IMG/VR virus record: IMGVR_UViG_3300040856_003829
Location: 1 to 64,000 of that record
Length of the DNA: 64,000 bases
Strand: one strand, 5' to 3'
Source: a virus
How positions within the stretch are numbered: position 1 is the stretch's first letter; the number at the start of each line of letters is the position of its first letter. The notes beneath the pieces were generated by a model. It ran no database searches. It was not told where the DNA came from and was given only the letters and a program-made list of their open reading frames with translations. Shown piece by piece: positions 1 through 64,000 of this stretch. A program made the translations under genes and the position numbers.

Positions 1-112
1 AAAACTTTAGATTATTCTTTCACAACAACTGATCATTTTATGGTTAATAACACAATTTAATGAAAAAATACATTTTCGAAGTTTTTTTATATTTATAAAA
101 AAAGACTCGAAT

Positions 113-397
113 ATGGCAAAAGAATTAAATGAAGAAACATCATTTAACGTAAGTATTAAAACACTGGCAGGTATTGCAGTTTTCATTTTTACCGTAGTAG
201 GTTTATGGTTTACGTTAAAGGCAGACATCGAAGAGGCTAAAGAATTACCTCTACCTCAAGCACCTGAAATAACAAGAATGGAGTTTGATATGAAAGATCA
301 GTTGGTTCGTCAGACTATCATGACAACTCAACAAGATGTGACTGAAATAAAATCTCAACTAATTAGATTAGAAGAGAAAATCGATGAATTAGATTGA
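113..397 (+). CDS. Small membrane protein with C-terminal coiled coil
   Basis: 94 aa. One hydrophobic segment at about residues 19-37 is followed by a charged, helical tail (about 60-94) with heptad-like spacing, ending IRLEEKIDELD. It resembles the 102-aa protein at 5436-5744: both begin with an (E/D)(E/D)TSF-(N/G)-(V/I)-x-IK motif, then one membrane helix, then a helical tail. The two paralogues bracket the secreted-protein block. A lysis accessory (holin or spanin-like) role is possible but not shown. The stop is one base before the next gene, so the pair is probably co-translated. Confidence 0.7.
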   Translation: MAKELNEETSFNVSIKTLAGIAVFIFTVVGLWFTLKADIEEAKELPLPQAPEITRMEFDMKDQLVRQTIMTTQQDVTEIKSQLIRLEEKIDELD

Positions 398-398
398 G

Positions 399-752
399 AT
401 GAAAAGGTTACTATTATCCCTTTTTTTCCTCACACCTTTTTTAGGATTTTCACAAACCGAATTATGTGACGGATATGGTGAAATTTGTGTGATACAATTT
501 AATGCAGGATTTAATGAAGCAAATAAAGTACAATGGTTACCTGAATTATCAGATTGTACTACATCATTTGTAGACATTTTAACTGATCCAACTATACCAC
601 AAACTTATAAAATCGTAGTGGTACCAACAATACTTATTATTGATGAAGGTGAGGAAGTTGGTCGATTCCAAGCTAACATTATGATGCAAATGGAATCCAC
701 AAAAGAGGATGTACAAAATTCAATAGAAGAAATAATCATGAGTAAATTTTAA
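399..752 (+). CDS. Secreted thioredoxin-fold protein lacking the CXXC motif
   Basis: 117 aa with a Sec signal peptide (MKRLLLSLFFLTPFLGFSQ). The mature part follows the thioredoxin layout: a strand ending IQFNAGFNEANK where active thioredoxins have FWAxWCGPCK, then VVVPTILI with the conserved proline, then the EGEEVGRF strand. The two redox cysteines are replaced by Asn and Asn, so disulfide exchange is unlikely. Two other cysteines lie early (LCDGYGEICV) and one in the middle (SDC). It sits directly before the very cysteine-rich secreted protein, so a chaperone-like role in its export is an inference. The fold call is from motif order only. Confidence 0.6.
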   Translation: MKRLLLSLFFLTPFLGFSQTELCDGYGEICVIQFNAGFNEANKVQWLPELSDCTTSFVDILTDPTIPQTYKIVVVPTILIIDEGEEVGRFQANIMMQMESTKEDVQNSIEEIIMSKF

Positions 753-757
753 ATAAT

Positions 758-3700
758 ATGAGATATCTTATATCACTATCTTTTTTTTTAATCAGTATGA
801 TTGGACTTGGTCAACCAACTTACTTAGATCTTTTTATACAATTTGACCAATACCCGTCTGAAACTTCTTGGTTAGTTACTTCAGGAAATGATACTATATA
901 TTCTAGTCCCAGTTATGATTTCCAAGAGTATGTTAATAGTACTGTAGAACAACGTTTATTTTTAGAATCGGGAGTAGAGTATAAATTTTACATGAATGAT
1001 ACATTCGGAGACGGAATTTGTTGTGATTATGGTCCTGGATATTTTACTCTAGAAAATGAATGTCAAGGTCTTATCGTTGAAGACCTTGAATTTGGTCAAA
1101 ATTCAATAGACTATTCATTTACTTTATCTCCTTGTATTCCAGAGATACCAACTGCTAATGTTTTATTTAGAGTAGATTTGGCTAACGCCCCTCCTTCAAT
1201 AGGAACTCCGGGTGTTTTAGGTAGTTGGAATGGTTGGCAAGTGATTCCAATGACTTATGATGAAAATGAAGAATGGTTTTTAGAAGTTGAAGTACCATTA
1301 GGAAACCATCTATGGAAATTTGCCGATTTTAACGATCCAAATATTCAAGAATTGCCTGTCGGAATTGATGGTGGTTCTTGTTTTTTATTTGATGGTAATG
1401 GATTCGTAAATAGAACTATAAACATAACTTCAGAAGAACAAGTGATTCTTCCCCCTTATTGTTGGGAATCATGTTTACCCTGTGGGGGTATAGCAGGGTG
1501 TTCTGACCCAAGTGCCCCTAACTGGAATCCTTGGGCAAATTTTGACGATGGTTCTTGTGTATCACAAAATATAGAATGTGCCCCTGGTGAGTCAGTACTT
1601 GAAATAGTAGTAACACCTGATAACTTTGGAGGTGAAACAAGCTGGTTATTATATGGACCTGGTGATCAAGTATACGCTACAGCACCCGCAGGTACTTATG
1701 CTGGATCTCCTGCTGGTGTTCCTATATCAACCGAAGTATGTGTTACTACAGGAGGTGAATATGACTTAGTTATAGAAGATTCTTTTGGTGATGGTTTATG
1801 TGGTCCTTGTGCTACTAATAATCCTAACCTTGTTACAGGTAATGTTGAAATTTTAGATTGTGATGGAGAAGTATTATGGAGTCTTTTAGACGAAAAAGAA
1901 GATGGTAACTTTGGATACAACATAACTTCAGCTTTAGTTTCCCCTTCTACTTCCTGTGGGTTAATATCAGTAATAGCAGGATGTACTGACCCAGCTTATG
2001 TTGAGTATAACCCAGAAGCTACTACTTTTTTAGCAGGGTCATGTGTAACACCTGTAGTAGTAGGTTGTACAGATCCTACTCAATTCAATTTCAACCCTGA
2101 AGCTAATACTGAAGAAATTATAGAATCTTGTGAGTTTACTTTGACTATTAAAGATGGTGTAGGTGATGGTTGGTTTGGGAGTTGGTTAGGAATATATCAG
2201 CTCGGTACAATATTTAATTCACCCCAATACCAAATGGGTCCTAATGATGGTACCGAATTATCATTTGATATATCTGGTTTAGATGCTACTCAACCTGCAT
2301 ATTTTTACTTTTTTGTAACACCTCAATCTATAGGAACAGCCCAACAGTGTGGGTTCACTTTAACTAACTCTAATGGTGATGTTATCATCGATGTTCCTTT
2401 CTTTAATATAATTCCTTTCATTAATGAAAGTGGTTGGTATAGGTATGAAGTAACTCCTTACTGTGGTAATACTTGTATTCCTTACATAGAAGGATGTACA
2501 GCCCCAGCAGCAATTAATTATAATGATGAGGCTAACACTAATGATGGTAGTTGTATATACTTCCCAGGATGTACTAACCCTGCATATGTTGAGTACTCTG
2601 AAGAGGCTGATGTAGATGATGGTTCCTGTTCAACATTAGTCGTATTTGGTTGTACAGATCCGGATGCTTTTAATTTTGATGAAGAAGCAAACACAGATAA
2701 CGATGGTTGTATTCCCAAAATATTTGGTTGTACTAATCCATTAGCTTTTAATTTCGATCAGAATGCAAACACTCCTGACGGATCCTGTATTGCAATTCAA
2801 GAGGGTTGTACCGATCCCTCAGCATTTAACTATGAAGAAAATGCGAATACCGATGATGGGTCATGTGTTGAAGTAATTTTTGGTTGTACATTAGATGGAT
2901 CATTTAATTTTGATCCTTTAGCTAATACAGATAACGGATCATGTATACCTAAAGTTTTAGGTTGTATGGATGATACCGCATTAAACTTTAACCCAGATGC
3001 TAATATAGAAGATGGTTCATGTATTACTGCAATCTATGGTTGTACAGATTCAACAGCATTTAACTACAACGAACTAGCGAATGTCGATAATGAATCTTGT
3101 ATTGAAGTAATAGAAGGGTGTATGGATCCATTAGCGTTAAATTTTGATCCATTAGCGAATGTAAACAACTTTGAATGTACAATCCCTGAATATGGGTGTA
3201 CAGATCCAACGGCGTTAAATTTTAATGAATTAGCGAATGTTGATAACGGAACATGTATTCAAGTTGTTGAGGGTTGTACTAACCCTGAGGCTTTGAATTT
3301 TGATGAAAGTGCTAATGTAGATGACTTTAGTTGTATACTTCCGATTTACGGTTGTACTGACCCAACAGCTTTCAACTACAATGAATTAGCAAATATCGAT
3401 AATGATTCTTGTGAAGAAGTAGTGGAAGGTTGTACTGACCCTGAAGCGTTGAATTATAACGAACTGGCTAATGTTGATGACTTCAGTTGTATATTACCTA
3501 TATATGGTTGTACAGACCCCGAAGCGTTCAACTTTAATGAATTAGCAACTGTAGATAATGGTACTTGTATAGAAATTGTAGAAGGATGTACTGATCCTTC
3601 AGCTTTTAACTTTAACCCGGAAGCAAACACTGAAGACTTTAGTTGTGAACCATTCATTTACGGCTGTACAGACCCACAAGCTGCTAATTATGATGAAGAA

Positions 3701-4138
3701 GCTAATACAGATAACGGTACTTGTGAGACAGTATATCAAGGATGTGTAGATCAAACAGTCGAAAGTTATAATTTACTCGATCCAGTAAATTCACAATGTT
3801 TTGCGTGGGTACTAGATGTGTCACCTGATTGTTGTGATAATGAATGGAATACTGGTTGTCAATCACTATATGAATACTGTTTCGAAAATGGAGAGACAAC
3901 AAATGTGAACGAAATACTCAATCAACAAATAATAGTATATCCTAACCCAACATTAGACATAATTAATTTCTCATCACAAATTAATTTTACAACATCTTTG
4001 TTCAATTCAATGGGACAGAAAATAATAGATCTAAATAATCCACAATTATTGGATATGTCCAAATATGAATCGGGGGTATATCAATTAATTATAGATGTTA
4101 ATGGAAATCAATTCAGTAAAAAAATAATTAAACAATGA
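758..4138 (+). CDS. Giant secreted Cys-repeat protein with T9SS type A sorting domain
   Basis: 1126 aa. A signal peptide is followed by N-terminal beta-rich segments, including two with the pattern DGxGDGxxG or DSFGDGLCG, and then about 20 tandem units of roughly 37 aa built on GCTDPxAxNY...ANxDDGSC. The paired cysteines and Asp-rich ends suggest small disulfide-stapled, possibly calcium-binding modules. The last ~75 residues (from IIVYPNPT, through FNSMGQKI and GVYQLIID, to FSKKIIKQ) match a type IX secretion type A sorting domain, which is cleaved when proteins are attached to or released from the outer membrane of Bacteroidota. Such domains are a host feature, so this protein should use the host T9SS. 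Its stop overlaps the next start (ATGA). Role unknown; adhesin-like surface display is an inference. Confidence 0.85.
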   Translation: MRYLISLSFFLISMIGLGQPTYLDLFIQFDQYPSETSWLVTSGNDTIYSSPSYDFQEYVNSTVEQRLFLESGVEYKFYMNDTFGDGICCDYGPGYFTLENECQGLIVEDLEFGQNSIDYSFTLSPCIPEIPTANVLFRVDLANAPPSIGTPGVLGSWNGWQVIPMTYDENEEWFLEVEVPLGNHLWKFADFNDPNIQELPVGIDGGSCFLFDGNGFVNRTINITSEEQVILPPYCWESCLPCGGIAGCSDPSAPNWNPWANFDDGSCVSQNIECAPGESVLEIVVTPDNFGGETSWLLYGPGDQVYATAPAGTYAGSPAGVPISTEVCVTTGGEYDLVIEDSFGDGLCGPCATNNPNLVTGNVEILDCDGEVLWSLLDEKEDGNFGYNITSALVSPSTSCGLISVIAGCTDPAYVEYNPEATTFLAGSCVTPVVVGCTDPTQFNFNPEANTEEIIESCEFTLTIKDGVGDGWFGSWLGIYQLGTIFNSPQYQMGPNDGTELSFDISGLDATQPAYFYFFVTPQSIGTAQQCGFTLTNSNGDVIIDVPFFNIIPFINESGWYRYEVTPYCGNTCIPYIEGCTAPAAINYNDEANTNDGSCIYFPGCTNPAYVEYSEEADVDDGSCSTLVVFGCTDPDAFNFDEEANTDNDGCIPKIFGCTNPLAFNFDQNANTPDGSCIAIQEGCTDPSAFNYEENANTDDGSCVEVIFGCTLDGSFNFDPLANTDNGSCIPKVLGCMDDTALNFNPDANIEDGSCITAIYGCTDSTAFNYNELANVDNESCIEVIEGCMDPLALNFDPLANVNNFECTIPEYGCTDPTALNFNELANVDNGTCIQVVEGCTNPEALNFDESANVDDFSCILPIYGCTDPTAFNYNELANIDNDSCEEVVEGCTDPEALNYNELANVDDFSCILPIYGCTDPEAFNFNELATVDNGTCIEIVEGCTDPSAFNFNPEANTEDFSCEPFIYGCTDPQAANYDEEANTDNGTCETVYQGCVDQTVESYNLLDPVNSQCFAWVLDVSPDCCDNEWNTGCQSLYEYCFENGETTNVNEILNQQIIVYPNPTLDIINFSSQINFTTSLFNSMGQKIIDLNNPQLLDMSKYESGVYQLIIDVNGNQFSKKIIKQ

Positions 4139-5190
4139 AAAAAATATTAATACTAAGTTTATTATTGATACCTTTTGTAAGTTTCGGACAAACAAAAGAA
4201 GAGTCTAACTTCAAAAAGAATCTAAAAAAGAATCTTAAGTTTGCAACCTTATATACTGCGGTAACTGGAAATAATTCACTAGCTGATGTGAATACATATT
4301 CCTTATTACCTGATGGTAGTTTAGAGTATGGTTCAGTACAAACTCCATTTGATTATACTTTAGCATTTGGTGTTAGAAAGATTGCAAGATTAGGATACGA
4401 AAATAGGAAAAATGTATTTTACAATGGTACTGAGACATCTGTTTCAGATGCAGCTACAGTAGGAAGAATAAAAGGATTAGAATTTTTATTTGAAGCTGAC
4501 TATAAAAGACAACAAGGTAATTACTTTGTAGATCAACAACATTTTTTAAGATATGTACATGACCATTGGATTTTAAAAGGTGAATATGTACAGGACGGTT
4601 TTGCCGATATTAAATATTTTGAGTCTTCACAAAGATATAGATACAATGTTGGGGAAAAATTATCATTCAATGTCGGTTTAGTACAAAGATTCTCTGAACC
4701 TTATGGATTTAACCCTCTATCCGATCTAGTCGGGGCTGATTTTACTTTAGTGGCTTTAGATGAAGGGTACTATAGTAATTTTGAGGGTCAATGGTTTGAT
4801 ATTGATGATAATCAAGTGGCGGACAATAGTGAAATTTGGAGAGGTGTTGTGTTACCTGACGTATTGAACAATTATGTTGAACAAGAAAGATCACAATTGC
4901 CAAATCAATGGAATCATTCATTGGTTTTAGGTTATGACTACTATCATTATACTAAAGACTTATGGTTACACTCTTGGGCCAGTGCATTACCATTACACGT
5001 CAGTAGTAAGAACGAATTTTCATATACTAACTTTATTGAAGGAAATCAGTGGTTTGATTACACCGCTGGTTTAATTTTTGGATATAAAATTAATAAAAGT
5101 TTGGGTGTTTTCTTGGAAGGAAAATATCACAAATACTGGAATCGTAATTGGCATGACTTCTCAGTAGGATTCAATTACGTAATAATATAA
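4135..5190 (+). CDS. Putative outer-membrane beta-barrel protein
   Basis: 351 aa with a clear signal peptide (MKKILILSLLLIPFVSFGQ). The mature protein has many alternating aromatic/polar strands (for example LRYVHDHWILKGEYV, YRYNVGEKLSFNVGL, SLVLGYDYYHYTKDLWL) and ends in NRNWHDFSVGFNYVII, with an aromatic near the C-terminus as expected for a barrel beta-signal. The start overlaps the stop of the T9SS-tailed protein by 4 nt, which argues for co-translation and a joint role at the outer membrane. I do not recognise a specific family. Confidence 0.65.
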   Translation: MKKILILSLLLIPFVSFGQTKEESNFKKNLKKNLKFATLYTAVTGNNSLADVNTYSLLPDGSLEYGSVQTPFDYTLAFGVRKIARLGYENRKNVFYNGTETSVSDAATVGRIKGLEFLFEADYKRQQGNYFVDQQHFLRYVHDHWILKGEYVQDGFADIKYFESSQRYRYNVGEKLSFNVGLVQRFSEPYGFNPLSDLVGADFTLVALDEGYYSNFEGQWFDIDDNQVADNSEIWRGVVLPDVLNNYVEQERSQLPNQWNHSLVLGYDYYHYTKDLWLHSWASALPLHVSSKNEFSYTNFIEGNQWFDYTAGLIFGYKINKSLGVFLEGKYHKYWNRNWHDFSVGFNYVII

Positions 5191-5217
5191 ATAAACTCGA
5201 ATTAAAATATAAACGAC

Positions 5218-5439
5218 ATGGGATTCAAAGACATTTTTAAAGACGAAAACGACATAAACGAAAAGTCAGTTGTAGGTTTTTTGTCATTCGCAGTTATGGT
5301 AGCAATAGCTTTAATTGATACTATCACTGGTTGGTTAGGACGTGATTTACTTATAAATGAATATATATACAATTCATTTGTAATAGTTACACTTGGAAGT
5401 TTTGGTATTGCAGGTATAGAAAAATTTGCAAAAAAATGA
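5218..5439 (+). CDS. Small two-helix membrane protein (holin candidate)
   Basis: 73 aa. A charged N-terminus (GFKDIFKDENDINEKS) is followed by two hydrophobic segments (about residues 20-37 and 50-66) joined by a short GWLGRDLL loop, and a basic tail (EKFAKK). Size and topology fit small class II-type holins, but many phage membrane proteins look like this and there is no diagnostic motif. The stop overlaps the next start by 4 nt. Confidence 0.6.
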   Translation: MGFKDIFKDENDINEKSVVGFLSFAVMVAIALIDTITGWLGRDLLINEYIYNSFVIVTLGSFGIAGIEKFAKK

Positions 5440-5744
5440 AATTAAACGATGACACTAGTTTTGGAATTAATATTAAATGGTTAATTCAAATTATTGTTGG
5501 TGTAGGAGGAGCAGTTTGGTTGTATTTTACAATTATGTCTGCTCTTACCCATCTAGAAATGGAAACTCTGAGGCATAATCAAGAAATAGAACTTAATTCA
5601 GAATTTCGTATTAAATGGCCAAGAGGTGAAATGGGCTCACTTCCCGATGATGCTGAACAAAATTTAAGACTTAATCATTTGGAAAGAGACATAGAACATC
5701 TTGAAATATTAGTTGATGAATTAAGACAAAAAAATTGTGAATAA
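5436..5744 (+). CDS. Single-pass membrane protein, paralogue of the first gene
   Basis: 102 aa. The N-terminus LNDDTSFGINIK precedes one transmembrane helix (about residues 14-33) and a long charged helical tail (LNHLERDIEHLEILVDELRQK) likely to form a coiled coil. It matches the 94-aa protein at 113-397 in architecture and in the TSF...IK motif. It overlaps the holin candidate by 4 nt, consistent with a joint membrane or lysis function, which remains an inference. Confidence 0.65.
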   Translation: MKLNDDTSFGINIKWLIQIIVGVGGAVWLYFTIMSALTHLEMETLRHNQEIELNSEFRIKWPRGEMGSLPDDAEQNLRLNHLERDIEHLEILVDELRQKNCE

Positions 5745-5775
5745 AAAAAGGACCTCAATTGAGGTCCTTTTTTTT
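5744..5775 (+). terminator. Bidirectional intrinsic terminator
   Basis: An uninterrupted palindrome GGACCTCAATTGAGGTCC (5750-5767) is flanked by an A run and a T run. It lies between two convergent genes and fits termination in both directions. Confidence 0.9.
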
Positions 5776-5983
5776 ATTCTCCTAAGTATTCCATAAGATC
5801 TTCTTTCGAAGGGTGACTCAAGATCGAGTCACAATCAGTACAGATATACATGTAAGATTTTAAATTATCAATAAATTTAATTTTTCTTGTTTCATGACAA
5901 CACATTCCTTGAATGCATTCTTTTTCCTTTTCGAGTTTTTTGATTTCAGTATTGATACGATTAATTTCTTGAACATATTCCAT
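5774..5983 (-). CDS. Small coiled-coil / zinc-finger-like protein
   Basis: 69 aa. An N-terminal helix (EINRINTEIKKLEKEKECIQ) is followed by a Cys/His pattern, CCH...CTDC, which could bind one zinc ion. No family recognised. It follows a 59-aa gene on the same strand with a 17-nt gap and ends at the shared bidirectional terminator. Confidence 0.55.
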   Translation of the reverse strand: MEYVQEINRINTEIKKLEKEKECIQGMCCHETRKIKFIDNLKSYMYICTDCDSILSHPSKEDLMEYLGE

Positions 5984-6000
5984 AATAAATTACTTTTAGT

Positions 6001-6180
6001 TTATGAACTGACTCGTTCTGGTGATCCACTATTTGACCACTTTTTTGAATTCGATCTAATGATCGAATCTATGTTTAATTTGTACCTAACATGATTATAA
6101 ATATCAAATTGAAAGTCTTTTTTCGATAAAAATAAGATTTTCCTATCGAAAATCTTTGAAACAAAATCTACAAACTTCAT
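6001..6180 (-). CDS. Small hypothetical protein (59 aa)
   Basis: A 59-codon frame, ATG at 6180 and TAA at 6001-6003, beginning MKFVDFVSKIFDRKILFLSK and ending SPERVSS. The N-terminal half is amphipathic and basic. It shares strand with, and lies just upstream of, the zinc-finger-like gene, so the two probably form an operon. No homologue recognised; the call rests on position and intact frame. Confidence 0.45.
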   Translation of the reverse strand: MKFVDFVSKIFDRKILFLSKKDFQFDIYNHVRYKLNIDSIIRSNSKKWSNSGSPERVSS

Positions 6181-6292
6181 ATTTTTATAGTTTAAATTGT
6201 ATTCAATAAAGATAAATTAATTTTACCAATAAAACAAATTTATTATCTAAATATTTATTTTTAACCATAAAAAATTAAATTTAAAATAAAAA

Positions 6293-6469
6293 ATGGACTT
6301 TATTAATAGTTGGAAATCTCATAGTAAAAAAAATAAAATTGATATTTTTGTGAGATTAGGAAAAATTACATTTCTAGAAATATTTTATAATTTTAATTGT
6401 ACTTCTGAAAATTGCTTGAAATTTAGGTTTATGTTTCTTAACTTTGGAGTACAAAAATTAAATAATTAA
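6293..6469 (+). CDS. Small hypothetical protein upstream of dnaK (58 aa)
   Basis: A 58-codon frame from ATG at 6293 to TAA at 6467-6469, starting [19 protein letters not shown] and ending NFGVQKLNN. It lies 11 nt before the dnaK start on the same strand. It is preceded by an A-rich stretch like those before other starts here. Composition is close to the AT-rich background, so it could be a chance frame in the dnaK leader. Confidence 0.35.
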
Positions 6470-6480
6470 AATATTCAAAA

Positions 6481-8346
6481 ATGGGAAAAGTTATTGGAAT
6501 TGACTTAGGAACCACTAATTCATGTGTATCAGTCGTTGAAGGTGGTGAACCTATTGTTATTGTAAATAAAGAGGGAAAACGTACAACCCCTTCAATCGTG
6601 TCTTTCAAAGATGGTGAAAGAATTGTAGGTGATCCAGCTAAAAGACAATCAGTTACAAATCCAGAAAATACTATCTATTCAGTAAAACGTTTCATTGGTA
6701 GTAGTTTTAAAGAGGTGTCTAGAGAAGCTAAGAAGATGCCATATAAAGTTGAAAAGTCTTCGAAAGGTTCCGTGAATCTTGTCATAAACGATAAGAACTA
6801 TGTTCCACAAGAAATTTCTGCAATTGTACTTCAAAATCTAAAAAAGACTGCTGAAGATTATCTAGGTGAATCGGTAACACAGGCAGTAATTACTGTACCG
6901 GCTTATTTCAATGACGCACAAAGAAATGCGACTAAGGAAGCTGGTGAAATTGCAGGGTTGGAAGTTTTGAGAATTATCAATGAACCAACTGCAGCATCCC
7001 TTGCTTACGGTTTAGGTGATGATAAAGATCGTAAAGTTGCCGTTTATGATTTGGGTGGAGGAACTTTCGATATTTCTATTTTAGAAATGGGTGACGGAGT
7101 TTTCGAAGTACTCTCGACAAATGGTGATACTCATCTGGGTGGTGACAACTTCGATGAAGTTATTATCGATTGGTTGATCGAAGAATTCAAGAAAGAAAGT
7201 GGGGTTGATGTATCGTCTGACTCAGCTGCATTACAAAGACTAAGAGAAGCCGCTGAAAAGACTAAGATCGAACTATCTTCTACCAGTTCTTCTGAAGTTA
7301 ACTTACCTTATCTTTCAGCCGATCAATCCGGACCAAAACACTTGGTCAGAACGATCAAAAAAGCTGAATTCGAAAGAATGATTGAGTCTTTAGTTAAAAA
7401 TACTATTTCACCTTGTCGTAAAGCATTGAAAGATGCTAAATTGAAAGTTTCCGATATTGATGAAGTAATCTTGGTCGGAGGGTCTACTAGAATTCCTGCA
7501 ATTCAAGAGGCTGTAGAAAAGTTCTTTAAAAAACAACCTTCTAAGGGAGTAAATCCTGATGAGGTAGTTGCTATGGGTGCTGCGATCCAAGGAGGTGTAT
7601 TGGCCGGTGATGTAAACGATGTTCTCTTGTTGGATGTTACACCTTTATCACTAGGTATCGAAACACAAGGTGGAGTCATGACTAAACTTATTGATTCGAA
7701 TACAACGATTCCTACGTCTAAATCACAAACATTTTCAACAGCAGTAGATAATCAACCAACTGTTGACATTCATGTATTACAAGGTGAAAGACCTATGGCT
7801 ATGGATAATAGAACACTAGGTAGATTTCAGTTAACTGACTTACCACCTGCACCTAGAGGTATCCCTCAAATCGAAGTAAGTTTCGATATAGATGCTAACG
7901 GTATCATTTCAGTAACTGCAAAAGATAAGGCCACAGATAAACAACAAAATATTAAGATTGAATCTGGAAGTAGTCTTTCTGATGAAGAAATTGAAAGAAT
8001 GAGACAAGAAGCTTTGGAAAATGAAGAATCCGATAACCAAAAGAAACAAGAAGTTGAAAAGTTGAATATGGTTGACAGTACTATTTTCCAAACTGAAAAA
8101 CAAATTTCAGAATTCGATGATAAATTGACTGAAGAAGATCGTGAATCTTTGACTGCTAAACTTGAAGAGTTAAAAAAGGTTTATGAAGAAAAGGATTTCG
8201 AAAATATGGATGATTCCCTACAATCATTAAACGAGACATGGGCTGGTATATCTACTAGATTGTATCAAGAGACATCATCTGATGAGACTGAAGATGTTGA
8301 TGATGTAGAGACTACCGATGTCGAAGTAGAAGAAGTAAAAGAATAA
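6481..8346 (+). CDS. dnaK: Chaperone DnaK (Hsp70)
   Basis: 621 aa, close to full bacterial length. The ATPase domain is complete: [11 protein letters not shown] phosphate-1 motif, [11 protein letters not shown], the [11 protein letters not shown] adenosine region, [12 protein letters not shown] phosphate-2, and [12 protein letters not shown] substrate-binding domain follows ([14 protein letters not shown], helical lid) with an acidic C-terminal tail ending EVEEVKE, resembling the bacterial EEVD-like tail. It should act in the cytoplasm with DnaJ and GrpE, neither of which is encoded in this window, so host partners are probably used. DnaK is uncommon in phage genomes. A 62-aa membrane protein follows after 3 nt. 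Confidence 0.97.
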
Positions 8347-8349
8347 ATT

Positions 8350-8538
8350 ATGGATAAATTAAAAACAATTTTTGCAAAAGTAGTTGCTTGGGTTGACACG
8401 AAAGGTTTCTCAGCAGTTGCGTCATTAGGTATCGGTTTGGTACTTTGGATCTTAGGATATAAAATTTATGCTGGAATAGCATTTGGTGTATTCTTAACAA
8501 GAAACTGGGATATCTTGAGAGGACTAATGAAAAAATAA
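8350..8538 (+). CDS. Small membrane protein downstream of dnaK
   Basis: 62 aa. Hydrophobic stretch from about residue 20 to 50 (VASLGIGLVLWILGYKIYAGIAFGVFL), probably two tight helices, with basic ends. It follows dnaK after 3 nt and is closed by a strong terminator, so it shares the dnaK transcript. Function unknown. Confidence 0.6.
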   Translation: MDKLKTIFAKVVAWVDTKGFSAVASLGIGLVLWILGYKIYAGIAFGVFLTRNWDILRGLMKK

Positions 8539-8540
8539 TT

Positions 8541-8569
8541 AAAAACCTCCTTCGGGAGGTTTTTTTTTA
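8541..8569 (+). terminator. Intrinsic terminator after the dnaK operon
   Basis: Stem ACCTCC-TTCG-GGAGGT (8545-8560), with a UUCG-type tetraloop, is preceded by A5 and followed by a run of T. Confidence 0.92.
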
Positions 8570-8573
8570 TACC

Positions 8574-8581
8574 ATATTTAT
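8574..8581 (+). promoter_or_regulatory. ATATTTAT start-proximal motif
   Basis: The octamer lies 4 nt before the ATG of the 100-aa gene at 8586, directly after a terminator, so this gene needs a new promoter. See the recurring-motif finding. Confidence 0.45.
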
Positions 8582-8585
8582 TCAT

Positions 8586-8888
8586 ATGGACGAAAAAAAA
8601 CAGTTTGAAAAAAAGTATGTAGCTCTGGCAAAAGCTTTAGTACCACAATCAAATAAGTGTATCATTGAAGTTGATGTCGAATTTCCAGATTGGGCACGTG
8701 ATGGATCTGATGGTATTAGACCTTTTTATGAAATTTACGTGAATGATAATTGTGGACCCTCTGGTGGAATGAAGTCAATTGCGATAAGGGGTGATGTTTT
8801 AGGTTACGTTTGGGCTTTTCATAAAGAATATTTTCCCAAGATTGAATTTGATACGGAATTCCGTAATGTTGCCATTAATTTTGTTTGA
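8586..8888 (+). CDS. Hypothetical protein
   Basis: 100 aa, soluble. Begins with a Lys/Glu-rich helix (MDEKKQFEKKYVALAKALV), then a beta-rich part with RPFYEIYVNDNCGPSGG and aromatic residues (YVWAFHKEYFPK). No family recognised. It stands alone between a terminator and a convergent gene, overlapping the latter by 14 nt. Confidence 0.6.
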   Translation: MDEKKQFEKKYVALAKALVPQSNKCIIEVDVEFPDWARDGSDGIRPFYEIYVNDNCGPSGGMKSIAIRGDVLGYVWAFHKEYFPKIEFDTEFRNVAINFV

Positions 8889-9408
8889 GAAATTTACTCA
8901 TTTCTTTTCCGAGTTTGATACCTACTTCAGAATCTGTCGGATAATGAGCTCTTGCTATATTTCTTGATAGGGAAATGTCTTTAGATATTTGATCTAACTC
9001 ACTTTGCAATTCAGGGTAGTAATGAGACAAAAAATCACTAATTAGTTCACCTTGTGTTGAATGTCCAGACGGAAAAGACGGTGTACCCATACTATCCAAC
9101 TTTACAAGGTGTTTTTTATCAGTAAAGTCCCATGGTCTTGGTCGATCATAGAAATTTTTTAAATCCTTAATTATTGGGACACTGTCTTCTACTAATTTAT
9201 TCACAGTCTTTTCAGGAAACTTTATATTTTTTTTATCAAAAAGATCTTTAAAACAATTGATTACATCATCATTATATATGACATAATCTTTATTAAAAGG
9301 TAACGAATTTAGAACTTCAATCTCATTATCGAAATCTGGTGATCCGGTTTCTGGAAAACTAAGATCTTTAAATGAATCATAATTAAATTTTTTAAAAATA
9401 TTCCCCAT
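8875..9408 (-). CDS. PAP2-superfamily phosphatase
   Basis: 177 aa. The three catalytic motifs of the PAP2 / class A acid phosphatase superfamily are present in order: DLKNFYDRPRPW (basic RP motif), PSFPSGHS (PSGH) and SRNIARAHYPTD (SRxxxxxHxxxD with the nucleophilic His). There is no signal peptide or multi-pass membrane region, so it resembles the soluble vanadium-haloperoxidase-like members rather than membrane lipid phosphatases. The substrate cannot be told from sequence; phosphate release from nucleotides or sugars is possible. Confidence 0.85.
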   Translation of the reverse strand: MGNIFKKFNYDSFKDLSFPETGSPDFDNEIEVLNSLPFNKDYVIYNDDVINCFKDLFDKKNIKFPEKTVNKLVEDSVPIIKDLKNFYDRPRPWDFTDKKHLVKLDSMGTPSFPSGHSTQGELISDFLSHYYPELQSELDQISKDISLSRNIARAHYPTDSEVGIKLGKEMSKFLKQN

Positions 9409-9440
9409 TACTTTAAGAAAAAAATTACTAAGTTTAAATT

Positions 9441-9638
9441 ATGAATAACTATGATTTATTGATTATTTATTTTGGATCTGGATTGATAGTATGTGGTGTC
9501 TTGGATTTTTTTGTCTATCTCACAGGTAATAGACTAAACAATTCTGAAAGAATAACAATAATGGTTTTATGGCCCCTTATGTTATTAGTATTTATGTTTT
9601 CTTTTTTCTCTGGAATGTTTAATGATGACTCATTTTAA
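9441..9638 (+). CDS. Small two-helix membrane protein
   Basis: 65 aa with two hydrophobic helices (about residues 5-26 and 39-58) separated by TGNRLNNSERI, ending in the acidic NDDSF. It is transcribed divergently from the PAP2 gene and overlaps the end of the convergent 142-aa gene by 4 nt. No family recognised. Confidence 0.5.
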   Translation: MNNYDLLIIYFGSGLIVCGVLDFFVYLTGNRLNNSERITIMVLWPLMLLVFMFSFFSGMFNDDSF

Positions 9639-10063
9639 ACATTATTGAAAAAATAACTCAAAACATTATTTTTTAATGTATCACTTTCTAATTTGTTCAA
9701 ACCTTTCAACAGATGGTTCAAAACCTTTAACTTATCTTTACCCATAGTGATCACCTTATCTTTGTTCTTGTGCTCTTCATCTTTCCAGAAGTGCATTTTA
9801 CAAGAATCTCCATCAGTTTCGAAATTAGTAGTACCATTCGGAAGGTAGTCATCAGTCAAATCATATTGATCACCCATTAAAACAAATAAGTTTCTTAGAT
9901 CTTCATCAGTAACGTTATCTCTGGAAACTCCCTGATAACCCTTATTATTCATTTCAGGTGAGACATCAATTTGTTCTTTCAAATAATGTCTACTAGTGGC
10001 TTTTTTATGTAGATTCAAGATTTCGTCTCTCTCATTAAGTGTTGGTTTATATTCCTTTTTCAT
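9635..10063 (-). CDS. Putative capsid-cargo protein with processing-site leader
   Basis: 142 aa. The N-terminus KPTLNERDEILNLHKKATSR is an amphipathic helix followed by HYLKEQ, a hydrophobic-x-Glu site (L-K-E) at about residue 30. This is the leader style seen in the cargo candidates near the head genes. The remainder (DLRNLFVLMGDQYDLTDDYL, NFETDGDSCKMHFWKDEE) looks globular but unfamiliar. An ATATTTAT-type motif lies 15 nt upstream. Assignment to the virion is an inference from the leader. Confidence 0.5.
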   Translation of the reverse strand: MKKEYKPTLNERDEILNLHKKATSRHYLKEQIDVSPEMNNKGYQGVSRDNVTDEDLRNLFVLMGDQYDLTDDYLPNGTTNFETDGDSCKMHFWKDEEHKNKDKVITMGKDKLKVLNHLLKGLNKLESDTLKNNVLSYFFNNV

Positions 10064-10078
10064 TTTCTTTCTTTTTCA

Positions 10079-10086
10079 ATAAATAT
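10079..10086 (-). promoter_or_regulatory. ATATTTAT start-proximal motif (minus strand)
   Basis: Read on the minus strand, the octamer lies 15 nt before the ATG at 10063. Confidence 0.35.
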
Positions 10087-10568
10087 TACAAAGTTGGATA
10101 TTGTGTAAACCACTCTGGGGTAGATCTATTTTTCCACTTAGAAAAATCTTTCTTTTCACCGATATAATAATTTCTATAGGACTTAACCACAGAATCTACT
10201 TTATACTTTTCCGGCATTGCTTTTGGTGGATCTGTAAAATCTTCGTCAGGTAATTTCGGATAGTTAATAATACACCATTCGATCACATCTTGAGATTTAT
10301 GTCTTCTTCCGTATCTAAAAGTATACTCTTTTGACAACTCAAGACCTAATTCACACAACCAAAAATAGTTTGATAAATTTTTTCTCGCCCAAATAGCACA
10401 TGGATGATTTTTGTGTGATAATTTATAGGGAATATCTAAATCACTATTTACCATGTGATGAACTCCACAAAGTAGCTGTGCAGATTCTAAAATCATTTTT
10501 ACAACATGTTTATCGTTGTGATATTCAGCACATTTTTTTACGTCTTGATCGAGTACAAAGATGTTCAT
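10086..10568 (-). CDS. Conserved phage protein of unknown function
   Basis: 160 aa from the ATG at 10568. The longer open frame upstream only reads through the tRNA-Met gene. The N-terminus MNIFVLDQDVKKCAEYHNDKH, followed by VVKMILESAQLL, NHPCAIWARKNLSNYFWL and WKNRSTPEWF, forms a pattern I associate with a family common in T4-like and cyanophage genomes. Its function is not known to me, though a DNA-related enzyme has sometimes been suggested. His, Cys and Trp residues are well placed for a metal or nucleic-acid site. An ATATTTAT motif sits 4 nt before the start. Confidence 0.75.
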   Translation of the reverse strand: MNIFVLDQDVKKCAEYHNDKHVVKMILESAQLLCGVHHMVNSDLDIPYKLSHKNHPCAIWARKNLSNYFWLCELGLELSKEYTFRYGRRHKSQDVIEWCIINYPKLPDEDFTDPPKAMPEKYKVDSVVKSYRNYYIGEKKDFSKWKNRSTPEWFTQYPTL

Positions 10569-10572
10569 AATA

Positions 10573-10580
10573 ATAAATAT
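10573..10580 (-). promoter_or_regulatory. ATATTTAT start-proximal motif (minus strand)
   Basis: On the minus strand the octamer ends 4 nt before the ATG at 10568 and touches the 3' CCA end of tRNA-Met. Confidence 0.4.
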
Positions 10581-10655
10581 GGTGCGCCTGGTAGGACTTG
10601 AACCTACGACCAATTGATTATGAGTCAACTGCTCTGACCACTGAGCTACAAGCGC
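10580..10655 (-). tRNA. tRNA-Met (CAT), CCA encoded
   Basis: Cloverleaf with acceptor GCGCTTG/CAGGCGC, D arm GCTC...GAGC, anticodon loop CTCATAA and T arm GTAGG-TTCAAGT-CCTAC. The 3' end reads ACCA, the only tRNA here with CCA in the DNA. An Ile-CAT (lysidine) identity cannot be excluded from sequence. Confidence 0.93.
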
Positions 10656-10661
10656 ATTTTG

Positions 10662-10744
10662 CGGAGGATACTGGATTCGAACCAGTGCATCGTTACCGAT
10701 GACGGTTTAGCAAACCGCTCCATTAACCACTCTGGCAATCCTCC
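10662..10744 (-). tRNA. tRNA-Ser (GCT)
   Basis: Acceptor GGAGGAT/ATCCTCC, anticodon loop with GCT between GGTTT and AAACC, a long variable arm, and T arm CTGG-TTCGAAT-CCAG. CCA not encoded. Confidence 0.95.
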
Positions 10745-10884
10745 TTTGTTGTTAGTTCTTCTTCAATAATATCAATAATTAAATTGAAAATCAAATCTTC
10801 ATTAGAATTTTCGATAAATTCATGATTAAATGATTGAATAGAACTATTCAACTTTTTTTTGATATTTTCTCTATCTAACTTCAT
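10723..10884 (-). CDS. Small hypothetical protein overlapping the tRNA-Ser 5' end
   Basis: A 53-codon frame from ATG at 10884, starting MKLDRENIKKKLNSSIQSFN and with an acidic helical C-terminal half (LIFNLIIDIIEEELTTKEDC). Its last seven codons plus stop run into the tRNA-Ser gene, which is unusual. Its ATG overlaps the TGA of the upstream 37-aa frame (ATGA), supporting translational coupling. It may be a chance frame. Confidence 0.35.
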   Translation of the reverse strand: MKLDRENIKKKLNSSIQSFNHEFIENSNEDLIFNLIIDIIEEELTTKEDCQSG

Positions 10885-10994
10885 ACAAAATTGAAAATTA
10901 AATTGATGATGATCATTAAGAAAATACCCACAAAACCTACAAACGTCATCTTATTACTAAATTCTGTTTGACTTTTTCGTCTACCTTGATTCAT
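10881..10994 (-). CDS. Very small membrane protein (37 aa)
   Basis: ATG at 10994, TGA at 10881-10883. A basic N-terminus (MNQGRRKSQTEFSNK) followed by one hydrophobic helix (TFVGFVGIFLMIIINLIFNFV). The basic-then-hydrophobic design and the ATGA overlap with the next frame support a real gene, but length is too small for certainty. Confidence 0.4.
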   Translation of the reverse strand: MNQGRRKSQTEFSNKMTFVGFVGIFLMIIINLIFNFV

Positions 10995-11007
10995 ATAACA
11001 AATATAA

Positions 11008-11454
11008 TCAATTATTCCTAGAATTACTACTATTTCTTGGTTTTTTTTCTACCGATGGTGAATTAGGTCTCGTTGTAGACCCCACACCTCTCTGTCCGTT
11101 TATATCTCTTGTCTTATATTCATTTGGACCTAAAGTATTACCATATTGATCTTTATTACGACTATTTTCAATATTTTGACCAGACCAAATAGATGGTCTT
11201 TTAGATATTGTAACGTTTTGAGGTTTCGTTTCAGGATTTATATAGTAATAATTGTATTGGTTTCCATAATAAGGGGTAAATCTATTATAACCCCAATAAT
11301 ATGGTGATACATTGTTACCACTATTGTCAAAAAATGTGTAATTATTTGGTAAATCACAATTAAAATCAGAGTATAATTCGTCACATTGATAAGTCATCAA
11401 TTCAGGATTTATACATCCAATCAGTAATGGAAATAAGTAAAATAGTTTTTTCAT
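11008..11454 (-). CDS. Putative lipoprotein, Asn/Tyr-rich
   Basis: 148 aa. A lipoprotein signal ([14 protein letters not shown]) gives a lipid-modified Cys at residue 14. The mature part is rich in Tyr, Asn and Pro ([20 protein letters not shown]) with a disordered basic tail. It overlaps the stop of the giant Cys-repeat protein upstream by 4 nt, so it is likely made with it and displayed at a membrane. No family recognised. Confidence 0.6.
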
Positions 11455-14400
11455 CGGAAAACAGTTATGTGACCTACTTTACGAACGTCTTTAATAGGTT
11501 CATAAGTACGACCTCTTATTATATAAGTATAAACTCCATCAGATACATAATACTCACCTCCTTGAAAACTTATATCCCAATAATCTGCGGGATTATTTGT
11601 TTCCCAAACTTTATTACCCCAACGATTAAATATAATCACTTCCCAAAAAAACCAACACTCTTCAGGGGTAACTGGGAACCATACATCATTAACTCCATCA
11701 TTATTAGGGGTAACAGTATTGGGAACATAAAGAGGTGGATCATCACATTCATATTCACATGATCCATCATTAACAATTGCCCATTCTTCATAATTCAAAG
11801 CTTCTGGATCAGTACAACCAGAACAAGTTGAGTTGTTTCCTCCACATATACCACATAAATCATATTCGTTGAAGTTACAATCACAATCACCTTCAGGTAT
11901 ATTATAACAACCACATTCATATATTGCTCCGGGACCTCCACAAATACCACATTCATCTAAAACGTTCCCATCACAATCACAAGCACCTTCCGGTATATCA
12001 TCACATCCACATTCATAGATAGCCCCTGGACCGTCACACACTCCACATTCGTCTAAAACATTTCCATTACAATCACAATCACCTTCAGGTATATCATTAC
12101 AACCACATTCGTATATTGCTCCTGGTCCATTACATACTCCACATTCGTCCAAAACCGCATCACCACCACATTCACCTAAACAATCAGGATATTCACAACT
12201 ACCATCTTCTACATTAGCTTTAGAGTTATAATTACAAGCTGTTGGGTCTGTACATCCAGATTCGAATGGAACACAAGAACCATCATCACAGGTTGCATTT
12301 GGATCATAATTGAAAAAATTTGGATCAGTACAACCTTCGATACATTCAACTGTAACAATAATGAAATACTCACCGAAATTATTGGTGAAATTCAATTCAT
12401 TAAGATTATTATTACCTAAAACATCAATTACGTTTATTTGTAACAATCCCAGAGGAAAATCATTAGGATCTGTACTGAATTGAATTGTAATTTCTTGACC
12501 TGGATTCAGATTATTACCACAATATATATTTCCTAAAGTAACTTCATCAACACAAAAAGAAGTTGCGACTGCATCCCCTACATTTGTCAATGTTAATGAC
12601 CAATCAATCATCGGATCACAAATAAATTGTGTACAATATTGAGTATTTGTTAATGATGTAATTTCAATATCAGGATAATCATATTCACAACTTCCATCAT
12701 CTAAATTTGCGTTTGGGTCATAATTATTTGCAATTGGATCTGTACAACCTAGGTATTCACAACTTCCATCATCTACGTTTGCGTTAGGATCATAATTATC
12801 TGCAACATCATCAGTACAACCCAAAAATTCACAAAAATCTTCACAGGTCGCATTAGGATTAAAATTAGACGCTAAAGGATCCATACAACCTAGAATACAA
12901 ACAGGAGGTGCTGGGAGGACTATACAGTACTGATTGTTTGATGAATTAATATCATCAAAATTTACAACATCCATATCAACACATAGAGTATCACCTTCTT
13001 GCCAAGTTAATTCTTGGTTTATAGTATTTATTACATTTGATACTCCTGGTTCAAGGATAAAATCAAGAAAATCTTGACCTAATCCGTAAACTGAATTGAC
13101 ACTTGTAAATGTATCAGTTGAATGCTGATAAGAATAGTTTTCAATCGGTAAATCTCCGACATTAGTATATTGAACATGAAATCTAATTCCTGGTGAACAA
13201 CTATCACCAGAATTAAAGATATTACAACTCGAATTTACAACCCAGACACTGTCCACTTGTATATCGTAATACAAACAACTACCATCATCTTCCTCGGCAT
13301 TCGGATTATAATTTTCAGCATTTACATCGGTACAACCTGGAATTAGACATGGATCCCAAATAAAATCTTCAGGTGATGTGAATATTAAAGTATCATTCGA
13401 ATTATTATTATCAAACGGAACTACATTATTTACTACAAACATTATTTCTGTAATCTCACCGAAAATAAAATTATTTTCAGGATTAATTGGGATATAAGCA
13501 AAGTCTTGAAAATCACCTGGTGGAATTTCTAACCAATAAAAATCTTCAGTATCGTAATCATATGTATTTACTAATGTATTATTAATATGTAATTCTACCG
13601 AGTATGAATCTGCTGTCACATCTCCCTCATTAATTAGTGAATAAGAAGGATCAAATCTCCATTGATTTGGTGGAAGACCTTCATAATTACAATCCCAACC
13701 AATTGATATATTACTGAAAGTTAAATCTGTATAAATACATGACCCATCGTCTACCTCAACCCATGGATAGTAGTTATATGCGTTAGGATCTGTACAACCT
13801 TCAGTCAGACATTGAGCGTATAAAATACCTTCTGTACCAATTTGAATTGTATTATCAGAACCCGGTATTTCACCATCAATACCAGAAAGAACTGCAGTTA
13901 TATTTTGTAAAGGAATATCGAAGTCGAAGTCTGAAGCCCATAGAGTATCATTATACTGATACTGAAACACAAAATTAGGTAAAATTAATTCATTAAAAGT
14001 TTCACTATAAAGTACTCCTTCGTCAGTATTATAGTACAAAGTAACAGTGAATTCGTCGAATGAAACATCACCAAAGTTATGGATATTAAATGATGGTATG
14101 AAAAACCAATCTAATGTATCTACAACATTAGCTACACATCCATATTGCATTTGTATATAAGGTATTGCACCATCGATCTCGAAACAATCACCTAATTGGT
14201 ATATATTGTTGTAAGGTGTAATGTCGGGATAAGTGTAACCATTATCGTATTGATCAATACAATTATCTTCACCATCGTTAAAACCATAAATTGAATTCGA
14301 ACAATTTATTTGCCAAATTGCAAGTTGAAGACATCCAGTATCAAAATAACCTAGACTATCAACTGTGTTTAAACATGAATCATTGAATGCCCCTACAACA

Positions 14401-14774
14401 AAAGCATCATCTAAATGAAAAATCAGAGTATCTCCAGTATTGAGTAAACCATCCTCACCTAGATATGCAGTACTATCATTCCATAAAGGAGTATTAGGAA
14501 AATAATTTTGTAATACAAATCCTGGATAATTATATGCCCCAGGTAATCCACAAGCAAATTCATCCTGTTGTAAATCTTGAGACGTAAAACTTAGTATAAA
14601 AGAATCTATAACGTCATCAGTCAAATCATTTGGATTACAACCAAATCCATTATTTACTGCTATGGTGATCTCTAATGTCTCCACATCGTAGTTAAGTATT
14701 TCTAAGTCACACTGAGCATAGTTGCTACTTACAATTGAAAAAATTGCAAGTAATGTAAGTAATATATTTTTCAT
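11451..14774 (-). CDS. Giant secreted Cys-repeat protein with gliding-motility / T9SS type B tail
   Basis: 1107 aa with a signal peptide ([21 protein letters not shown]). Beta-sandwich-like segments alternate with about eight units of the GCTDPxAxNY...DDGSC type found in the protein at 758-4138. A run of EGF-like [19 protein letters not shown] repeats follows. The C-terminus ([51 protein letters not shown]) is the gliding-motility-associated C-terminal domain, a T9SS type B sorting signal that tethers proteins to the surface of Bacteroidota. Function unknown; a phage-encoded surface adhesin or coat for the infected cell is an inference. Confidence 0.87.
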
Positions 14775-14777
14775 TTT

Positions 14778-15128
14778 TTAAAGTTCTTCAATCCGTTTGG
14801 CCTTATCATCAATTACAAGGTCAAAGTGCGGTTTCGGATTTGGTGAGGTTCCTGTAACCAAATCGTGATACTTGCACCCCCACCCGTCTAATTGCTTCTT
14901 AGTATATTCTGTATAATCATAACCAGAAATTGATCCTCTTGCAGTCCAATAAACTATTTTCCAACCACTATCATAGAGTCTATTTATTTTATCGATGTTC
15001 TCCCTAATAGGTCTTGCTAAATCGTATTTCCTAATACTCTTGTAATCGCAGATAGTTTCGTCAATATCTACGAGTGCGGTTTTTTGTTTACCTGATGAGG
15101 TAAATCTTTCTGATATATGAAAATTCAT
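14778..15128 (-). CDS. HAD-superfamily phosphatase
   Basis: 116 aa, compact. HAD motif I is VDIDETIC (nucleophile plus acid/base Asp), motif II is the Thr of VYWTARG, and motif IV is DLVIDDKA. The short length and the YWTARG pattern resemble small HAD enzymes found in polysaccharide gene clusters, and a sugar operon lies just upstream on the same strand. Two tRNAs separate it from that operon, so coupling is uncertain. Substrate unknown. Confidence 0.75.
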   Translation of the reverse strand: MNFHISERFTSSGKQKTALVDIDETICDYKSIRKYDLARPIRENIDKINRLYDSGWKIVYWTARGSISGYDYTEYTKKQLDGWGCKYHDLVTGTSPNPKPHFDLVIDDKAKRIEEL

Positions 15129-15191
15129 TGTTTTCGTTTTTACAAGAATAATTACTTAATCCCATAAAATCAATATACCTTAAAAAAAAAG

Positions 15192-15273
15192 TGCCCACGA
15201 AAGGACTCGAACCTTCACGTCTTTCGACACTAGTGCCTAAAACTAGCGTGTCTACCAATTCCACCACATGGGC
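15192..15273 (-). tRNA. tRNA-Leu (TAG)
   Basis: Acceptor GCCCATG/CGTGGGC, anticodon stem CTAGT/ACTAG with loop TTTAGGC, a long variable arm, and a T arm with TTCGAGT. Reads CUA. CCA not encoded. Confidence 0.94.
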
Positions 15274-15278
15274 ATTTG

Positions 15279-15352
15279 CGCTTCCTCTAGGGCTTGAACC
15301 TAGGACCCTCTGATTAACAGTCAGATGCTCTAACCAACTGAGCTAAGGAAGC
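15279..15352 (-). tRNA. tRNA-Asn (GTT)
   Basis: Acceptor GCTTCCT/AGGAAGC, D arm GCTC...GAGC, anticodon loop CTGTTAA, and T arm CTAGG-TTCAAGC-CCTAG. CCA not encoded. Confidence 0.95.
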
Positions 15353-15361
15353 TTAATAAAA

Positions 15362-16468
15362 TTAAAATTCATTAATTTTATCACACAAGTAATCTATCTC
15401 TTTATCAGACATAAATGGATGTATAGGTAAACTAACCATTTTTTTACTAAATGTCAAAGATCTAGTATTACTTTTTTCCACAATATCTTTATATGGATCC
15501 ATTTCTTCTATACAGATTGGATAATGTAACCCCCACTGTATCTTACATTCATCTAAATGTTTGGTAAATTCTTCTCTATCATCCACCAAAATGGGATATA
15601 TGTGATGTACTGGTTTACAGTGTTCAGGTGTAGTCGGTAAAGTCACCTTATCATTGTTAATTTTTTCTTCGAATTTTGACACTACTAGTCTTCTGGACTC
15701 ATTCCATGCCTCAATGTATTTTAATTTTTCATCTAAAATAATAGCTTGAAGAGTATCCATTCTATGATTACTACCTTTTATTTCGTGTACATATTTTTTT
15801 ACTGATCCTAAATTCCGTAATCTGAGAAGTCTTTGATAGATTTTCTCGTCATTTGTAGTTATAATCCCAGCATCACCAGCTGCACCTAAATTTTTTCCAG
15901 GATACAATGAAAATGCCGATACTTCTCCAAAACTACCTGTTGGTTGATCTTTCCAGGTTGCACCATGAGATTGTGACGAATCTTCAATCATTAAACAATT
16001 ATATTTAGATTTTAATTCCATCATTTTATCCATATTACATGTGTAACCATAAAGATGTACTGGAACTAAAACTATATGATCATAATTTGTTCTATTTTTC
16101 ATTAGAAATTCATTTAAAAGATCGGTATCCATTTGATGATAGATATCACAATCGATAAGTTTGAAATCTGCTTCAGGATATGCCTGTTCAGGTCCGAAAA
16201 GTGATGCCACATATGTATTCGCAGGAATAACAAAACATATATTACCTTTCAAATCTAATGACTGAGCAGATAATTTTAGTGCATCAGTACCATTTGAAAC
16301 TCCAACAGCATACTTAGTCCCTACATAATTAGAAAAATTAGTCTCAAAACTTTTTACTTGTTCACCTAAAATAAAGTTTGAACGTTCAAATAAATTATCG
16401 AGACCTTCCAGTGTTTTTTCCTTTATTGCTAACCATTGTTTGTTTAAATCGTTAAATTTTACAATCAT
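15362..16468 (-). CDS. DegT/DnrJ/EryC1/StrS-family sugar aminotransferase
   Basis: 368 aa, normal family length. PLP fold features: VGVSNGTDALKLS near residues 53-65, VPVHLYGYTCNMD, the cofactor-binding IEDSSQSHGA, and the Schiff-base lysine in SLYPGKNLGAAGDAG, followed by the RLRNLGS and SNHRMDTLQAIIL motifs. Such enzymes transfer an amino group to keto-sugar nucleotides. It is the last gene of a five-gene sugar-modification operon. With the neighbouring formyltransferase it suggests an N-formylated amino sugar, as in FdtB/QdtB-type pathways; the exact sugar is not determined. Confidence 0.92.
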   Translation of the reverse strand: MIVKFNDLNKQWLAIKEKTLEGLDNLFERSNFILGEQVKSFETNFSNYVGTKYAVGVSNGTDALKLSAQSLDLKGNICFVIPANTYVASLFGPEQAYPEADFKLIDCDIYHQMDTDLLNEFLMKNRTNYDHIVLVPVHLYGYTCNMDKMMELKSKYNCLMIEDSSQSHGATWKDQPTGSFGEVSAFSLYPGKNLGAAGDAGIITTNDEKIYQRLLRLRNLGSVKKYVHEIKGSNHRMDTLQAIILDEKLKYIEAWNESRRLVVSKFEEKINNDKVTLPTTPEHCKPVHHIYPILVDDREEFTKHLDECKIQWGLHYPICIEEMDPYKDIVEKSNTRSLTFSKKMVSLPIHPFMSDKEIDYLCDKINEF

Positions 16469-16486
16469 TTTATTAAGTTTAAATTT

Positions 16487-17359
16487 TTATCGAGATTCTA
16501 AATTATTAATAATGTCTAAAGTAAGTTTTCGATTTTCAGCGAAATCGAAATTACTATCTAAGAATACATTTATACTACGCTCTAGTGGAGAATAACTGTC
16601 ATAGGTTACTTGTTTACCATTTAATTCTAGAATAGATTTTGAATCATCCCAAAACAAAAAAGATCCATCATAAAACTCTATTACATAGTCTCTATTTTTT
16701 TTACCAAATTCCCAACTAGTATTTATTTGAACAGAGGTTTGTTGTGAGTTAGTAGAATCATCAAAAACCAGTAGACCTATACTACTATCGTTTTGAGTTG
16801 AGTATTCCCATCTTTTGAAGTCAATCCATTTTATTTCAGATGGGTCACTTTCAAACCAGTGAAGTGCAATTGATAAATCATGTGATGAAAGATCAAGTTT
16901 AGCATCAACGTCAAATCTTTGTGGTCCATAATTTAATCGATTACATATGATAGTTTTAGGGTTCCCTTTTTCTTTGAATATTTCTTTTATCTTATTGACT
17001 GCAGGGTTAAAAGTGAAAATCCAATCTACAAAAATTTTTGTGTCATAAGTATCACATAAACTATATAGAACTTCAGTAGATGATATATTATTAGTAAGTG
17101 GTTTTTCACAAAAGATATCTATTTTATTTTCCACAAAAAACTTACACACTTCGAAGTGTGTTGATGTAGGTGTAATTACAAATACCTTATCTCGGTCTAA
17201 TAAATCTTCTAATTGTGAAGTCACAGGGAATTTAAAACCTAATGTTCCCCAATCAATTTCACACTTATCAAAAATTTTTATATCCTCATAACCTAAGTTA
17301 ACTAAATTTTTAAGTATAATTTTACCCCAATAACCTAAACCAACGATTCCAATTTTCAT
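16487..17359 (-). CDS. Gfo/Idh/MocA-family oxidoreductase
   Basis: 290 aa, slightly short for the family. The N-terminal Rossmann fold starts IGIVGLGYWGKIILKNL (GxGxxG-type NAD(P) motif), followed by VFVITPTSTHFEV and the family signature FCEKPLTNN. The C-terminal half carries SSHDLSIALHWF, where an Asp-His-type pair would sit near the substrate. It probably reduces or oxidises a nucleotide sugar before transamination by the adjacent DegT enzyme, 18 nt downstream. Confidence 0.88.
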   Translation of the reverse strand: MKIGIVGLGYWGKIILKNLVNLGYEDIKIFDKCEIDWGTLGFKFPVTSQLEDLLDRDKVFVITPTSTHFEVCKFFVENKIDIFCEKPLTNNISSTEVLYSLCDTYDTKIFVDWIFTFNPAVNKIKEIFKEKGNPKTIICNRLNYGPQRFDVDAKLDLSSHDLSIALHWFESDPSEIKWIDFKRWEYSTQNDSSIGLLVFDDSTNSQQTSVQINTSWEFGKKNRDYVIEFYDGSFLFWDDSKSILELNGKQVTYDSYSPLERSINVFLDSNFDFAENRKLTLDIINNLESR

Positions 17360-17370
17360 ATCAATAAATT

Positions 17371-17988
17371 TTACCTTTTAAAATCAGATCTATTACCAAG
17401 ATCCTTTATTTCTTTATTCGAATAATAACTAGACTCTGATTCGTTTTGAATCAATGAATTATCATAGGCATATTCTATTTTACTTATAACGTCTTTGAAT
17501 AGTAACCAACCATAATCAAGCGATTTACGATATACGTCACCAACTTCTTCTATTTCTGGGTATATAGGATAGGTAAGTTTTCCGATTATAGGTCCATCAT
17601 CGATTCCTTCCGTTATTTCATGGATTGTTATTCCATGATATCTCTCATTATTTTTGAGAGCCCAATTTATAGGTCTCACACCTCTATACTTCGGAAGAGG
17701 TGCATTATGTAAATTTATAATTTTTTCACATTTATCGATAAACTCTTTTTTGATTATTTTACCATAAAAAATTGAAATACCTAAATCGAATTTATGGTTT
17801 TCGTCTAAATCTCTAAAATCTCCTGATTCTATGTAAGGTACTTTATTTTCTATACACCAATTTTGTAAAGATCCTGTCCATGTCGGTTCAGGTTTATCAG
17901 GTATGACTAAAGATAGATTAAAGTTTTCTTTACAGTATTCGGCAACTTTAATACTCAAATCACCTTTACCTAATAATACTACATTCAT
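17371..17988 (-). CDS. Formyltransferase (methionyl-tRNA / sugar N-formyltransferase fold)
   Basis: 205 aa. The core of the formyl-transfer domain is present: IINLHNAPLPKYRGVRPINWAL with the catalytic Asn-x-His, then YHGITIHEITEGIDDGPII with the conserved Asp. This is the single-domain form lacking the tRNA-binding C-terminal domain of Fmt, and it lies inside a nucleotide-sugar operon, so a sugar amine is the likely substrate. N10-formyl-THF would be the donor. It overlaps the glycosyltransferase stop by 4 nt. Confidence 0.87.
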   Translation of the reverse strand: MNVVLLGKGDLSIKVAEYCKENFNLSLVIPDKPEPTWTGSLQNWCIENKVPYIESGDFRDLDENHKFDLGISIFYGKIIKKEFIDKCEKIINLHNAPLPKYRGVRPINWALKNNERYHGITIHEITEGIDDGPIIGKLTYPIYPEIEEVGDVYRKSLDYGWLLFKDVISKIEYAYDNSLIQNESESSYYSNKEIKDLGNRSDFKR

Positions 17989-18764
17989 AATAATTCTATT
18001 TTACTTTTTATTAAGTTAATCCACCAATTACAATCTAACATTTCTTTATTAAAAGTTTTTTCTTTTAATTTTTGAATTTCATTTTTTAAATACTCTAAAT
18101 CACTTAATTTTTGTATATCTTCGATTAAAATAACTGGAAAATTATGATGGAGTCTATCATACATAACCTTATTAAAGGTTAATGGAATTCTATCCATGTA
18201 CAATGCTTCATATATCCTATGATTGTCTCCTGGACCATTGCCTTGTGCACATACAATTAATTCATAATCAAGACATGTATCAAAAAAATCCTCAACAGAT
18301 AAGTTAGGCTCCTGCCAATCAATAAAATCAGTATTTATACTTATGGATCTTACAGAATTTCTATGGTGTGGATTTGTATTGACTCTAAAATTCGAATACG
18401 CAAATTTTGACGGATCTCTAAAGGGTTTATTGGAGATAAATTCATCTTTAATTTTAACTCTTTCATACCCTATACCATGACCAGGTCTCTTAGAAAATTC
18501 ATAATTTTCAATACCTAGGGGTAATGTTATGACTCGTTCATCTTCAACTAAGGCATTCTGTGCAAACCAAAACTTAACATTTAAGGGTAAATTATTAAGA
18601 ATATTTCGATCAATAACATAATCTGAATTTCCAGATATTAAAATTACATTATGACTTAAGGTTTTTATGTATTCAAAATCAGATTGTAAAAAATCAGTTT
18701 TACAAAAAAAAACTTTTACTCCGTCATGTAAATCAGAGAATTTATTAATTTGTATTGTATTCAT
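17985..18764 (-). CDS. Exostosin-like glycosyltransferase
   Basis: 259 aa from the ATG at 18764, chosen because it begins 2 nt after the stop codon at 18766, whereas the longer start overlaps the upstream gene by 29 nt. The C-terminal half has ELIVCAQGNGPGDNHRIYEALYMDRIPLTF, typical of the nucleotide-sugar-binding part of exostosin/GT47-like enzymes (G-x-D-x-H-R-x-E-A-L...P). The N-terminal half contains Rossmann-like strands (NVILISGNSDYVI). It would transfer the sugar made by its neighbours to a glycan; acceptor unknown. Confidence 0.7.
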   Translation of the reverse strand: MNTIQINKFSDLHDGVKVFFCKTDFLQSDFEYIKTLSHNVILISGNSDYVIDRNILNNLPLNVKFWFAQNALVEDERVITLPLGIENYEFSKRPGHGIGYERVKIKDEFISNKPFRDPSKFAYSNFRVNTNPHHRNSVRSISINTDFIDWQEPNLSVEDFFDTCLDYELIVCAQGNGPGDNHRIYEALYMDRIPLTFNKVMYDRLHHNFPVILIEDIQKLSDLEYLKNEIQKLKEKTFNKEMLDCNWWINLIKSKIELL

Positions 18765-18765
18765 G

Positions 18766-19389
18766 TCATACTCTTTCGAAAACAGCGAATCCATTTCTAT
18801 CGTTGCTCTTAATTATACAATTTAACGTGTCATCATTATCACACTCGTATAATATTTTACTTGTCTTATCAACCTTAGTATCATCAAGTAACACAATTTT
18901 AAATTTCTCTTTTAATAATTCCCATTCTAGATAAGTTGCAAATTCACCACCATCTAAAAGTATTAAGTCATAATCTTGTATAATTTCTTCTGATATATCT
19001 GGGCAATTATCATAATCTAACATATCATTGTTATGCCATGTAAGTTTCTGACCTTTTAAGTTCAAGGTATCAACATATTTCAAATATTGATCCTTATCTA
19101 TAATTCTACCAAATTTCAGAGTAACATGTTCTTTGAAATCTTTCAAATTATTCTTAGCAATCTCGAAAAAGGTTTTATTAGTTTCTAAACTGATAAAAGA
19201 TGGGTTATAACTAGGATCTTCATTTTTTACTGACATGATACCATCAATGAAACATTTTGTAGATCCCAATCCTTTCCATGTTCCGATTTCTAATATTTTC
19301 AATGGTTTTTTTTCTTTAACCATTTGAATAATAATATTTCCAAAACCTGTATCTGGTTTTATTTGTCCTTGAACTCCTGAAGTATCCAT
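18766..19389 (-). CDS. Class I SAM-dependent methyltransferase-like protein
   Basis: 207 aa. The SAM-binding motif I appears as KILEIGTWKGLGSTKCF at about residue 31, followed by the acidic strand SFISLETNKTF and the motif IV-like YDLILLDGGEF. This layout matches Methyltransf_24-type enzymes found in glycan clusters. It is the first gene of the sugar operon and follows a small lipoprotein gene after 2 nt. Substrate (sugar hydroxyl or peptide) is not known. Confidence 0.75.
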   Translation of the reverse strand: MDTSGVQGQIKPDTGFGNIIIQMVKEKKPLKILEIGTWKGLGSTKCFIDGIMSVKNEDPSYNPSFISLETNKTFFEIAKNNLKDFKEHVTLKFGRIIDKDQYLKYVDTLNLKGQKLTWHNNDMLDYDNCPDISEEIIQDYDLILLDGGEFATYLEWELLKEKFKIVLLDDTKVDKTSKILYECDNDDTLNCIIKSNDRNGFAVFERV

Positions 19390-19391
19390 TT

Positions 19392-19673
19392 TTACTTTGT
19401 TTTGTAATCAGATAATGAATCCAGTAATTCATTAACATTATTTATGTCTTTAACTAGACACATTCCCTCACATTGTATACACTTTTCACCATTATTGATA
19501 TACTGATCCAGAGGACACTTATATTCTAAACCACACTCACATTCACATAGATGATAATTAATAGGTCCATTTATCGAACCCTCATCTGTAACTACAACTT
19601 GATGTGTATTTTGACTATCGGAACATGATAAGAAAAAAAACATCGAACAGATCAAAAATATTCTATTTTTCAT
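19392..19673 (-). CDS. Small Cys-rich lipoprotein
   Basis: 93 aa with a lipobox (MFFFLSC) that places a lipidated Cys at about residue 17. The mature part carries seven further cysteines in the patterns LCECECGLEYKC and KCIQCEGMC, suggesting disulfides or a metal site, and an amphipathic C-terminus. It overlaps the upstream 58-aa frame. Function unknown. Confidence 0.6.
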   Translation of the reverse strand: MKNRIFLICSMFFFLSCSDSQNTHQVVVTDEGSINGPINYHLCECECGLEYKCPLDQYINNGEKCIQCEGMCLVKDINNVNELLDSLSDYKTK

Positions 19674-19839
19674 AATTTTTAATTATTGGTCGACTCATAT
19701 GTTTTACAAATGGAACCAAATCAGTGATTTGAGCGGCATTGTATCTGACAATAAGTCTATTTTTATGTTTATTATTTGAATCTAAAAATAAAACACCAAA
19801 TAATATAATCAACAGGGTTTGTAATATAAATTTTTTCAT
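19663..19839 (-). CDS. Small secreted or membrane-anchored protein (58 aa)
   Basis: ATG at 19839, TAG at 19663-19665. Starts MKKFILQTLLIILFGVLFLD, an N-terminal signal or anchor, followed by a basic stretch (NNKHKNRLIVRYNA). The ATG overlaps the upstream TAA (TAATG) and the C-terminus overlaps the lipoprotein start by 11 nt, a tight arrangement that supports a real gene in an operon. Confidence 0.5.
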   Translation of the reverse strand: MKKFILQTLLIILFGVLFLDSNNKHKNRLIVRYNAAQITDLVPFVKHMSRPIIKNYEK

Positions 19840-19982
19840 TACCAGTTTTTAATAATATTAAGTACAATAAGTAAATTTGTGATGACTGCTTGTAAGATTA
19901 ATAAGGTTCGTATAAAAGCAACTTTATCACTAATCTTATTATCCTTTTCATTAGCCTTAGTACCTAAAGATTTTGCCCACAA
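19839..19982 (-). CDS. Small membrane protein, start uncertain
   Basis: The only in-frame ATG lies upstream inside tRNA-Val, so the N-terminal 31 codons of that frame translate the tRNA and are not credible. I place a TTG start at 19982, about 20 nt past the tRNA 3' end, giving 47 aa that end in one hydrophobic helix (RTLLILQAVITNLLIVLNII). The stop overlaps the next start (TAATG). Confidence 0.4.
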   Translation of the reverse strand: MWAKSLGTKANEKDNKISDKVAFIRTLLILQAVITNLLIVLNIIKNW

Positions 19983-20002
19983 CTTCCAAAATCTTGTATA
20001 AG

Positions 20003-20077
20003 TGGTCCCTGCCGGATTCGAACCAGCGACCTTCTGGGTGTAAACCAGATGCTCTGAACCAACTGAGCTAAGAGACC
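20003..20077 (-). tRNA. tRNA-Val (TAC)
   Basis: Acceptor GGTCTCT/AGGGACC, anticodon stem TCTGG/CCAGA with loop TTTACAC, and T arm GCTGG-TTCGAAT-CCGGC. CCA not encoded. Confidence 0.94.
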
Positions 20078-20079
20078 TT

Positions 20080-20268
20080 TTATTTTTTTTCATGCTCCAA
20101 TGTCAACAAAGAATCAATATAACGTTGATTCGATAAAAATACACTATCAGATAAAATTATTTCATCTTTAGTAAAATCTAATTGTTCACCAAGGATTTCA
20201 ATCTTAGTATCTTGATTATCACATGAGATCAAAAAAACAAAAGAACATACTGTAATAATTTTTTTCAT
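20080..20268 (-). CDS. Small lipoprotein
   Basis: 62 aa. A signal peptide with lipobox FLISC (lipid Cys at residue 16) is followed by a short acidic, helical mature part (EQLDFTKDEIILSDSVF). It ends 2 nt before the 5' end of tRNA-Val. Together with the lipoproteins at 19392 and 11008 it belongs to a set of short secreted genes scattered among tRNAs. Confidence 0.55.
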   Translation of the reverse strand: MKKIITVCSFVFLISCDNQDTKIEILGEQLDFTKDEIILSDSVFLSNQRYIDSLLTLEHEKK

Positions 20269-20282
20269 TTCATAAAATTTAG

Positions 20283-20355
20283 TAACCCCGCTGGGATTCG
20301 AACCCAGGACCCTCTCATTAAAAGTGAGATGCTCTGCCAGCTGAGCTACGAGATC
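20283..20355 (-). tRNA. tRNA-Lys (TTT)
   Basis: D arm GCTC...GAGC, anticodon loop CTTTTAA on stem TCTCA/TGAGA, and T arm CTGGG-TTCGAAT-CCCAG. The acceptor GATCTCG/CGGGGTT contains several G-U pairs and is weaker than in the other tRNAs. Confidence 0.9.
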
Positions 20356-20364
20356 AGATCCGCC

Positions 20365-20600
20365 TCCCTACAACACCTTACTCATATCGTAAGAATATTA
20401 TAGGGACACTTACATTCGTCCAATGTCAAGGAGTTTAGTTCTGTTCAGGGTGACTAAACGCACCCCACTATCTGACGGTAACTTACCAACATACCGACTC
20501 GTGCCGTATGTGTCTGAAATTACTCGTGAGATAGGTTTCCCATCCATGGGCGATTAGACCCTGATGGTAGTTACATGTTGACTAATCTCATGTAACAGCT
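20365..20600 (-). ncRNA. Structured non-coding RNA with an H-type pseudoknot
   Basis: No credible gene lies here, but the DNA is less AT-rich than its surroundings and full of complementary segments. There is a 7-bp hairpin (GTTTAGT 20433-20439 with ACTAAAC 20453-20459). A three-way junction is closed by CTATCT/AGATAG (20468-20473, 20529-20534) and holds hairpins GGTAA/TTACC and ACATAC/GTATGT. An H-type pseudoknot follows (GATTAG 20552-20557 with CTAATC 20582-20587; GTTACATG 20570-20577 with CATGTAAC 20589-20596). The strand is assumed from the flanking tRNAs. It matches no RNA family I can name. Confidence 0.5.
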
Positions 20601-20602
20601 TG

Positions 20603-20683
20603 TGGGGGTAGATGGACTCGAACCACCGATGTCAGAGACGGCTGATTTACAGTCAGCTGCAATAGCCACTATGCGATACCCCC
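20603..20683 (-). tRNA. tRNA-Tyr (GTA)
   Basis: Acceptor GGGGGTA/TACCCCC, anticodon loop CTGTAAA on stem GCTGA/TCAGC, and a class II variable arm as expected for bacterial tRNA-Tyr. CCA not encoded. Confidence 0.94.
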
Positions 20684-20690
20684 TAGAAAA

Positions 20691-20816
20691 GGTCAGACAA
20701 TACTGGAGACGGGCCCAGTGAACCGAATACACGTACTCGGAAGGGCCTTTTTACTCACAAGTAAAGTCTGACCTGTTTTGGTATTGAACTTCAATACCGG
20801 CGTTTTCGAGTCGCCT
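20691..20816 (-). ncRNA. Structured spacer RNA between tRNA-Tyr and tRNA-Thr
   Basis: An 8-bp stem GGTCAGAC/GTCTGACC (20691-20698, 20766-20773) closes a loop that contains a nested hairpin GGCCC...GGGCC with CCGA/TCGG inside, and a second hairpin TTTACT/AGTAAA. Two more hairpins follow, GGTATTGA-ACT-TCAATACC and GGCG/CGCC. The spacing is not that of a tRNA and no TTCGA T-loop is present. Confidence 0.45.
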
Positions 20817-20819
20817 ATG

Positions 20820-20892
20820 AGCCACCAATAGGACTCGAACCTACGACCTGCTGATTACAAATCAGCTGCTCTACCAACTAAGCTATGGTGGC
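20820..20892 (-). tRNA. tRNA-Thr (TGT)
   Basis: Acceptor GCCACCA/TGGTGGC, anticodon loop TTTGTAA on stem GCTGA/TCAGC, and T arm GTAGG-TTCGAGT-CCTAT. CCA not encoded. Confidence 0.94.
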
Positions 20893-20974
20893 ACACTAGT
20901 CTAAGACCTAACGTTGTGCTAATCCGGACCCATTTTAATACGATTGAGTCAACACGCTCACCTCACACGCAACT

Positions 20975-21217
20975 TTAAGATACGTTTGTAAGTCGATTTT
21001 CTAACTTATCCAGTCTTGAATCTATTGTTCTGTAAATTTCAGTGATCTCACCATCAATATTATGTCTAAATGAAGACATCTCATTATCGAAATTTGATGA
21101 ACTAAAATCAAAACTGGTTTGAAAATCTCTGAGTTCTTTCTTTAGTTTGAACACACCAACGACTGAGTATAAAAACCCAACCGATACTATACCCAAAACA
21201 AAATACAAAAATTCCAT
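20975..21217 (-). CDS. Small membrane protein with coiled-coil tail
   Basis: 80 aa. An N-terminal helix (FLYFVLGIVSVGFLYSVVGVF) is followed by a charged helical tail (LKKELRDFQTSFDFSS, GEITEIYRTIDSRLDKLENRL) likely to be a coiled coil. It resembles in design the membrane/coiled-coil proteins at 113 and 5436 but without clear sequence match. It lies inside the tRNA array, with structured DNA downstream in its own direction. Confidence 0.6.
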   Translation of the reverse strand: MEFLYFVLGIVSVGFLYSVVGVFKLKKELRDFQTSFDFSSSNFDNEMSSFRHNIDGEITEIYRTIDSRLDKLENRLTNVS

Positions 21218-21349
21218 GTGTTTTAAATTTTAAGGTTTATAGATGGAGAATTAGGTGAAGAGATAAGTCAGTCTCTTAAGTACGTCCAACTTTATTTTTT
21301 TCAGGTAACATACATCCGGAATACAAGAGAGTTGTTAACTCCGCATATT

Positions 21350-21584
21350 TCACGTTCATGTCCACTTCACAGGTGTTGGCAAACCTGATTGAAGTTCACT
21401 GAGTCAGACAGTAGACTTTTAGTGTCTCGTACAACTACATTTTTAGAATGCCCACAACAGAAAATAACGCTCGTTATCCCTGAAGCTACAATACTAAATA
21501 TGTATGCCTTATCCCCCTGTCCAAGGGATTATTCAGCAACACCCTCCCGTGCGTGATCAGCGCGGTGGGATTTACCTCCATTTG
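21350..21584 (-). ncRNA. Structured spacer RNA between a membrane-protein gene and tRNA-Ile
   Basis: The 367-bp gap 21218-21584 holds no gene. It contains a long hairpin (ACTTCA-cAGGT ... ACCTg-TGAAGT, 21364-21395), a two-part hairpin (CACT-AGTC ... GACT-AGTG), a short TAACG/CGTTA hairpin, and a multibranch element closed by CTGAA/TTCAG (21480-21484, 21532-21536) holding ATAC/GTAT and ATCCC/GGGAT hairpins. Nested complementarity over such a length argues for an RNA product. Family unknown. Confidence 0.45.
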
Positions 21585-21658
21585 TAGGGACGGAGGGACT
21601 TGAACCCCCGACCTTGACTATATAAGAGTCCTGCTCTAACCAACTGAGCTACATCCCC
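21585..21658 (-). tRNA. tRNA-Ile (TAT)
   Basis: Acceptor GGGGATG/CGTCCCT, D arm GCTC...GAGC, anticodon stem GGACT/AGTCA with loop CTTATAT, and T arm GGGGG-TTCAAGT-CCCTC. The UAU anticodon is rare in bacteria, which usually read AUA with a lysidine-modified CAU tRNA. It would serve the AUA-rich genes of this phage. Confidence 0.9.
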
Positions 21659-21713
21659 ATATTGATAACTTATTTACTTATGTAGTAAGTGCAAAACTCG
21701 AAAACCCATTACG

Positions 21714-21757
21714 TCAAAGAACTGTACAAATATAAGTCAAAATCTTTATTCTACAAA
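21714..21757 (-). promoter_or_regulatory. Host-type promoter plus boxA-like leader before tRNA-Ile
   Basis: On the minus strand TTTG (21754-21757) and TATATTTG (21727-21734) are 19 nt apart, matching the Bacteroidota primary-sigma consensus TTTG-N19-TAnnTTTG. A boxA-like GTTCTTTGA (21714-21722) follows 4 nt later. Confidence 0.75.
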
Positions 21758-21863
21758 AAATATGTAGAGGTTATTTCGTTACCAACGCAGCCATCATAGA
21801 TGTTACTGGATTATGGTTGGACTTCCATTTATCCGACTTCATCCCTAGTCGGTGGATGAGGTT

Positions 21864-22049
21864 TCAACCTCTCAAAATTTTGTTTTCATCATCCCATTTC
21901 TTTTTATTATTGTAGATTCTTTTTTGTACACCATCAAAGATCGATAGTAGTAACATACCAGTAATCAGAATCCCAATTACAAATGAAATGACTATGAATC
22001 CAACTTCGAAAAGACTACTGAAAAAGTCTGTTATATCAAGTAAAAACAT
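21864..22049 (-). CDS. Small membrane protein
   Basis: 61 aa from the ATG at 22049; the longer frame upstream only reads through tRNA-Leu. Helical hydrophobic segment at about residues 9-38 (LFEVGFIVISFVIGILITGMLLLSIF) and a basic, charged tail (KRIYNNKKKWDDENK). The stop codon lies inside a GAGGTT-GA-AACCTC hairpin that may act in 3' processing or termination. No family recognised. Confidence 0.5.
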   Translation of the reverse strand: MFLLDITDFFSSLFEVGFIVISFVIGILITGMLLLSIFDGVQKRIYNNKKKWDDENKILRG

Positions 22050-22063
22050 AATTTTGGTTTTAG

Positions 22064-22149
22064 TAGCCGGGGCGGGGCTCGAACCCGCACTCACCGTTCG
22101 GCGAAACAGATTTTAAGTCTGTCGTGTCTGCCAATTCCACCACCCGGCC
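22064..22149 (-). tRNA. tRNA-Leu (TAA)
   Basis: Acceptor GGCCGGG/CCCGGCT with a terminal G-U pair, anticodon loop CTTAAAA on stem ACAGA/TCTGT, a long variable arm, and T arm GCGGG-TTCGAGC-CCCGC. Reads UUA. Confidence 0.94.
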
Positions 22150-22166
22150 ATACTCATATTCGTAAA

Positions 22167-22213
22167 TCAAAGAACACTCTGTAAAGATAAGACAACTTTT
22201 TTAAATCACCAAA
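22167..22213 (-). promoter_or_regulatory. Host-type promoter plus boxA-like leader before tRNA-Leu
   Basis: On the minus strand TTTG (22210-22213) and TATCTTTA (22182-22189) are 20 nt apart, followed by GTTCTTTGA (22167-22175). Confidence 0.65.
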
Positions 22214-22224
22214 TCTTTTTTTTG

Positions 22225-22298
22225 TACACCCGATAGGATTCGAACCTATGACCGTCTGCTTAGAAGGCAGATGCTCTATCCAACTGAGCTACGGGTGC
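22225..22298 (-). tRNA. tRNA-Arg (TCT)
   Basis: Acceptor GCACCCG/CGGGTGT, anticodon loop CTTCTAA on stem TCTGC/GCAGA, and T arm ATAGG-TTCGAAT-CCTAT. Reads AGA, the common Arg codon here. Confidence 0.95.
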
Positions 22299-22303
22299 AT
22301 GTT

Positions 22304-22349
22304 TTAAAGAACTCCAACAAAGATAAGTCAACTATTTCAAACTAACAAA
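22304..22349 (-). promoter_or_regulatory. Host-type promoter plus boxA-like leader before tRNA-Arg
   Basis: On the minus strand TTTG (22346-22349) and TATCTTTG (22318-22325) are 20 nt apart. GTTCTTTAA (22304-22312) follows and ends 5 nt before the tRNA. Confidence 0.75.
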
Positions 22350-22370
22350 TCTTTTTGTCTTTTTTTTTTG

Positions 22371-22439
22371 AGGTCAGAAGTGGATTCGAACCACTGTAAA
22401 AGGATTGCGATCCTTCACCTTCCATTCGGACACCTGACC
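22371..22439 (-). tRNA. tRNA-Cys-like (GCA), atypical anticodon arm
   Basis: Acceptor GGTCAGG/TCTGACC and T arm AGTGG-TTCGAAT-CCACT are sound. The anticodon arm AAGGAT-CGCA-ATCCTT is one base shorter than the usual 17 nt, and the D stem has a T-T mismatch. By alignment with tRNA-Cys the anticodon would be GCA, but position 33 would be C rather than T. It may be a degenerate tRNA or carry a one-base sequencing error. Confidence 0.6.
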
Positions 22440-22444
22440 AATAC

Positions 22445-22489
22445 TCAAAGAACGAGTACAAATATAAAACAAAAAAACCCTACTACAAA
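22445..22489 (-). promoter_or_regulatory. Host-type promoter plus boxA-like leader before the Cys-like tRNA
   Basis: On the minus strand TTTG (22486-22489) and TATATTTG (22459-22466) are exactly 19 nt apart, followed by GTTCTTTGA (22445-22453), which ends 5 nt before the tRNA. It overlaps the terminator of the preceding operon. Confidence 0.75.
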
Positions 22490-22507
22490 ACGTAACAGGG
22501 TTTTTTT
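22471..22507 (-). terminator. Intrinsic terminator of the secretome operon
   Basis: An A7-CCCT ... AGGG-T7 inverted repeat, symmetric and able to act in both directions. It ends the minus-strand genes from 29.7 kb and overlaps the next promoter. Confidence 0.7.
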
Positions 22508-22522
22508 AAAAAAAAAGTATGA

Positions 22523-23020
22523 TTACTGATTAACTACGTCGAATTGGTTATTATCAGCTCTTCTATTAATAGTAATAAAATAATCTGACAATTCTAAAAC
22601 ACCTGTAATTGATTCGTAAGTCCTACCATTCGTAAATCTAATCTTACTGATCGGTACAGTCTTGAATAAATTAACTTCACTTTCTCTAAGGTTGTACCAA
22701 GCGTTACCTTCACAATTAAACTTGTTCCAGGATGTTTTTGTAATCTTTTCACCGTTTTCGAAAAGAACAATCATTTCAACGTTTTCCACACATGATCCTA
22801 ATCCGACTATTTTAGCCATGATACCATCGAATACGGGATCAGGGGAGTTGTATTTCCATGCCGATTCTATTCTAAAACCAGCATTGTTTTCGATAAATAC
22901 TTGACCATCATCAGACCAATAAACTTTGTCTGACATTTCATCTACTATTTTAGTAAGTGTCTGTGAGTATGATGTTAATGCTATAAAAATACTAGCAATA
23001 ATTAGTGATAATTTTTTCAT
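22523..23020 (-). CDS. Secreted hypothetical protein
   Basis: 165 aa with a signal peptide (MKKLSLIIASIFIALTSYSQ). The mature part is beta-rich, with MIVLFENGEKITKTSW and KIRFTNGRTYESI, and two cysteines (GSCVENV, FNCEGN) that could pair. It is the last gene in a chain of three short secreted proteins with 1-nt or overlapping junctions. No family recognised. Confidence 0.65.
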   Translation of the reverse strand: MKKLSLIIASIFIALTSYSQTLTKIVDEMSDKVYWSDDGQVFIENNAGFRIESAWKYNSPDPVFDGIMAKIVGLGSCVENVEMIVLFENGEKITKTSWNKFNCEGNAWYNLRESEVNLFKTVPISKIRFTNGRTYESITGVLELSDYFITINRRADNNQFDVVNQ

Positions 23021-23436
23021 TAGTAATATCGTTTTTTAATTTTATTTGTTACTTCCGTTTTAGGTATTATATAATGATAAACGTCATCTGTGTCTAAATC
23101 ACTTATAGCGATATAAAAACGATGACCATGTAAATTCCAAACAGTGTTGACTGGTATACCGTTGAGTAACATTCGATCATCTATTTTGAATGCACCTCTG
23201 AGTAAACCCTTACCTACCACACATCTATCAATAATATAATTAAGTTCCTTTTCTTTTATGTATAATATATCCTTTTGTAATTCCTCACCATAAGGTAGAA
23301 GATTACCATATTCATCGATGTTAGGTTGACTCTGTTCTAAGCCTAACAATACCTCATAGTAACCATCATTGGTTTGTGAGATCATTGACAATGAACATAA
23401 TATTGATAAAGATAATATTAATATTTTTTTATTCAT
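23020..23436 (-). CDS. Secreted hypothetical protein
   Basis: 138 aa from the ATG at 23436, chosen because it gives a clean signal peptide (MNKKILILSLSILCSLSMISQ); two in-frame ATGs lie slightly upstream. The mature protein (GYYEVLLGLEQ, IDRCVVGKGLLRGAF, VWNLHGHRFYIAISDL) is unfamiliar. It overlaps both neighbours' ends by a few bases, consistent with operon translation. Confidence 0.6.
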   Translation of the reverse strand: MNKKILILSLSILCSLSMISQTNDGYYEVLLGLEQSQPNIDEYGNLLPYGEELQKDILYIKEKELNYIIDRCVVGKGLLRGAFKIDDRMLLNGIPVNTVWNLHGHRFYIAISDLDTDDVYHYIIPKTEVTNKIKKRYY

Positions 23437-23911
23437 CCTCATTTTGTTTTTGTCCAAAATAACTGAAATAATATTTATGTGGTGGGTATCCTAAATACAT
23501 GTATGTCCACTGACCATAGTGTCTCAATCTTCCAGTTTCCCAAAATCTCCACTTCTGGTCTTCATCGTCAAATGACAAAATGTCTACATCGAATTCATTG
23601 TATGAGCCAAGATCATCTTCACCTTCTCTCATTTTTCCAATATAATTACAGAAATACTTAGCTTCACCAATATCATTTACCATCACGGTACCGAACATAT
23701 CATCTCCTCCCTCAGAACTATAGAAGTCTACATTGAATACAAACTTCCATTCACGAGTACTACCATTATCGTAAATCCAATCACCATCGACAGATTTCCA
23801 ACCTCTTAGTCTTTCGTAGGTCTTAGAAAAAGACCCTTCGATTTCTACATATTGACCATAAGAGTTAGAAATAGTCAAACATAGTAATAATAAACCTAAT
23901 AATTTTTTCAT
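23429..23911 (-). CDS. Secreted hypothetical protein
   Basis: 160 aa. Signal peptide MKKLLGLLLLCLTISNSYGQ, then an aromatic-rich beta protein (WKSVDGDWIYDNGSTREWKFVFNVDFYSS, HYGQWTYMYLGYPPHKYYF). The Trp/Tyr density suggests a lipocalin- or barrel-like fold, but no motif supports a name. Shares one base with the zinc-ribbon gene upstream. Confidence 0.6.
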   Translation of the reverse strand: MKKLLGLLLLCLTISNSYGQYVEIEGSFSKTYERLRGWKSVDGDWIYDNGSTREWKFVFNVDFYSSEGGDDMFGTVMVNDIGEAKYFCNYIGKMREGEDDLGSYNEFDVDILSFDDEDQKWRFWETGRLRHYGQWTYMYLGYPPHKYYFSYFGQKQNEDE

Positions 23912-24111
23912 TATTCGTCGGATTTAAATTTTTTAATTTTATTTTTTTTTGTTTTATGTTTTCCAGAATTATGATTTGGAATAAATCCACAATCACCACA
24001 TTCTAGTTTATCAATTTCATAGTTGAAAACAAAATGAGTTGATCCACAAGCAGGACACACTTCCTGGTTCATCAAATGATCATCATCTTCGTAATCATCG
24101 TAATAGTTCAT
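23911..24111 (-). CDS. Zinc-ribbon protein
   Basis: 66 aa. CPACGSTHFVFNYEIDKLECGDCG forms a TFIIB-like CxxC-x15-CxxC zinc ribbon, flanked by an acidic N-terminus (YYDDYEDDDH) and a strongly basic tail (KHKTKKNKIKKFK). Such small ribbons often touch RNA polymerase or nucleic acid. It lies 3 nt after the FKBP gene, apart from the secreted genes it is transcribed with in function. Confidence 0.75.
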   Translation of the reverse strand: MNYYDDYEDDDHLMNQEVCPACGSTHFVFNYEIDKLECGDCGFIPNHNSGKHKTKKNKIKKFKSDE

Positions 24112-24114
24112 ATG

Positions 24115-24543
24115 TTATGAGATTTCTACAACTTCCACATCGAAATTAAGAGTTTTACCCGCTAATGGATGGTTCATATCCAAAACGACCTCTTTATCTT
24201 GAATTTCCATAATTTTTGCGTTAACGGGCATTCCCTGTTGTGTTCTACCTTGTACCATTTCACCAACTTCGAATTTAAATTCTGGTGGGAAATTAGTTTT
24301 TTCAACCGGGATAAATGCTCTTTCGTCAACATTTCCATACGCGTCTTCGGGGGACAGATTCAAGGTCGTTTTTTCCCCAACGGATAAATCTAAAACTCCA
24401 TCATCGAAACCTTTAATCATTTGACCTTGACCAACAGTAAACTCAATAGGTTCACCTCTCTTATAAGAATTATCAAATTCTTCACCATCTTCTAAAGTTC
24501 CTACATAATGAACTTTAACTTTATTTCCTTTTTCAATTTTCAT
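24115..24543 (-). CDS. FKBP-type peptidyl-prolyl isomerase, SlyD-like
   Basis: 142 aa. FKBP core VKVHYVGTLEDGEEFDNSYKRGEPIEF, GQMIKGFDDGVL and EKTTLNLSPEDAYG, with an inserted flap domain (FPPEFKFEVGEMVQGRTQQGMPVNAKIMEI) and return strand HPLAGKTLNFDVEVVEI as in SlyD. The His-rich metal-binding tail of E. coli SlyD is missing. It should catalyse proline isomerisation and act as a folding helper in the cytoplasm. Its start overlaps the thioesterase stop by 4 nt. Confidence 0.93.
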   Translation of the reverse strand: MKIEKGNKVKVHYVGTLEDGEEFDNSYKRGEPIEFTVGQGQMIKGFDDGVLDLSVGEKTTLNLSPEDAYGNVDERAFIPVEKTNFPPEFKFEVGEMVQGRTQQGMPVNAKIMEIQDKEVVLDMNHPLAGKTLNFDVEVVEIS

Positions 24544-24929
24544 ATTGTATATATTTTTTCTTTTACTTTACTAGAGATTGGAATTGCATCTCCATGTTCA
24601 TCAATCCTTACAAAAACAATATCAGTCGATAAAATTGTTTCTTGTTTTCCTGTATAGACATTGTGAGATCTAGCCTCCATGTATAATGTTACAGAAGTTT
24701 TACCAAATTGTCCAACTTTACCATAAATTTTTATTAGTTGACCTTCTTTTGCAGGTCGTTTAAAAACACACTCATTGATTTTTAGTGTAACCATATTTGT
24801 GGAATCGCATTTTTGTGCGGCCAATGATGCCGCTGACGCATCTAACCAAGCCAATAATTTACCACCAAAAAGGTTACCGTGAAAACCCAGATCACTTTTT
24901 TTAACTGGGTGTGTCGATATTAATTCCAT
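24540..24929 (-). CDS. Acyl-CoA thioesterase (hotdog fold, YciA/ACOT type)
   Basis: 129 aa. The hotdog pattern HGNLFGGKLLAWLDASAASLAAQKC, followed by MVTLKINECVFKRPAKEGQLIKIYGKV and TSVTLYMEARSHNVYTGKQET, matches YciA/ACOT-type acyl-CoA hydrolases, including the Asn/Gly-rich loop and the Asp on the central helix. It would release CoA from short to long acyl-CoAs in the cytoplasm. This is an unusual phage gene, possibly altering host lipid pools. It sits between a secreted nuclease and the FKBP. Confidence 0.9.
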   Translation of the reverse strand: MELISTHPVKKSDLGFHGNLFGGKLLAWLDASAASLAAQKCDSTNMVTLKINECVFKRPAKEGQLIKIYGKVGQFGKTSVTLYMEARSHNVYTGKQETILSTDIVFVRIDEHGDAIPISSKVKEKIYTI

Positions 24930-24931
24930 TC

Positions 24932-25519
24932 TTAATTATTAATAAAAAATTCTGTCCAATCAATACCTTTCACATTTTTATTTTCAAAATAAAAACTAAA
25001 GGAATCATTATTTACTATAATAGTTTTTCTGAATGCGTCAGGTACTGTAGCACCACTATCTAATTCTTCACTTTCATCTGAAAAAATCACTTCAATAATT
25101 ACTTTAACTTCTCCATATAAAAATGCTAAATCTCTCTCTAACCCTTCGAGGGATTTCCAGGGACCTCTATTTAGTGATTCATGTTGTAGACTACAATTTA
25201 AGTAACTAAATGTTTGTCTTAGAGTTTCTTCATTACATGAAAATGCTGCTGCAGGTGCCATATGACCTTTATCCCACACATTATTACGATAATCATCATT
25301 ATCAGAAGTATGGACATTTTTATCTTTTACAAAGTCTAAACCAGATCTAGAAAATTTACCGTTTGTACATTTTACCAGATATTTGACTTTAAGGGGTTGT
25401 TCTAACTTTTCAGAATATGACACTTCGAACACATCATTTTTAATTTCAATTATTTGTGAATATGAAGTTAAAAATGAAAGTAGGGTGGGTATAAGTAAAA
25501 TTAGTTTTAAATTATTCAT
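24932..25519 (-). CDS. Secreted DNA/RNA non-specific endonuclease (NUC1 family)
   Basis: 195 aa from the ATG at 25519. Signal peptide LKLILLIPTLLSFLTSYSQ. The beta-beta-alpha-metal catalytic motif is DKGHMAPAAAF (His general base; usual form DRGHxxP), preceded by the conserved RSGLDF, with the metal-binding Asn in the NCSLQHESLNRGPWKSLE helix. It should cut DNA and RNA outside the cytoplasm. It follows a metalloprotease with an 8-nt overlap, so the two are co-expressed secreted hydrolases. Confidence 0.88.
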   Translation of the reverse strand: MNNLKLILLIPTLLSFLTSYSQIIEIKNDVFEVSYSEKLEQPLKVKYLVKCTNGKFSRSGLDFVKDKNVHTSDNDDYRNNVWDKGHMAPAAAFSCNEETLRQTFSYLNCSLQHESLNRGPWKSLEGLERDLAFLYGEVKVIIEVIFSDESEELDSGATVPDAFRKTIIVNNDSFSFYFENKNVKGIDWTEFFINN

Positions 25520-27689
25520 TACCATGTAAATATATTTTTCTTGTAATTATATCACCGTTAGAATAATATTCAACTATTATGTAAATTCCAGGGGTTAGTG
25601 TTGCATCTTGATTAGTCTTTCTACCCATAATGTCATAAAATTCTTTATATATTATTTCTATGCAATTGGGATCTTTAATTTCTGTAATATTAGATACTTC
25701 ACCATATGTTTGGTTTATCAAATCAAAAACCCATTCAGGAGGTGAATTGACTATTGTTTGTTCTGAACCGCAAACCGTTCCGTACACCTCTAATAAATCT
25801 AGAATATCATTTAAATCTATTTGTAAATCATTATTGAAATCAAATTCACTACATTCAATTAATTGACCAGGAGGTGTCGATAAAAATGTAAGTAAGTCTT
25901 GGATACCTACTGTTCCATCACCATCAAAGTCTCCTTGACATTCTACTGGAGGACAATATAAAGTACAAAAATCAACTTCTAGTATACTACCGTAGTCTAA
26001 TTCGTCTAATTGAGATAGATCAAATATGATGTTCTCATTTACTATTATATTAATAAAAACATTATAATCTGCGTCACACACTCCGTCATTGTTGAAATCA
26101 AAAGCACACATACCATCACCGTTAGTATCAGTAATTATAAAAGTATAACACCCGTCAGGTAAACAAGAAGATTTTACAAATATTGAATCCTGTTGAAATG
26201 TTGACCAATTACCGTCATACATTACAACTTCTCCAGACTCATCTATTATTTCCCAATTAATTTCATTTGACCATACATCAGGACTTATGTGTACTTCAAC
26301 CCAGTTTTGTTCAATAACTTCAACTACTTGTGTGATAGTGTTATTTCCCAAGAATTCATCTAAATCATATAATACTTCAGCTTCAATTATACCATCACCT
26401 AAAACAAAATCATTAATGGGTATTAAAACAAATCCTGAAGGTTCGATAGTTGGTACATTATACTGAGTATTATTAACTAATAAAGTTACTCCTTCAGCGG
26501 GTTCTCCACCAAAATTGTTTATTTTAACATTGAAGTCTATAGTTTCTAAACACCAATCTGAAGGAACTGTTATAGATGTTATACCAACGTCCTTAGAAGT
26601 AGGTGATTGACAAGATACATTATCAGTTGACACTAGATAAGGTAACCCTGTCCAAACTTCTTCACGCATACGTTCAATTTGTCCTTGAGTAAATGCGGTT
26701 TTACATTGTTCACCCGTGTAGTCCATGTAATTTTGTAACATTGCATCAGGACAACTAGCAAACTCAGGAGAACACCCTTGGTTAGAAGTTGTTGGGGGAG
26801 TATCTGGAACTTGATCTCCTTGAGTACATGGGTTAGTTTCAGAATCACAATCTGAGGTTGTAAACCCATTACTAAAAGTGTGGAATAAATTAAAAGCATG
26901 TCCAATTTCATGTGCCCAAGTAGCATTTAATTCTCTGCCAGATTTTAGTGTGCCCGTAATCCCCGTTACATTATATAAACAAACTGGGCCATAGATGTAT
27001 CCGTTTATTCCTGTGCCAGAAGAACCAAGGTATGAAAATCCTTGAATACCATTATTACCATTATTACCATTTATTTCAGTAACTACATAGCAATTAAAAT
27101 ATTTATCTACTGGCCAATGGTATAATTGTTTTAAGTAAGTATGGGGGATTCCAGTAAGCCCAGGGGCAGTTCCAGGATCATTACTTATACCATCTTCAGC
27201 GTATGATTCAAATACGGGTTGACTACCAGCATTATTAGTATAAGTTAGGTCACTACCATCGTATCTCATAATACCATCAGTTGGTTCATTGTTTGGATCG
27301 CGAGCAGCCAAACAAAATTCAATTTTTGAGTCTTTTACTAATGATAATTCATACTCGTCATATTGATCAGTTAGAGCAGCTAAAGATTCAACATCACCTC
27401 TAAATCGATGATTAAGATTTTCTATACAACTTAAGATTTGTTCGTCGGAGATATTGGTCTCCACCCCCAAAGGTTCACCTAAGTGTATTACGTGAAACAC
27501 TACTGGGATAGTAAGTACTTGTGCTGTGTCTAAATCGACTTCGGGTGCACAAGCAACTCGTTCCGTATATAATTGTTGTAGAAACGGATTTCTACGAATC
27601 ATTTCATCAGTTCCACATTCGTCTTGAGAAAACGTAATAAACGGAACTAATAAAATTAAAGATAAGAAAAAACTTTTTAAGTTTACCAT
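25512..27689 (-). CDS. Secreted M43 (pappalysin/cytophagalysin-like) metalloprotease with dockerin-like repeats
   Basis: 725 aa from the ATG at 27689, which gives the signal peptide VNLKSFFLSLILLVPFITFSQ. The N-terminal region up to about residue 350 holds the zinc site HEIGHAFNLFH (260-270) and the Met-turn NYMDYTGEQC, typical of M43 gluzincin/metzincin-type proteases. Beta-sandwich segments follow, then two Ca-binding dockerin-like loops (DFDGDGTVGIQDLL, DFNNDLQIDLNDIL), and a C-terminal YDIMGRK...PGIYIIV...ITRKIYL stretch like a T9SS type A tail. Paralogue of the next gene. Confidence 0.9.
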   Translation of the reverse strand: MVNLKSFFLSLILLVPFITFSQDECGTDEMIRRNPFLQQLYTERVACAPEVDLDTAQVLTIPVVFHVIHLGEPLGVETNISDEQILSCIENLNHRFRGDVESLAALTDQYDEYELSLVKDSKIEFCLAARDPNNEPTDGIMRYDGSDLTYTNNAGSQPVFESYAEDGISNDPGTAPGLTGIPHTYLKQLYHWPVDKYFNCYVVTEINGNNGNNGIQGFSYLGSSGTGINGYIYGPVCLYNVTGITGTLKSGRELNATWAHEIGHAFNLFHTFSNGFTTSDCDSETNPCTQGDQVPDTPPTTSNQGCSPEFASCPDAMLQNYMDYTGEQCKTAFTQGQIERMREEVWTGLPYLVSTDNVSCQSPTSKDVGITSITVPSDWCLETIDFNVKINNFGGEPAEGVTLLVNNTQYNVPTIEPSGFVLIPINDFVLGDGIIEAEVLYDLDEFLGNNTITQVVEVIEQNWVEVHISPDVWSNEINWEIIDESGEVVMYDGNWSTFQQDSIFVKSSCLPDGCYTFIITDTNGDGMCAFDFNNDGVCDADYNVFINIIVNENIIFDLSQLDELDYGSILEVDFCTLYCPPVECQGDFDGDGTVGIQDLLTFLSTPPGQLIECSEFDFNNDLQIDLNDILDLLEVYGTVCGSEQTIVNSPPEWVFDLINQTYGEVSNITEIKDPNCIEIIYKEFYDIMGRKTNQDATLTPGIYIIVEYYSNGDIITRKIYLHGNE

Positions 27690-29707
27690 GAATTTATATA
27701 TATTTTTTTTGTTATAACAGTACCATCCGACCATTTCTCAGTCACTAGATATACACCAGGACTTAAATCAGCAGGAGATAATACAATTACTTGTTTTCCT
27801 GACATATCATAATAAGAAGGATCACCAACAACATAATGATCACTTAATGAAATATATTTTTTATTTTCTATTACACCTTCAGCACATAACATACCGTAGT
27901 TATCGACCAATAAATTAATATCGTCTTGATTTATAAAACCATCGAAATTAAAATCCCCAGGAGTACAATAACCAACTTCAGTATCCATATTAGTTAGTAA
28001 TACAAGTAAATCTTTGTTATTTACTACATTATCGTCATTTAAATCCCAAGGACAGATATCTGTTTCTAATTCACATGTATAGTCAACACAGAAATTTTCA
28101 CTATATTCTGACCAACTACCACTACTAGTATATGAGGAAATTTCCTCACCATTTATTGTTATAGTATATTCACCACCATATTGCCACCCATTACCATCAC
28201 TATCATATAATGTAAGGGTGTAACAACCGTCTGGTAAGCATAACTCATATACACGAGTTGTAATACCAGCACCAAATCCTCCCTCATCTAACAGCACATT
28301 ACCAACTTCGTCAGTTAATGTGTAAGTATTTTGATTTGCAAAAAATTCAGTTGTAACTGCAAGTTCAAGTAGACTTTCGTTTTCAACTATTACACTTTCG
28401 AAAGCTGTGTTGTTAGAAGGGTATTCATCACCATCTAAAATAACCTCAAAATTAAATTGACCATTACCTAAAGTATAATCTACAAATTCCATAACCGTAA
28501 AATCACCACTAGGGATGGTTGGTAGATCATATAGTGTGCCATTTATTGAAAGTACTCCATCAACAGCATCATCACCACCTAAATTATTAACTTTAACATT
28601 AAAACTTATAAGACTTTGACACCAACTTTCAGGTAAACCATAAACACCTGTTATTGCCAGATCTTTAGAACTTAATGACTGACAATTATAGTTGTTATTT
28701 ATTACTCCATTCATATCAGACCATAACACATTCCTCATCTCTTCTATCTGGTTTTGAGTAAACATAATCCTACAAGATTGACTTGTATAATCCATATAAT
28801 TTTCAGTTATTGCATCTTCACAATCTGGAAAACTACAACTGATATTTGAACTTGTTACTGGGGTATCTGGTATGTAATCACCATTAGTACATGTAGATTC
28901 GCCAGTACAATTCGTTGTGTTCCAAAATGTATGATATAAACCTAGTGAATGACCTACCTCATGTGCAGTAGTTGAATTTAAATTACCTAATTTTATGTTA
29001 CCTACAGTACCTGCCACATTATAAAGTAATACTGGACCTGAATTACAACTCGTACCGTAGTAACCAATATATGAGTATCCTTGTATACCTCCTCCTCCGT
29101 TATTACCACCTATTTCAGTTACTATCCATATATTATAGTATTTTTCAGTATCCCAACAACCTAGTGTTGATTTCATCCAGGAATCACTAATACCTGAAGA
29201 TTGACTGTCTATTGCAACACCATCTTCAGCATAAGATTCACCATTATATACTAAATTGGACCCATCATGTCGGACAATACCATCTGTTGGTTGATTATCA
29301 GGATCCCTTTGAGCCATACAGAATTCAATTTTACTATCTATTGCCAATGATAATTGATATTCATCATATGATTGAGTACCTGAACTTGATACTAATTGTG
29401 ATAAAGCATCTGTATCGGCCCTAAATCTATGATTTAAATTTTCAACCATACTTAAGACCTGTTCATCTGAAATATTTGTCTGCTCCCCAACTGGTTCACC
29501 TAAATGTACAATGTGAACAACTACAGGGATAGTAAGAACTTGTGCCGTGTCTAGATTAACTTCTGGTGCACATGCAACTCGCTCCTCATACACTTGTTGT
29601 AAAAACGGATTTCGATTTATTATCTCATCGGTACCGCATTCTTCTTGTGAAAACACAGAAAAAATCGAAATAATGTAAAAAACCGACAAGAATAATAGAT
29701 TTTTCAT
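27683..29707 (-). CDS. Secreted M43 metalloprotease with dockerin-like repeats (paralogue)
   Basis: 674 aa from the ATG at 29707, giving signal peptide MKNLLFLSVFYIISIFSVFSQ. Same order as its neighbour: EECGTDEIINRNPFLQQVYEERVACAPEV pro-region, zinc motif HEVGHSLGLYH (249-259), Met-turn NYMDYTSQSC, beta-sandwich region with YDSDGNGWQYGG, dockerin-like DLNDDNVVNNKDLL and DFNFDGFINQDDI, and a T9SS-like end (YDMSGKQV, PGVYLVTE, ITKKIYI). Overlaps the other protease by 7 nt. Tandem duplication with divergence suggests different targets. First gene of the minus-strand secretome operon. Confidence 0.9.
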   Translation of the reverse strand: MKNLLFLSVFYIISIFSVFSQEECGTDEIINRNPFLQQVYEERVACAPEVNLDTAQVLTIPVVVHIVHLGEPVGEQTNISDEQVLSMVENLNHRFRADTDALSQLVSSSGTQSYDEYQLSLAIDSKIEFCMAQRDPDNQPTDGIVRHDGSNLVYNGESYAEDGVAIDSQSSGISDSWMKSTLGCWDTEKYYNIWIVTEIGGNNGGGGIQGYSYIGYYGTSCNSGPVLLYNVAGTVGNIKLGNLNSTTAHEVGHSLGLYHTFWNTTNCTGESTCTNGDYIPDTPVTSSNISCSFPDCEDAITENYMDYTSQSCRIMFTQNQIEEMRNVLWSDMNGVINNNYNCQSLSSKDLAITGVYGLPESWCQSLISFNVKVNNLGGDDAVDGVLSINGTLYDLPTIPSGDFTVMEFVDYTLGNGQFNFEVILDGDEYPSNNTAFESVIVENESLLELAVTTEFFANQNTYTLTDEVGNVLLDEGGFGAGITTRVYELCLPDGCYTLTLYDSDGNGWQYGGEYTITINGEEISSYTSSGSWSEYSENFCVDYTCELETDICPWDLNDDNVVNNKDLLVLLTNMDTEVGYCTPGDFNFDGFINQDDINLLVDNYGMLCAEGVIENKKYISLSDHYVVGDPSYYDMSGKQVIVLSPADLSPGVYLVTEKWSDGTVITKKIYINSW

Positions 29708-29769
29708 AAAAAATTTATTAGATTTTAAAAAAATTATACTCGAGTCGTTGTCCATAAATAGTACATTTA

Positions 29770-30225
29770 ATGAGAAACATTTTACTTTTCATATTAATTT
29801 ATGCTTCAACACATTTTAGTATTTATGGTCAATCATCAGGAGTAGGTTTCTTATTTGATGAAACGTCTTTTTATTTCAGTACTGATAATCTTAATTTTAC
29901 AACTGATGTATCACCTTGGGGTTTTTATACCACATATAGGATGATTTTGATACCTGGTGACCCCCTTATCGTAAACAATGCATATCTCAACAGACTAGGT
30001 TTAACTTACATGAGTAAATCGGAGGTTATTAGTCTAGGTTGTGGGGTAAAAATGACTTATGATAGTGAACCACAATTTCATCCAGATTTTATGTTTAAAT
30101 TTCACCCATCTCGAATTTTTACAGAGAAGACCCGGAATGTTGACGTTGGTTTACTTTTTAATGTATCAAATACATTGGATTTTGGGGTTTGTTTATCACT
30201 TCCTTTTGTATTAAACAGGTATTAA
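29770..30225 (+). CDS. Secreted, probably outer-membrane beta-barrel protein
   Basis: 151 aa. Signal peptide MRNILLFILIYASTHFSIYGQ, then alternating amphipathic strands (SSGVGFLFDETSFYFS, VISLGCGVKMTYDS, VDVGLLFNVSNTLDFGVCLSLPF). The small size suggests an 8-strand barrel. It diverges from the metalloprotease operon across a 62-bp gap that should hold both promoters. No family recognised. Confidence 0.55.
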   Translation: MRNILLFILIYASTHFSIYGQSSGVGFLFDETSFYFSTDNLNFTTDVSPWGFYTTYRMILIPGDPLIVNNAYLNRLGLTYMSKSEVISLGCGVKMTYDSEPQFHPDFMFKFHPSRIFTEKTRNVDVGLLFNVSNTLDFGVCLSLPFVLNRY

Positions 30226-30228
30226 AAC

Positions 30229-30236
30229 ATATTTAT
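30229..30236 (+). promoter_or_regulatory. ATATTTAT motif
   Basis: Lies 29 nt before the ATG of the transpeptidase-like gene at 30266. Confidence 0.35.
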
Positions 30237-30265
30237 TTGATATAAATCAAGTAAATTTATAAAAA

Positions 30266-30874
30266 ATGGGTTGTTATACTAGAGAACAAATTGAAAAAAC
30301 AATCAAATCGAAAGATTACAAATGGTTTGAAAATGGTGATTACAATTTAAATATTGTAGGTGTTAGGAATTCTGACACTAACCAAGAAGTGACTAATAAA
30401 TTTGATGATTGCATCACTTTATCTTATAAATCCAACGGTGACTGGAAATTCCATTGTTTCAAAGCGACAACAGATCCTGGAAAACACTGGGTCGAAAATA
30501 TACTGAACGAATCCGGTGTTGCAGTTTTGAAACCTAATCAGTATCGAGGGTCACACAAAATCGGATTACACCAAGGAAAGTACGAGGCACTCAGGCAACA
30601 GAAACCTGTTCAAGTTTACAGAGATGATAATCTTGATGTTTGTTATGATCTTTTAGAAGAAAATGTTCAAGAAGGAATATATGGTATTAACATCCATAGA
30701 GCAACAGGAATCAAAGGAGGCGAATCTAAACAAATAGATAAATGGAGTGCGGGTTGTCAAGTAATTGCAGCATATGATGACTTCGAATTATTCATGGAAA
30801 TTTGTAATAAAGCCAAAGATAATTGGGGTAATTCATTCACATATACACTTATAGAATCAGATGACATTGTGTAA
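30266..30874 (+). CDS. L,D-transpeptidase-like (YkuD-type) phage lysis candidate
   Basis: 202 aa without a signal peptide. The C-terminal half has GINIHRATG ... DKWSAGCQVI, i.e. the His...(S/T)xGC catalytic motif of YkuD-type L,D-transpeptidases, plus KPNQYRGSHKIGLHQGKY. The whole pattern recurs in phage proteins that may cut or alter peptidoglycan. It could be the endolysin (L,D-carboxypeptidase activity) or a virion muralytic enzyme. Shares one base with the next gene. Confidence 0.75.
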   Translation: MGCYTREQIEKTIKSKDYKWFENGDYNLNIVGVRNSDTNQEVTNKFDDCITLSYKSNGDWKFHCFKATTDPGKHWVENILNESGVAVLKPNQYRGSHKIGLHQGKYEALRQQKPVQVYRDDNLDVCYDLLEENVQEGIYGINIHRATGIKGGESKQIDKWSAGCQVIAAYDDFELFMEICNKAKDNWGNSFTYTLIESDDIV

Positions 30875-31332
30875 TGGAAGAATATAATCCAAATTACTGG
30901 GAAGATGAACAGAATAGAATTAAACAAGAAATTGATTCTGAAATAGATAATGTCCGAAAGGCTAATCAATATCTTAATCGATACAGACAATTCAACATCG
31001 AATTGGAGAATATAAAATCGAAAAGTTTAGACAAAATTTCAGGTGAGTATAAAATGGATATTAAATCTATCGGTACAAAAAGAAGAGGTCTATCGATCGA
31101 GAAGTTTTTAAAAATTATTTTGTATTTGAAAGATTTGAAAATCGACAGTGATCTTGCACCGACAACAGTACACATCGATGATAGACTTTCAGATGATTTA
31201 AAAAATAGTGTTTTAAGAATGTATGTTCATGGATATAAGACAATAGGTTTTGAGTTATATTATAATCTTCAAAATTTACTGGGACTTAATGATTATTTAA
31301 TTGAATTTGAAACTGTAATTTATGATGAGTGA
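30874..31332 (+). CDS. Hypothetical protein with N-terminal coiled coil
   Basis: 152 aa. N-terminal helix with heptads (NRIKQEIDSEIDNVRKANQYLNRYRQFNIELENIKSK), then a mixed fold (IEKFLKIILYLKDLKID, SVLRMYVHGYKTIGFELYYNLQNLLGL). No family recognised. It bridges the lysis candidate and the PPK2 fusion with overlaps on both sides. Confidence 0.6.
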   Translation: MEEYNPNYWEDEQNRIKQEIDSEIDNVRKANQYLNRYRQFNIELENIKSKSLDKISGEYKMDIKSIGTKRRGLSIEKFLKIILYLKDLKIDSDLAPTTVHIDDRLSDDLKNSVLRMYVHGYKTIGFELYYNLQNLLGLNDYLIEFETVIYDE

Positions 31333-33232
31333 AGAGTTTAAAGATTATTATAATGAAATACTAGACTCGGTAAAATTAATTACTGGGGATGGAGTATATG
31401 CAAAATCAATTGTGGAAGATAACTTTTTTAGAATAAAGACAGGATTCTATGAGGATGAAAACCCGACCAATATTATTAATTCAATTGTTTTCAAAATAAA
31501 TGAAAATAAAAAAAAGGATCGAAGACTATTAGTCGAAGGTTTTTTTGATACTATTACTAACTTTTTCAAAGGTTTAAATCAGAAAGAAGATTCAGCCGAT
31601 GAAATAAACAGGTATCTACAACAAATACAAGATATTTTAGATGAGAATCAAATTTTTGATGAAGAGATTACTAAATTGTTAGGTGAGTTAAGAGATTCTG
31701 ACTATATAAATTTAATTGATTTCTCCACTACAATAAGAGGATTGAAAAATAAATTTTTAAAACCTGGTAATAAGGAGGACTCGATCAGAGAATTCTTACA
31801 GAAGTTATTAATTTCATTACCTAAAAGAGCGGAGTATGAAGAAAAAATAAATCAACAATCATTAGATAATGTACCAGATGGATCCGAAGAGGAAGAAGAA
31901 TCTAAAATACCTAGAAAAAAATACATCAAAGAAAAAGAATTATTACAAATCGAATTATTGAAACTTCAAGAGTGGGTTAAAGAAAACAACGTACCAGTTG
32001 CGGTTGTTTTTGAAGGTAGAGATAGTGCAGGTAAAGGATCAACTATTAAAAAGTTTACTGAGTATTTGGATCCTAAATACTACCAGATAGTTGCATTAGG
32101 TATACCGACTGAAGAAGAAAAAAAGAATTGGTTCGAAAGGTATGAAAAGTATATAAAACCAGGTGTGATTACGTTCTTTGATAGGAGTTGGTACAATAGA
32201 GGTATTGTTGAACCAGTCATGGGATATTCTTCAGAGGAAGAATACGAAAAATTTATGAATGAAGTTGTACCATTCGAAAAAGATTTAATTTCAAAGGGTG
32301 TAATATTATTAAAATTCTGGTTATCGATAACTCAAGATAGACAGGAAAAAAGGTTTACCCTTAGACAACAGTCACCTTTGAAATATTGGAAATATTCTCC
32401 TAATGACGAAGCATCCAAAGATAAGTGGGATGAATATACAAAGTATAAAGAAAGAGTATTCAAAGACACATCTCATGATGAATCACCATGGATTGTGTTG
32501 GACTCAAATGATAAAAGAGTTTCAGGTCTAAATGCGATGAGAAAGTTATTACAAAAAATAAGTTACGATGATAAAAATAATGAAATCGTTGATCTGAATT
32601 ATCCTGAAGTTGTAAGTACAATAAAAGAATCGTTGATTATTGAGAGAAGTTTTACAGATCAATACGTTAGAGATATTGTAAAGTCATTGACTGAAATTGT
32701 GAAAACTAGAATTGAAAAAACATATTACTTACCAGAAGACATAACTAATGGTGAAAAGTTCGAATATGAAATCGATGGTATACCTCCATTTAGTATAGAA
32801 TTCGTGTATAATTTAGATGAATATTTAGATGGTGAATATCGTCTTGATGGTGATTATGATAAAGATGATGATGTTATCGAAATAAGATTAACTGCTAATC
32901 CTAATTTTCTTCCTAAACTACTTTATGATTTAATCGGTGACTTGAATGATATTGTTAGGCATGAAATGGAGCATTTATTTCAAAATGAAAGAGGGGAATT
33001 AGATGATGACGGTGATGTACCAAAAGATAAAAGTTATTACTTACAACCTAAAGAATTACCCGCACAGATACAAGGATTAAGAAGAATTGCAAGACTAAGA
33101 AAACAACCTATAGACTTCGTAATTAGATCATGGTTTCAAAGAAATAAACCGATCCATGGATTAAATGATGAAGATATCGAAGAATTAACCTTGTATTTAT
33201 CATCGTTATATGATGATAAATTTAAACAATAA
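31322..33232 (+). CDS. PPK2-family polyphosphate kinase fused to an HExxH metallopeptidase-like domain
   Basis: 636 aa. Residues ~1-200 are helical, with a candidate prohead-protease site RRLLVE-G near residue 70. Residues ~205-425 form a PPK2 domain: Walker A EGRDSAGKGS (231-240), DRSWYNRGIVEPVMG (from 287), SITQDRQEKRF, and SPWIVLDSNDKR. The C-terminal ~200 residues contain VRHEMEHLFQNERG (HEMEH 547-551) followed by QPKELPAQIQGL, a zinc-peptidase-like site. PPK2 enzymes move phosphate between polyphosphate and nucleotides. The fusion with a protease-like domain, and a possible capsid leader, is highly unusual. An ATG 3 nt further in is an equal start choice. Confidence 0.88.
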   Translation: MMSEEFKDYYNEILDSVKLITGDGVYAKSIVEDNFFRIKTGFYEDENPTNIINSIVFKINENKKKDRRLLVEGFFDTITNFFKGLNQKEDSADEINRYLQQIQDILDENQIFDEEITKLLGELRDSDYINLIDFSTTIRGLKNKFLKPGNKEDSIREFLQKLLISLPKRAEYEEKINQQSLDNVPDGSEEEEESKIPRKKYIKEKELLQIELLKLQEWVKENNVPVAVVFEGRDSAGKGSTIKKFTEYLDPKYYQIVALGIPTEEEKKNWFERYEKYIKPGVITFFDRSWYNRGIVEPVMGYSSEEEYEKFMNEVVPFEKDLISKGVILLKFWLSITQDRQEKRFTLRQQSPLKYWKYSPNDEASKDKWDEYTKYKERVFKDTSHDESPWIVLDSNDKRVSGLNAMRKLLQKISYDDKNNEIVDLNYPEVVSTIKESLIIERSFTDQYVRDIVKSLTEIVKTRIEKTYYLPEDITNGEKFEYEIDGIPPFSIEFVYNLDEYLDGEYRLDGDYDKDDDVIEIRLTANPNFLPKLLYDLIGDLNDIVRHEMEHLFQNERGELDDDGDVPKDKSYYLQPKELPAQIQGLRRIARLRKQPIDFVIRSWFQRNKPIHGLNDEDIEELTLYLSSLYDDKFKQ

Positions 33233-33235
33233 TAT

Positions 33236-33243
33236 ATATTTAT
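33236..33243 (+). promoter_or_regulatory. ATATTTAT start-proximal motif
   Basis: Ends 4 nt before the ATG of the OmpA-like gene at 33248. Confidence 0.4.
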
Positions 33244-33247
33244 TATT

Positions 33248-34390
33248 ATGGAGAAGAAATTATTGAATGAGATAAGTCGTTATAGAGAGATTCTAGGTCT
33301 AGACTCTATTTTAGAACAAGAAAATAAAAGAGCTGAATTCAGATTCAAGCTCGGTGGAGATCTGATTTTTAAAATTTCAGATAATGGTAATGGTAATTCT
33401 CTAGAAGTTGCAAATGATACTTCAGGACCTAAGAAGTATACTGATATTGGAAATGCTAGAAGTGTAGTTTATGATATCACCACTGGAACTGCCGTTGGAG
33501 AAGGGACACCAGGTTTCAAAAATTATCAGATTGCGAATGAAATTCAATTTGATAGAGATAAATATCCAGATCAGAAACCTTGTAAAAGAGGTAGTCAAGG
33601 ACAGTCAGCATTGGCCGGTGGAGTATCACTTTATACAGGAAAAAGTTTTTATGTTTTAGATATACCAAGAAATGTAAAAAATCCAAATATCAAATATCCT
33701 ACAATAAGATTACTTTGTGTCAAAAAATCTTCAACAGAGATGGGTACTGGATTACCAAAAAACAGACGTGTAGATTCTCCTCAAATTAGATTTGGTCAAT
33801 ATTGGTGTGAAAAAGGAAAACCTGGAAAAGGAAAAGGTTGTTACTTTTTAGAACCAAATGGTATGGGTCCGAGAGCGGAGGAGTTTGGACCCGCAGAAAA
33901 ACAAGTAAGAAGACCAATTGAAATACAATTTAGAATCGGAAACCCATTCGTGTTCAACTCAGTTGATTTCTTACCTCAAGGTCAATCAGAATTTGATAAG
34001 AAAATTCAAGAACTAAATGCAATATTCGAGGAACAACCAGATTACAAGGAGTTTTTGAAACAAAATCCAATAAATATACTTGGTTTCTCATCCCGTGATG
34101 ATGATCCAGAAGGTCCTAGACCAAGTCAGGGTTGGCCATTTAGTCCTTGTTCTAATAGATCAAAAAGAAAAGACTACAACCTTTGTTTATCACAAAAAAG
34201 AGCTGAAAGAGTTGCTGAGTTGTTGAGTGCAAAATATCCAGATCTAAAATTCAATCCAAAAGGTATGGGTGAGAATTGTGATAGTGGAAATTGTTGGAAA
34301 CCCGGTAAGAAGAATCATGACTCGAAGCAAACTGCAATGGACAGACGATTTGAAGTGAAACTTCCCAAGTACACTAGTCAAATTAATTAA
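33248..34390 (+). CDS. Putative capsid-cargo protein with C-terminal OmpA-like domain
   Basis: 380 aa. The leader EKKLLNEISRYREILGLDSILE-Q ends in an I-L-E site at about residues 20-22. The middle is basic and Gly/Pro-rich with four or more cysteines (KPCKRGS, YWCEKGKPGKGKGCYF). The C-terminus, with NPINILGFSSRDDD, LCLSQKRAERVAELLSAKYP, FNPKGMGEN and DRRFEVKL, follows OmpA/MotB-type peptidoglycan-binding domains. It may bind the cell wall during genome entry. Confidence 0.7.
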   Translation: MEKKLLNEISRYREILGLDSILEQENKRAEFRFKLGGDLIFKISDNGNGNSLEVANDTSGPKKYTDIGNARSVVYDITTGTAVGEGTPGFKNYQIANEIQFDRDKYPDQKPCKRGSQGQSALAGGVSLYTGKSFYVLDIPRNVKNPNIKYPTIRLLCVKKSSTEMGTGLPKNRRVDSPQIRFGQYWCEKGKPGKGKGCYFLEPNGMGPRAEEFGPAEKQVRRPIEIQFRIGNPFVFNSVDFLPQGQSEFDKKIQELNAIFEEQPDYKEFLKQNPINILGFSSRDDDPEGPRPSQGWPFSPCSNRSKRKDYNLCLSQKRAERVAELLSAKYPDLKFNPKGMGENCDSGNCWKPGKKNHDSKQTAMDRRFEVKLPKYTSQIN

Positions 34391-34769
34391 AGATATAGAT
34401 GGTCGTTCTATTTCGACCATACTTTTCATCTGTATATTCTCTAGTCTCGATAAAAACATACTTAGAATCCATCTTGTATTCTGGTGTACCGTATTCTTCT
34501 TTGACAAATGATGTTACATTGTCATTACCATATTTAAAACAGTGGTAACCTGTACAAAAATAATCACCATGTGTCAACTCTTTGTAAAGTGAATCTTCAT
34601 CATGAATAAACATCATATCAGAAATGTTAAGATCATAATGTTGAGTAAGACTATCAATATAAACATCTTCCAGATCATTAATTGATACCCAACATGAAAT
34701 AACAAAGTCATTCTGAGCAATTGACTGTAGAGAAATAAAAGAGAGTAAGAGGACTAATACGTTTTTCAT
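34383..34769 (-). CDS. Secreted hypothetical protein
   Basis: 128 aa from the ATG at 34769, giving the signal peptide MKNVLVLLLSFISLQSIAQ. Mature part with three cysteines (ISCWVSI, YFCTGYHCF), otherwise unfamiliar. It is convergent with the OmpA-like gene, overlapping its end by 8 nt, and interrupts the plus-strand cargo genes. Confidence 0.55.
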   Translation of the reverse strand: MKNVLVLLLSFISLQSIAQNDFVISCWVSINDLEDVYIDSLTQHYDLNISDMMFIHDEDSLYKELTHGDYFCTGYHCFKYGNDNVTSFVKEEYGTPEYKMDSKYVFIETREYTDEKYGRNRTTIYIFN

Positions 34770-34805
34770 ATTACTAATATACAAAAAACTGTTCAGAAAA
34801 AAAAA

Positions 34806-35423
34806 TTATTGTAACTTATTTACAAGTCTATCAATAAATTCTTTGATTGCGGCACCACTCAATGTAATTAGTCCAGAAGAGACTAATGGTTCTATAATAT
34901 CATTTAAAGTATCACTGTTTACATTTTGGTCTGTTATTAAATTCAACAAAACTGAAAATATTGGTAAGAGAAATGTGTAAGATAATATATCCATACTTCT
35001 ATAAATCGAGGACCCAGTAATTTTAAGAATATTACTCACTTTAGCTTTCATTCTTTCTAGATATTCAATTGCGGTTTCTAATTCATCCCCCAAAGTTCTT
35101 GTTTCAAACCATTCTTTATTAACCTTTAGATTCTGTTTTTCAAAAAATACTATAGAAACTGCCATGATAAATAAAGATGCTATTTGTTCTCTATTTAAAG
35201 TAGGAAATTCACCTTGTAAATATTGCGTTACAGGACCTACTAATGCACCAATACCTGCTCCGTAAGTTATTAGGAATCTAAACGAATCTTTCAATTGTTC
35301 TTGTGCTGTCTTTAGTATAGATAAAAAAGACTGAAAGTTTTCTTGAGTTGTTGATATAATCTTTTCTTTTGATGATTCAACAATTAAAGTTCTGTACTGA
35401 GTTTCTGATATTAATATTTTCAT
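34806..35423 (-). CDS. Putative capsid-cargo membrane protein
   Basis: 205 aa. Leader KILISETQYRTLIVE-S with an I-V-E site at residues 14-16. Hydrophobic stretches at roughly 50-70 (FLITYGAGIGALVGPV), 82-95 (ASLFIMAVSIVFF) and 148-166 (YTFLLPIFSVLLNLI) could span a membrane after ejection. Ends KEFIDRLVNKLQ. It starts at a bidirectional region with ATATTTAT motifs facing both ways. Confidence 0.55.
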   Translation of the reverse strand: MKILISETQYRTLIVESSKEKIISTTQENFQSFLSILKTAQEQLKDSFRFLITYGAGIGALVGPVTQYLQGEFPTLNREQIASLFIMAVSIVFFEKQNLKVNKEWFETRTLGDELETAIEYLERMKAKVSNILKITGSSIYRSMDILSYTFLLPIFSVLLNLITDQNVNSDTLNDIIEPLVSSGLITLSGAAIKEFIDRLVNKLQ

Positions 35424-35434
35424 GATCTATTAAT

Positions 35435-35442
35435 ATAAATAT
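35435..35442 (-). promoter_or_regulatory. ATATTTAT motif (minus strand)
   Basis: On the minus strand it lies 11 nt before the ATG at 35423; the facing copy at 35445 serves the divergent gene. Confidence 0.45.
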
Positions 35443-35444
35443 AC

Positions 35445-35452
35445 ATATTTAT
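35445..35452 (+). promoter_or_regulatory. ATATTTAT motif (plus strand)
   Basis: Lies 6 nt before the ATG at 35459. The 35-bp divergent gap holds two oppositely oriented copies, one per gene. Confidence 0.45.
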
Positions 35453-35458
35453 AAACAT

Positions 35459-36106
35459 ATGAAGCAAGAGTCAAAATTAAATCCAGAATTAAAAGTAGGT
35501 GACACTATAAGATTGATCCATATGGACGATCCATTCTCACCTATCACTGTTGGTACGACTGGAAAAGTAACGAGAAAAAACAAAGATCCATTTTCTAAAG
35601 AAGGAGAATTTATGTATGGGGTTGATTGGGAAAATGGTAGAAGTCTGAATCTTATGCCAGAGGATAGTTGGATGATTGTTGACCAATTATTGGAACAAGT
35701 CGGAGGAAATCCTGACAGATATAAAGATATTGTAAATCTCCTAAAGAAATTAAGTGGATCAGACTTAAGAAAATTAAATCAATTTTTATTAGATCTTAGA
35801 GACAGCGGAATAACTAACATGTGGGGTGCAGCTCCTTTTATTTATTCTGGAAGAGATTGGATAGAAAACTGGGTCAAAGCTGAAAACTTCAAGAACACAA
35901 ATCGACTAGAATTACCTGAAGATAATGAAAATTTAGACGAAGTTTTAGATAAGGCCGATGAAATGAGAAACATTATGGCAAGAGGTGCAATGAACGCAGT
36001 AAGAAACAGTGAAGATGATTTGAACTTGAATCAGATAAATGACGAACTATTTAAACTAGCCAAAGAAGTTCATACATTCTATATGGAATTTGGAACTTTA
36101 TTATAA
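35459..36106 (+). CDS. DUF4314-like N-terminal domain protein
   Basis: 215 aa. The first ~75 residues (VGDTIRLIHMDDPFSPITVGTTGKV ... YGVDWENGRSLNLMPEDSW) follow the DUF4314 SH3-like pattern found in phage and bacterial proteins. The rest is helical (DIVNLLKKLSGSDLRKLNQFLLDLRDSG, ADEMRNIMARGAMNAVRNS). Function unknown. No processing leader is evident, unlike its neighbours. Confidence 0.65.
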   Translation: MKQESKLNPELKVGDTIRLIHMDDPFSPITVGTTGKVTRKNKDPFSKEGEFMYGVDWENGRSLNLMPEDSWMIVDQLLEQVGGNPDRYKDIVNLLKKLSGSDLRKLNQFLLDLRDSGITNMWGAAPFIYSGRDWIENWVKAENFKNTNRLELPEDNENLDEVLDKADEMRNIMARGAMNAVRNSEDDLNLNQINDELFKLAKEVHTFYMEFGTLL

Positions 36107-36125
36107 AAAATAAAAAATTATTACA

Positions 36126-36476
36126 ATGATTAGAATAACTGAAGAAGAAAGAAAAATTATTTTGGAAAGTCACAGAGTTGCTTTCGAAAAACAAGTAATG
36201 TTACAAAAAACTGATAACTTGACTCCTTTAGAAGAAGAAGATTTAGCCACAGACAAAAAAGGAATTACTGTCGATGGTAAAGGTGATGTAAAGGAGTACA
36301 CCAATATTGTTAATGAACAAGACGGTAAAGGTTGTGCTGACACCGAAGCTGGATGTATCAGAAAGAAAGATGGTGGTTGGGTTGTAATGAATAATAAGAA
36401 AGGAGGTGTTTGGAGAAAATGTGATTCTAAGAAACACTGTGAAGAAATTCTCGACGCTTATCATTCGAATCAATAA
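36126..36476 (+). CDS. Putative small capsid-cargo protein
   Basis: 116 aa. The leader MIRITEEERKIILE-SHRV carries an I-L-E site at residues 12-14. The C-terminal half has a Cys pattern (GCADTEAGCIRKKDGGWVVMNNKKGGVWRKCDSKKHCEEIL) that could form two disulfides or a zinc site, and is basic. No family recognised; packaging is inferred from the leader. Confidence 0.55.
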   Translation: MIRITEEERKIILESHRVAFEKQVMLQKTDNLTPLEEEDLATDKKGITVDGKGDVKEYTNIVNEQDGKGCADTEAGCIRKKDGGWVVMNNKKGGVWRKCDSKKHCEEILDAYHSNQ

Positions 36477-36536
36477 TTTTTTAAGAAAACTTGATTTTTG
36501 AAACTTTTATAGATATTTGTATAAAAAATAAATGTT

Positions 36537-36815
36537 ATGAAAGTTCTCGAAGTAATATATCAGAATTTCGATTCATTTGAAAATTCTATCGAAGTTGAAT
36601 TTTTGGATGAGGATGAAAATGTATTTTCAGACAAAATCGAATATAATCATTTGATTGATTTTGGTTATGTCGAAGAAGAATTAGAGGTTTTTGATTTCAA
36701 TGATGATACCGATTGGGAAGAATTCATTGATCAAAACGAAATTGATGTTGAAAATCTCGTTTCATTTTTAAATGAGTATTATACAACTTTTCCCGATAGA
36801 ATTCCTATCGATTAA
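36537..36815 (+). CDS. Acidic hypothetical protein
   Basis: 92 aa, strongly acidic, with little basic charge (YVEEELEVFDFNDDTDWEEFIDQNEIDVENL). Possibly a small beta-alpha domain or DNA-mimic-like protein, but nothing diagnostic. 61 nt after the previous gene and 11 nt before the next. Confidence 0.55.
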   Translation: MKVLEVIYQNFDSFENSIEVEFLDEDENVFSDKIEYNHLIDFGYVEEELEVFDFNDDTDWEEFIDQNEIDVENLVSFLNEYYTTFPDRIPID

Positions 36816-36826
36816 AAATAAAAAAT

Positions 36827-37303
36827 ATGAGTGGAGTAATAAACATACCAGATAGTAATCAAAAGAGGATCTCAGATATAAAGGGGATGGTGTACTCTCT
36901 GCTCGGAAAAGTGTATTTAACAAAACCTACTTTTTTTGGTTTAGATAGTAAGCAAATAATAATTATCGTGAGTCCTACACTCAAAGTCTTACATGTCGGT
37001 GCAACTCAAAACAAACTATTGAGTAATTTTCCTCAAAAAGTAGACACTAAATTGGATGCTGAACCAATTATGGATTGGGCTAATGATAATGATTTTGTAA
37101 TCACATTTGAGGCACCGACTCCAAAACTTAATAGGATATTATATTATAAATTTTCTAGGGTCCTTAACGATTCTTTGAATGAAAAGACTTTTGATGATTA
37201 TATTGTAGAGTCGAGATTACCTGATAACATAAAAAACAAAGCCTTAGATAATCAGGAATGGTTCAAAACTAATATTATTGAAATATTTAAAAAAATAAAA
37301 TGA
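36827..37303 (+). CDS. Hypothetical protein
   Basis: 158 aa, soluble. Begins SGVINIPDSNQKRISDIKGMVYSLLGKVYL, with beta strands KQIIIIVSPTLKVLHVGATQ and a helical end. Its TGA is part of the following terminator stem. No family recognised. Confidence 0.55.
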   Translation: MSGVINIPDSNQKRISDIKGMVYSLLGKVYLTKPTFFGLDSKQIIIIVSPTLKVLHVGATQNKLLSNFPQKVDTKLDAEPIMDWANDNDFVITFEAPTPKLNRILYYKFSRVLNDSLNEKTFDDYIVESRLPDNIKNKALDNQEWFKTNIIEIFKKIK

Positions 37304-37325
37304 GGGGAAGTCCCCTCATTTTATT
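37296..37325 (+). terminator. Bidirectional intrinsic terminator
   Basis: TGAGGGGA-AG-TCCCCTCA (37301-37318) with A-rich left and T-rich right flanks, between convergent genes. Confidence 0.9.
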
Positions 37326-37848
37326 ATGCACCTACTCTAATAAATTCTAGTTGATAATTACACTTAAAACCAGTGATGGGATCTTCATATTCAGTTGGAC
37401 CCTCCAGCATCAAATATTCCATACCATCTTCAATGATCATATAACGACGGAGACTGTTAAGAATAGGTGTTACGTATTCGACATTGATTGCAACCCAACG
37501 ATTAGTGATAAAATCTTGTTGAAGAGTGAAATCATAATCATAGTGCCAATGATCACCTCCATTCTGAAGATAATAACCTGTGTACAATTTATTCCCACTA
37601 AAGTGAATACGTGTTTTACCTACTTTCATTGAATCTAGTGGACCTGCTGGGTTGAGATATGAGAAGTCACCGTGGTAGATTGTCGTATCACCAATCTCAC
37701 TAGTATATACGTTACTACGATTGATGGTGACAGACCGAAGAATATACGTACCATCCAAGGTAGGAAAGGTAGGTTCTGAATATTGGTAACAACCAGTACA
37801 AATTGTTGCGACAATGAAAAAAAGAGGTACAATTACTTTGTTAAACAT
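37324..37848 (-). CDS. Putative lipoprotein
   Basis: 174 aa. Signal peptide with lipobox ATICTGC (lipid Cys at residue 20). The mature part reads like a lipocalin or META-type beta-barrel (LDGTYILRSVTI, TRIHFSGNKLYTGYYLQNGGDHWHYDYDFTL, EYLMLEGPTEYEDP), common in Bacteroidota lipoproteins. Divergent from the cargo gene at 37864 across only 15 bp. Confidence 0.65.
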   Translation of the reverse strand: MFNKVIVPLFFIVATICTGCYQYSEPTFPTLDGTYILRSVTINRSNVYTSEIGDTTIYHGDFSYLNPAGPLDSMKVGKTRIHFSGNKLYTGYYLQNGGDHWHYDYDFTLQQDFITNRWVAINVEYVTPILNSLRRYMIIEDGMEYLMLEGPTEYEDPITGFKCNYQLEFIRVGA

Positions 37849-37851
37849 GAT

Positions 37852-37859
37852 ATATTTAT
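37852..37859 (+). promoter_or_regulatory. ATATTTAT start-proximal motif
   Basis: Fills most of the 15-bp gap between divergent genes and ends 4 nt before the ATG at 37864, leaving no room for a normal leader. Confidence 0.4.
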
Positions 37860-37863
37860 AGAT

Positions 37864-38319
37864 ATGAATTTAAAAACCGAAATTTCCCGTATTAAGGGAT
37901 TAATGACTGAGGGTGAAAATCAACTTTATAAAGATAAGGAATCAAAGTCTAAAAACAAAATAAAAGAAGAAGAAACTGATGATATGGATGTATCAGATGT
38001 GGAATCTGGTTATAACTTCGATTCTGGTGGTCCAGAACAATTCGAAGAACCAGTAGATTTTAGTTTAGATTCACTATTGGGAATAAAACCAGCATATAAT
38101 TTCGATTCGGATGGTGGTGACGTTGATGTGTATGGTGAAGAAATGGCAGAACAAGAAGATGGTGGAGGAGATACAACAGGTGATTCAGATGCAACTAATG
38201 CTGGGATTTCAACTTGGGACAGTGGAGTTTCTAGAGGACCCGCAAATCCTATTGATCAAAATTCTAAATGGCAAGATTCTTATGGTATCACCAGGGGTAA
38301 AGGAAATCCTCTTTGGTAA
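37864..38319 (+). CDS. Putative acidic capsid-cargo protein
   Basis: 151 aa from the ATG at 37864; the longer frame overlaps the divergent lipoprotein gene. Leader MNLKTEISRIKGLMTE-GENQ with an M-T-E site at residues 14-16. The rest is acidic and Gly/Asp-rich, probably disordered (FDSGGPEQFEEPVDFSLDS, EQEDGGGDTTGDSD), with two YNFDS(D/G)GG motifs. No family recognised. Confidence 0.55.
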   Translation: MNLKTEISRIKGLMTEGENQLYKDKESKSKNKIKEEETDDMDVSDVESGYNFDSGGPEQFEEPVDFSLDSLLGIKPAYNFDSDGGDVDVYGEEMAEQEDGGGDTTGDSDATNAGISTWDSGVSRGPANPIDQNSKWQDSYGITRGKGNPLW

Positions 38320-38320
38320 G

Positions 38321-38328
38321 ATATTTAT
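38321..38328 (+). promoter_or_regulatory. ATATTTAT motif
   Basis: Ends 9 nt before the ATG at 38338. Confidence 0.4.
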
Positions 38329-38337
38329 ATAAAATAT

Positions 38338-39684
38338 ATGACCTACGACCAAAAAATATCAACACAAGTCAGTGAGATGAATAGACTTATCAATTATGAT
38401 AGGTCTAAAACTCTATTAGAACAAAAACCTGACTCTGTTTCGGACAGAAACCTAGGGATATCAAGGAGAAATGCACGTGCACTTAATATGACTGATAAGG
38501 AATATGAAGATAAAATGTACGGTAAGGATTCCTTAGATAATATTAAATGGAATCATGATTTGGCAGGTTACTTAGAAATAGGACTTACAATTGGTGGTAT
38601 ATTAGCTGTTGCTACAGGTGTTGGAGCACCAATAGGGGCTGCTATGTTAGCTGCAGGTACTACTATTGGTGTTGCTGATGCCGCTGCGTATTTCGTTCAG
38701 GAAAAAGATCCTTATATGGGTAGTATGATGTTAGCACTCTCATTGATACCAGGTGGTGAGTTAGTGAGTGCACTTGGTAAGAAAGCCGGTAAAGAAATTA
38801 CTGAACAGGAATTAAAAAAGTTACCAGCGTTATTACAAAAAATTTCCAATAATAAAGTCTTAACTGATTTAGAAGGTGAATTATGGCAAAGATTTTCAAA
38901 ATCATTCGTAGAAAATGCACCTGAAATATTAAAGACTAGTGCTAGAAACTCATTGAAATTTCTAAATAAACATATGGTCAGTAAAGGATTATTGTGGACT
39001 CTAGGAACTTTAGCAAAAGTTAGTGGTAAGGGTCTTCAATTAGTTGTTAAAATAGGTCGTATAGCCGTCAGTGTAGATTTATTATGGACACTTTTAGCAG
39101 CTCCAGAAGGATACCGAAAAAGAATGAGAGATAAGTCAGAATTCTCGAAGATTATGGACATGTTATATGATGGTACTTTAGGACCAACTATAATCGATGG
39201 ACTTTATGATCTATGGTTAAGTTTGACTGATTCTGATGGTAATATAGATAAAAGTAAGGAACAAGAATTGATCATAGAAATTATCGAAAATAGTGACATA
39301 GATTTTACAGATAGTGATATCGCAGATCAAATTCAAGATAGTTTCAATGATACATACGATAACATTACGTTCGATTTGATTGACAATAGATGGTCTAACT
39401 TAGAACAAGGTACAAAACAACAGACAACCTTTAATGATTTATTATCGGGAGATAAAATAGCCAAATTAGGATCAAAGGGTAAATTTGTTAGAGACATTCA
39501 AATAATGTTAAATACACTAGGTTATGATCTAGGTGAATCAGGCATAGATAGTGATTTTGGAAAAGTTACACAAGACGCTGTAATTGATTTTCAAATTGAT
39601 TATGATTTAGATGGGTTAGATGGTATTGTTGGAAAAGAGACATCAACTAAATTAAAAAGTTTATATGATGAAAGAAAAGGATAA
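38338..39684 (+). CDS. Putative cargo protein with glycine-zipper membrane segment and C-terminal peptidoglycan-binding domain
   Basis: 448 aa. Leader ending TLLE-QK (L-L-E, residues 26-28). Residues ~80-125 form Gly/Ala-rich hydrophobic helices (LTIGGILAVATGVGAPIGAAMLAAGTTIGVADAAA) like pore- or zipper-forming segments. The last ~65 residues match a PG_binding_1 repeat (LGSKGKFVRDIQIMLNTLGYDLGESGIDSDFG ... VIDFQ ... GIVGKETSTKL). A protein that crosses the envelope during DNA entry is a reasonable inference. Confidence 0.7.
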   Translation: MTYDQKISTQVSEMNRLINYDRSKTLLEQKPDSVSDRNLGISRRNARALNMTDKEYEDKMYGKDSLDNIKWNHDLAGYLEIGLTIGGILAVATGVGAPIGAAMLAAGTTIGVADAAAYFVQEKDPYMGSMMLALSLIPGGELVSALGKKAGKEITEQELKKLPALLQKISNNKVLTDLEGELWQRFSKSFVENAPEILKTSARNSLKFLNKHMVSKGLLWTLGTLAKVSGKGLQLVVKIGRIAVSVDLLWTLLAAPEGYRKRMRDKSEFSKIMDMLYDGTLGPTIIDGLYDLWLSLTDSDGNIDKSKEQELIIEIIENSDIDFTDSDIADQIQDSFNDTYDNITFDLIDNRWSNLEQGTKQQTTFNDLLSGDKIAKLGSKGKFVRDIQIMLNTLGYDLGESGIDSDFGKVTQDAVIDFQIDYDLDGLDGIVGKETSTKLKSLYDERKG

Positions 39685-42439
39685 TATAAAAAGAATACAT
39701 GAAATAATGGGTGTTAATAAAAAAGTCATCGTTGAACAAGCATATATTGATGACTTATTACAATTTCTTATTTCCAGAGGTGCTAGAAGTATTGATGAAC
39801 TTGCACCTTTAATTACAAAGTTAGAAAATCAAGTTGCCGATGCGTCAACTTCAACCGCAGCAAAAAGAAAAACTTTAAATGATATTGTCACAACAGCTAA
39901 AAAGTTAAATAATACAGAACTGGTTGATGTGATAACAGCGCAAATATTGAAAGATCCTGGATTTGTTTCGAAACTAGTCAACGATTTTTTCAGAAATGCA
40001 GAAGTGAAAAAATTCTTAGATGAAATGATAGGATCTGGATTTACTCCCGAAAGTGCTGCCGCTAGAATGGTAAATGAATTTGGAAATAAAGTATTAAGAA
40101 CCCAATCTAAAGGTGAGGTACTTGACAATCAGATCTTAAGGGAAGTCAATAAACAAACTAGAGAAAGATTTGAAAAAAGAACCTCCGAACTAGCTAAAGC
40201 AACTGACGATACAACAACTCCAAAAGCTGACGAACCTGAAACTCCTTCACCTGAACCAAATGTGTCTGAAAAAGATATCGCAGATATGGAGGATTTTACT
40301 GAAGAATCTTCGTGGGTTAATGTTCCATCTTATTCGGATGAAGAGATTGACCAATTATTAAAACAAGAGGGAGGTATCGGAGCAAGACTAAGGAACGTTT
40401 TTAAGGTACCATCAACTAAAGTTAAAGAAAGGGCGGAAAGATTATTACGTAATTCAAGAAAATTCGCTGAGACAAAAGATCCAACAATTAAAGCTAGACT
40501 CAGAAAAAAAATTAACGAGGATATTCTAAAATTAGCAGACGACCAGTCGTCTGCTTTGGATGGTGTTAGAGAACAACTAGAACTTGTTATTGATCAAGCT
40601 CCAAGAGGAAGAGGAGGAACTATAGAAGATCCGGGAATTAGGTCTTTGGAAAAGTTATATAACGACCTGAAAGGGGGTACAAACAATTTCAGAGATTTTT
40701 TAGGAATATCAAAATTACTTTATGGTGATAGATTTCCTACAACTTTAGTTTTGAAAGAAGCTTTCATGTCGAATACCTTTAGACCATTTCTCAAACAATT
40801 AAGATCTAGTTTAAAAGGCGTAAGTTTAGGTAGATCTAAAATTCTAGATACTACCATAACAGGTTTTAAAGAATCTTTCCCTAGTGAAGCATGGTGGAAA
40901 AGAGCGGTGTATGGAGATTATAGAGGTGTACCAACACAAGATAATCCCGCATATGCTGAACTTGTAAGGGCTGGTGGTAAAAAAGCTGCGAGAGCATCAT
41001 TTTTGATTGCACTTTTAGGTAGACTAATCAAAATTAGAATTTTATATGCCTTTGCTGAGACAATGAGAAATTCATTTGCTTTTTATGTTTCAGGTAAAGA
41101 AGGTAGGGACATTATAAATTCTTGTTTATCTTCCGGTAGAAATCCGGAAAATGAAGCTTGTAAAAAAATAGCAAATGATAAATCATTTTTACCTTGGTTA
41201 GCTTGGGCTATGGACATCATGGAAGAAGGTGAGTCTTCACCTTTTTTAAAAGAAATGTTAGAAGATTTTTTAGGGCAAAGTACTGATGATTTTAGTGGTG
41301 ATTTAACGAGAGAAGTTATGAAAGGATCACCGACATTAATTGACGATTTGATTTATTATCTAAATGAAGTTAGGAAAGGGTTTCTAAATCAAGAAACTGC
41401 GGACAATATGGAAGACCGTTGGAATCAAACGGAAGAAGAATTAGAAGACGATTTAAGACAGGCTGAAAGAGAAATAGATCAAGAGATAGATAATGACACT
41501 CCTAGATCTTCTTCAGGATCATTTAATACAATCAGAACAAGCCCTGAACTACGTGGAATAATTGGCGATATCGCGTCTGATCTAAGAATATCTGAAACTA
41601 GTAGTGAATTAAAAAATCTAGTGAATCAATATCTAAAAGTTGAAAACGGGAAAGTATACTTCAAATGTGGTGACTATAAAGGTGTATTGAGGCCTAGTGG
41701 TGGAAGATGGTATATGGACTTTGGAAGTGGAGGTAATTATAAATTTGGAGAAGGAGGAGAAAATAATTTAGCAACGGATTATTGTAGTCCTGTAAGTAGT
41801 TGGTCAGTAAATGAATCAAATGAAGGTTTAATTAATGTATTATTAGAACAAAGAACCGCACCAGTACCAGGTACAGATGATTCTGAAAGTGCAACTGGAG
41901 ATGGATCATCTGCAGAACCAACTCAACCTGATGATCCAACTCCACCAACACCAAGTAACCCAGATACTCCAGATACTGAAAGCAGTCGTTGTGTTGAAAC
42001 GTTATCAGAAAGTTTTTTCTGTAAAAGATGTGAAAATGGAAACTCGATAAGTGAATGTGATCAACTATGGGGTAATGATTTATATACTGGAAAATGTTTC
42101 GACTTTGATAAAAAGAAAATCTCAAATGAATTATCGAACAAAATGGCATGTAGGTTTGGTGATGACCCAAAATTCTCGGTAGGAAAATCACAACTACAAG
42201 AAGAAAATAATTTATTATACGTTTTAGGTGAGAAAAAAGACCAAGAAACAAAGGATGATTTACAACTTAAAAAAGTAGTAAATGGTGGAAATAGAGATTG
42301 GGTTTTTATGGAAAATGGACAGTGGTTAGATTTCTTCAACAAGTACCATGGTAATGTTTCTGAGTCTACCGATACTGTAAACAAAACTTTTTCAGGATTA
42401 GAAAATATTTTAGAAATTTACAGGAAAAACATAAACTAA
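39665..42439 (+). CDS. Large putative capsid-cargo protein
   Basis: 924 aa. Leader KDNIKRIHEIMGVNKKVIVE-QAY with an I-V-E site at residues 22-24. Long helical regions, an acidic Pro-rich linker (TTTPKADEPETPSPEPNV), a basic/hydrophobic centre (KKAARASFLIALLGRLIKIRILYAFAETM), another Pro/Asp linker near residue 740, and a Cys-containing C-terminal part (FFCKRCENGNSISECDQLWG). It overlaps the previous gene by 20 nt. No enzymatic motif found; size and leader suggest a major ejected internal protein. Confidence 0.65.
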   Translation: MMKEKDNIKRIHEIMGVNKKVIVEQAYIDDLLQFLISRGARSIDELAPLITKLENQVADASTSTAAKRKTLNDIVTTAKKLNNTELVDVITAQILKDPGFVSKLVNDFFRNAEVKKFLDEMIGSGFTPESAAARMVNEFGNKVLRTQSKGEVLDNQILREVNKQTRERFEKRTSELAKATDDTTTPKADEPETPSPEPNVSEKDIADMEDFTEESSWVNVPSYSDEEIDQLLKQEGGIGARLRNVFKVPSTKVKERAERLLRNSRKFAETKDPTIKARLRKKINEDILKLADDQSSALDGVREQLELVIDQAPRGRGGTIEDPGIRSLEKLYNDLKGGTNNFRDFLGISKLLYGDRFPTTLVLKEAFMSNTFRPFLKQLRSSLKGVSLGRSKILDTTITGFKESFPSEAWWKRAVYGDYRGVPTQDNPAYAELVRAGGKKAARASFLIALLGRLIKIRILYAFAETMRNSFAFYVSGKEGRDIINSCLSSGRNPENEACKKIANDKSFLPWLAWAMDIMEEGESSPFLKEMLEDFLGQSTDDFSGDLTREVMKGSPTLIDDLIYYLNEVRKGFLNQETADNMEDRWNQTEEELEDDLRQAEREIDQEIDNDTPRSSSGSFNTIRTSPELRGIIGDIASDLRISETSSELKNLVNQYLKVENGKVYFKCGDYKGVLRPSGGRWYMDFGSGGNYKFGEGGENNLATDYCSPVSSWSVNESNEGLINVLLEQRTAPVPGTDDSESATGDGSSAEPTQPDDPTPPTPSNPDTPDTESSRCVETLSESFFCKRCENGNSISECDQLWGNDLYTGKCFDFDKKKISNELSNKMACRFGDDPKFSVGKSQLQEENNLLYVLGEKKDQETKDDLQLKKVVNGGNRDWVFMENGQWLDFFNKYHGNVSESTDTVNKTFSGLENILEIYRKNIN

Positions 42440-42442
42440 TTG

Positions 42443-42450
42443 ATATTTAT
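42443..42450 (+). promoter_or_regulatory. ATATTTAT motif
   Basis: Lies 25 nt before the ATG at 42476. Confidence 0.35.
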
Positions 42451-42475
42451 CAATAGTAACAATCAAGTTATAGTT

Positions 42476-43102
42476 ATGGATTTAAAAAAGAAATTAAAGA
42501 AAAATCTATATCTTCTGAAGGAAGGAAAAGAGAGGTTCCTTATAGAAGAAAAAATTGTAAAATCACGATTAAACCTTTTACCTAAAAATGTCAACAAGAA
42601 TTCAAAAATTCAAGTGACAGATGCATTCAATAAATTATTTGAAGAAATAAAATTCTACAATTCAAATGATATAGGAATTCCATTTTTAAATGAAAATTTA
42701 GTTGATGTTTTAGGACAAATGTTCAATGAGGATAGTGATAAATTTTTGGATACAATAAAAGATAAACTTACCGACTTTTTAGTCTCGAAATTACAAGGGA
42801 CCGATTTTGATCGGGAAGCTATCGAAATGGCAATAGGTGATACTGAATTGGATGATATATCCAAGTTATTTACCGATACCAGATTCCTAGCCAAAAAATT
42901 AGCAGAAATCTACTCTACAAAATATAACGAAATGTCACTTGATCTTTCTAGTCTTTCAGGGCCGACAGTATCTAGTCAGATTTCAAGTGGGCAATCGGAA
43001 CTCGAAGATAAAATTGTAGATCAACTTCGTCCAATCATGGGTGATATAAATTCCAAAATGGAATTGAAACTGAGCGATATCAGAGATGGTATCATATCAT
43101 AA
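42476..43102 (+). CDS. Putative capsid-cargo protein
   Basis: 208 aa from the ATG at 42476. Basic leader MDLKKKLKKNLYLLKE-GKER with an L-K-E site at residues 14-16. The rest is helical (FLDTIKDKLTDFLVSKLQG, DDISKLFTDTRFLAKKLAEIYSTK) and acidic. No family recognised. Last gene of the plus-strand cargo run; a terminator follows. Confidence 0.55.
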   Translation: MDLKKKLKKNLYLLKEGKERFLIEEKIVKSRLNLLPKNVNKNSKIQVTDAFNKLFEEIKFYNSNDIGIPFLNENLVDVLGQMFNEDSDKFLDTIKDKLTDFLVSKLQGTDFDREAIEMAIGDTELDDISKLFTDTRFLAKKLAEIYSTKYNEMSLDLSSLSGPTVSSQISSGQSELEDKIVDQLRPIMGDINSKMELKLSDIRDGIIS

Positions 43103-43138
43103 ACTTGAAAAATAAAAGGGGATAATCAAGTCTATTAA

Positions 43139-43167
43139 AGAAGGTGTCGAAAGACACCTTTTTTTTA
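43139..43167 (+). terminator. Intrinsic terminator of the cargo operon
   Basis: AAGGTGTC-GAAA-GACACCTT (43141-43160) followed by T8. Confidence 0.92.
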
Positions 43168-43668
43168 TATACTATTGAAAGACTTTGTATAATTATTCCA
43201 AATAGACTCTACCTCATCATAAATTATATTCGAGAATATTGTGGGTTCTTTAGGTTTGTTAAGTAACTTCAAACCTGCTTCTTTGAGTGTCTTATTTCCT
43301 TTATATGTGTTACATCTGGAACAACACGTCACCATATTAACCCAGGTATTTTCACCCCCCTTAGATCTAGGAATTACATGGTCTATTGTTAGATTCTTCT
43401 TAGTTCCACAATATTGACATGTATTTTTATCTCTCTTGAATATTCTTCTACGATTCACCCTTAGACCTTCTCTTCTGAATCTTATATAGTTTAGTAACCT
43501 TATAATCACTGGTCTCACAAAATTACCCACTGATGTTACTATATCATTTTCCCCTTTTTTTACTACCTCAGCTTTACCTTTATCTACAAGTACAAAACCT
43601 CTGTGTAATGACGTAATGTTTAATGGTGAAAAATCTGCATTTAATACTAATACTAAATTATTTCTCAT
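43165..43668 (-). CDS. HNH endonuclease
   Basis: 167 aa. The C-terminal half holds CQYCGTKKNLTIDHVIPRSKGGENTWVNMVTCCSRCN: an HNH core (DH...N...) with two Cys pairs for a structural zinc. The N-terminal half (LVLNADFSPLNITSLHRGFVLV) is the type usually seen in free-standing bacterial HNH proteins. It might be a homing, restriction or packaging-related nuclease. It lies directly downstream of the tmRNA terminator. An ATATTTAT motif is 15 nt upstream. Confidence 0.9.
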   Translation of the reverse strand: MRNNLVLVLNADFSPLNITSLHRGFVLVDKGKAEVVKKGENDIVTSVGNFVRPVIIRLLNYIRFRREGLRVNRRRIFKRDKNTCQYCGTKKNLTIDHVIPRSKGGENTWVNMVTCCSRCNTYKGNKTLKEAGLKLLNKPKEPTIFSNIIYDEVESIWNNYTKSFNSI

Positions 43669-43683
43669 AATCCCCTTTTTTAA

Positions 43684-43691
43684 ATAAATAT
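43684..43691 (-). promoter_or_regulatory. ATATTTAT motif (minus strand)
   Basis: On the minus strand it ends 15 nt before the HNH ATG at 43668. Confidence 0.4.
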
Positions 43692-43704
43692 TTTTTTAAA
43701 CTAT

Positions 43705-43739
43705 AAAAAAAAAGATCGACTTTTTCAAGTCGATCTTTT
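43705..43739 (-). terminator. Intrinsic terminator of the tmRNA
   Basis: A 12-bp stem, AAAGATCGACTT with AAGTCGATCTTT, and on the minus strand a run of T, placed right after the tmRNA 3' end. Confidence 0.93.
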
Positions 43740-43740
43740 G

Positions 43741-44126
43741 TGGAGATGCTGGGCCTCGAACCCAGGTCCTGATTGTCCCAAACAGAAAGGACTACACGTT
43801 TAGGTCATTATTGATTCTCAACAATCCGAAATAGGTGATTGAATTTTTACATCCTCCGTCACCAATAGATGTATGACTCAATTTAGGGTTTAGTCATTTC
43901 TCCACCACAACAACGGACTTCTGTTCATAGGTACATGTCCTGACCGACCCGCTGGATACGTCGCCTTAGGCTGCGTATACCTCTTCAGTACGGATCAAAC
44001 CGAGAGTCTGAAGTTTTGCGAAAGTTTCGCCATTTGTGTTTTGAAACCGTGGATTAAAGTGATAGGTAACCTCTCACTACGTGCCCTTTGTGACTGATGA
44101 CACCAGTCAAATCCATAATCATCCCC
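43741..44126 (-). ncRNA. ssrA: Transfer-messenger RNA (tmRNA) with a long predicted tag
   Basis: 386 nt. The 5' end GGGGATGATTATGGATTTGA matches the conserved tmRNA start. The 3' end has the T arm CTGGG-TTCGAGG-CCCAG and acceptor CATCTCC, pairing with GGGGATG at 5'. CCA is not encoded. The best tag frame begins GGC GAA ACT (Gly-Glu-Thr, as in known Bacteroidota tags) and runs 21 codons to TAA: GETFAKLQTL, then GLIRTEEVYAA. The stop lies in a hairpin (GGTATACGCAGCC-TAA-GGCGACGTATCC) like helix 5 of other tmRNAs. A second frame (AKLSQNFRLSV) fits less well. It would rescue stalled ribosomes and tag products for proteolysis; a ClpC-like unfoldase is encoded nearby. Confidence 0.92.
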
Positions 44127-44130
44127 ATAT

Positions 44131-44139
44131 GTAAAGAAC
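44131..44139 (-). promoter_or_regulatory. boxA-like leader before the tmRNA
   Basis: GTTCTTTAC on the minus strand, 4 nt before the tmRNA 5' end, the same arrangement as before several tRNAs. No clear TTTG/TAnnTTTG pair is visible at the right spacing. Confidence 0.45.
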
Positions 44140-44158
44140 TTATTGATAAGTATCTTTC

Positions 44159-45202
44159 TTATTCTTCATAATCAACAAACCGTTCCTCGATCAAATCCAA
44201 AAGTCGATCGATATCATTCGGTGACAGAGTTACTCCATCACCAGTAAGTTCATTTTCGATCACCAGATTGTTACCCATATAATACATGTCCACCTCATAT
44301 TCGTCAAGTTCATCATCAGAATTGTCTTCTTCATTGTTCTGGAACAAATCGAAGAAAGAGCTAGACATTGGGTTACGATACTCAAAATCATATTTCACAT
44401 ATCCCAATCGGTTAACAATCTCTTTTGCCATATAAAATGCATTCTCTACGTCTTCCAATACAACAAACTCTTGGACAGAATGCATATTATAGTAACCACA
44501 TGAGAGGTTGATGCAAGAAAAGTCTCCTTTTCTTTTGATTTGTGACACATCCGTGTAAGGATGGGACTGAAGCATGGGATCAGTTTTCATGTACTTTGTA
44601 AAAACTGGGATAATTTTATTAATAAATTCACCATCCCGATCAAACAATCTAACACCTGAACAAACTTCCGTAATAAGGTGATTTCCGGGAGCATCAAACT
44701 GAATCGCATATCCTACATCTTTGAGAAACTCTTCATCACATTGCTGAGAACCGTGACAACCAGTTTCCTCTGATACGAATAAACCGATCTTTACTTTCGG
44801 AAGTTCCATCAGGAGTTCGAGACACAAAAAGATCCCACACTTGTCATCTCCACCAATACCTGTTGGAAGTCCGCCCGTAGTGTATGCCTTATATGACGCA
44901 TACGTCTGATTACCAAATGACTTACCAAAGGTAGTTGGTTTCGAAAGAAATTCATCTTTGACAACGATTTCTTTCTGAATATCGTGAACTGTATCTGTAT
45001 GTGCGATGAACATTGGGTAGTATTCACCTTGATCCAGAACACCTTTCGTGACATAGATATTTCCCATATGATCAGTTTCAAAATTGACATTTGGGATCTT
45101 AGTCAAAAAGTTAACAACATAATCGATCATCATTTCCTCCCTATAAGTTTTGGTTGGGACACTCAAGAGGTTTTTAAAACGATTTGCCTTTTCGATATTC
45201 AT
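44159..45202 (-). CDS. M20/peptidase T-like zinc aminopeptidase
   Basis: 347 aa. Metal ligands in family order: FIAHTDTVHD, GIGGDDKCGIFLCLELL, LFVSEETGCHGSQQ (catalytic Glu pair) and NMHSVQEFV near the end. These match di-zinc exopeptidases of clan MH. It could recycle peptides released by the nearby Clp-like unfoldase and host protease. It has its own host-type promoter and lies just upstream of the tmRNA, which may be co-transcribed. Confidence 0.88.
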   Translation of the reverse strand: MNIEKANRFKNLLSVPTKTYREEMMIDYVVNFLTKIPNVNFETDHMGNIYVTKGVLDQGEYYPMFIAHTDTVHDIQKEIVVKDEFLSKPTTFGKSFGNQTYASYKAYTTGGLPTGIGGDDKCGIFLCLELLMELPKVKIGLFVSEETGCHGSQQCDEEFLKDVGYAIQFDAPGNHLITEVCSGVRLFDRDGEFINKIIPVFTKYMKTDPMLQSHPYTDVSQIKRKGDFSCINLSCGYYNMHSVQEFVVLEDVENAFYMAKEIVNRLGYVKYDFEYRNPMSSSFFDLFQNNEEDNSDDELDEYEVDMYYMGNNLVIENELTGDGVTLSPNDIDRLLDLIEERFVDYEE

Positions 45203-45217
45203 AGTTAATTATTTCTA

Positions 45218-45249
45218 CAAATATAGAACAAAAAGTCCAAGTAAACAAA
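45218..45249 (-). promoter_or_regulatory. Host-type promoter of the aminopeptidase gene
   Basis: On the minus strand TTTG (45246-45249) and TATATTTG (45218-45225) are 20 nt apart, matching the Bacteroidota promoter consensus, 16 nt before the ATG. Confidence 0.7.
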
Positions 45250-45250
45250 C

Positions 45251-47266
45251 TTACTTGGACTTTTTTATAAATAACTTTTCTTCTTTGTCTATATCAAGTA
45301 GATATTTTAAATTCTCTTTGATATTACCTCTAAGGACTTCTTCAGATATTAAATCTTCAATCTTTTCTTGAATTGCTCTTTTAATAGGTCTAGCCCCGAA
45401 CTTCTCATCAAAACCTATTTTTTGTATGTATGATTTAACTTCATCTGAGACCTCAACGTTGTAGTTCAAAGAATCCAATCTTTCATTCAACTTATATAAT
45501 TCAATAGATACAATCCTATTAACTTCATTTTCTTTCAGTTGGTTAAATATAATAATTTCATCTACCCTATTCAAAAACTCAGGTGTAAAGTAATTTTTAA
45601 GTTCTTTTCTTAACAAAGATTTCTTAATTTCTTCGTTATTACTCATTCTGTTTTTTGTATCAAAACCAACACCTACTCCAAAATCTTGTAATTTCTTCAC
45701 ACCTAAATTAGAAGTCATAATAATCAAACAATTCTTGAAATTAATCTTACGACCAAAACTATCAGTCAAATGACCATCATCAAGTAATTGTAATAGTAGT
45801 GAAAAGATGTCCTTATTTGCTTTTTCAATCTCGTCAAATAATACAACAGAATATGGTTTATTCTTTACCGCCTCAGTTAACTGACCTCCATCATTGTGAC
45901 CAACATATCCTGGAGGAGATCCGATCAATCTACTCATTGAGTGTTTTTCTTGATATTCAGACATATCAACTCTTATAAGACAATCTTCAGATCCAAAAAT
46001 CTCTTTAGCCAATTGTTTCGCCAAATAAGTTTTACCAATACCAGTAGAACCTAAGAATATAAATGAACCTATTGGTCTATTAGGGTCTTTGATACCAATT
46101 CTATTTCTCCTAATCGCCTTAGAAATCTTTTCAACAGCCTGTTCTTGACCAATAACCTTATTATTAAGATTTTCTTCCAAATTCAACAAACCTTTTTTGT
46201 CATCAGCGGTAAGTTTCGAAATTGGTATTTTAGTCATGTTAGATACAACATCATAAACCATCTCTTCAGTAATTGGTTTTCTAGTTGTATTTTTTTCCTC
46301 TTCGAATTCTTTCTTTTCTTGTTCGAGTTTACGTAATATTTTACGTTCTTTATCTCTTAATTCAGCAGCTTCTTCATACTTCTGACTTTTGACAACTTCA
46401 ATTTTTTGTTTTTTAATCTCTTTGGAATCGAGTTTAAGTTTCTCTATACTTTCAGGATATTTGACATTTATCTGTGCTCTTGCACCGACTTCATCTAATA
46501 TATCAATAGCCTTATCTGGAAATTCTCTATCAGTTATGTATCTGTCCGCCAAAGAAACACAAGCTTGAATAGACTCATCAGTATAAATAACTTTGTGGTG
46601 GTACTCATATTTGTCCTTCAAATTATTCAAAATCTCTAAAGTTTCTTCAGGAGTTGATCCATCAACCATAATCTTTTGAAATCTTCTTTCTAATGCACCA
46701 TCCTTTTCGATATTTTCACGATACTCATCCAAAGTTGTCGCACCGATACACTGCAATTCACCTCTAGCTAATGCAGGTTTGAATATATTTGATGCATCCA
46801 AAGAACCAGAAGTATTACCAGCACCTATGATGGTGTGAATCTCATCAATAAAAATTATAATATCATCAGCATTTTGTAATTCTTCTAAAATTACTTTTAA
46901 TCTTTCCTCAAATTGACCCCTGTATTTTGTACCAGCAACAATAGAAGTCATATCAAGAGATAATATTCTTTTTTCTGTTAGACTCTGAGGACACTCACCA
47001 TTAAGTATTTTCATCGCTAAACCTTCAACAATCGCAGTCTTACCGCATCCTGGTTCACCAATTATAATTGGATTATTCTTTTTACGTCTCGAGAGTACTT
47101 GAGCAATTCTTGTAATTTCTCTATCTCTACCAATTACGGGATCTAATTTTCCTTCTTCAGCTAACTTAATTAAGTCCCGTGAAAAGTTATCTAAAACTGG
47201 TGTATTCGAATTAGTATTACTACTTTCTTTTTCACTTTTTTCATTTGGGTCAATCGACTCTATCAT
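45251..47266 (-). CDS. ClpC/ClpA-like double-AAA+ unfoldase lacking the Clp_N domain
   Basis: 671 aa, versus ~820-850 for ClpC. It begins just before the first AAA+ module ([22 protein letters not shown]). Walker A sites are GEPGCGKT (70-77) and GSTGIGKT (406-413), with FIDEIHT and LFDEIEKA as Walker B. A short UVR-like middle segment ([21 protein letters not shown]) marks the ClpC type. The N-terminal adaptor-binding repeats are absent, so substrate choice probably differs from host ClpC. I did not locate a ClpP-docking tripeptide with confidence. Divergent from Hsp20. Confidence 0.93.
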
Positions 47267-47326
47267 ATCCTTGGTTTTTAGTTAAAGATAAATGAATTTG
47301 GTATATAATCAATTTAATTCTCAATT

Positions 47327-47362
47327 TGTCAGGGTATTTTATTTGCGCATGACAAAATGTCA
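47327..47362. promoter_or_regulatory. Candidate operator between Clp and Hsp20 genes
   Basis: A perfect inverted repeat TGACA-AAA-TGTCA (47350-47362), with a third TGTCA half-site at 47327-47331, lies in the 162-bp divergent gap. A shared stress regulator, host or phage, is plausible. It does not match CIRCE. Confidence 0.45.
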
Positions 47363-47428
47363 GTAAATTATCAAAAGGTACAATTTTTACTATATCAGAG
47401 GTAAATAAAAAATAAATTTAATAAAATT

Positions 47429-47806
47429 ATGAAAAGTTTAATTTTAAATTCTAAAACTCTATTCGATTCGATCTTTGATGATCCTTACTTCTTTAATGAA
47501 GATAAACAAAATACCGATTATATTGTAAAAAATGAAGAGGGTTATTTTTTTGAGTCATTCCTTCCCGGGATGAATAAAAAAAATCTTACCATTGAAATTG
47601 ATGATGATATAGTGTCGATCATAGGTGATTATAATAGTAAAAATGAAATAACCTCAGATATGTCCTATTCATATACAAAAAAATATAAAGTTCCCATAGA
47701 TGTGGACCAATCACAAATAAGTGCTAACATAAAAGATGGAATACTTAGAATTAAGTTTCCGTATTCAGAAATAAAAAAGAAAAAGAAACGTGTGGTCACA
47801 CTCTAA
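47429..47806 (+). CDS. Small heat-shock protein (Hsp20/alpha-crystallin)
   Basis: 125 aa, short for the family. The crystallin domain runs from YIVKNEEGYFFESFLPGMNKKNLTIEIDDDIVSIIGDY to the C-terminal signature SANIKDGILRIKFP (A-x-x-x-x-G-x-L pattern), followed by a basic tail KKKKKRVVTL. It would hold unfolded proteins for refolding by DnaK. Paired divergently with the Clp-like unfoldase. Confidence 0.9.
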   Translation: MKSLILNSKTLFDSIFDDPYFFNEDKQNTDYIVKNEEGYFFESFLPGMNKKNLTIEIDDDIVSIIGDYNSKNEITSDMSYSYTKKYKVPIDVDQSQISANIKDGILRIKFPYSEIKKKKKRVVTL

Positions 47807-47836
47807 ATTAAACACCCTTCGGGGTGTTTTTTTTTC
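47807..47836 (+). terminator. Intrinsic terminator after hsp20
   Basis: AACACCC-TTCG-GGGTGTT (47811-47828) followed by T9 with a TTCG tetraloop. Confidence 0.92.
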
Positions 47837-47841
47837 TCATG

Positions 47842-47849
47842 ATATTTAT
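47842..47849 (+). promoter_or_regulatory. ATATTTAT motif
   Basis: Follows the hsp20 terminator directly and lies 18 nt before the ATG at 47868, where a new promoter is needed. Confidence 0.5.
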
Positions 47850-47867
47850 AACAAAACATCAGTAATT

Positions 47868-48350
47868 ATGTACAACAAAATTTTAAATGAAATCAAGGAA
47901 ATTAAGCATATGATGGGTCTGACAGAATCCGAAGTCGATGAACAAGTTTTTCAGACAGCAATGTCAGCAATAAAAAAAGGTTCAGATAAGGCTAAAGAAA
48001 CTTTAAAAAAAGGATCGAATAAAATCAAAGACTTGATCAATAAATCTGACGAAGATACTGGAGTAGATGATTTAGGTGACTACAATGGAAAACCTATATC
48101 AGAAATTTTGGAAGAGATAAAAGAAAAGATAAAAGAAGAGAATGAAGATTTCGGTACAATTGATGTAAATGGAGAAACACTTCAATTTGGTGTTGGTGAG
48201 AGTATGAGTCAAGCTACTTCATCAAAAATAGCTAATGATAATGCTGACAAATCATTTGGAAGAAAAGGGAATTACGCAACAGAAATTAAAAAAGTATTTT
48301 TAGTAGGAAACAACTATATAACATATATTTTAAAGAAAAAACTTTCATAA
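47868..48350 (+). CDS. Putative capsid-cargo protein
   Basis: 160 aa from the ATG at 47868; the longer frame runs back through the hsp20 end and terminator. Leader MYNKILNEIKEIKHMMGLTE-SEVDEQ with an L-T-E site at residues 18-20. A Lys-rich amphipathic part follows (SAIKKGSDKAKETLKKGSNKIKDL). Shares one base with the next gene. No family recognised. Confidence 0.6.
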   Translation: MYNKILNEIKEIKHMMGLTESEVDEQVFQTAMSAIKKGSDKAKETLKKGSNKIKDLINKSDEDTGVDDLGDYNGKPISEILEEIKEKIKEENEDFGTIDVNGETLQFGVGESMSQATSSKIANDNADKSFGRKGNYATEIKKVFLVGNNYITYILKKKLS

Positions 48351-48601
48351 TGTCGATAAAATCAGAAAAAATTGAAGGAAAGAAAATTATATGTGAAATA
48401 GATTCATCCAACTTGATGAAAGCAATCTATGATACATTATCTAAAACACTCACCGTCACTTTCAAAAATGGAAATGAATATGAGTATTATAAAGTACCTC
48501 ACCAAGTATTTACTAAATTGAGAATGGCAGAATCACAGGGAAGATTCTTTAACTATGAAATATCGAAAGAATATAAATACAAAAAGATTTCTATGAATTG
48601 A
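48350..48601 (+). CDS. KTSC-domain protein
   Basis: 83 aa. SSNLMKAIYDTLSKTLTVTFKNGNEYEYYKVPHQVFTKL is a full KTSC domain, a small fold common in phages and bacteria, sometimes fused to RNA-binding or repair proteins. Function is not established. Overlaps the following gene by 4 nt. Confidence 0.85.
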   Translation: MSIKSEKIEGKKIICEIDSSNLMKAIYDTLSKTLTVTFKNGNEYEYYKVPHQVFTKLRMAESQGRFFNYEISKEYKYKKISMN

Positions 48602-49329
48602 TGGAGACTAATACAAAAATATTAAGTTCATTCAAAGTTAAAGACAAAATGAATGATGAAATCTGGGATCTAAGTAAGAAAACCCCAACGATGCATTCTG
48701 ATGTAAGAAATTCTTTATTAGATATTGCTGAAAATTTCATTTCATTCTTAGGGTTTGATATTTTTGTTCAAGACATTACAATGACAGGGTCTTTAGCAAA
48801 CTATAACTGGTCATCATTTTCAGATATTGATTTACATATAATATTCAATTACAAAGATGCTGGAGAACAGGAAGAAATATTCAAGGATCTTTTTAAGTTG
48901 AAAAAGACTGTATATAATTCAACTCATGATATAACAGTTAAAGGATATGAAGTTGAATTATATGTTCAGGATTCAAACGAACCACATTTTTCTACTGGTG
49001 TATATTCTGTACTGTATAATAGTTGGATCGAGAAACCTGAAAGAGAATCAGTAAAAATTCAATATGAAAAAATCTTAGAAAAATCACAATTGTGGATGGA
49101 TAAAATTGACAACTTAATTGAAAATTATGAAGATAATGATTTAGATCAAGTTTTGAAATCAATTGATAATCTAAAAACAAAATTAAAAGATTTTAGAGGT
49201 TCTGGTTTAGAGGATGGTGGTGAATATTCTTATGAAAATCTCACGTTTAAGTTTTTAAGAAGAAATGGATATATTGATAAATTATTCGATTTTAGTAATC
49301 AAATAACCGATAAATCACTTTCTTTGTGA
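48598..49329 (+). CDS. Nucleotidyltransferase-fold protein
   Basis: 243 aa. MTGSLANYNWSSFSDIDLHIIF is the GS...DxD active-site pattern of the pol-beta-like nucleotidyltransferase superfamily. GYEVELYVQD supplies a candidate third acidic residue. The C-terminal half is helical, as in minimal nucleotidyltransferases. It could adenylylate or nucleotidylate a protein or RNA target; partner unknown. A start 3 nt later is equally possible. Confidence 0.8.
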   Translation: MMETNTKILSSFKVKDKMNDEIWDLSKKTPTMHSDVRNSLLDIAENFISFLGFDIFVQDITMTGSLANYNWSSFSDIDLHIIFNYKDAGEQEEIFKDLFKLKKTVYNSTHDITVKGYEVELYVQDSNEPHFSTGVYSVLYNSWIEKPERESVKIQYEKILEKSQLWMDKIDNLIENYEDNDLDQVLKSIDNLKTKLKDFRGSGLEDGGEYSYENLTFKFLRRNGYIDKLFDFSNQITDKSLSL

Positions 49330-49347
49330 TAATTACATAAAAACTAC

Positions 49348-49355
49348 ATATTTAT
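49348..49355 (+). promoter_or_regulatory. ATATTTAT motif
   Basis: Lies 15 nt before the ATG at 49371. Confidence 0.4.
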
Positions 49356-49370
49356 TAATAAAATAATATA

Positions 49371-49553
49371 ATGACCGCTTATACCGCATGTACAGTTGTT
49401 AACGAAGCAAAAGTTCCTCCAATTACTGGTGGGACACGTCAGGATGTTGAACATGCTATTTTTAGAACCTGGGTCTATGACAATGACTCATCGGGCGATA
49501 CAAGATCACAATGTGCAACAGTTCGACTAGGACCAGACGGATTACAAAATTAA
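49371..49553 (+). CDS. Small hypothetical protein
   Basis: 60 aa (TAYTACTVVNEAKVPPITGG ... SQCATVRLGPDGLQN). Its composition is less Lys/Ile-rich than its neighbours, with even use of Thr, Val and Gly, like a small structural or decoration protein. Preceded by an ATATTTAT motif and followed after 18 nt by an acidic head-protein candidate. No family recognised. Confidence 0.5.
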   Translation: MTAYTACTVVNEAKVPPITGGTRQDVEHAIFRTWVYDNDSSGDTRSQCATVRLGPDGLQN

Positions 49554-49571
49554 AATAAAAAAATTTAGAAA

Positions 49572-50747
49572 ATGTCAGATTTAAGACCTTTAGGAAGTGA
49601 AAAATTAACTGGTGATGATAAGATTCAAAGAATCCTAGAAATTGCTAATTTCAAAAAAAACGATGTAAAAAATAAAAATATAACTGAATCTGTAGTTACT
49701 CTAGCCGATGGTAAAACTTACGGTATCGAAAAAGAAAAGGGAGGTTATATTGTAAAGGTACAGATAGATGAATCTAGTGATTTTGAATATCGTACTAATA
49801 TAAAAAATAGAAGATACCATAAATCATTTTCTCAGGCTCTGAAAGAAATGAATTTGTTAGCAAAAGAGTTGAACAGACTAAACGAGAACAGTGAAAATAT
49901 TGACTTATTTGTTGAACAGAAGAAATTTGTTCTCAAAACTCCAAAACCAGAAGTAAGTGATGAACCAGCAATGGATGAACCAATGGACGATGGTGGTGAT
50001 GATCTAAGTCTAGATTTAGATATGACATCTGATGAAGGTGACACAGAATTAGATATGGACTTAGATGATGAAGATACTATGGGTGATTTAGATTTGGATT
50101 TAGATACTGAAACAACTCCAGCTGGTGAAGAAGGTGATGAGGAAGCGAGTTTTAAATCAGTACAAAAATTAGTCGGTAAATTAGGACAAAAGGTTAGATC
50201 ATTAGAAAGTCAACAAGGTCTAACTTCAGAGGAAATTAAATACGTTTTAAATTCAGTTATTTCAGCGGTTAATTTAGAGACTCTAACTGAGGAAGATAAA
50301 GATGACATTTTGGAAAACTTCGAAGAGGAAGTTGAATATGATGATTTAGAAGGTGATATTGATATCGATTCTACTGGTGATGAATTAGATCTTGATTTGG
50401 ATCTTGACGCAGGTGGTGACGAAGGTGAAATGGGAGAACCATTAGAAATGGTCATGGATGAAATTTTTTCAGAATCAAAGGCTGAAGAAGTAATATCTAA
50501 GTATTACGACAAAGAAGTTGACGAAGAAATCAAAAATAAATCTTACTTGAAGGAGACAATCGAAAAAGTAAAATTGAAAAAAGAAATCAATAGACTTTCT
50601 ACCTCTGTAGAACAACAGGTAGTTTCGGAGTCAATTGTAAATGAAAACAAGAATATTAAATTAGTTGGAAGAACAAATTTAAAAAATTTAGTTTTCGAAA
50701 CAGAGGATAAAAAGTTTAAAATAAGTCCATCGGGTGAATTATTATGA
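49572..50747 (+). CDS. Putative acidic head/cargo protein
   Basis: 391 aa. An I-T-E site (NKNITE-SVV, about residue 40) follows a helical leader (DKIQRILEIANFKKND). Residues ~120-195 are extremely acidic Asp/Leu repeats (DLSLDLDMTSDEGDTELDMD and similar), as again around 280-305. Helices flank them. Such Asp-rich blocks resemble those of the scaffold at 59455, so a core-associated role is plausible. Overlaps the next gene by 4 nt. Confidence 0.6.
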   Translation: MSDLRPLGSEKLTGDDKIQRILEIANFKKNDVKNKNITESVVTLADGKTYGIEKEKGGYIVKVQIDESSDFEYRTNIKNRRYHKSFSQALKEMNLLAKELNRLNENSENIDLFVEQKKFVLKTPKPEVSDEPAMDEPMDDGGDDLSLDLDMTSDEGDTELDMDLDDEDTMGDLDLDLDTETTPAGEEGDEEASFKSVQKLVGKLGQKVRSLESQQGLTSEEIKYVLNSVISAVNLETLTEEDKDDILENFEEEVEYDDLEGDIDIDSTGDELDLDLDLDAGGDEGEMGEPLEMVMDEIFSESKAEEVISKYYDKEVDEEIKNKSYLKETIEKVKLKKEINRLSTSVEQQVVSESIVNENKNIKLVGRTNLKNLVFETEDKKFKISPSGELL

Positions 50748-51151
50748 AACTTGTATATGTAAATGAATTAGGACCTAACTATAGGGGTGATAATGTTTAT
50801 GAATTTATCTTTTCTGATAAAGAAAACGTTTGGGGAGAAGGATGGGATGAAAGTCCCGCAATGTCAAAACCAGAACCACCTAATTTAGAATTTATATCAC
50901 TTGTTAAAATTTTGAAAAATTCAGGTCTTGAACTAAATCTAATTCAAGACTCTGATTTTTTCTCTTTTTATGACTCAATTGATGGAGTCATTGCACTTGC
51001 TTGGGAAAACGAGGATTCTCATTATGTAGTTAATAAAAAATTTGATAGATTAGTATTTTCTTATGGTGAAACAGTACAAAGTATTGAAGATAAGATTTAT
51101 GAAAGAGATCTAATCTTGATGGATGATAAAATTTTGATTGGAAATGAATAA
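50744..51151 (+). CDS. Conserved T4-like phage hypothetical protein
   Basis: 135 aa. The pattern MKLVYVNELGPNYRGDNVYEF, WGEGWDESP, and FSFYDSIDGVIALAWEN recurs in head-proximal genes of T4-like phages as far as I recall; function unknown. It has no processing leader. The spacing (4-nt and 14-nt overlaps) shows tight coupling to both neighbours. Confidence 0.65.
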   Translation: MKLVYVNELGPNYRGDNVYEFIFSDKENVWGEGWDESPAMSKPEPPNLEFISLVKILKNSGLELNLIQDSDFFSFYDSIDGVIALAWENEDSHYVVNKKFDRLVFSYGETVQSIEDKIYERDLILMDDKILIGNE

Positions 51152-52001
51152 AAATAGAAAAATATTGAAATTGGTAAGTGAGGGATTTAAGTATAACACA
51201 CTTAAAGAAATGACTAATAGTGACATTCATCAATTATATAATAAAATTATCGGTGAATCCACAACCACTACAGTTCAAAAGACCACGTATTCAAAACAAG
51301 ACGTACAGTCAATGAAAAATAAAAATGCCGGTATAAAAGTTGATGATGGTACTGTAGTTCCAAATGACGATGGTTCAGTGACAGTGACCACACAAGAAGG
51401 TGAAATGGGAGAATCAGATATCAACACAATTAACCCGTATGACGGTCAACAAACTCAGGACCCTAAACAAGTAGGTCCAAGTACGGATGACGGTATGGAT
51501 AATTATCAAGATGGGATGATTGATGAGGAAGAAGATAATCCATATGCTATCTGCACATCTTCTTTAGGGTTAGTTGGTAGAAAAAGAGATTCCTATTCTA
51601 AAGAAGAATCTAAGAAGTTTGAAAGATGTGTTTTAGATGTTAAAAAAGAAAGTATTAGGAAATTAGAAGAATCTTTAGTATCTTTAATTTTAGAAACTGA
51701 AGGTATGATTACAAAAAAAGATTTGATCGAACAAGAAGTTGCACCTACAAGGGTTAAGCCTGGTACAAAAGAAAAACCCAAAAGAGGTACACCTTATAAA
51801 CCAAAACATTCACCCAAACCAAAAGCGGGAAACACTGAGACTGCACCTACAAGAGTAAAACCAGGAACAAAAGAAAAACCAAAAAGAGGTACTCCTTACA
51901 AACCAAAACATTCACCGAAGCCTAAGGCCGAGGATCAATCAATTCCAGATTTTTTCAAATTCGATAATATCAATATTACATTTAAAGATGAGCAAGATTA
52001 A
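51138..52001 (+). CDS. Putative capsid-cargo protein with duplicated basic Pro/Lys repeat
   Basis: 287 aa (an ATG 6 nt later, MNKNRKILK, is an alternative start). Leader RKILKLVSE-GFKY with a V-S-E site. The middle is acidic and disordered. Near the C-terminus two identical 29-residue units, each starting APTRVKPGTKEKPKRG and ending HSPKPKA, give a strongly positive block, reminiscent of DNA-condensing internal proteins. The stop overlaps the next start by 14 nt. Confidence 0.65.
   Translation: MEMNKNRKILKLVSEGFKYNTLKEMTNSDIHQLYNKIIGESTTTTVQKTTYSKQDVQSMKNKNAGIKVDDGTVVPNDDGSVTVTTQEGEMGESDINTINPYDGQQTQDPKQVGPSTDDGMDNYQDGMIDEEEDNPYAICTSSLGLVGRKRDSYSKEESKKFERCVLDVKKESIRKLEESLVSLILETEGMITKKDLIEQEVAPTRVKPGTKEKPKRGTPYKPKHSPKPKAGNTETAPTRVKPGTKEKPKRGTPYKPKHSPKPKAEDQSIPDFFKFDNINITFKDEQD
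51741..51929 (+). repeat. Tandem 87-bp coding repeat
   Basis: Two 87-bp copies (51741-51827 and 51843-51929), 15 bp apart, encode identical 29-aa peptides but differ at many third codon positions, all synonymous. Confidence 0.95.
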
Positions 52002-53259
52002 AGAACAAATACAATATGACGGTCCAGAAAGAATGGATCAAGATATCGAAAGAAAGATTTCAAGTGGTGATACACCTCTGTCAGACAATCCAGCTTTTCC
52101 AGGAAAAGAAGAGGATGAGTTTGATAATAGTTTTGCGGAACTTGTAGCTTCTAAGAGATTTAAAGATGTTGTTGAAAAGGTTAAACAATATACTGGAATG
52201 CAAGAAGTTGCGGGTCAAAATGCTTTCATGCAATTACAGATGATGTTGATGAATGCCGTAAGACGTGTAAAGGAATTAGAATCAAATAATGAGGGTTTTT
52301 TAGAACAATTAGCTGTCGATCTCGTAAAAAAAGAAATGTCTTTACCGGACGATGCTTTTCAATATGACGTAGAATTAATGTCGATGCCAGGCGGTATTGA
52401 CACTTCAAAAATGCAAGGACAACCTGAAGAATTTGAAGATGAGGAAATTCAGGATGTATTCGGTATTGAAAGTAATGAAGCCGAAGATGACCTTGAAAAC
52501 TTTATGGCAGCATTTGAGAAATTTGATCTTGAGAAGGCTAAAAGGAGATTCATAAACTCATTGATTCAAGGAGCATCAAAAAAGGGTCACTATATGTTCA
52601 ATCTCGTTAGTGAAGAAATAAATAATATCAATCCAGAACTTCTAAATCTATATGGTGTACTAATGTCTATTAATGATCTTCTATATTGGATTATGCCAGA
52701 CCAAATGACTATGTCAGCCGCTGAGGGTGGTGAAGGAGTACAGGGTTCCGAAGAAATTGATGAAACTACTGATCCACCTACGATCAGAGCTAAAGGTCTC
52801 TTTTTTCCAGTCCTTATTCATGAATTGATTAAAGGAGTTTACGAAGTTTTAGGAACTCAAGGTTTACCTGATGATCCTAGAGCTGCGGAAATGGTTATGG
52901 GTGCTGAAGATACATTACCATATGAAGTTTGGGATTTAAGACTTGGACCAGTCATTTGGGAAAAGTTCACTGAGTCCTATCCAGATAAACTTTTCGAAGA
53001 TGATATGAGAGAAATTCAAAACTATCTATTCTCAAGATTTTCATCTTTGACTACCGATGAATTCTTCGAGGTTGCTAGAATGATACTTTCAGGATCTGAA
53101 GAGGGTAAGAAAATTGTATCTAACATGGTTGATGAAATCATAGACGAATTAAAAGGATATGATTATGAGGATGCAATGAGTCAATACTCAGATGATGACG
53201 ACGATGATGAAGGAGGATTAGAAGATTTCTTAGGTGATTTAGGAATCTCTCTTACATAA
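51988..53259 (+). CDS. Head-proximal structural or assembly protein (unknown family)
   Basis: 423 aa. Acidic, helical, with RFKDVVEKVKQYTGMQ near residue 57, a hydrophobic central region (LLNLYGVLMSINDLLYWIMPDQ), and an Asp-rich C-terminus (SQYSDDDDDDEGGLEDFLGDLGI). It ends one base into the terminase gene and always-tight spacing suggests a partner in packaging or portal assembly. The terminase small subunit has not otherwise been found here, but nothing in this protein identifies it as such. Confidence 0.6.
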   Translation: MSKIKEQIQYDGPERMDQDIERKISSGDTPLSDNPAFPGKEEDEFDNSFAELVASKRFKDVVEKVKQYTGMQEVAGQNAFMQLQMMLMNAVRRVKELESNNEGFLEQLAVDLVKKEMSLPDDAFQYDVELMSMPGGIDTSKMQGQPEEFEDEEIQDVFGIESNEAEDDLENFMAAFEKFDLEKAKRRFINSLIQGASKKGHYMFNLVSEEINNINPELLNLYGVLMSINDLLYWIMPDQMTMSAAEGGEGVQGSEEIDETTDPPTIRAKGLFFPVLIHELIKGVYEVLGTQGLPDDPRAAEMVMGAEDTLPYEVWDLRLGPVIWEKFTESYPDKLFEDDMREIQNYLFSRFSSLTTDEFFEVARMILSGSEEGKKIVSNMVDEIIDELKGYDYEDAMSQYSDDDDDDEGGLEDFLGDLGISLT

Positions 53260-55028
53260 TGGGTCTGACAAAGGAAAAAGTTTTACTAGAATACGCTAAG
53301 TGTGTCAGAGATACTGACTATGCTATGAGTACTTATCTACAAACATATGATAATACTCAAAAGGGATACGTACCTTTAAAATTATTTCCTGATCAAAAAA
53401 AATTGATAGAAGATTTTGAAAAACATGAAGAAAATATTGCTCTGAAATATAGACAAGCAGGTGTATCCACAGTCACATCGGCTTGGGTATCCAAGAAAAT
53501 TGTATTTGCTTCCAAAAGTAGACCAGAAAAAATTCTGATAATCGCAAATAAATTAGATACTGCGGTTGAGATGGCCAATAAAATCAGAGGGTTTGTTGAT
53601 CAATGGCCAGATTGGTTAGGTATTAATTTCTCTAACGAAAAAAATTCACAGAGACATTTTAAACTAAGTAACGGTTGTGAAGTTAAGGCGGTTGCAACAT
53701 CAAAGGACGCACTTAGGGGATATACACCTACCACACTAATTTTTGATGAGGCGGCTTATATTGAAGCTGATGATGATTTTTGGGCAGCTTGTATGGCTTC
53801 CCTCTCAACAGGGGGTAAAGTGATTGTAATTTCAACACCTAATGGGTTTGACCCCATATATTATCAGATATATGATCAGTCATTGAAGGGTATGAATGAT
53901 TTCCAAGTCACCGAAATGTTTTGGTATCGGGATCCAAGATACACTTCTGACTTAAAGTTGGTTCAAACTAAAGATATAGTTCATTATTTGTTGAATAGAG
54001 AAGACTATAATGACAGTGAAATAACAATAGATTATTCACACATAAATCCCAGAGAAAGAGACTTTGATGAGATCAAATCACATTTTGAAAAAGGATATAA
54101 ACCATTGTCCTCTTGGTTCGAAGCTATGGCTAAAAAACTCAAGTTTGACAGACGAAAAATTTCTCAAGAACTTGAATGTAATTTTCTTGGATCTGGTGAT
54201 AATGTTATTCCCTCTGAAACTGTTGAATATCTAAAAGACAATTGTATAAGGGAACCTGAAAATAAATTTATGGGTGGTGCTCTTTGGCAATGGAAAGAAC
54301 CGGTCATAGGTCACAAATACATTATGGGTATAGATGTTTCTCGAGGTGATAGTGAAGATTTTACGACATTTTGTATCATAGATTTCGATGAAAGGGAACA
54401 AGTTTTAGAATACTTAGGTAAGATACCACCAGATGTCGCAGCTGAAGTCGCTTACAAATGGGCAACAATGTATTCCGCATTTGTTGTTATCGATATTACT
54501 GGAGGTATGGGAGTTTCTACTTCACGTAAATTACAAGAACTAGGTTACAAAGACTTATACGTAGAGGGAAAAGATGTATTCAACAAATGGAAATATGATC
54601 CGAAAGTTAACGAAAAAATACCAGGTCTAAATTTCAACTCAAAAAGAGTACAAATAATTTCGTCATTTGAGGAGTGTTTGAGACATAAGTTTACTGTAAG
54701 ATCAATCAGACTTTTGAATGAACTTAACACTTTTGTATATATAAATGGTAGACCAGACCATATGAAGGGACAACATGATGATTTGATAATGGCTATGGCA
54801 ATGGCAATTTACGTCGGTGAAAATTCATTTACACAACTTAATAAATTGACCGAACAAACTAAAGCAATGGTTGACAGTTGGTCGTTACAAGAAAGTGACC
54901 AAAGTCAAAAAGTTGCAGATTTTAATCCATCAATACCAAACTACTATAGAAGTGAGGGTCACCAAAGAGATGCTTTGAAGAAAGATTATAGAGAATATTC
55001 TTGGCTTTTTGGTAGAGGTTCTATTTAA
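53259..55028 (+). CDS. terL: Terminase large subunit (T4 gp17-like)
   Basis: 589 aa, family length. ATPase: Walker A-like YRQAGVST (64-71), Walker B LIFDEAAYIE (160-169), coupling motif VISTPNG. The RNase H-like nuclease begins at MGIDVSRGDSEDF (from 356; Asp359), with VVIDITGGMG and HDDLIMAMAMA providing the other acidic residues. It packages DNA at the portal vertex and cuts concatemers. Immediately upstream of the portal gene, as in T4-like head modules. Confidence 0.96.
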   Translation: MGLTKEKVLLEYAKCVRDTDYAMSTYLQTYDNTQKGYVPLKLFPDQKKLIEDFEKHEENIALKYRQAGVSTVTSAWVSKKIVFASKSRPEKILIIANKLDTAVEMANKIRGFVDQWPDWLGINFSNEKNSQRHFKLSNGCEVKAVATSKDALRGYTPTTLIFDEAAYIEADDDFWAACMASLSTGGKVIVISTPNGFDPIYYQIYDQSLKGMNDFQVTEMFWYRDPRYTSDLKLVQTKDIVHYLLNREDYNDSEITIDYSHINPRERDFDEIKSHFEKGYKPLSSWFEAMAKKLKFDRRKISQELECNFLGSGDNVIPSETVEYLKDNCIREPENKFMGGALWQWKEPVIGHKYIMGIDVSRGDSEDFTTFCIIDFDEREQVLEYLGKIPPDVAAEVAYKWATMYSAFVVIDITGGMGVSTSRKLQELGYKDLYVEGKDVFNKWKYDPKVNEKIPGLNFNSKRVQIISSFEECLRHKFTVRSIRLLNELNTFVYINGRPDHMKGQHDDLIMAMAMAIYVGENSFTQLNKLTEQTKAMVDSWSLQESDQSQKVADFNPSIPNYYRSEGHQRDALKKDYREYSWLFGRGSI

Positions 55029-55046
55029 GTAATAGTATATTTCTTT

Positions 55047-55054
55047 ATATTTAT
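55047..55054 (+). promoter_or_regulatory. ATATTTAT start-proximal motif
   Basis: Ends 4 nt before the portal ATG at 55059. Confidence 0.45.
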
Positions 55055-55058
55055 CAGT

Positions 55059-56909
55059 ATGGCAGATAACAATTATACAATTTGGCAAAGACTAACAAAG
55101 GTTTTTGGACCTGATTCAACCTTGGATCAGCAACCACCAGTTTTCAAATTTGATAAACAAGAATTATTAAAGACGACTAACAAGAGTGAGTATGAGAAGG
55201 AAAAACTACAAGCACAACAAACTTACTATTTAGGTCAACAGTGGCAAAAAATTGAAAATAATTTATACACACAAGCCGTCTATTATGAACCTACTAGGTT
55301 AGCATCTTTTTATGATTATGAATCTATGGAGTATACTCCTGAAATATCTGCCGCATTAGACATATACGCCGAAGAATCTACAACACCTAATGAAGATGGA
55401 TTTATTTTACAGATATATTCTGAAAGTAAAAGAATAAAGTCTATACTCGCTGATTTGTTCAATAACAAATTGGATATTAATACGAATCTTCAAATGTGGA
55501 CTAGAAACACATGTAAGTATGGAGATAACTTTGTATTTTTAAAACTTGACCCAGAAAAAGGTGTAATGGGAGGACAACAATTACCTAACATTGAAATACA
55601 AAGATTAGAGAGAGGTATGAAACTACGTCCTGAAAGAAACACTACCGATACTGAAAATGATTCGTTAAAGTTTCTTTGGCAAGTTAAGGACATGAGTTTT
55701 AACACATGGGAAATTGCTCACTTCAGATTATTAGGTGACGATAGAAAGTTACCCTATGGTACTTCCATGTTAGAAAAAGCTAGAAGGATTTGGAAACAAT
55801 TAATCTTGTCTGAAGATGCGATGTTAATTTACAGAACATCTAGGGCACCAGAAAGAAGAGTCTTTAAAGTTTTCGTGGGAAATATGGACGATAAGGATGT
55901 TGAACCATATATCCAAAGAGTTGCGAATAAATTCAAGAGAGATCAAGTTGCAGATCCTCAAAATGGTAATGTTGATTTGAGATACAATCAGATGGCTGTC
56001 GATCAAGATTATTTCATACCTGTCAGGGACCCTAACGCACCTAATCCAATCGATACTTTACCAGGAGCACAAAACTTATCTGAAATAGCGGATATTGAGT
56101 ACATCCAAAAAAAGTTATTGACAGCACTAAGGGTTCCTAAAGCATTCCTAGGTTTTGAAGAAGTGGTGGGTGACGGTAAAACTTTAGCTTTACAAGATAT
56201 CAGGTTTGCAAGAACAATTAATAAAATACAAAAGTCTATGATAGCAGAATTGAATAAAATTGCTATTATTCACCTTTACATATTAGGATTTGAAGATGAA
56301 CTAACAAACTTTACTCTTTCACTGACTAACCCATCAACTCAAGCAGACCTACTCAAAGTAGAAAATTGGCAATCTAAAATTCAACTATATAGAGATGCGG
56401 TCTCTGATCCTGGTAATGGAATCCAAGCAGTATCCAGCTCATGGGCTAAGAAACATATTCTTGGTCTTTCAGATGACGAAATTAAGTTGGATATACAACA
56501 ACAAAGAATTGAAAAAGCCGTAGCTGCTGAATTAGAAAAAACACCTGAAGTTATTTCTAAGACTGGATTGTTCGCCAACATTGACAAACTTTACGGTAAT
56601 AAGGTTGATCAAGATACGGGTGAACAAGAAGGTGAGGTTTCAGAACCATCTGATTCTGGATTTGGAGATTTGGGTGGAGGACCTCCTCCTGATTTAGGTG
56701 GAGATTTAGGTGGAGACTTAGGTGGTGATTTAGGAGGTGATGAAGGTGGTGGTACTGAAGAAACACCCATAGAATCATTTGTAAAAAATAAGGATCTTGA
56801 TTTAATTTTAGAGGATTCATTACTAAATGGTAAAGATTCTATTGATCTATCTAAAGGTCGTGAAGACTTGAAAGAAATCGAAGAAAAACTCAATAAACTT
56901 TTATTGTAA
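55059..56909 (+). CDS. Portal protein (T4 gp20-like)
   Basis: 616 aa. The gp20-type core includes YYEPTRLASFYDYESMEYTPEISAALDIYAEES, NTCKYGDNFVFL, LPYGTSMLEKARRIWKQLILSEDAMLIYRTSRAPERRVF, and DIEYIQKKLLTALRVPKAFLGFEE. The C-terminus adds a Gly/Asp-rich stretch (LGGDLGGDLGGDEGGG). It forms the dodecameric DNA channel at one capsid vertex and starts head assembly. Confidence 0.93.
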   Translation: MADNNYTIWQRLTKVFGPDSTLDQQPPVFKFDKQELLKTTNKSEYEKEKLQAQQTYYLGQQWQKIENNLYTQAVYYEPTRLASFYDYESMEYTPEISAALDIYAEESTTPNEDGFILQIYSESKRIKSILADLFNNKLDINTNLQMWTRNTCKYGDNFVFLKLDPEKGVMGGQQLPNIEIQRLERGMKLRPERNTTDTENDSLKFLWQVKDMSFNTWEIAHFRLLGDDRKLPYGTSMLEKARRIWKQLILSEDAMLIYRTSRAPERRVFKVFVGNMDDKDVEPYIQRVANKFKRDQVADPQNGNVDLRYNQMAVDQDYFIPVRDPNAPNPIDTLPGAQNLSEIADIEYIQKKLLTALRVPKAFLGFEEVVGDGKTLALQDIRFARTINKIQKSMIAELNKIAIIHLYILGFEDELTNFTLSLTNPSTQADLLKVENWQSKIQLYRDAVSDPGNGIQAVSSSWAKKHILGLSDDEIKLDIQQQRIEKAVAAELEKTPEVISKTGLFANIDKLYGNKVDQDTGEQEGEVSEPSDSGFGDLGGGPPPDLGGDLGGDLGGDLGGDEGGGTEETPIESFVKNKDLDLILEDSLLNGKDSIDLSKGREDLKEIEEKLNKLLL

Positions 56910-56916
56910 TATTTAT
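56909..56916 (+). promoter_or_regulatory. ATATTTAT motif
   Basis: Overlaps the portal stop and lies 7 nt before the ATG at 56924. Confidence 0.4.
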
Positions 56917-56923
56917 AAATAAA

Positions 56924-57649
56924 ATGGCTATGAAAACTTTTGGACAACTCAAGACATATATCGAAAATTCATTGACGGAATCATATGGTACTAATGAATT
57001 TAAAACAAACATGAAATTTTTCAAAGATAACGTATTATCTGACAAACAAATTTGTGAAGCTTACAGTATTTACGATAACCTAAGTGAATCACAAGAATTA
57101 GATCAAACAGTATCAGGAGAATATTTGGAAGAAAGTTTAACCATTTTAGAGAATATTCTGATAAGTAACAAAGATAAGATCGGTAAACTCTCTGAAGGTT
57201 TGAAATTGGATGTTAATAATTATATTGATATTGATAATCTAGTTTACCATAAAACATCCGATAAAATTCTAGAAAGAATTGAATCAAAAAATAAGATTAA
57301 ATCTTTATTACAAGAAAGTAAGGTCGACATACCAACTTCTAAAATAGATTTACCTCTTTCTTCAATGAAAGTCATTGCCGCAAAAACATTCGATAGAAAT
57401 TTTTCGAACTTGAGTGAGTCAGATCTAAATCAGGTAAAAAAATATTTATCGATGAGTAATGATGAATTAAAGGTAGAGTATGAAAATGAAAAGACTAAAA
57501 TTTTCGAAAGTCTTAATTTACAACTAAATGAATCATCTAGTGACCAAGAATTGAAAACAAAAGTTGATAAGACAATCGAGAAAATTAATTCTAATGAAGT
57601 AAACTTATTTTCTTTATTTCAATTGAAACAGTTATCAGAAAATCTGTGA
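56924..57649 (+). CDS. Putative capsid-cargo or core protein
   Basis: 241 aa. The N-terminus (MAMKTFGQLKTYIENSLTE-SYG; MKTFG at 56930 is an alternative start) closely resembles the T4 internal-protein leader MKTYQEFIAE and carries an L-T-E site. The remainder is helical, acidic and Ser/Leu-rich, with further (L/I)-x-E triplets (NLSE, SLLQE, QLNE). It lies between portal and protease genes, where T4 has core proteins gp67/gp68. Confidence 0.65.
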   Translation: MAMKTFGQLKTYIENSLTESYGTNEFKTNMKFFKDNVLSDKQICEAYSIYDNLSESQELDQTVSGEYLEESLTILENILISNKDKIGKLSEGLKLDVNNYIDIDNLVYHKTSDKILERIESKNKIKSLLQESKVDIPTSKIDLPLSSMKVIAAKTFDRNFSNLSESDLNQVKKYLSMSNDELKVEYENEKTKIFESLNLQLNESSSDQELKTKVDKTIEKINSNEVNLFSLFQLKQLSENL

Positions 57650-57823
57650 TTTTTTGTGTAAGTAAATCGCCTTCTTTTTAGATTTTCTTTTTTTAACACT
57701 TTTTTTCTCAAAAAACATATTAGAACGAATCTTTTCATTCTGTTTAACTTTTTGAACTTTGTTCTTGTAAATTTTCAGAGCCCTCTCTATCCCATCTTTT
57801 TTATTTACTTTGACTATTAGCAT
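57635..57823 (-). CDS. rpsU: Ribosomal protein bS21
   Basis: 62 aa. MLIVKVNKKDGIERALKIYKNKVQKVKQNEKIRSNMFFEKKSVKKRKSKKKAIY matches bS21 end to end: the N-terminal strand, the ERALKxYKxK helix, the FxKxSxKxR link and a basic C-terminal helix. It would bind the 30S platform near the 3' end of 16S rRNA. In Bacteroidota bS21 helps sequester the anti-Shine-Dalgarno sequence, so a phage copy could change which mRNAs are translated. It is antisense to the flanking head genes, overlapping the end of the upstream plus-strand gene by 15 nt. A TATATTTG element lies at 57855-57862, with no good TTTG partner. Confidence 0.9.
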   Translation of the reverse strand: MLIVKVNKKDGIERALKIYKNKVQKVKQNEKIRSNMFFEKKSVKKRKSKKKAIYLHKKSQIF

Positions 57824-57908
57824 GTTATATAAATAGTTTCTTTTGACAAATGTACAAATATAACTTATATTTTTAATTATAAAAATAAACTATTATTATG
57901 TTTAAAAT

Positions 57909-58355
57909 ATGAAAAAAGGAAAAACCAGTCGGTTGAATTTTTTACAAAATGCGACATGTTTTTTTGGTACAGTTGACGCTAAAAAATTAAAATCATTATA
58001 TATCGTTTTACAATGCTGGATCGAACCAACAGATCATTACGAGAATTGGGAAAGAATCGTAGGTAATTTGGAGAGAAAAATAAAACATACAGTCTTGGAG
58101 TCTATGGATTTAATAACATTCAAAAAATATAATATCATAGATCTAGACATCAGAAGTAGTGGTATAAAAGAAGGTAAGAGAAGTTTTGCGAATCTTGAAA
58201 TTACACTATTTCTAAATGAAGAAAACGAAAATTTCAAATCCTTAATATTAAGAAATAAAATAAAAAATATTATAGGTCAGATTTATAAAGAAGATCTTAT
58301 GAAATCAAAATATTTCAAAATACATAAGTCTAAATCAATCAAAGTTTCATCTTAA
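57909..58355 (+). CDS. Hypothetical head-module protein
   Basis: 148 aa. MKKGKTSRLNFLQNATCFFGTVDAKKLKSLYIVLQCWIEP, then a predicted beta/alpha mix (LDIRSSGIKEGKRSFANLEITLFLNEE) and a Lys-rich tail (KSKYFKIHKSKSIK). No family recognised. It sits 34 nt before the prohead protease. Confidence 0.6.
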   Translation: MKKGKTSRLNFLQNATCFFGTVDAKKLKSLYIVLQCWIEPTDHYENWERIVGNLERKIKHTVLESMDLITFKKYNIIDLDIRSSGIKEGKRSFANLEITLFLNEENENFKSLILRNKIKNIIGQIYKEDLMKSKYFKIHKSKSIKVSS

Positions 58356-58388
58356 ATCAAATTCAAACTATTTATAAATAAATTTGAT

Positions 58389-59105
58389 ATGAAAGTTTTA
58401 GGACCCTCAGATATAGGAAAAGGTATATTAATTGAGTATGATGCCGGATCGATCTCACCAGGAGATTCAAGAAATGCCCAAGTTATCAAAGAATCTTATG
58501 GTGACTTAGATCACTCCAAGCCGTTTGTTTTTTACGCGACTTTACAAAAGTATGATATACCAAATAGAAACGGTAGAACTTATCCAGAAAAAATATTGAG
58601 AAGAGAAGTTGAAAAGTATAAAAATAACATTCAAAAAGGTTTGGCAATTTCTGAGTTAAACCACCCAGAATCTTCATTAATTGACTTAGATAGAGTTTCT
58701 CATTTAATAACTGACGTTTGGTGGGAAGGAAACACATTGATGGGTAAGATAAAGTTATTAACCTCACCTGGTTTCCATGAAAGAGGTGTTGTTTCAACAC
58801 CAGGTGATCAAGCGGCAAATTTAATGAGACAAGGTGTTACGATGGGTGTGTCATCAAGAGGTGTTGGATCACTTGTAAATAAAGGAGAAAAAAATGAAGT
58901 TCAAGATGATTTCGAATTAATATGTTTTGATTTGGTTTCGGCACCTTCAACTCCAGGAGCTTACTTATACTTAAATCCTGATGATAGAGGTAAGTATGAT
59001 GAAAAACTAGATGAAGAAAAAAATCAAGAAAAAGAGGTAAATACAGATAAATTTACACGTTCACTTGATTTGATGACAAAGTTATCCGATTATTTAGATA
59101 AATAA
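58389..59105 (+). CDS. Prohead core protease (T4 gp21-like)
   Basis: 238 aa. SKPFVFYATLQKYDIPNRNGRTYPEKIL followed by GLAISELNHPESS (catalytic His) and GVTMGVSSRGVGSL (nucleophilic Ser) match the gp21 / S78-like prohead protease fold, with FELICFDLVSAPSTPGAYLYL closing the domain. It should self-cleave and process scaffold, capsid and cargo leaders at hydrophobic-x-Glu sites during maturation. Confidence 0.94.
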   Translation: MKVLGPSDIGKGILIEYDAGSISPGDSRNAQVIKESYGDLDHSKPFVFYATLQKYDIPNRNGRTYPEKILRREVEKYKNNIQKGLAISELNHPESSLIDLDRVSHLITDVWWEGNTLMGKIKLLTSPGFHERGVVSTPGDQAANLMRQGVTMGVSSRGVGSLVNKGEKNEVQDDFELICFDLVSAPSTPGAYLYLNPDDRGKYDEKLDEEKNQEKEVNTDKFTRSLDLMTKLSDYLDK

Positions 59106-59112
59106 TATTATT

Positions 59113-59328
59113 ATGGTTACAGCTGAAAAATACTTTGTGGTCAAAATACAGATTGATGACGTAGATCCACAAACAGGAAGAATTAAAAAACTACGTGAAG
59201 AAAAGTTAGTCAATGCTATTAGTGTCACTGATTGTGAAGCTAAAGTTATGGAAAGAATGGGTAATATTTCATTGGATTGGAGAATTACTTCAGTCAGTGA
59301 AAGTAAGATTGACGAAGTTTTCGAATAA
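59113..59328 (+). CDS. DUF4494-like small protein
   Basis: 71 aa. AEKYFVVKIQIDDVDPQTGRIKKLREEKLVNAISVTDCEAKVMERM resembles DUF4494 proteins of Bacteroidota and their phages (strand pair, 'LV-A-S-T--EA' helix). Function unknown. It follows the protease by 7 nt and ends before a terminator. Confidence 0.65.
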   Translation: MVTAEKYFVVKIQIDDVDPQTGRIKKLREEKLVNAISVTDCEAKVMERMGNISLDWRITSVSESKIDEVFE

Positions 59329-59347
59329 ACTTTCTACAACTAACAAA

Positions 59348-59378
59348 TTACAAGTCGAGGTAAAACTCGACTTTTTTG
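59348..59378 (+). terminator. Intrinsic terminator between protease and scaffold genes
   Basis: AAGTCGAG-GTAAAA-CTCGACTT (59352-59373) followed by T6. Confidence 0.9.
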
Positions 59379-59419
59379 TTTTCTAGAAATAGATGGCCAG
59401 ATTTTTTTTAGTTTTTCAC

Positions 59420-59427
59420 ATATTTAT
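59420..59427 (+). promoter_or_regulatory. ATATTTAT motif before the scaffold gene
   Basis: Lies 27 nt before the ATG at 59455 and downstream of a terminator, so scaffold and capsid genes need a promoter here. Confidence 0.5.
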
Positions 59428-59454
59428 TTAGAAATAAACCTTATTAATAAAAAA

Positions 59455-60906
59455 ATGGCAGATAAAAAACAATCTTTGGTTGAAGAGGCACTTTTACAAA
59501 TGGAGAATTTGAAAGAAGCCGTAACTGAAAACGCAAAAGGAATACTTGCTTCAACAATGAAGGAAGAAATCAGTCAATTAGTAAAAGAATCTCTAAAAGA
59601 AGAAGAGGTTGAAATCGAAGAATCTGAAAAGGACGAGACAGAAGAAGCAGTTCATAAAGAAATTGATGAACAAGAAGAAGTCGGTGATGACACCGAAGAT
59701 CTCGAAATTGATGTAGATTTGGATAACTTAGATTTAGATGATGATTCTGATGATGAAGAAGTTGAATTAGATCTTGATGATATGGGTATGGACACTGATG
59801 TGGAAGACGACGTTGAAATCGATGATCTGATGTTGACTGACTTACCTGGTGACGACTTGGAAGTCGATTCTGAAGAAGAAATTTTAGCACCTTTAGATCT
59901 CACAATGGCAACTGATGATGAAATTATTCAGGTGTTCAAAAAAATGGGTGAAGAAGATGGTATCATTGTTCAACAAACAGATTCTGGTGTTAACATTAAA
60001 GATGACACTGAAGATGTTGAATATGAAATCAAAATGGAATCAACTGAATCTGATGAATCAGATGAAATTCTTTATGAAATTGAATTTACTGAAGAAGAAA
60101 CCGAAGAAGGTTACAATGAAGTAGAAGAAGGTTACAACGAAGAAATGGATGAAGCTAGTTGTGGAACTCATGAAGGTGAAGAGCACGAAGGTGAAACACA
60201 TGAAATGAGAGAGATAATGGACAAAATGAAAGAAATGATGGAAAGAGAAGATTTAGATGATGACATGAAAGAGATGATGAAAAAAGTCACTGAAATGATG
60301 TCTACTGAAGAAGAAACTGTAGAAGTTGAAGAAGGATATGAAAAGACGGAAATGGATGAAGTAGAAGAAATCGAGGAAACTGAAGAAGTTGACGAAGGTG
60401 AGGTTGAAGAAAGATCTTTAGCACAAGGACAAAGAAAAGGTGTAAATCCTGACGGTAGTCCTAAAGGTGGTTCTAAACCAGGTACTGGTCCAGTTCCAAA
60501 TAAATTATTGTATAGAAAACTTCAAAATGAAGTGAAACAACTTAGAGAAAAGAATCAAGAGTACAAACAAGCTCTAGGTGTTTTCCAAGAGAAGTTAACT
60601 GAAGTTGCAGTTTTTAATTCAAACTTAGCTTACGCTACTAGATTGTTCACTGAACACACTACAACTAAGCAAGAGAAAATAAATATATTAAGACGTTTCG
60701 ATGGTGTCGATACGTTAAAAGAATCAAAATCATTATATAAGAGTGTCAAAAAATCTTTAAGTGATGATTCAACCCTCGTTAAGGAAACAATTGAAAACAA
60801 AGTTGAAAAAACTCCAACTACGGGTTCAGCTACAAACCTTATCGAAAATAAAACTTATGAGAACCCTCAATTTATGAGAATGAGGGACCTCATGAAAAAA
60901 CTATAA
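59455..60906 (+). CDS. Prohead scaffold/core protein (T4 gp22-like)
   Basis: 483 aa, extremely acidic (long Glu/Asp runs from about residue 40 to 320, e.g. DLDNLDLDDDSDDEEVELDL), with a helical C-terminal third (LQNEVKQLREKNQEYKQALGVFQEKLTEV) and a conserved end, NPQFMRMRDLMKKL, as in gp22-type scaffolds that contact the capsid shell. Many L/I/V-x-E sites (SLVE near the N-terminus) suit degradation by the protease. It directly precedes the major capsid gene, as in T4. Confidence 0.85.
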   Translation: MADKKQSLVEEALLQMENLKEAVTENAKGILASTMKEEISQLVKESLKEEEVEIEESEKDETEEAVHKEIDEQEEVGDDTEDLEIDVDLDNLDLDDDSDDEEVELDLDDMGMDTDVEDDVEIDDLMLTDLPGDDLEVDSEEEILAPLDLTMATDDEIIQVFKKMGEEDGIIVQQTDSGVNIKDDTEDVEYEIKMESTESDESDEILYEIEFTEEETEEGYNEVEEGYNEEMDEASCGTHEGEEHEGETHEMREIMDKMKEMMEREDLDDDMKEMMKKVTEMMSTEEETVEVEEGYEKTEMDEVEEIEETEEVDEGEVEERSLAQGQRKGVNPDGSPKGGSKPGTGPVPNKLLYRKLQNEVKQLREKNQEYKQALGVFQEKLTEVAVFNSNLAYATRLFTEHTTTKQEKINILRRFDGVDTLKESKSLYKSVKKSLSDDSTLVKETIENKVEKTPTTGSATNLIENKTYENPQFMRMRDLMKKL

Positions 60907-60932
60907 TAAAAATAACTTAAAAAATTATAAAA

Positions 60933-62684
60933 ATGGGAGCATTATTAGAATCAGGTCTCGTTGGTAACATTGGTCTTAAGCACCTCAAAGTTATCAAGGA
61001 AGACACAGTAAACAAATGGGACAAGTTAGGGTTCCTAGATGGCCTCAATGGTCAATTAAAAGAGAACATGGCTCAGTTATATGAGAACCAAGCATCTCAC
61101 CTAATCAACGAAGCTGCGACATCTGACGCTGGCGGATCATTTGAAACAGTCGTTTTCCCAATCATCAGAAGAGTATTCTCTAAGTTGTTGGCTAACGATA
61201 TCGTTTCTGTACAGGCTATGAACCTACCAATCGGTAAGTTGTTCTACTTTGTACCTAAAATTCAGGCTAGAGGTGCTGCTAACGAGCACGTTCCTCCATT
61301 CGGAGCACCTAATGGTCCTACTACTCCATATTCTGGATACTCTGAAAGTTCGGTTAACCTATACGATAGATTCTACGAAGGATCTGTTCCAGGTACTGCT
61401 GGATCAGGTGTTGATCCTGAAGGATTGTTTGACTACTCTAAGGGTAGATTCAGTGCACACACCATCCAAGGTACTATCGTTTCTGGTAGTAGCTATGGTA
61501 CTGTAGTGACTGATGCGGCATTTACTGGTGGAACATCATTCCCTAAGTCTGTTGTTGTTGCATTCTCTGGATTTAGTAATGTTGCTGCTGGTAGAATGAT
61601 TGGTCCAAGCGGTAACGAAATGGATACTGAAGAATTCCTATCTTACTTAAATGTTCAAGGTGAGGGTTCTGCATTCCCAGTAAACGTTCTTACTCAGAAG
61701 TATGGTAAGGGTATTGTTGAATATGGTGATACTCAGACATCTACATTCTCTGACGGTAACGGAGGTAGATATCAAGATCTATGTGACGCTAATGGTATTT
61801 TACGTGTCGTTGTTGACTTGAAGACACCAACAGACGATAGTAGTTCACTTGATGGTTACACAGGTACATCATTCACAGCGGCTTTCGCTGGATTCCAGGC
61901 AACATACAGAGTATATGAAGAACTCGAATTCGAAGACAAGATCGGTGAAGTATCGTTCGATCTTGAAGCGGTTACTGTAACAGCAATCGAAAGAAAACTA
62001 AGAGCACAATGGTCTCCAGAACTCGCACAAGACGTTTCTGCATTCCACAACATTGACGCTGAAGCTGAATTGACAGCTTTATTGTCAGAGCAAGTGGCAG
62101 CAGAAATTGATCGTGAGATCTTAAGAGACTTGAGAAAAGGTGCGGCTTGGAAACTAAGATGGGACTATGACGGATGGAGAAGATTATCAACAACTTCTAC
62201 AGCATACAACCAGAAGGACTGGAACCAGACATTGATCACTGCGATCAACCAGATTTCAGCTCAAATCCACAAATCAACATTGAGAGGTGGTGCTAACTGG
62301 GTAGTTTGCTCTTCAGAGGTTTCAGCAATCTTTGACGATCTAGAGTACTTCCACGTTTCAAACGCGGCTCCTGATCAGGATAACTACAACATGGGTATTG
62401 AAAGAGTTGGTACTCTTTCTGGAAGATACCAAGTGTACCGTGACCCATACTTCCCACCAAACATGGTATTGTTAGGTCACAAGGGTAATTCAATGTTGGA
62501 TACTGGATATGTATACGCACCGTATGTACCACTCCAGTTAACACCAACTATGTACAACCCATTCAACTTCACACCAATTAAGGGTATCATGACAAGATAC
62601 GCTAAGAAGATGGTTAACAACAGATTCTATGGTGTGATTCAGGTTGATGGTGTTAGAACATTCGACCTCAACTCTTTAAGATAA
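60933..62684 (+). CDS. Major capsid protein (T4 gp23-like)
   Basis: 583 aa. The N-terminal delta region ends at LINE-AATSDAGGSFETVVFPIIRRVF, giving an I-N-E cleavage site at residues 58-60, near the position in gp23 (residue 65). HK97-like core features follow (IVSVQAMNLPIGKLFYFVPKIQ, AYNQKDWNQTLITAINQISAQIHKSTLRGGANWVVCSS, FTPIKGIMTRYAKKMVNNRFYGVIQV). Codon choice is richer in C-ending codons than in neighbouring genes, as expected for the most expressed protein. Confidence 0.95.
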   Translation: MGALLESGLVGNIGLKHLKVIKEDTVNKWDKLGFLDGLNGQLKENMAQLYENQASHLINEAATSDAGGSFETVVFPIIRRVFSKLLANDIVSVQAMNLPIGKLFYFVPKIQARGAANEHVPPFGAPNGPTTPYSGYSESSVNLYDRFYEGSVPGTAGSGVDPEGLFDYSKGRFSAHTIQGTIVSGSSYGTVVTDAAFTGGTSFPKSVVVAFSGFSNVAAGRMIGPSGNEMDTEEFLSYLNVQGEGSAFPVNVLTQKYGKGIVEYGDTQTSTFSDGNGGRYQDLCDANGILRVVVDLKTPTDDSSSLDGYTGTSFTAAFAGFQATYRVYEELEFEDKIGEVSFDLEAVTVTAIERKLRAQWSPELAQDVSAFHNIDAEAELTALLSEQVAAEIDREILRDLRKGAAWKLRWDYDGWRRLSTTSTAYNQKDWNQTLITAINQISAQIHKSTLRGGANWVVCSSEVSAIFDDLEYFHVSNAAPDQDNYNMGIERVGTLSGRYQVYRDPYFPPNMVLLGHKGNSMLDTGYVYAPYVPLQLTPTMYNPFNFTPIKGIMTRYAKKMVNNRFYGVIQVDGVRTFDLNSLR

Positions 62685-62707
62685 TAATTAAAGTTTTGAA
62701 AAAATTA

Positions 62708-62735
62708 AAGGGGGACATTAGTCCCCCTTTTTTAT
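62708..62735 (+). terminator. Terminator after the major capsid gene
   Basis: AAAGGGGGAC-ATTA-GTCCCCCTTT (62708-62729) followed by T. The stop codon of the convergent 62-aa gene lies in the stem. Confidence 0.92.
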
Positions 62736-62906
62736 TTCACAATATTTGGAATCTGGTCCAAAATATAAACATCTGTATAATTTTAGTTTTTCTCTATGAG
62801 ATTTAAAATGATCATCAACTGATGACTTATCATAACCTAAAATTACTTCAGATGTAATTTCACTCTGCAATTTCACGATTTCACTTAGTAGTTCGTCTTT
62901 TGTCAT
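62718..62906 (-). CDS. Small hypothetical protein
   Basis: 62 aa. N-terminal helix (MTKDELLSEIVKLQSEITSEV), then DDHFKSHREKLKLYRCLYFGPDSKYCEIKKGD with two cysteines. Its last codons run into the capsid-gene terminator, so it may be a real short gene or a chance frame. No family recognised. Confidence 0.45.
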   Translation of the reverse strand: MTKDELLSEIVKLQSEITSEVILGYDKSSVDDHFKSHREKLKLYRCLYFGPDSKYCEIKKGD

Positions 62907-62910
62907 ATCA

Positions 62911-62940
62911 AAAAAAAAAGGAAGATAAACTTCCTTTATT
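62911..62940 (-). terminator. Terminator of the 109-aa gene
   Basis: AAAGGAAG-ATAAA-CTTCCTTT (62917-62937); on the minus strand a T-rich tract follows the stem. Confidence 0.8.
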
Positions 62941-62943
62941 AAT

Positions 62944-63273
62944 TTAATTTATATTAAGATCTTCATTATGTTTTTTCAACATCCTAATTGATTTGGATAA
63001 TAATTCGGATTCTTCAATTGTAAATATATTTCTATTGTGAGCCATTTTGGATGCTTCAATCAAACAAAATAGTGCTTGATTGACACTTAAATTATTTATG
63101 AAACGATCTAGATCATCAGTACTAGTATAGTTTATAGAATTATATAATGTACCCATTGGGTTTGTCTGGACATTATTTTTTAGGGACTCGTAAATTTCAT
63201 TATATTTTTTTTCAATCTCAGAAACATTCTTAGATCTCCTTTTTCTTGTTTTTGTATTTTCTAATTCACTCAT
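62944..63273 (-). CDS. Hypothetical helical protein
   Basis: 109 aa. Basic N-terminus (TKTRKRRSKNVSEIEKKYNEIYESLKNN), then a helical, weakly hydrophobic body (LDRFINNLSVNQALFCLIEASKMAHN) and an EESELLSKSIRMLKKHNEDL end. A small DNA-associated or regulatory protein is possible. Has its own terminator and a facing promoter region shared with the gene at 63345. Confidence 0.55.
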   Translation of the reverse strand: MSELENTKTRKRRSKNVSEIEKKYNEIYESLKNNVQTNPMGTLYNSINYTSTDDLDRFINNLSVNQALFCLIEASKMAHNRNIFTIEESELLSKSIRMLKKHNEDLNIN

Positions 63274-63291
63274 TTTAATCTATATTTAATG

Positions 63292-63299
63292 ATATTTAT
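63292..63299 (+). promoter_or_regulatory. ATATTTAT motif
   Basis: Lies 45 nt before the ATG at 63345 in a 71-bp divergent gap. Confidence 0.35.
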
Positions 63300-63344
63300 T
63301 TGTATACAATCATAATATAGTATAAATCCTCAAAGAAAGAAGAC

Positions 63345-63902
63345 ATGAACCTAAAAAAAACTATAAGAGAATCTTTACTTAAAAAAGTAATGTCAGAAGA
63401 ATTAAAATATCACGTAGATAATAATATTTCGTTGACTGAAAATGTTTTTAGATATGGTAGTGATAAATATTTTGAAGTTATTAATGAAGCAAGAAAACTT
63501 TATAAGTTAGGATATAATTTCGATGAGTTTGATCGTGAAATACTAGAATCAGATTTAGGTACAATAGTCAAAACAAAATCAGGAAAAAAGATTCCTTTAG
63601 ATATGCCATTTGAATATGGATCTGTCAATGAGGCTGAATATCAAGGAAAAAAAGTTAATTTAAATGATCCAAAAACTGGAGGATCAAAAAAATGGTACGT
63701 TTATGTAAAGGATGGTGATAAAGTAAAAAAAGTTAGTTATGGTTCTCCTGTTATGACTGCGAAATGGAATGACCCTCAAGCTAGAAAGTCATTTGCCGCT
63801 AGACATCAGTGTGCAAAGAAAAAAGACAAAACTAAAGCAGGTTATTGGGCTTGTAGGGCACATAAAGATTTCGGTAAAAATGTATCTGGTAGATTTTGGT
63901 AA
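63345..63902 (+). CDS. Putative capsid-cargo protein with Cys/His-containing basic C-terminal domain
   Basis: 185 aa. Leader MNLKKTIRESLLKKVMSE-EL and a second site ISLTE-NV. The C-terminal ~80 residues (KKWYVYVKDGDKVKKVSYGSP ... WNDPQARKSFAARHQCAKKKDKTKAGYWACRAHKDFG) are basic with a conserved-looking RH-x-C ... YWAC pattern, which I have seen as a recurring tail in phage head-associated proteins. Possible zinc or DNA binding. Its TAA overlaps the next ATG. Confidence 0.65.
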   Translation: MNLKKTIRESLLKKVMSEELKYHVDNNISLTENVFRYGSDKYFEVINEARKLYKLGYNFDEFDREILESDLGTIVKTKSGKKIPLDMPFEYGSVNEAEYQGKKVNLNDPKTGGSKKWYVYVKDGDKVKKVSYGSPVMTAKWNDPQARKSFAARHQCAKKKDKTKAGYWACRAHKDFGKNVSGRFW

Positions 63903-64000
63903 TGATTTATATTCAAAACGATATTTCAGATAATAAATTTACTAGAACTTTTTCATCAGATATAGACAGTTCAGAGTTAGTCTGGCATATGGATGCTGAA
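63902..64000 (+). CDS. Partial gene running off the window
   Basis: First 33 codons only (MIYIQNDISDNKFTRTFSSD ... SELVWHMDAE). The ATG overlaps the previous TAA (TAATG), suggesting co-translation. The SSELVWHMDAE end resembles small cupin-like phage proteins, but too little is visible to name it. Confidence 0.5.
   Translation, partial: MIYIQNDISDNKFTRTFSSDIDSSELVWHMDAE

What the first reader, a model, noticed from the sequence alone, without database searches (positions are those of the whole stretch)
758..4138. Phage-encoded giant Cys-repeat protein carrying a T9SS type A sorting domain
About 20 GCTDPxAxNY...DDGSC units end in a YPNPT...GVYQLII...KKIIKQ domain, the signal for export by the Bacteroidota type IX secretion system. 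A phage protein dressed for the host's outer-membrane secretion and anchoring route is unexpected and suggests surface remodelling of the infected cell (superinfection block, aggregation or adhesion).
Basis: partly seen in the sequence, partly recalled or inferred. Interest (0 to 1): 0.85.

Follow-up and report, generated by a model that had tools for sequence, protein, structure and literature searches.

The report
Phage surface-display module using host T9SS
A large virus of marine Bacteroidota bacteria carries a giant cysteine-repeat protein tagged for the host's own type IX export system, and the gene turns out to belong to a conserved block of at least four genes found in hundreds of marine phage contigs and almost nowhere else, which suggests that these viruses rebuild the outer surface of the cells they infect.

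Summary
Confirmed. ORF 758-4138 (1126 aa) has a signal peptide, 19 GCTDP..C units and a C-terminal domain above the cut-offs of TIGR04183 and Pfam PF18962. Its modelled fold matches a solved T9SS cargo signal (8glk_D, TM 0.76). The contig is a phage (terminase, portal, protease, major capsid). A chimera is unlikely: independent viral contigs carry the homologue beside terminase and portal, in one case inside the head-gene operon.

The finding is larger than reported. The gene sits in a conserved module: 94-aa membrane coiled-coil protein, secreted thioredoxin-like protein lacking CxxC, T9SS giant, and a predicted 12-strand outer-membrane barrel whose start overlaps the giant's stop by 4 nt. 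The barrel family is in at least 585 IMG/VR contigs, and on only six contigs from 84,980 species genomes, all MAGs, four plainly phage-derived. Of 60 viral loci with enough flank, all 60 carry the T9SS signal beside the barrel. dN/dS is 0.03-0.19. The phage also encodes a type B T9SS protein and two secreted M43 peptidases.

Phage-encoded T9SS cargo was described in 2020; I found no report of this module. Most likely it displays a phage protein on the infected cell late in infection, perhaps for superinfection exclusion. Secretion and function are untested.

The parts
758..4138 (+). Giant Cys-repeat protein, 1126 aa, T9SS type A cargo (P0001)
   Evidence: ORF; TIGR04183 33.2 bits, PF18962 32.7 bits; homologues in 27 viral loci
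758..814 (+). Sec signal peptide, residues 1-19, Gln after the likely cleavage site
   Evidence: heuristic plus direct reading; conserved across homologues
1148..1426 (+). CBM48/glycogen-binding-like domain, residues 131-223
   Evidence: Foldseek to AMPK glycogen-binding domain 1z0m TMt 0.62-0.64; PF16561 below cut-off
2492..3724 (+). Sixteen consecutive GCTDP-x-A-x-N-[YF]..DDGSC units, residues 579-989 (three more at 247, 408 and 436)
   Evidence: tandem repeats of period 78/156
3929..4135 (+). T9SS type A C-terminal sorting domain, residues 1058-1126
   Evidence: seven strands at pLDDT 59-83; 8glk_D TMt 0.76
113..397 (+). TM94: 94 aa, one N-terminal transmembrane helix and a C-terminal coiled coil; most conserved module member (54-79% identity)
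399..752 (+). Secreted thioredoxin-like protein without CxxC (P0003)
   Evidence: PF00085 in 13 of 14 members, best E 1.6e-5; profile hits solved thioredoxins; 0 of 80 members with CxxC
4135..5190 (+). Predicted outer-membrane beta-barrel (P0004), 351 aa, signal peptide, ATG overlapping the T9SS gene's stop by 4 nt
   Evidence: 53-73% identity over 17 members; 12 long strands; best solved matches are OM barrels
5218..5439 (+). 73-aa protein with one strong and one weaker hydrophobic segment (holin-like by topology only), next to the module in a subset of phages
5436..5744 (+). 102-aa membrane protein distantly like TM94 (phrog_20984)
5743..5775 (+). Palindrome GGACCTCAATTGAGGTCC followed by eight T, likely terminator closing the operon
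   Evidence: direct reading; not reported by the scan
11451..14774 (-). Second giant Cys-repeat protein, 1107 aa, T9SS type B CTD (P0002)
   Evidence: PF13585 CHU_C 53.2 bits, cut-off 27; TIGR04131 29.8, cut-off 35
25512..27734 (-). Secreted M43 metallopeptidase with dockerin-like EF-hands and a degenerate type A tail (P0005)
   Evidence: PF05572 64.5 bits; TIGR04183 15.7, below cut-off
27683..29755 (-). Tandem paralogue, secreted M43 metallopeptidase (P0006)
   Evidence: PF05572 63.6 bits; TIGR04183 11.1, below cut-off

Best explanation
The finding is the cargo gene of a phage-encoded surface-display module. Late in infection the phage makes a giant cysteine-repeat protein that the host Sec system exports to the periplasm and the host type IX secretion system then carries to the cell surface through its type A C-terminal domain. 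The co-translated outer-membrane barrel most likely receives or anchors it, as SprF/PorP barrels do for adjacent type B adhesins. The thioredoxin-like protein (no CxxC) and the membrane coiled-coil protein probably assist in the periplasm or connect the complex to the inner membrane. The displayed layer, built from repeats that resemble the host's own surface proteins, most likely changes what can bind the infected cell. Superinfection exclusion, or stopping progeny from re-adsorbing to the cell and its debris, is my leading guess for the benefit (about 0.4). Shown here: the sequence signals, the conservation, the linkage, purifying selection and, in some lineages, a position among virion genes. 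Inferred: timing, secretion, the partnership of barrel and cargo, and the function.
For: Type A CTD above both curated cut-offs with the solved cargo fold. Signal peptides on cargo, barrel and thioredoxin-like protein. All 60 viral loci with at least 2.5 kb on both sides of the barrel gene carry the CTD; 57 carry TM94, 57 the thioredoxin-like gene, 56 all four (the sixtieth CTD, L005, is in a broken frame). A 4-nt overlap of cargo and barrel in 48 of 88 loci. The barrel is in at least 585 viral contigs against six contigs of species genomes, of which L043-L046 have flanking genes that match viral contigs. In L004 the module lies between prohead protease and scaffold/major capsid; in L021 and L026 between portal and other virion genes. 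dN/dS 0.08-0.16 for the cargo, 0.03-0.07 for the barrel, 0.05-0.19 for the CTD. Module genes are more conserved than virion genes between the same phages: window against L004 barrel 71%, TM94 78%, terminase 27%, portal 43%, major capsid 47%. Precedents: a porP/sprF gene is commonly directly downstream of a type B cargo and needed for its secretion (PMC12618676); T9SS and gliding genes are needed for infection by flavobacterial phages (PMC9233685, PMC13288928). GCTD repeats are common in host-like genomes: 35 of 79 genomes of the order.
Against: No experiment. Type A CTDs are normally handled by host PorV, so a private barrel is not required, and the barrel does not match the PorP/SprF family (no hit). 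The barrel model has only moderate confidence (pLDDT 65, pTM 0.60). Late timing is read from gene position in some other phages; in the window itself the module is at the contig edge, away from the head genes. Superinfection exclusion is often an early function. The conserved barrel does not look like an arms-race protein.
Confidence: 0.6

Rival explanations
1. Egress module: the outer-membrane barrel, the inner-membrane coiled-coil protein and the periplasmic protein act like a spanin set to breach the outer membrane at lysis, with the T9SS protein weakening or opening the surface layer.
For: TM94 has i-spanin-like topology (one N-terminal helix, periplasmic coiled coil). A two-hydrophobic-segment holin-like gene follows in a subset of phages. 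Position among late genes in L004, L021 and L026.
Against: No endolysin is part of the module. The endolysin-like genes of this phage lie elsewhere (38338-39684, 30266-30874). A 1000-residue surface protein with a secretion signal is not needed to break a membrane. The two hydrophobic proteins are assigned by topology only.
Confidence: 0.15
2. Adhesion module: the displayed repeats glue infected cells to each other or to particles and glycans, raising local host density for progeny.
For: Adhesin-like architecture with a CBM48-like domain and a variable unit number, 2-23, median 12. T9SS type B cargo with cognate barrels are known or predicted adhesins (PMC12618676).
Against: No lectin or known adhesin domain above a family cut-off. 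Adhesion would compete with release of progeny.
Confidence: 0.2
3. Export jam: the large disulfide-rich protein occupies host SprA/PorV and so stops the host from displaying its own T9SS adhesins, which serve as phage receptors.
For: T9SS and gliding genes are needed for phage infection in Flavobacterium and Cellulophaga (PMC9233685, PMC13288928). The cargo has 61 cysteines.
Against: It does not explain the conserved barrel, thioredoxin-like and coiled-coil genes. Host-like genomes carry long repeat proteins of the same kind.
Confidence: 0.1
4. The stretch is host DNA joined to the phage by mis-assembly.
For: Two other assemblies of this phage begin at about 27.1 kb of the window, so the join of 1-27 kb to the rest is not independently confirmed for this record.
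Against: G002 and G004 carry the homologue with terminase and portal on one contig. 34 of 50 module-bearing records searched carry a phage portal (phrog_6547). The module is nearly absent from species genomes.
Confidence: 0.02

Closest known systems
Cryophage T9SS cargo genes (Bellas et al. 2020, PMC7468147)
   Same: Phage genes with T9SS type A sorting domains, assumed to use the host's system; exclusion proposed there too
   Different: There three variable, unrelated cargo genes (endoglucanase, GH39, PA14) in one phage; here one conserved cargo family in a fixed module with barrel, thioredoxin-like and coiled-coil genes, in hundreds of contigs
crAss-like cluster 2 T9SS/BACON proteins (PMC6949934)
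   Same: T9SS sorting domains in phage ORFs near head genes
   Different: BACON repeats rather than Cys repeats; no such module reported in the passages read
SprB-SprF / PorP-type cargo-carrier pairs of Bacteroidota (PMC12618676, PMC12635249)
   Same: Large T9SS surface protein with an outer-membrane barrel gene directly downstream
   Different: Those cargos have type B CTDs; the phage cargo has a type A CTD, and the phage barrel matches neither TIGR03519 nor convincingly any Pfam family, and P0004 has no cysteine
Cellular GCTD-repeat proteins of marine Flavobacteriales
   Same: The same Cys-repeat units, mostly 40-60% identity
   Different: The listed cellular matches cover almost only the repeat region of the query; the barrel partner was not found in cellular context at the sensitivity used
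Solved T9SS cargo CTDs (8glk_D, RgpB CTD 7pq4, mirolase CTD 8qb1)
   Same: Fold of the C-terminal domain, TM 0.63-0.76
   Different: Encoded by a phage

Membership tests
T9SS type A cargo (TIGR04183/PF18962) | C-terminal domain above curated cut-off | tested here: met
   33.2 bits vs 23; 32.7 vs 27
T9SS type A cargo (TIGR04183/PF18962) | Sec signal peptide | tested here: met
   Hydrophobic-stretch heuristic and reading; conserved in homologues. No SignalP available
T9SS type A cargo (TIGR04183/PF18962) | Seven-strand Ig-like CTD fold | tested here: met
T9SS type A cargo (TIGR04183/PF18962) | SprA/PorV-dependent export | not testable with these tools
   needs experiment
T9SS type B cargo (P0002) | CHU_C domain (PF13585) above cut-off | tested here: met
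   53.2 bits vs 27
T9SS type B cargo (P0002) | TIGR04131 above cut-off | tested here: not met
   29.8 bits vs 35, E 5e-7
T9SS type A cargo: M43 peptidases P0005/P0006 | CTD above cut-off | tested here: inconclusive
   15.7 and 11.1 bits vs 23; the second half of the motif is visible
PorP/SprF carrier family (P0004) | TIGR03519 match | tested here: not met
   No match for P0004 at E<=1; none in 39 virus records, six in each of two MAGs
PorP/SprF carrier family (P0004) | Outer-membrane barrel gene directly downstream of a T9SS cargo gene | tested here: met
Thioredoxin (P0003) | Thioredoxin fold by profile | tested here: met
   PF00085 in 13/14 members at E<=0.01, best 1.6e-5, though P0003 itself is below the gathering score
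Thioredoxin (P0003) | CxxC active site | tested here: not met
   0 of 80
Spanin (TM94/P0004) | i-spanin topology with partner o-spanin lipoprotein | tested here: inconclusive
   Topology fits for TM94; no lipoprotein partner seen in the module
Tailed phage (the record) | Terminase, portal, capsid protease, major capsid | tested here: met

The most novel reading that the evidence does not exclude
Marine Bacteroidota phages of unrelated virion lineages share a dedicated trans-envelope machine: a T9SS-exported giant fibre carried by a phage-encoded outer-membrane barrel and tied to the inner membrane through a thioredoxin-fold protein and a coiled-coil protein. It would be a new class of phage accessory system that uses a host secretion system to rebuild the surface of the infected cell.
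Probability: 0.35. Interest if true: 0.9.

Novelty: new variant of a known kind. Interest (0 to 1): 0.74.

Why it matters
[quoted passage not shown] Because T9SS-exported adhesins and the gliding machinery are needed for infection by flavobacterial phages, this would link phage entry, exclusion and secretion in one testable system. It also gives four uncharacterised conserved families a common context, and a genetic marker for Bacteroidota hosts in viral metagenomes.

Tried and rejected
Host contamination or chimera: rejected for the gene family on independent contigs with terminase and portal; for this record the 1-27 kb join lacks a second assembly. Virion fibre: disfavoured, because virions assemble in the cytoplasm while cargo, barrel and thioredoxin-like protein carry signal peptides. 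PorP/SprF membership of the barrel: tested, not met. Cyanophage link: Marine virus AG-345-P14 (Kyanoviridae) has a 518-aa ORF with three GCTD motifs but no visible T9SS tail, so the repeat alone does not mark the module. Named phages: barrel, TM94 and thioredoxin-like protein have no match in 50,697 records; BFVD holds one distant structural relative of the barrel, A0A516LKJ4, unnamed. P0002 as a viral-contig query gave nothing by pattern, although relatives exist in L014 and L036-L038. The whole-P0001 model is poor in the repeats (mean pLDDT 53.7), so no fold is claimed for them. A promoter scan was no better than shuffles.

Full report
1. The observation. ORF 758-4138 encodes 1126 aa. It starts with a Bacteroidota-type signal peptide (and reading), holds 19 units of the GCTDP..N[YF]..A...DDGSC kind with 61 cysteines in the protein, and ends in a domain that scores 33.2 bits against TIGR04183 (cut-off 23) and 32.7 against PF18962 (cut-off 27). 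On the model, residues 1058-1126 form seven strands, as described for type A CTDs (PMC12618676), and match solved T9SS CTDs: 8glk_D TM 0.76, RgpB 0.63, mirolase 0.64. A second domain (131-223) looks like the AMPK glycogen-binding domain, i.e. CBM48-like.

2. It is a phage. The window is bases 1-64000 of a 96,160-base IMG/VR record with terminase and portal, prohead protease and major head protein, 11 tRNAs by ARAGORN and 12 by Rfam, a tmRNA, and DnaK. Two other records of the same phage begin at about 27.1 kb, so they support the part from 27 kb on but not the join of 1-27 kb. For the gene family this does not matter: G002 (46 kb) and G004 (75 kb), separate contigs, carry homologues together with their own terminase and portal.

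3. The module. Comparing neighbourhoods showed that the gene comes with the same partners. In the window the order is TM94 (113-397), thioredoxin-like (399-752), T9SS giant (758-4138), barrel (4135-5190), 73-aa membrane protein (5218-5439), TM94-like (5436-5744), then a palindromic terminator read directly. Flanking genes of L043-L046 match viral contigs; L047 and L048 (a Woesearchaeota MAG) are probably phage too, but this is less certain. The search works through degenerate patterns and is not exhaustive. Among 95 viral loci held, 60 have at least 2.5 kb on both sides of the barrel: the T9SS CTD is beside it in 59, and in the sixtieth (L005) the CTD is present in a broken frame. TM94 is in 57, the thioredoxin-like gene in 57, all four in 56. 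Cargo stop and barrel start overlap by 4 nt in 48 of 88 loci. The commonest order is T9SS-barrel-TM94-Trx (59 of 101 loci, MAG loci included).

4. The parts. The barrel family is 53-73% identical to P0004 over 17 members with about 100 invariant columns; the model has 12 long strands and its best matches in the PDB are outer-membrane barrels such as NanC, Tsx, FapF and EspP. Confidence is moderate (pLDDT 65). It matches no sequence in the PDB, no Pfam family beyond two weak single-member hits, and is not PorP/SprF by TIGR03519. The thioredoxin-like family matches PF00085 in 13 of 14 members and solved thioredoxins, but none of 80 members has CxxC. TM94 has one strong N-terminal hydrophobic segment and reads as a coiled coil after it.

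5. Constraint and spread. Close pairs give dN/dS 0.08-0.16 for the cargo, 0.03-0.07 for the barrel and 0.05-0.19 for the CTD alone, so the export signal is maintained. Between the window and L004 the module genes are 62-78% identical while terminase is 27%, portal 43% and major capsid 47%, which suggests exchange of the module between phages under strong constraint. The module occurs with a T4-type terminase and portal (phrog_2, phrog_213) and with another portal family (phrog_6547) in 34 of 50 records. In L004 it is between prohead protease and scaffold/capsid; in L021 and L026 between portal and other virion genes. I infer late expression in those phages.

6. More T9SS candidates in the same phage. 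P0002 (11451-14774, minus) is another giant Cys-repeat protein with a type B CTD (PF13585 53.2 bits). Relatives in L014, L036 and L038 lie next to an M43 peptidase gene. P0005 and P0006 are tandem M43 peptidases with signal peptides and sub-threshold type A tails. A heuristic scan finds about 14 ORFs with signal-peptide-like N-termini on the record. No PorP/SprF gene is present in 39 virus records, so a type B protein would depend on a host barrel.

7. Host. The GCTD repeats are common in the order of a module-containing Flavobacteriales MAG: 35 of 79 genomes, nearly all matches within the repeat region. The phage repeats therefore resemble host surface proteins. I infer a marine Flavobacteriales-like host; no spacer or culture evidence was available.

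8. Mechanism. The signals predict Sec export, T9SS transport and surface display. In Bacteroidota, PorP/SprF barrels encoded directly downstream of type B cargo are needed for their secretion (PMC12618676), and SprF links its adhesin to the gliding track (PMC12635249). The phage arrangement is analogous but pairs a type A CTD with an unrelated barrel, so 'works like a cargo-carrier pair' is an inference and 'is a PorP/SprF' is not met. T9SS/gliding mutants resist a flavobacterial phage (PMC9233685) and gliding proteins are used for adsorption (PMC13288928), which makes superinfection exclusion, or protection of progeny from re-adsorption, the most natural benefit. Egress, adhesion and jamming of the T9SS remain open.

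9. Novelty. Phage-encoded type A cargo was reported as a 'unique occurrence' in Cryophage (PMC7468147), and T9SS domains near head genes in crAss-like relatives (PMC6949934). Seven searches of the open library found no description of this module; subscription papers and preprints were not searchable. None of 50,697 named phage records holds the barrel, TM94 or thioredoxin-like gene at E 1e-5.

Noticed in passing
window 11451-14774 (-): Second giant Cys-repeat protein with a T9SS type B CTD; relatives sit next to M43 peptidase genes in L014, L036 and L038.
   Followed up: partly
window 25512-29755 (-): Tandem secreted M43 (pappalysin-type) metallopeptidases with HExxH motifs (HEIGHAFNLFH, HEVGHSLGLYH), dockerin-like EF-hands and degenerate T9SS tails.
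   Followed up: partly
window 43740-44126 (-): Phage-encoded tmRNA with tag GETFAKLQTLGLIRTEEVYAA.
   Followed up: no
window 6481-8346 (+): Full-length DnaK (NF001413 979 bits) in a phage.
   Followed up: no
window 22523-25525 (-): Cluster of small ORFs with signal peptides of unknown function, between tRNA genes and the M43 pair; about 14 such ORFs on the record.
   Followed up: no
L030 and L031 (record 64-84 kb): Nucleotide-sugar epimerase-like genes (three phrog_540 matches) and a glycosyltransferase (phrog_7162), a possible surface-glycan pathway.
   Followed up: no
L128 3586 onwards: Kyanoviridae record AG-345-P14 has an ORF with three GCTD motifs without a visible T9SS signal, so the repeat occurs in other phages.
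   Followed up: partly
L043, L044, L045, L046, L047, L048: Probable phage contigs inside deposited MAGs (Nitrosopelagicus, Winogradskyella, Sphingobacteriales, Flavobacteriales, Woesearchaeota).
   Followed up: partly

Follow-up and report, generated by a model that had tools for sequence, protein, structure and literature searches.

Phage T4 carries two annotated small stable RNAs, rnaC and rnaD (species 1 and 2 RNAs), inside its tRNA cluster. The large phage RNAs GOLLD and ROOL are often found near tRNA islands, and in some cases the linkers of GOLLD contain tRNAs (PMC12286853). manA RNA (RF01745) is classed as cis-regulatory and as a riboswitch candidate (PMC2864571). Here, we analyse three spacers of a phage tRNA array that hold an RNA related to manA (RNA A), an RNA from a small family that appears to be new (RNA B) and a candidate structured RNA (RNA C). 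Our main reading, to which we give a probability of about 60%, is that the spacers of the minus-strand tRNA operon contain individual genes for small non-coding RNAs, which would be released by tRNA maturation.

The tRNA array and its spacers

The window, the 64,000-nt stretch of DNA analysed here, is taken from a 96,160-base IMG/VR virus record, itself partial. Named from their sequences, the proteins of the record include a phage terminase, portal-like and capsid-like proteins, DnaK and products of sugar genes, together with many Bacteroidota-style secreted proteins; the phage is Bacteroidota-type. The minus strand carries all tRNAs of the record and a phage-encoded tmRNA (window 43740-44126, minus strand, tag GETFAKLQTLGLIRTEEVYAA). 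In transcript order, the segment of interest reads tRNA-Ile, spacer A with an 80-aa ORF, tRNA-Thr, spacer B, tRNA-Tyr, spacer C and tRNA-Lys (Table 1). RNA A starts 2 nt past the 3' end of tRNA-Ile, the 3' end of RNA B directly abuts the 5' end of tRNA-Tyr, and RNA C starts directly at the 3' end of that same tRNA.

A preliminary description of positions 20365-21584 had reported dense complementarity without genes in three spacers. We find this complementarity on the minus strand, which is also the strand of the tRNAs; the stretch as a whole is not one gene-free block, because tRNA-Tyr, tRNA-Thr and the 80-aa ORF lie inside it. The spacers had also been called less AT-rich than their surroundings, and their G+C content is indeed 0.42 (A), 0.47 (B) and 0.45 (C) compared with 0.23-0.31 in the window's other tRNA spacers, which have ordinary folds (z -0.6 to -1.5). 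An Rfam scan at the database's own cut-offs returned tRNAs and the tmRNA only. Searching each spacer by blastn against 50,697 phage records gave tRNAs and chance matches and nothing more, and a search for relatives through the neighbouring gene at 17985-18794 found none. The Thr-Tyr spacer also holds a perfect palindromic hairpin, GGTATTGAACTTCAATACC; four related records have short matches to it at the corresponding position (E 0.03-0.16).

Table 1 Positions of the RNAs, tRNAs and other features in the window.
Feature	Position	Strand	Basis or context
RNA A, expanded manA-like RNA, ~340 nt	21242..21581	-	Homologues, covariation, outermost helix P0 AUGGAG/CUCCAU
manA-like 5' core of A: hairpin P1 with loop CUGAUCA; GCUGAAUAA - hairpin - UAAGGC	21506..21570	-	Rfam match; cyanophage manA with same loop and core
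P2 5' strand of A, GGGUG	21544-21540	-	
3' end of A: terminal hairpin AAGAGA/UCUCUU and P2 3' strand CACCU	21253..21277	-	Comparison with L252, L246, L351
RNA B	20684..20776	-	11 distinct family copies, leave-window-out profile, pair counts, z -6.3
Candidate RNA C: two hairpins with complementary loops, long irregular hairpin, H-type pseudoknot	20433..20601	-	z -3.1
tRNA-Ile	21584..21658	-	Upstream neighbour of A
tRNA-Thr	20819..20892	-	Upstream neighbour of B
tRNA-Tyr	20602..20683	-	Between B and C
tRNA-Lys	20282..20355	-	Downstream neighbour of C
80-aa ORF, predicted membrane-anchored coiled-coil-like protein	20975..21217	-	Starts 24 nt past A
19-nt perfect palindromic hairpin	20780..20798	.	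Thr-Tyr spacer, between tRNA-Thr and B

RNA A and its relation to manA

A permissive Rfam scan gave one lead, a full-length match to manA RF01745 at 21565-21401 with 19.5 bits (E 3.3e-4 for the record). The gathering cut-off of RF01745 is 55.2 bits, and A is therefore classed as manA-like and not as a member of the Rfam family. In viral contigs, most hits of a gapped DNA pattern combining the loop and the core were genuine manA copies, in which the spacing hardly varies. The hits included a close match to the window's A type (L252/L313/L246), and a 3' motif added L351. With the window spacer as sole query, nhmmer found L252/L313/L246 in other phage contigs at E 1.3e-11 to 7.5e-10, and the L252 match (E 1.3e-11) spans positions 18-351 of the 366-nt A spacer.

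RNAalifold on the window sequence together with L252, L246 and L351 yielded 87 pairs, 30 with compensatory changes. For 81 of these, the consensus pairs compared with controls, pairing holds in 95.9% of cells, and both sides have changed in 28 pairs, compared with 8.5 in shuffles (0/500 as high) and 2-3 in a slid alignment; these controls are flattering, because the alignment that is tested also supplied the structure and represents few lineages (about three). The long-range helices can also be checked by eye. P2 is GGGUG/CACCU in the window and GAGUG/CACUC in L252, L246 and L351, and in the same three sequences the terminal hairpin AAGAGA/UCUCUU is replaced by GGAAGG/CCUUCC. Among the homologues, the long-range helix GUACG/CGUAC appears as UGAGC/GUUCA, and the outermost P0 as AGGAGU/ACUUCU and GCUGU/ACAGC. 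Folding energy is weak (z -1.6 to -2.0 versus shuffles), and the consensus fold differs from the energy minimum of the window sequence itself. Judged from the aligned homologues, RNA A is a genuine structured RNA with a conserved fold. A multibranch element had been proposed at 21364-21536; the homologues support the element, but together with the long-range helices they set its extent at 21581 to 21242, about twice as long. The earlier borders cut off both ends and miss the long-range helices.

The likeness to manA lies in several parts. In cyanophage copies the manA core is CUGAAUAA - hairpin - UAAGG, and A has GCUGAAUAA..UAAGGC, with a flanking pair AC/GU that varies compensatorily to GC/AU. 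Both RNAs have a 5' hairpin, and the exact loop CUGAUCA of A occurs in some cyanophage copies. Both are carried by phages, and both have a closing helix P2 whose 3' strand is immediately preceded by a hairpin, but in A this helix, again following the 5' hairpin, encloses a much longer domain. Whereas manA is about 200 nt long, A is about 340 nt, with an additional outer helix P0 and an additional 3' domain. The central AGGUGGUGCU segment present in cyanophage manA is missing from window A, L252 and L351, and A, unlike manA, is located in a tRNA array.

Between the two forms stands a bridging group (L340, L341, L343 and L344), in which L340 reaches 57.3 bits and so exceeds the Rfam cut-off. The pattern of this group picked out 11 stretches in viral contigs, 7 of them genuine by eye. 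A slightly stricter version, searched against the genomes of 84,980 bacterial and archaeal species, found none, so the bridging manA-like type looks phage-borne. A search for manA in terminase-related records gave nothing above chance.

Given the cis-regulatory classification of manA (PMC2864571), A could act in cis as a leader of the 80-aa ORF and control it in the riboswitch-like manner suggested for manA, with B and C as separate elements. Such a role is conceivable, since only 24 nt separate the end of A from the ORF, a leader-like position that is the counterpoint to the explanation we prefer. In L252 and L351 an ORF starts some 40-50 nt past the RNA, and in several cyanophages a gene start lies close after manA. 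However, the downstream genes share nothing evident across the copies, and the gene that A would control has relatives in L013 and L228 without A in front. The upstream side also argues against a leader, since a tRNA lies directly before A and cyanophage manA copies begin 26-88 nt past a stop codon. The neighbours of A in the window, tRNA-Ile before it and the 80-aa membrane-type ORF after it, include no metabolic, nucleotide or photosynthesis gene. Taken together, we consider a leader function to be on the unlikely side.

The genes that precede manA in cyanophages (loci L232-L240) are very different from each other and include gp23, ferredoxin, regA and pstS, among others. Such variety is difficult to reconcile with a single metabolic riboswitch. 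The 80-aa ORF, for its part, has relatives that are likewise located within tRNA arrays of other phages (L013-L016, L228).

RNA B, candidate RNA C and other spacer RNAs

RNA B combines a closing helix GGUCAGAC/GUCUGACC, a helix GGCCC/GGGCC and an apical hairpin CCGAGUA/UAUUCGG with two asymmetric internal loops. Its minimum free energy lies well below that of shuffles for both the 93-nt core (z -6.3) and the entire spacer (z -5.5). The multi-hairpin element previously outlined at 20691-20773 corresponds to this RNA, and its closing stem, GGTCAGAC (20691-20698) with GTCTGACC (20766-20773), is exactly as given there.

A model built from B alone weakly matched (E 0.5) a tRNA-array spacer of the related phages L014/L015, which follows the architecture of B segment by segment with different helix letters. 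A motif search found copies in additional related phages, and a profile brought the family to 11 distinct copies. When the profile was built without the window, window B was its top outside match at E 0.035, with the next at 8.7 (about 8 Mb searched). The family core GGSCCY-UU-CC..GG-6 nt-GGSCC and the closing helix are both present in window B. In the alignment, which captures the longer closing helices of the window and L013/L014 only in part, both sides have changed in 5 of the 8 closing-helix pairs and 2 of the 6 GGSCC-helix pairs. All 11 copies were found in gaps of phage tRNA arrays, and nowhere else, with differing flanking tRNAs; 10 lie between two called tRNA genes and the remaining one (L361) abuts tRNA-Glu.

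The Rfam search for B gave no match, and a DNA search of terminase-related records turned up neither B nor C. Single-sequence models of the two RNAs, searched record-wide, gave no matches either; for B this silence is not evidence, as the method also missed the known relative L014. Matches labelled R1 (18 bits, three related records) lacked the core in the one that was inspected. Sequence comparison thus indicates that B is a genuine member of a small RNA family that has no Rfam entry and is apparently undescribed. The same word had been applied to all the elements beforehand, and it fits A only in part, given its relation to manA. We picture B as rod-like and specific to tRNA arrays, and it probably serves to bind a protein or a second RNA.

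RNA C is less secure. Its minimum free energy has a z of -3.1 for 169 nt (0/200 shuffles as low) and -3.3 for the entire spacer. The spacer holds an H-type pseudoknot at 20465-20433 (GGGTG/CACCC with GTTTAGT/ACTAAAC) and two hairpins with complementary loops (GATTAG/CTAATC), but 7-nt H-type pseudoknots occurred in 20/300 shuffles and 6-nt loop-loop pairs in 144/300, so neither feature, taken alone, is beyond chance. The minimum-energy fold contains a long irregular hairpin. Of the pseudoknot next to a three-way junction proposed at 20433-20596, the pseudoknot sequence is thus present, although near chance by itself, and the junction is uncertain. Homologues of C were found neither by blastn (phage records) nor by nhmmer (about 4 Mb of loci) nor by covariance search (about 2.4 Mb), with many tRNA arrays of related phages included. 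Several structured RNAs had been suggested for this array; covariation in homologues bears this out for A and B, and C, which is predicted to be structured, stays a candidate.

B and C might be mere structured spacers that prevent tRNA misfolding or guide precursor processing and have no function after excision. B does occupy an inter-tRNA gap, its GC-rich rod would insulate the neighbouring tRNAs, and some other spacers of related arrays are structured too. Against this, many other spacers are short or unstructured, and the B core (GGSCC-UU-CC..GG-nnnnnU-GGSCC) is conserved across phages despite different flanking tRNAs, which exceeds what an insulator needs. We regard a spacer-only role as unlikely.

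The tRNA arrays of related phages hold further RNAs. A second covarying spacer RNA (ACACAUAAACUUCGG..CCGAAGAGUGUGU versus GACGAUAAACUUCAG..CUGAAGAGUCGUG) occurs in L360 (about 5648-5740), L361 (about 2114-2200) and L378 (about 3032-3125). In L229, an RNase P-like RNA lies directly before tRNA-Arg (10863-11125, plus strand; RF00373, 34 bits versus a cut-off of 84, E 2.6e-6) and is possibly a phage-encoded RNase P RNA, and a freshwater-1 RNA follows tRNA-Tyr (6877-6939, plus strand; RF02979, 69.1 bits, cut-off 72). In L228, a tRNA-like 3' half comes after a group I intron (3443-3630, plus strand; RF00028, 67.8 bits), and the intron may split a tRNA gene.

Proposed release from the tRNA precursor and known counterparts

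The preliminary description had left two options: the elements could belong to a single RNA that assembles with the tRNAs, or they could be several separate RNAs. A, B and C do share one strand and one array, and tRNAs sometimes lie within GOLLD linkers (PMC12286853). However, A and B are each closed by a helix of their own, other phages have A without B and C, related phages have B without A and C, and the record has no GOLLD or ROOL match. A single assembled RNA is thus very improbable.

The explanation we favour is that of separate RNAs freed from a tRNA precursor. The tRNA operon would give a single precursor transcript, and the cleavages of tRNA maturation would free the spacer RNAs as well. 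Because their ends are paired, A and B should be shielded from exonucleases. A is found beside unrelated neighbours, and the differing contexts of A and B point to independent RNA genes. We infer that tRNA maturation is the likeliest release route and that stable RNAs released from the tRNA precursor are the best account of A, B and C. By analogy with T4 species 1/2 and GOLLD, the RNAs may be co-transcribed with the tRNAs, excised and stable, and may have a role in the phage takeover of translation. More tentatively, and with the odds against it, Bacteroidota T4-like phages could possess an exchangeable kit of small structured RNAs in and near their tRNA arrays (B-family, manA-like, GOLLD and tRNA-like RNAs with inserts), freed by tRNA maturation and jointly acting on the translation machinery of the host or counteracting anti-tRNA defences.

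Of 49 further phage records searched for GOLLD, 35 gave strong matches, mostly in relatives of the window phage. A covariance search with its model (RF02032) found no GOLLD in the 96-kb record and no match to A, B or C, and one with the ROOL model (RF03087), run without a positive control, found no match in the record; the preliminary description had likewise been unable to match the elements to either RNA. With no Rfam match to any of these RNAs in the spacers, we reject A, B and C as GOLLD, ROOL, RNase P or group I intron, and with no T-arm in any of them we also reject tRNA remnants. At about 260-340 bits, GOLLD is nearly universal in this phage group, and in L378 (10159-10564) it adjoins a phage tmRNA. 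Tracts between the tRNAs of related phages also contain tRNA-like RNAs with large inserts and a normal T-arm end (L359 2260-2376, L358 3322-3445, L368 about 6083-6255 and L378 about 3125-3280), which recall T4 rnaC.

The two T4 RNAs are close counterparts in placement. Like A, B and C, they are non-tRNA small RNAs within a tRNA cluster and on the same strand as the adjoining tRNAs. T4 rnaC ends in a tRNA-like T-arm, whereas A, B and C do not, and comparison of rnaC and rnaD with A, B and C by sequence and model gave no match. The B family adds an RNA that is tied to phage tRNA arrays and lacks an Rfam entry. RNA A extends manA from a marine-cyanophage riboswitch candidate to a broader phage RNA class that includes an expanded form, with neighbours unfit for a metabolic riboswitch. 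Together, A and B provide defined RNAs for the old question of what the non-tRNA RNAs in phage tRNA clusters do, alongside T4 species 1 and 2, GOLLD and ROOL.
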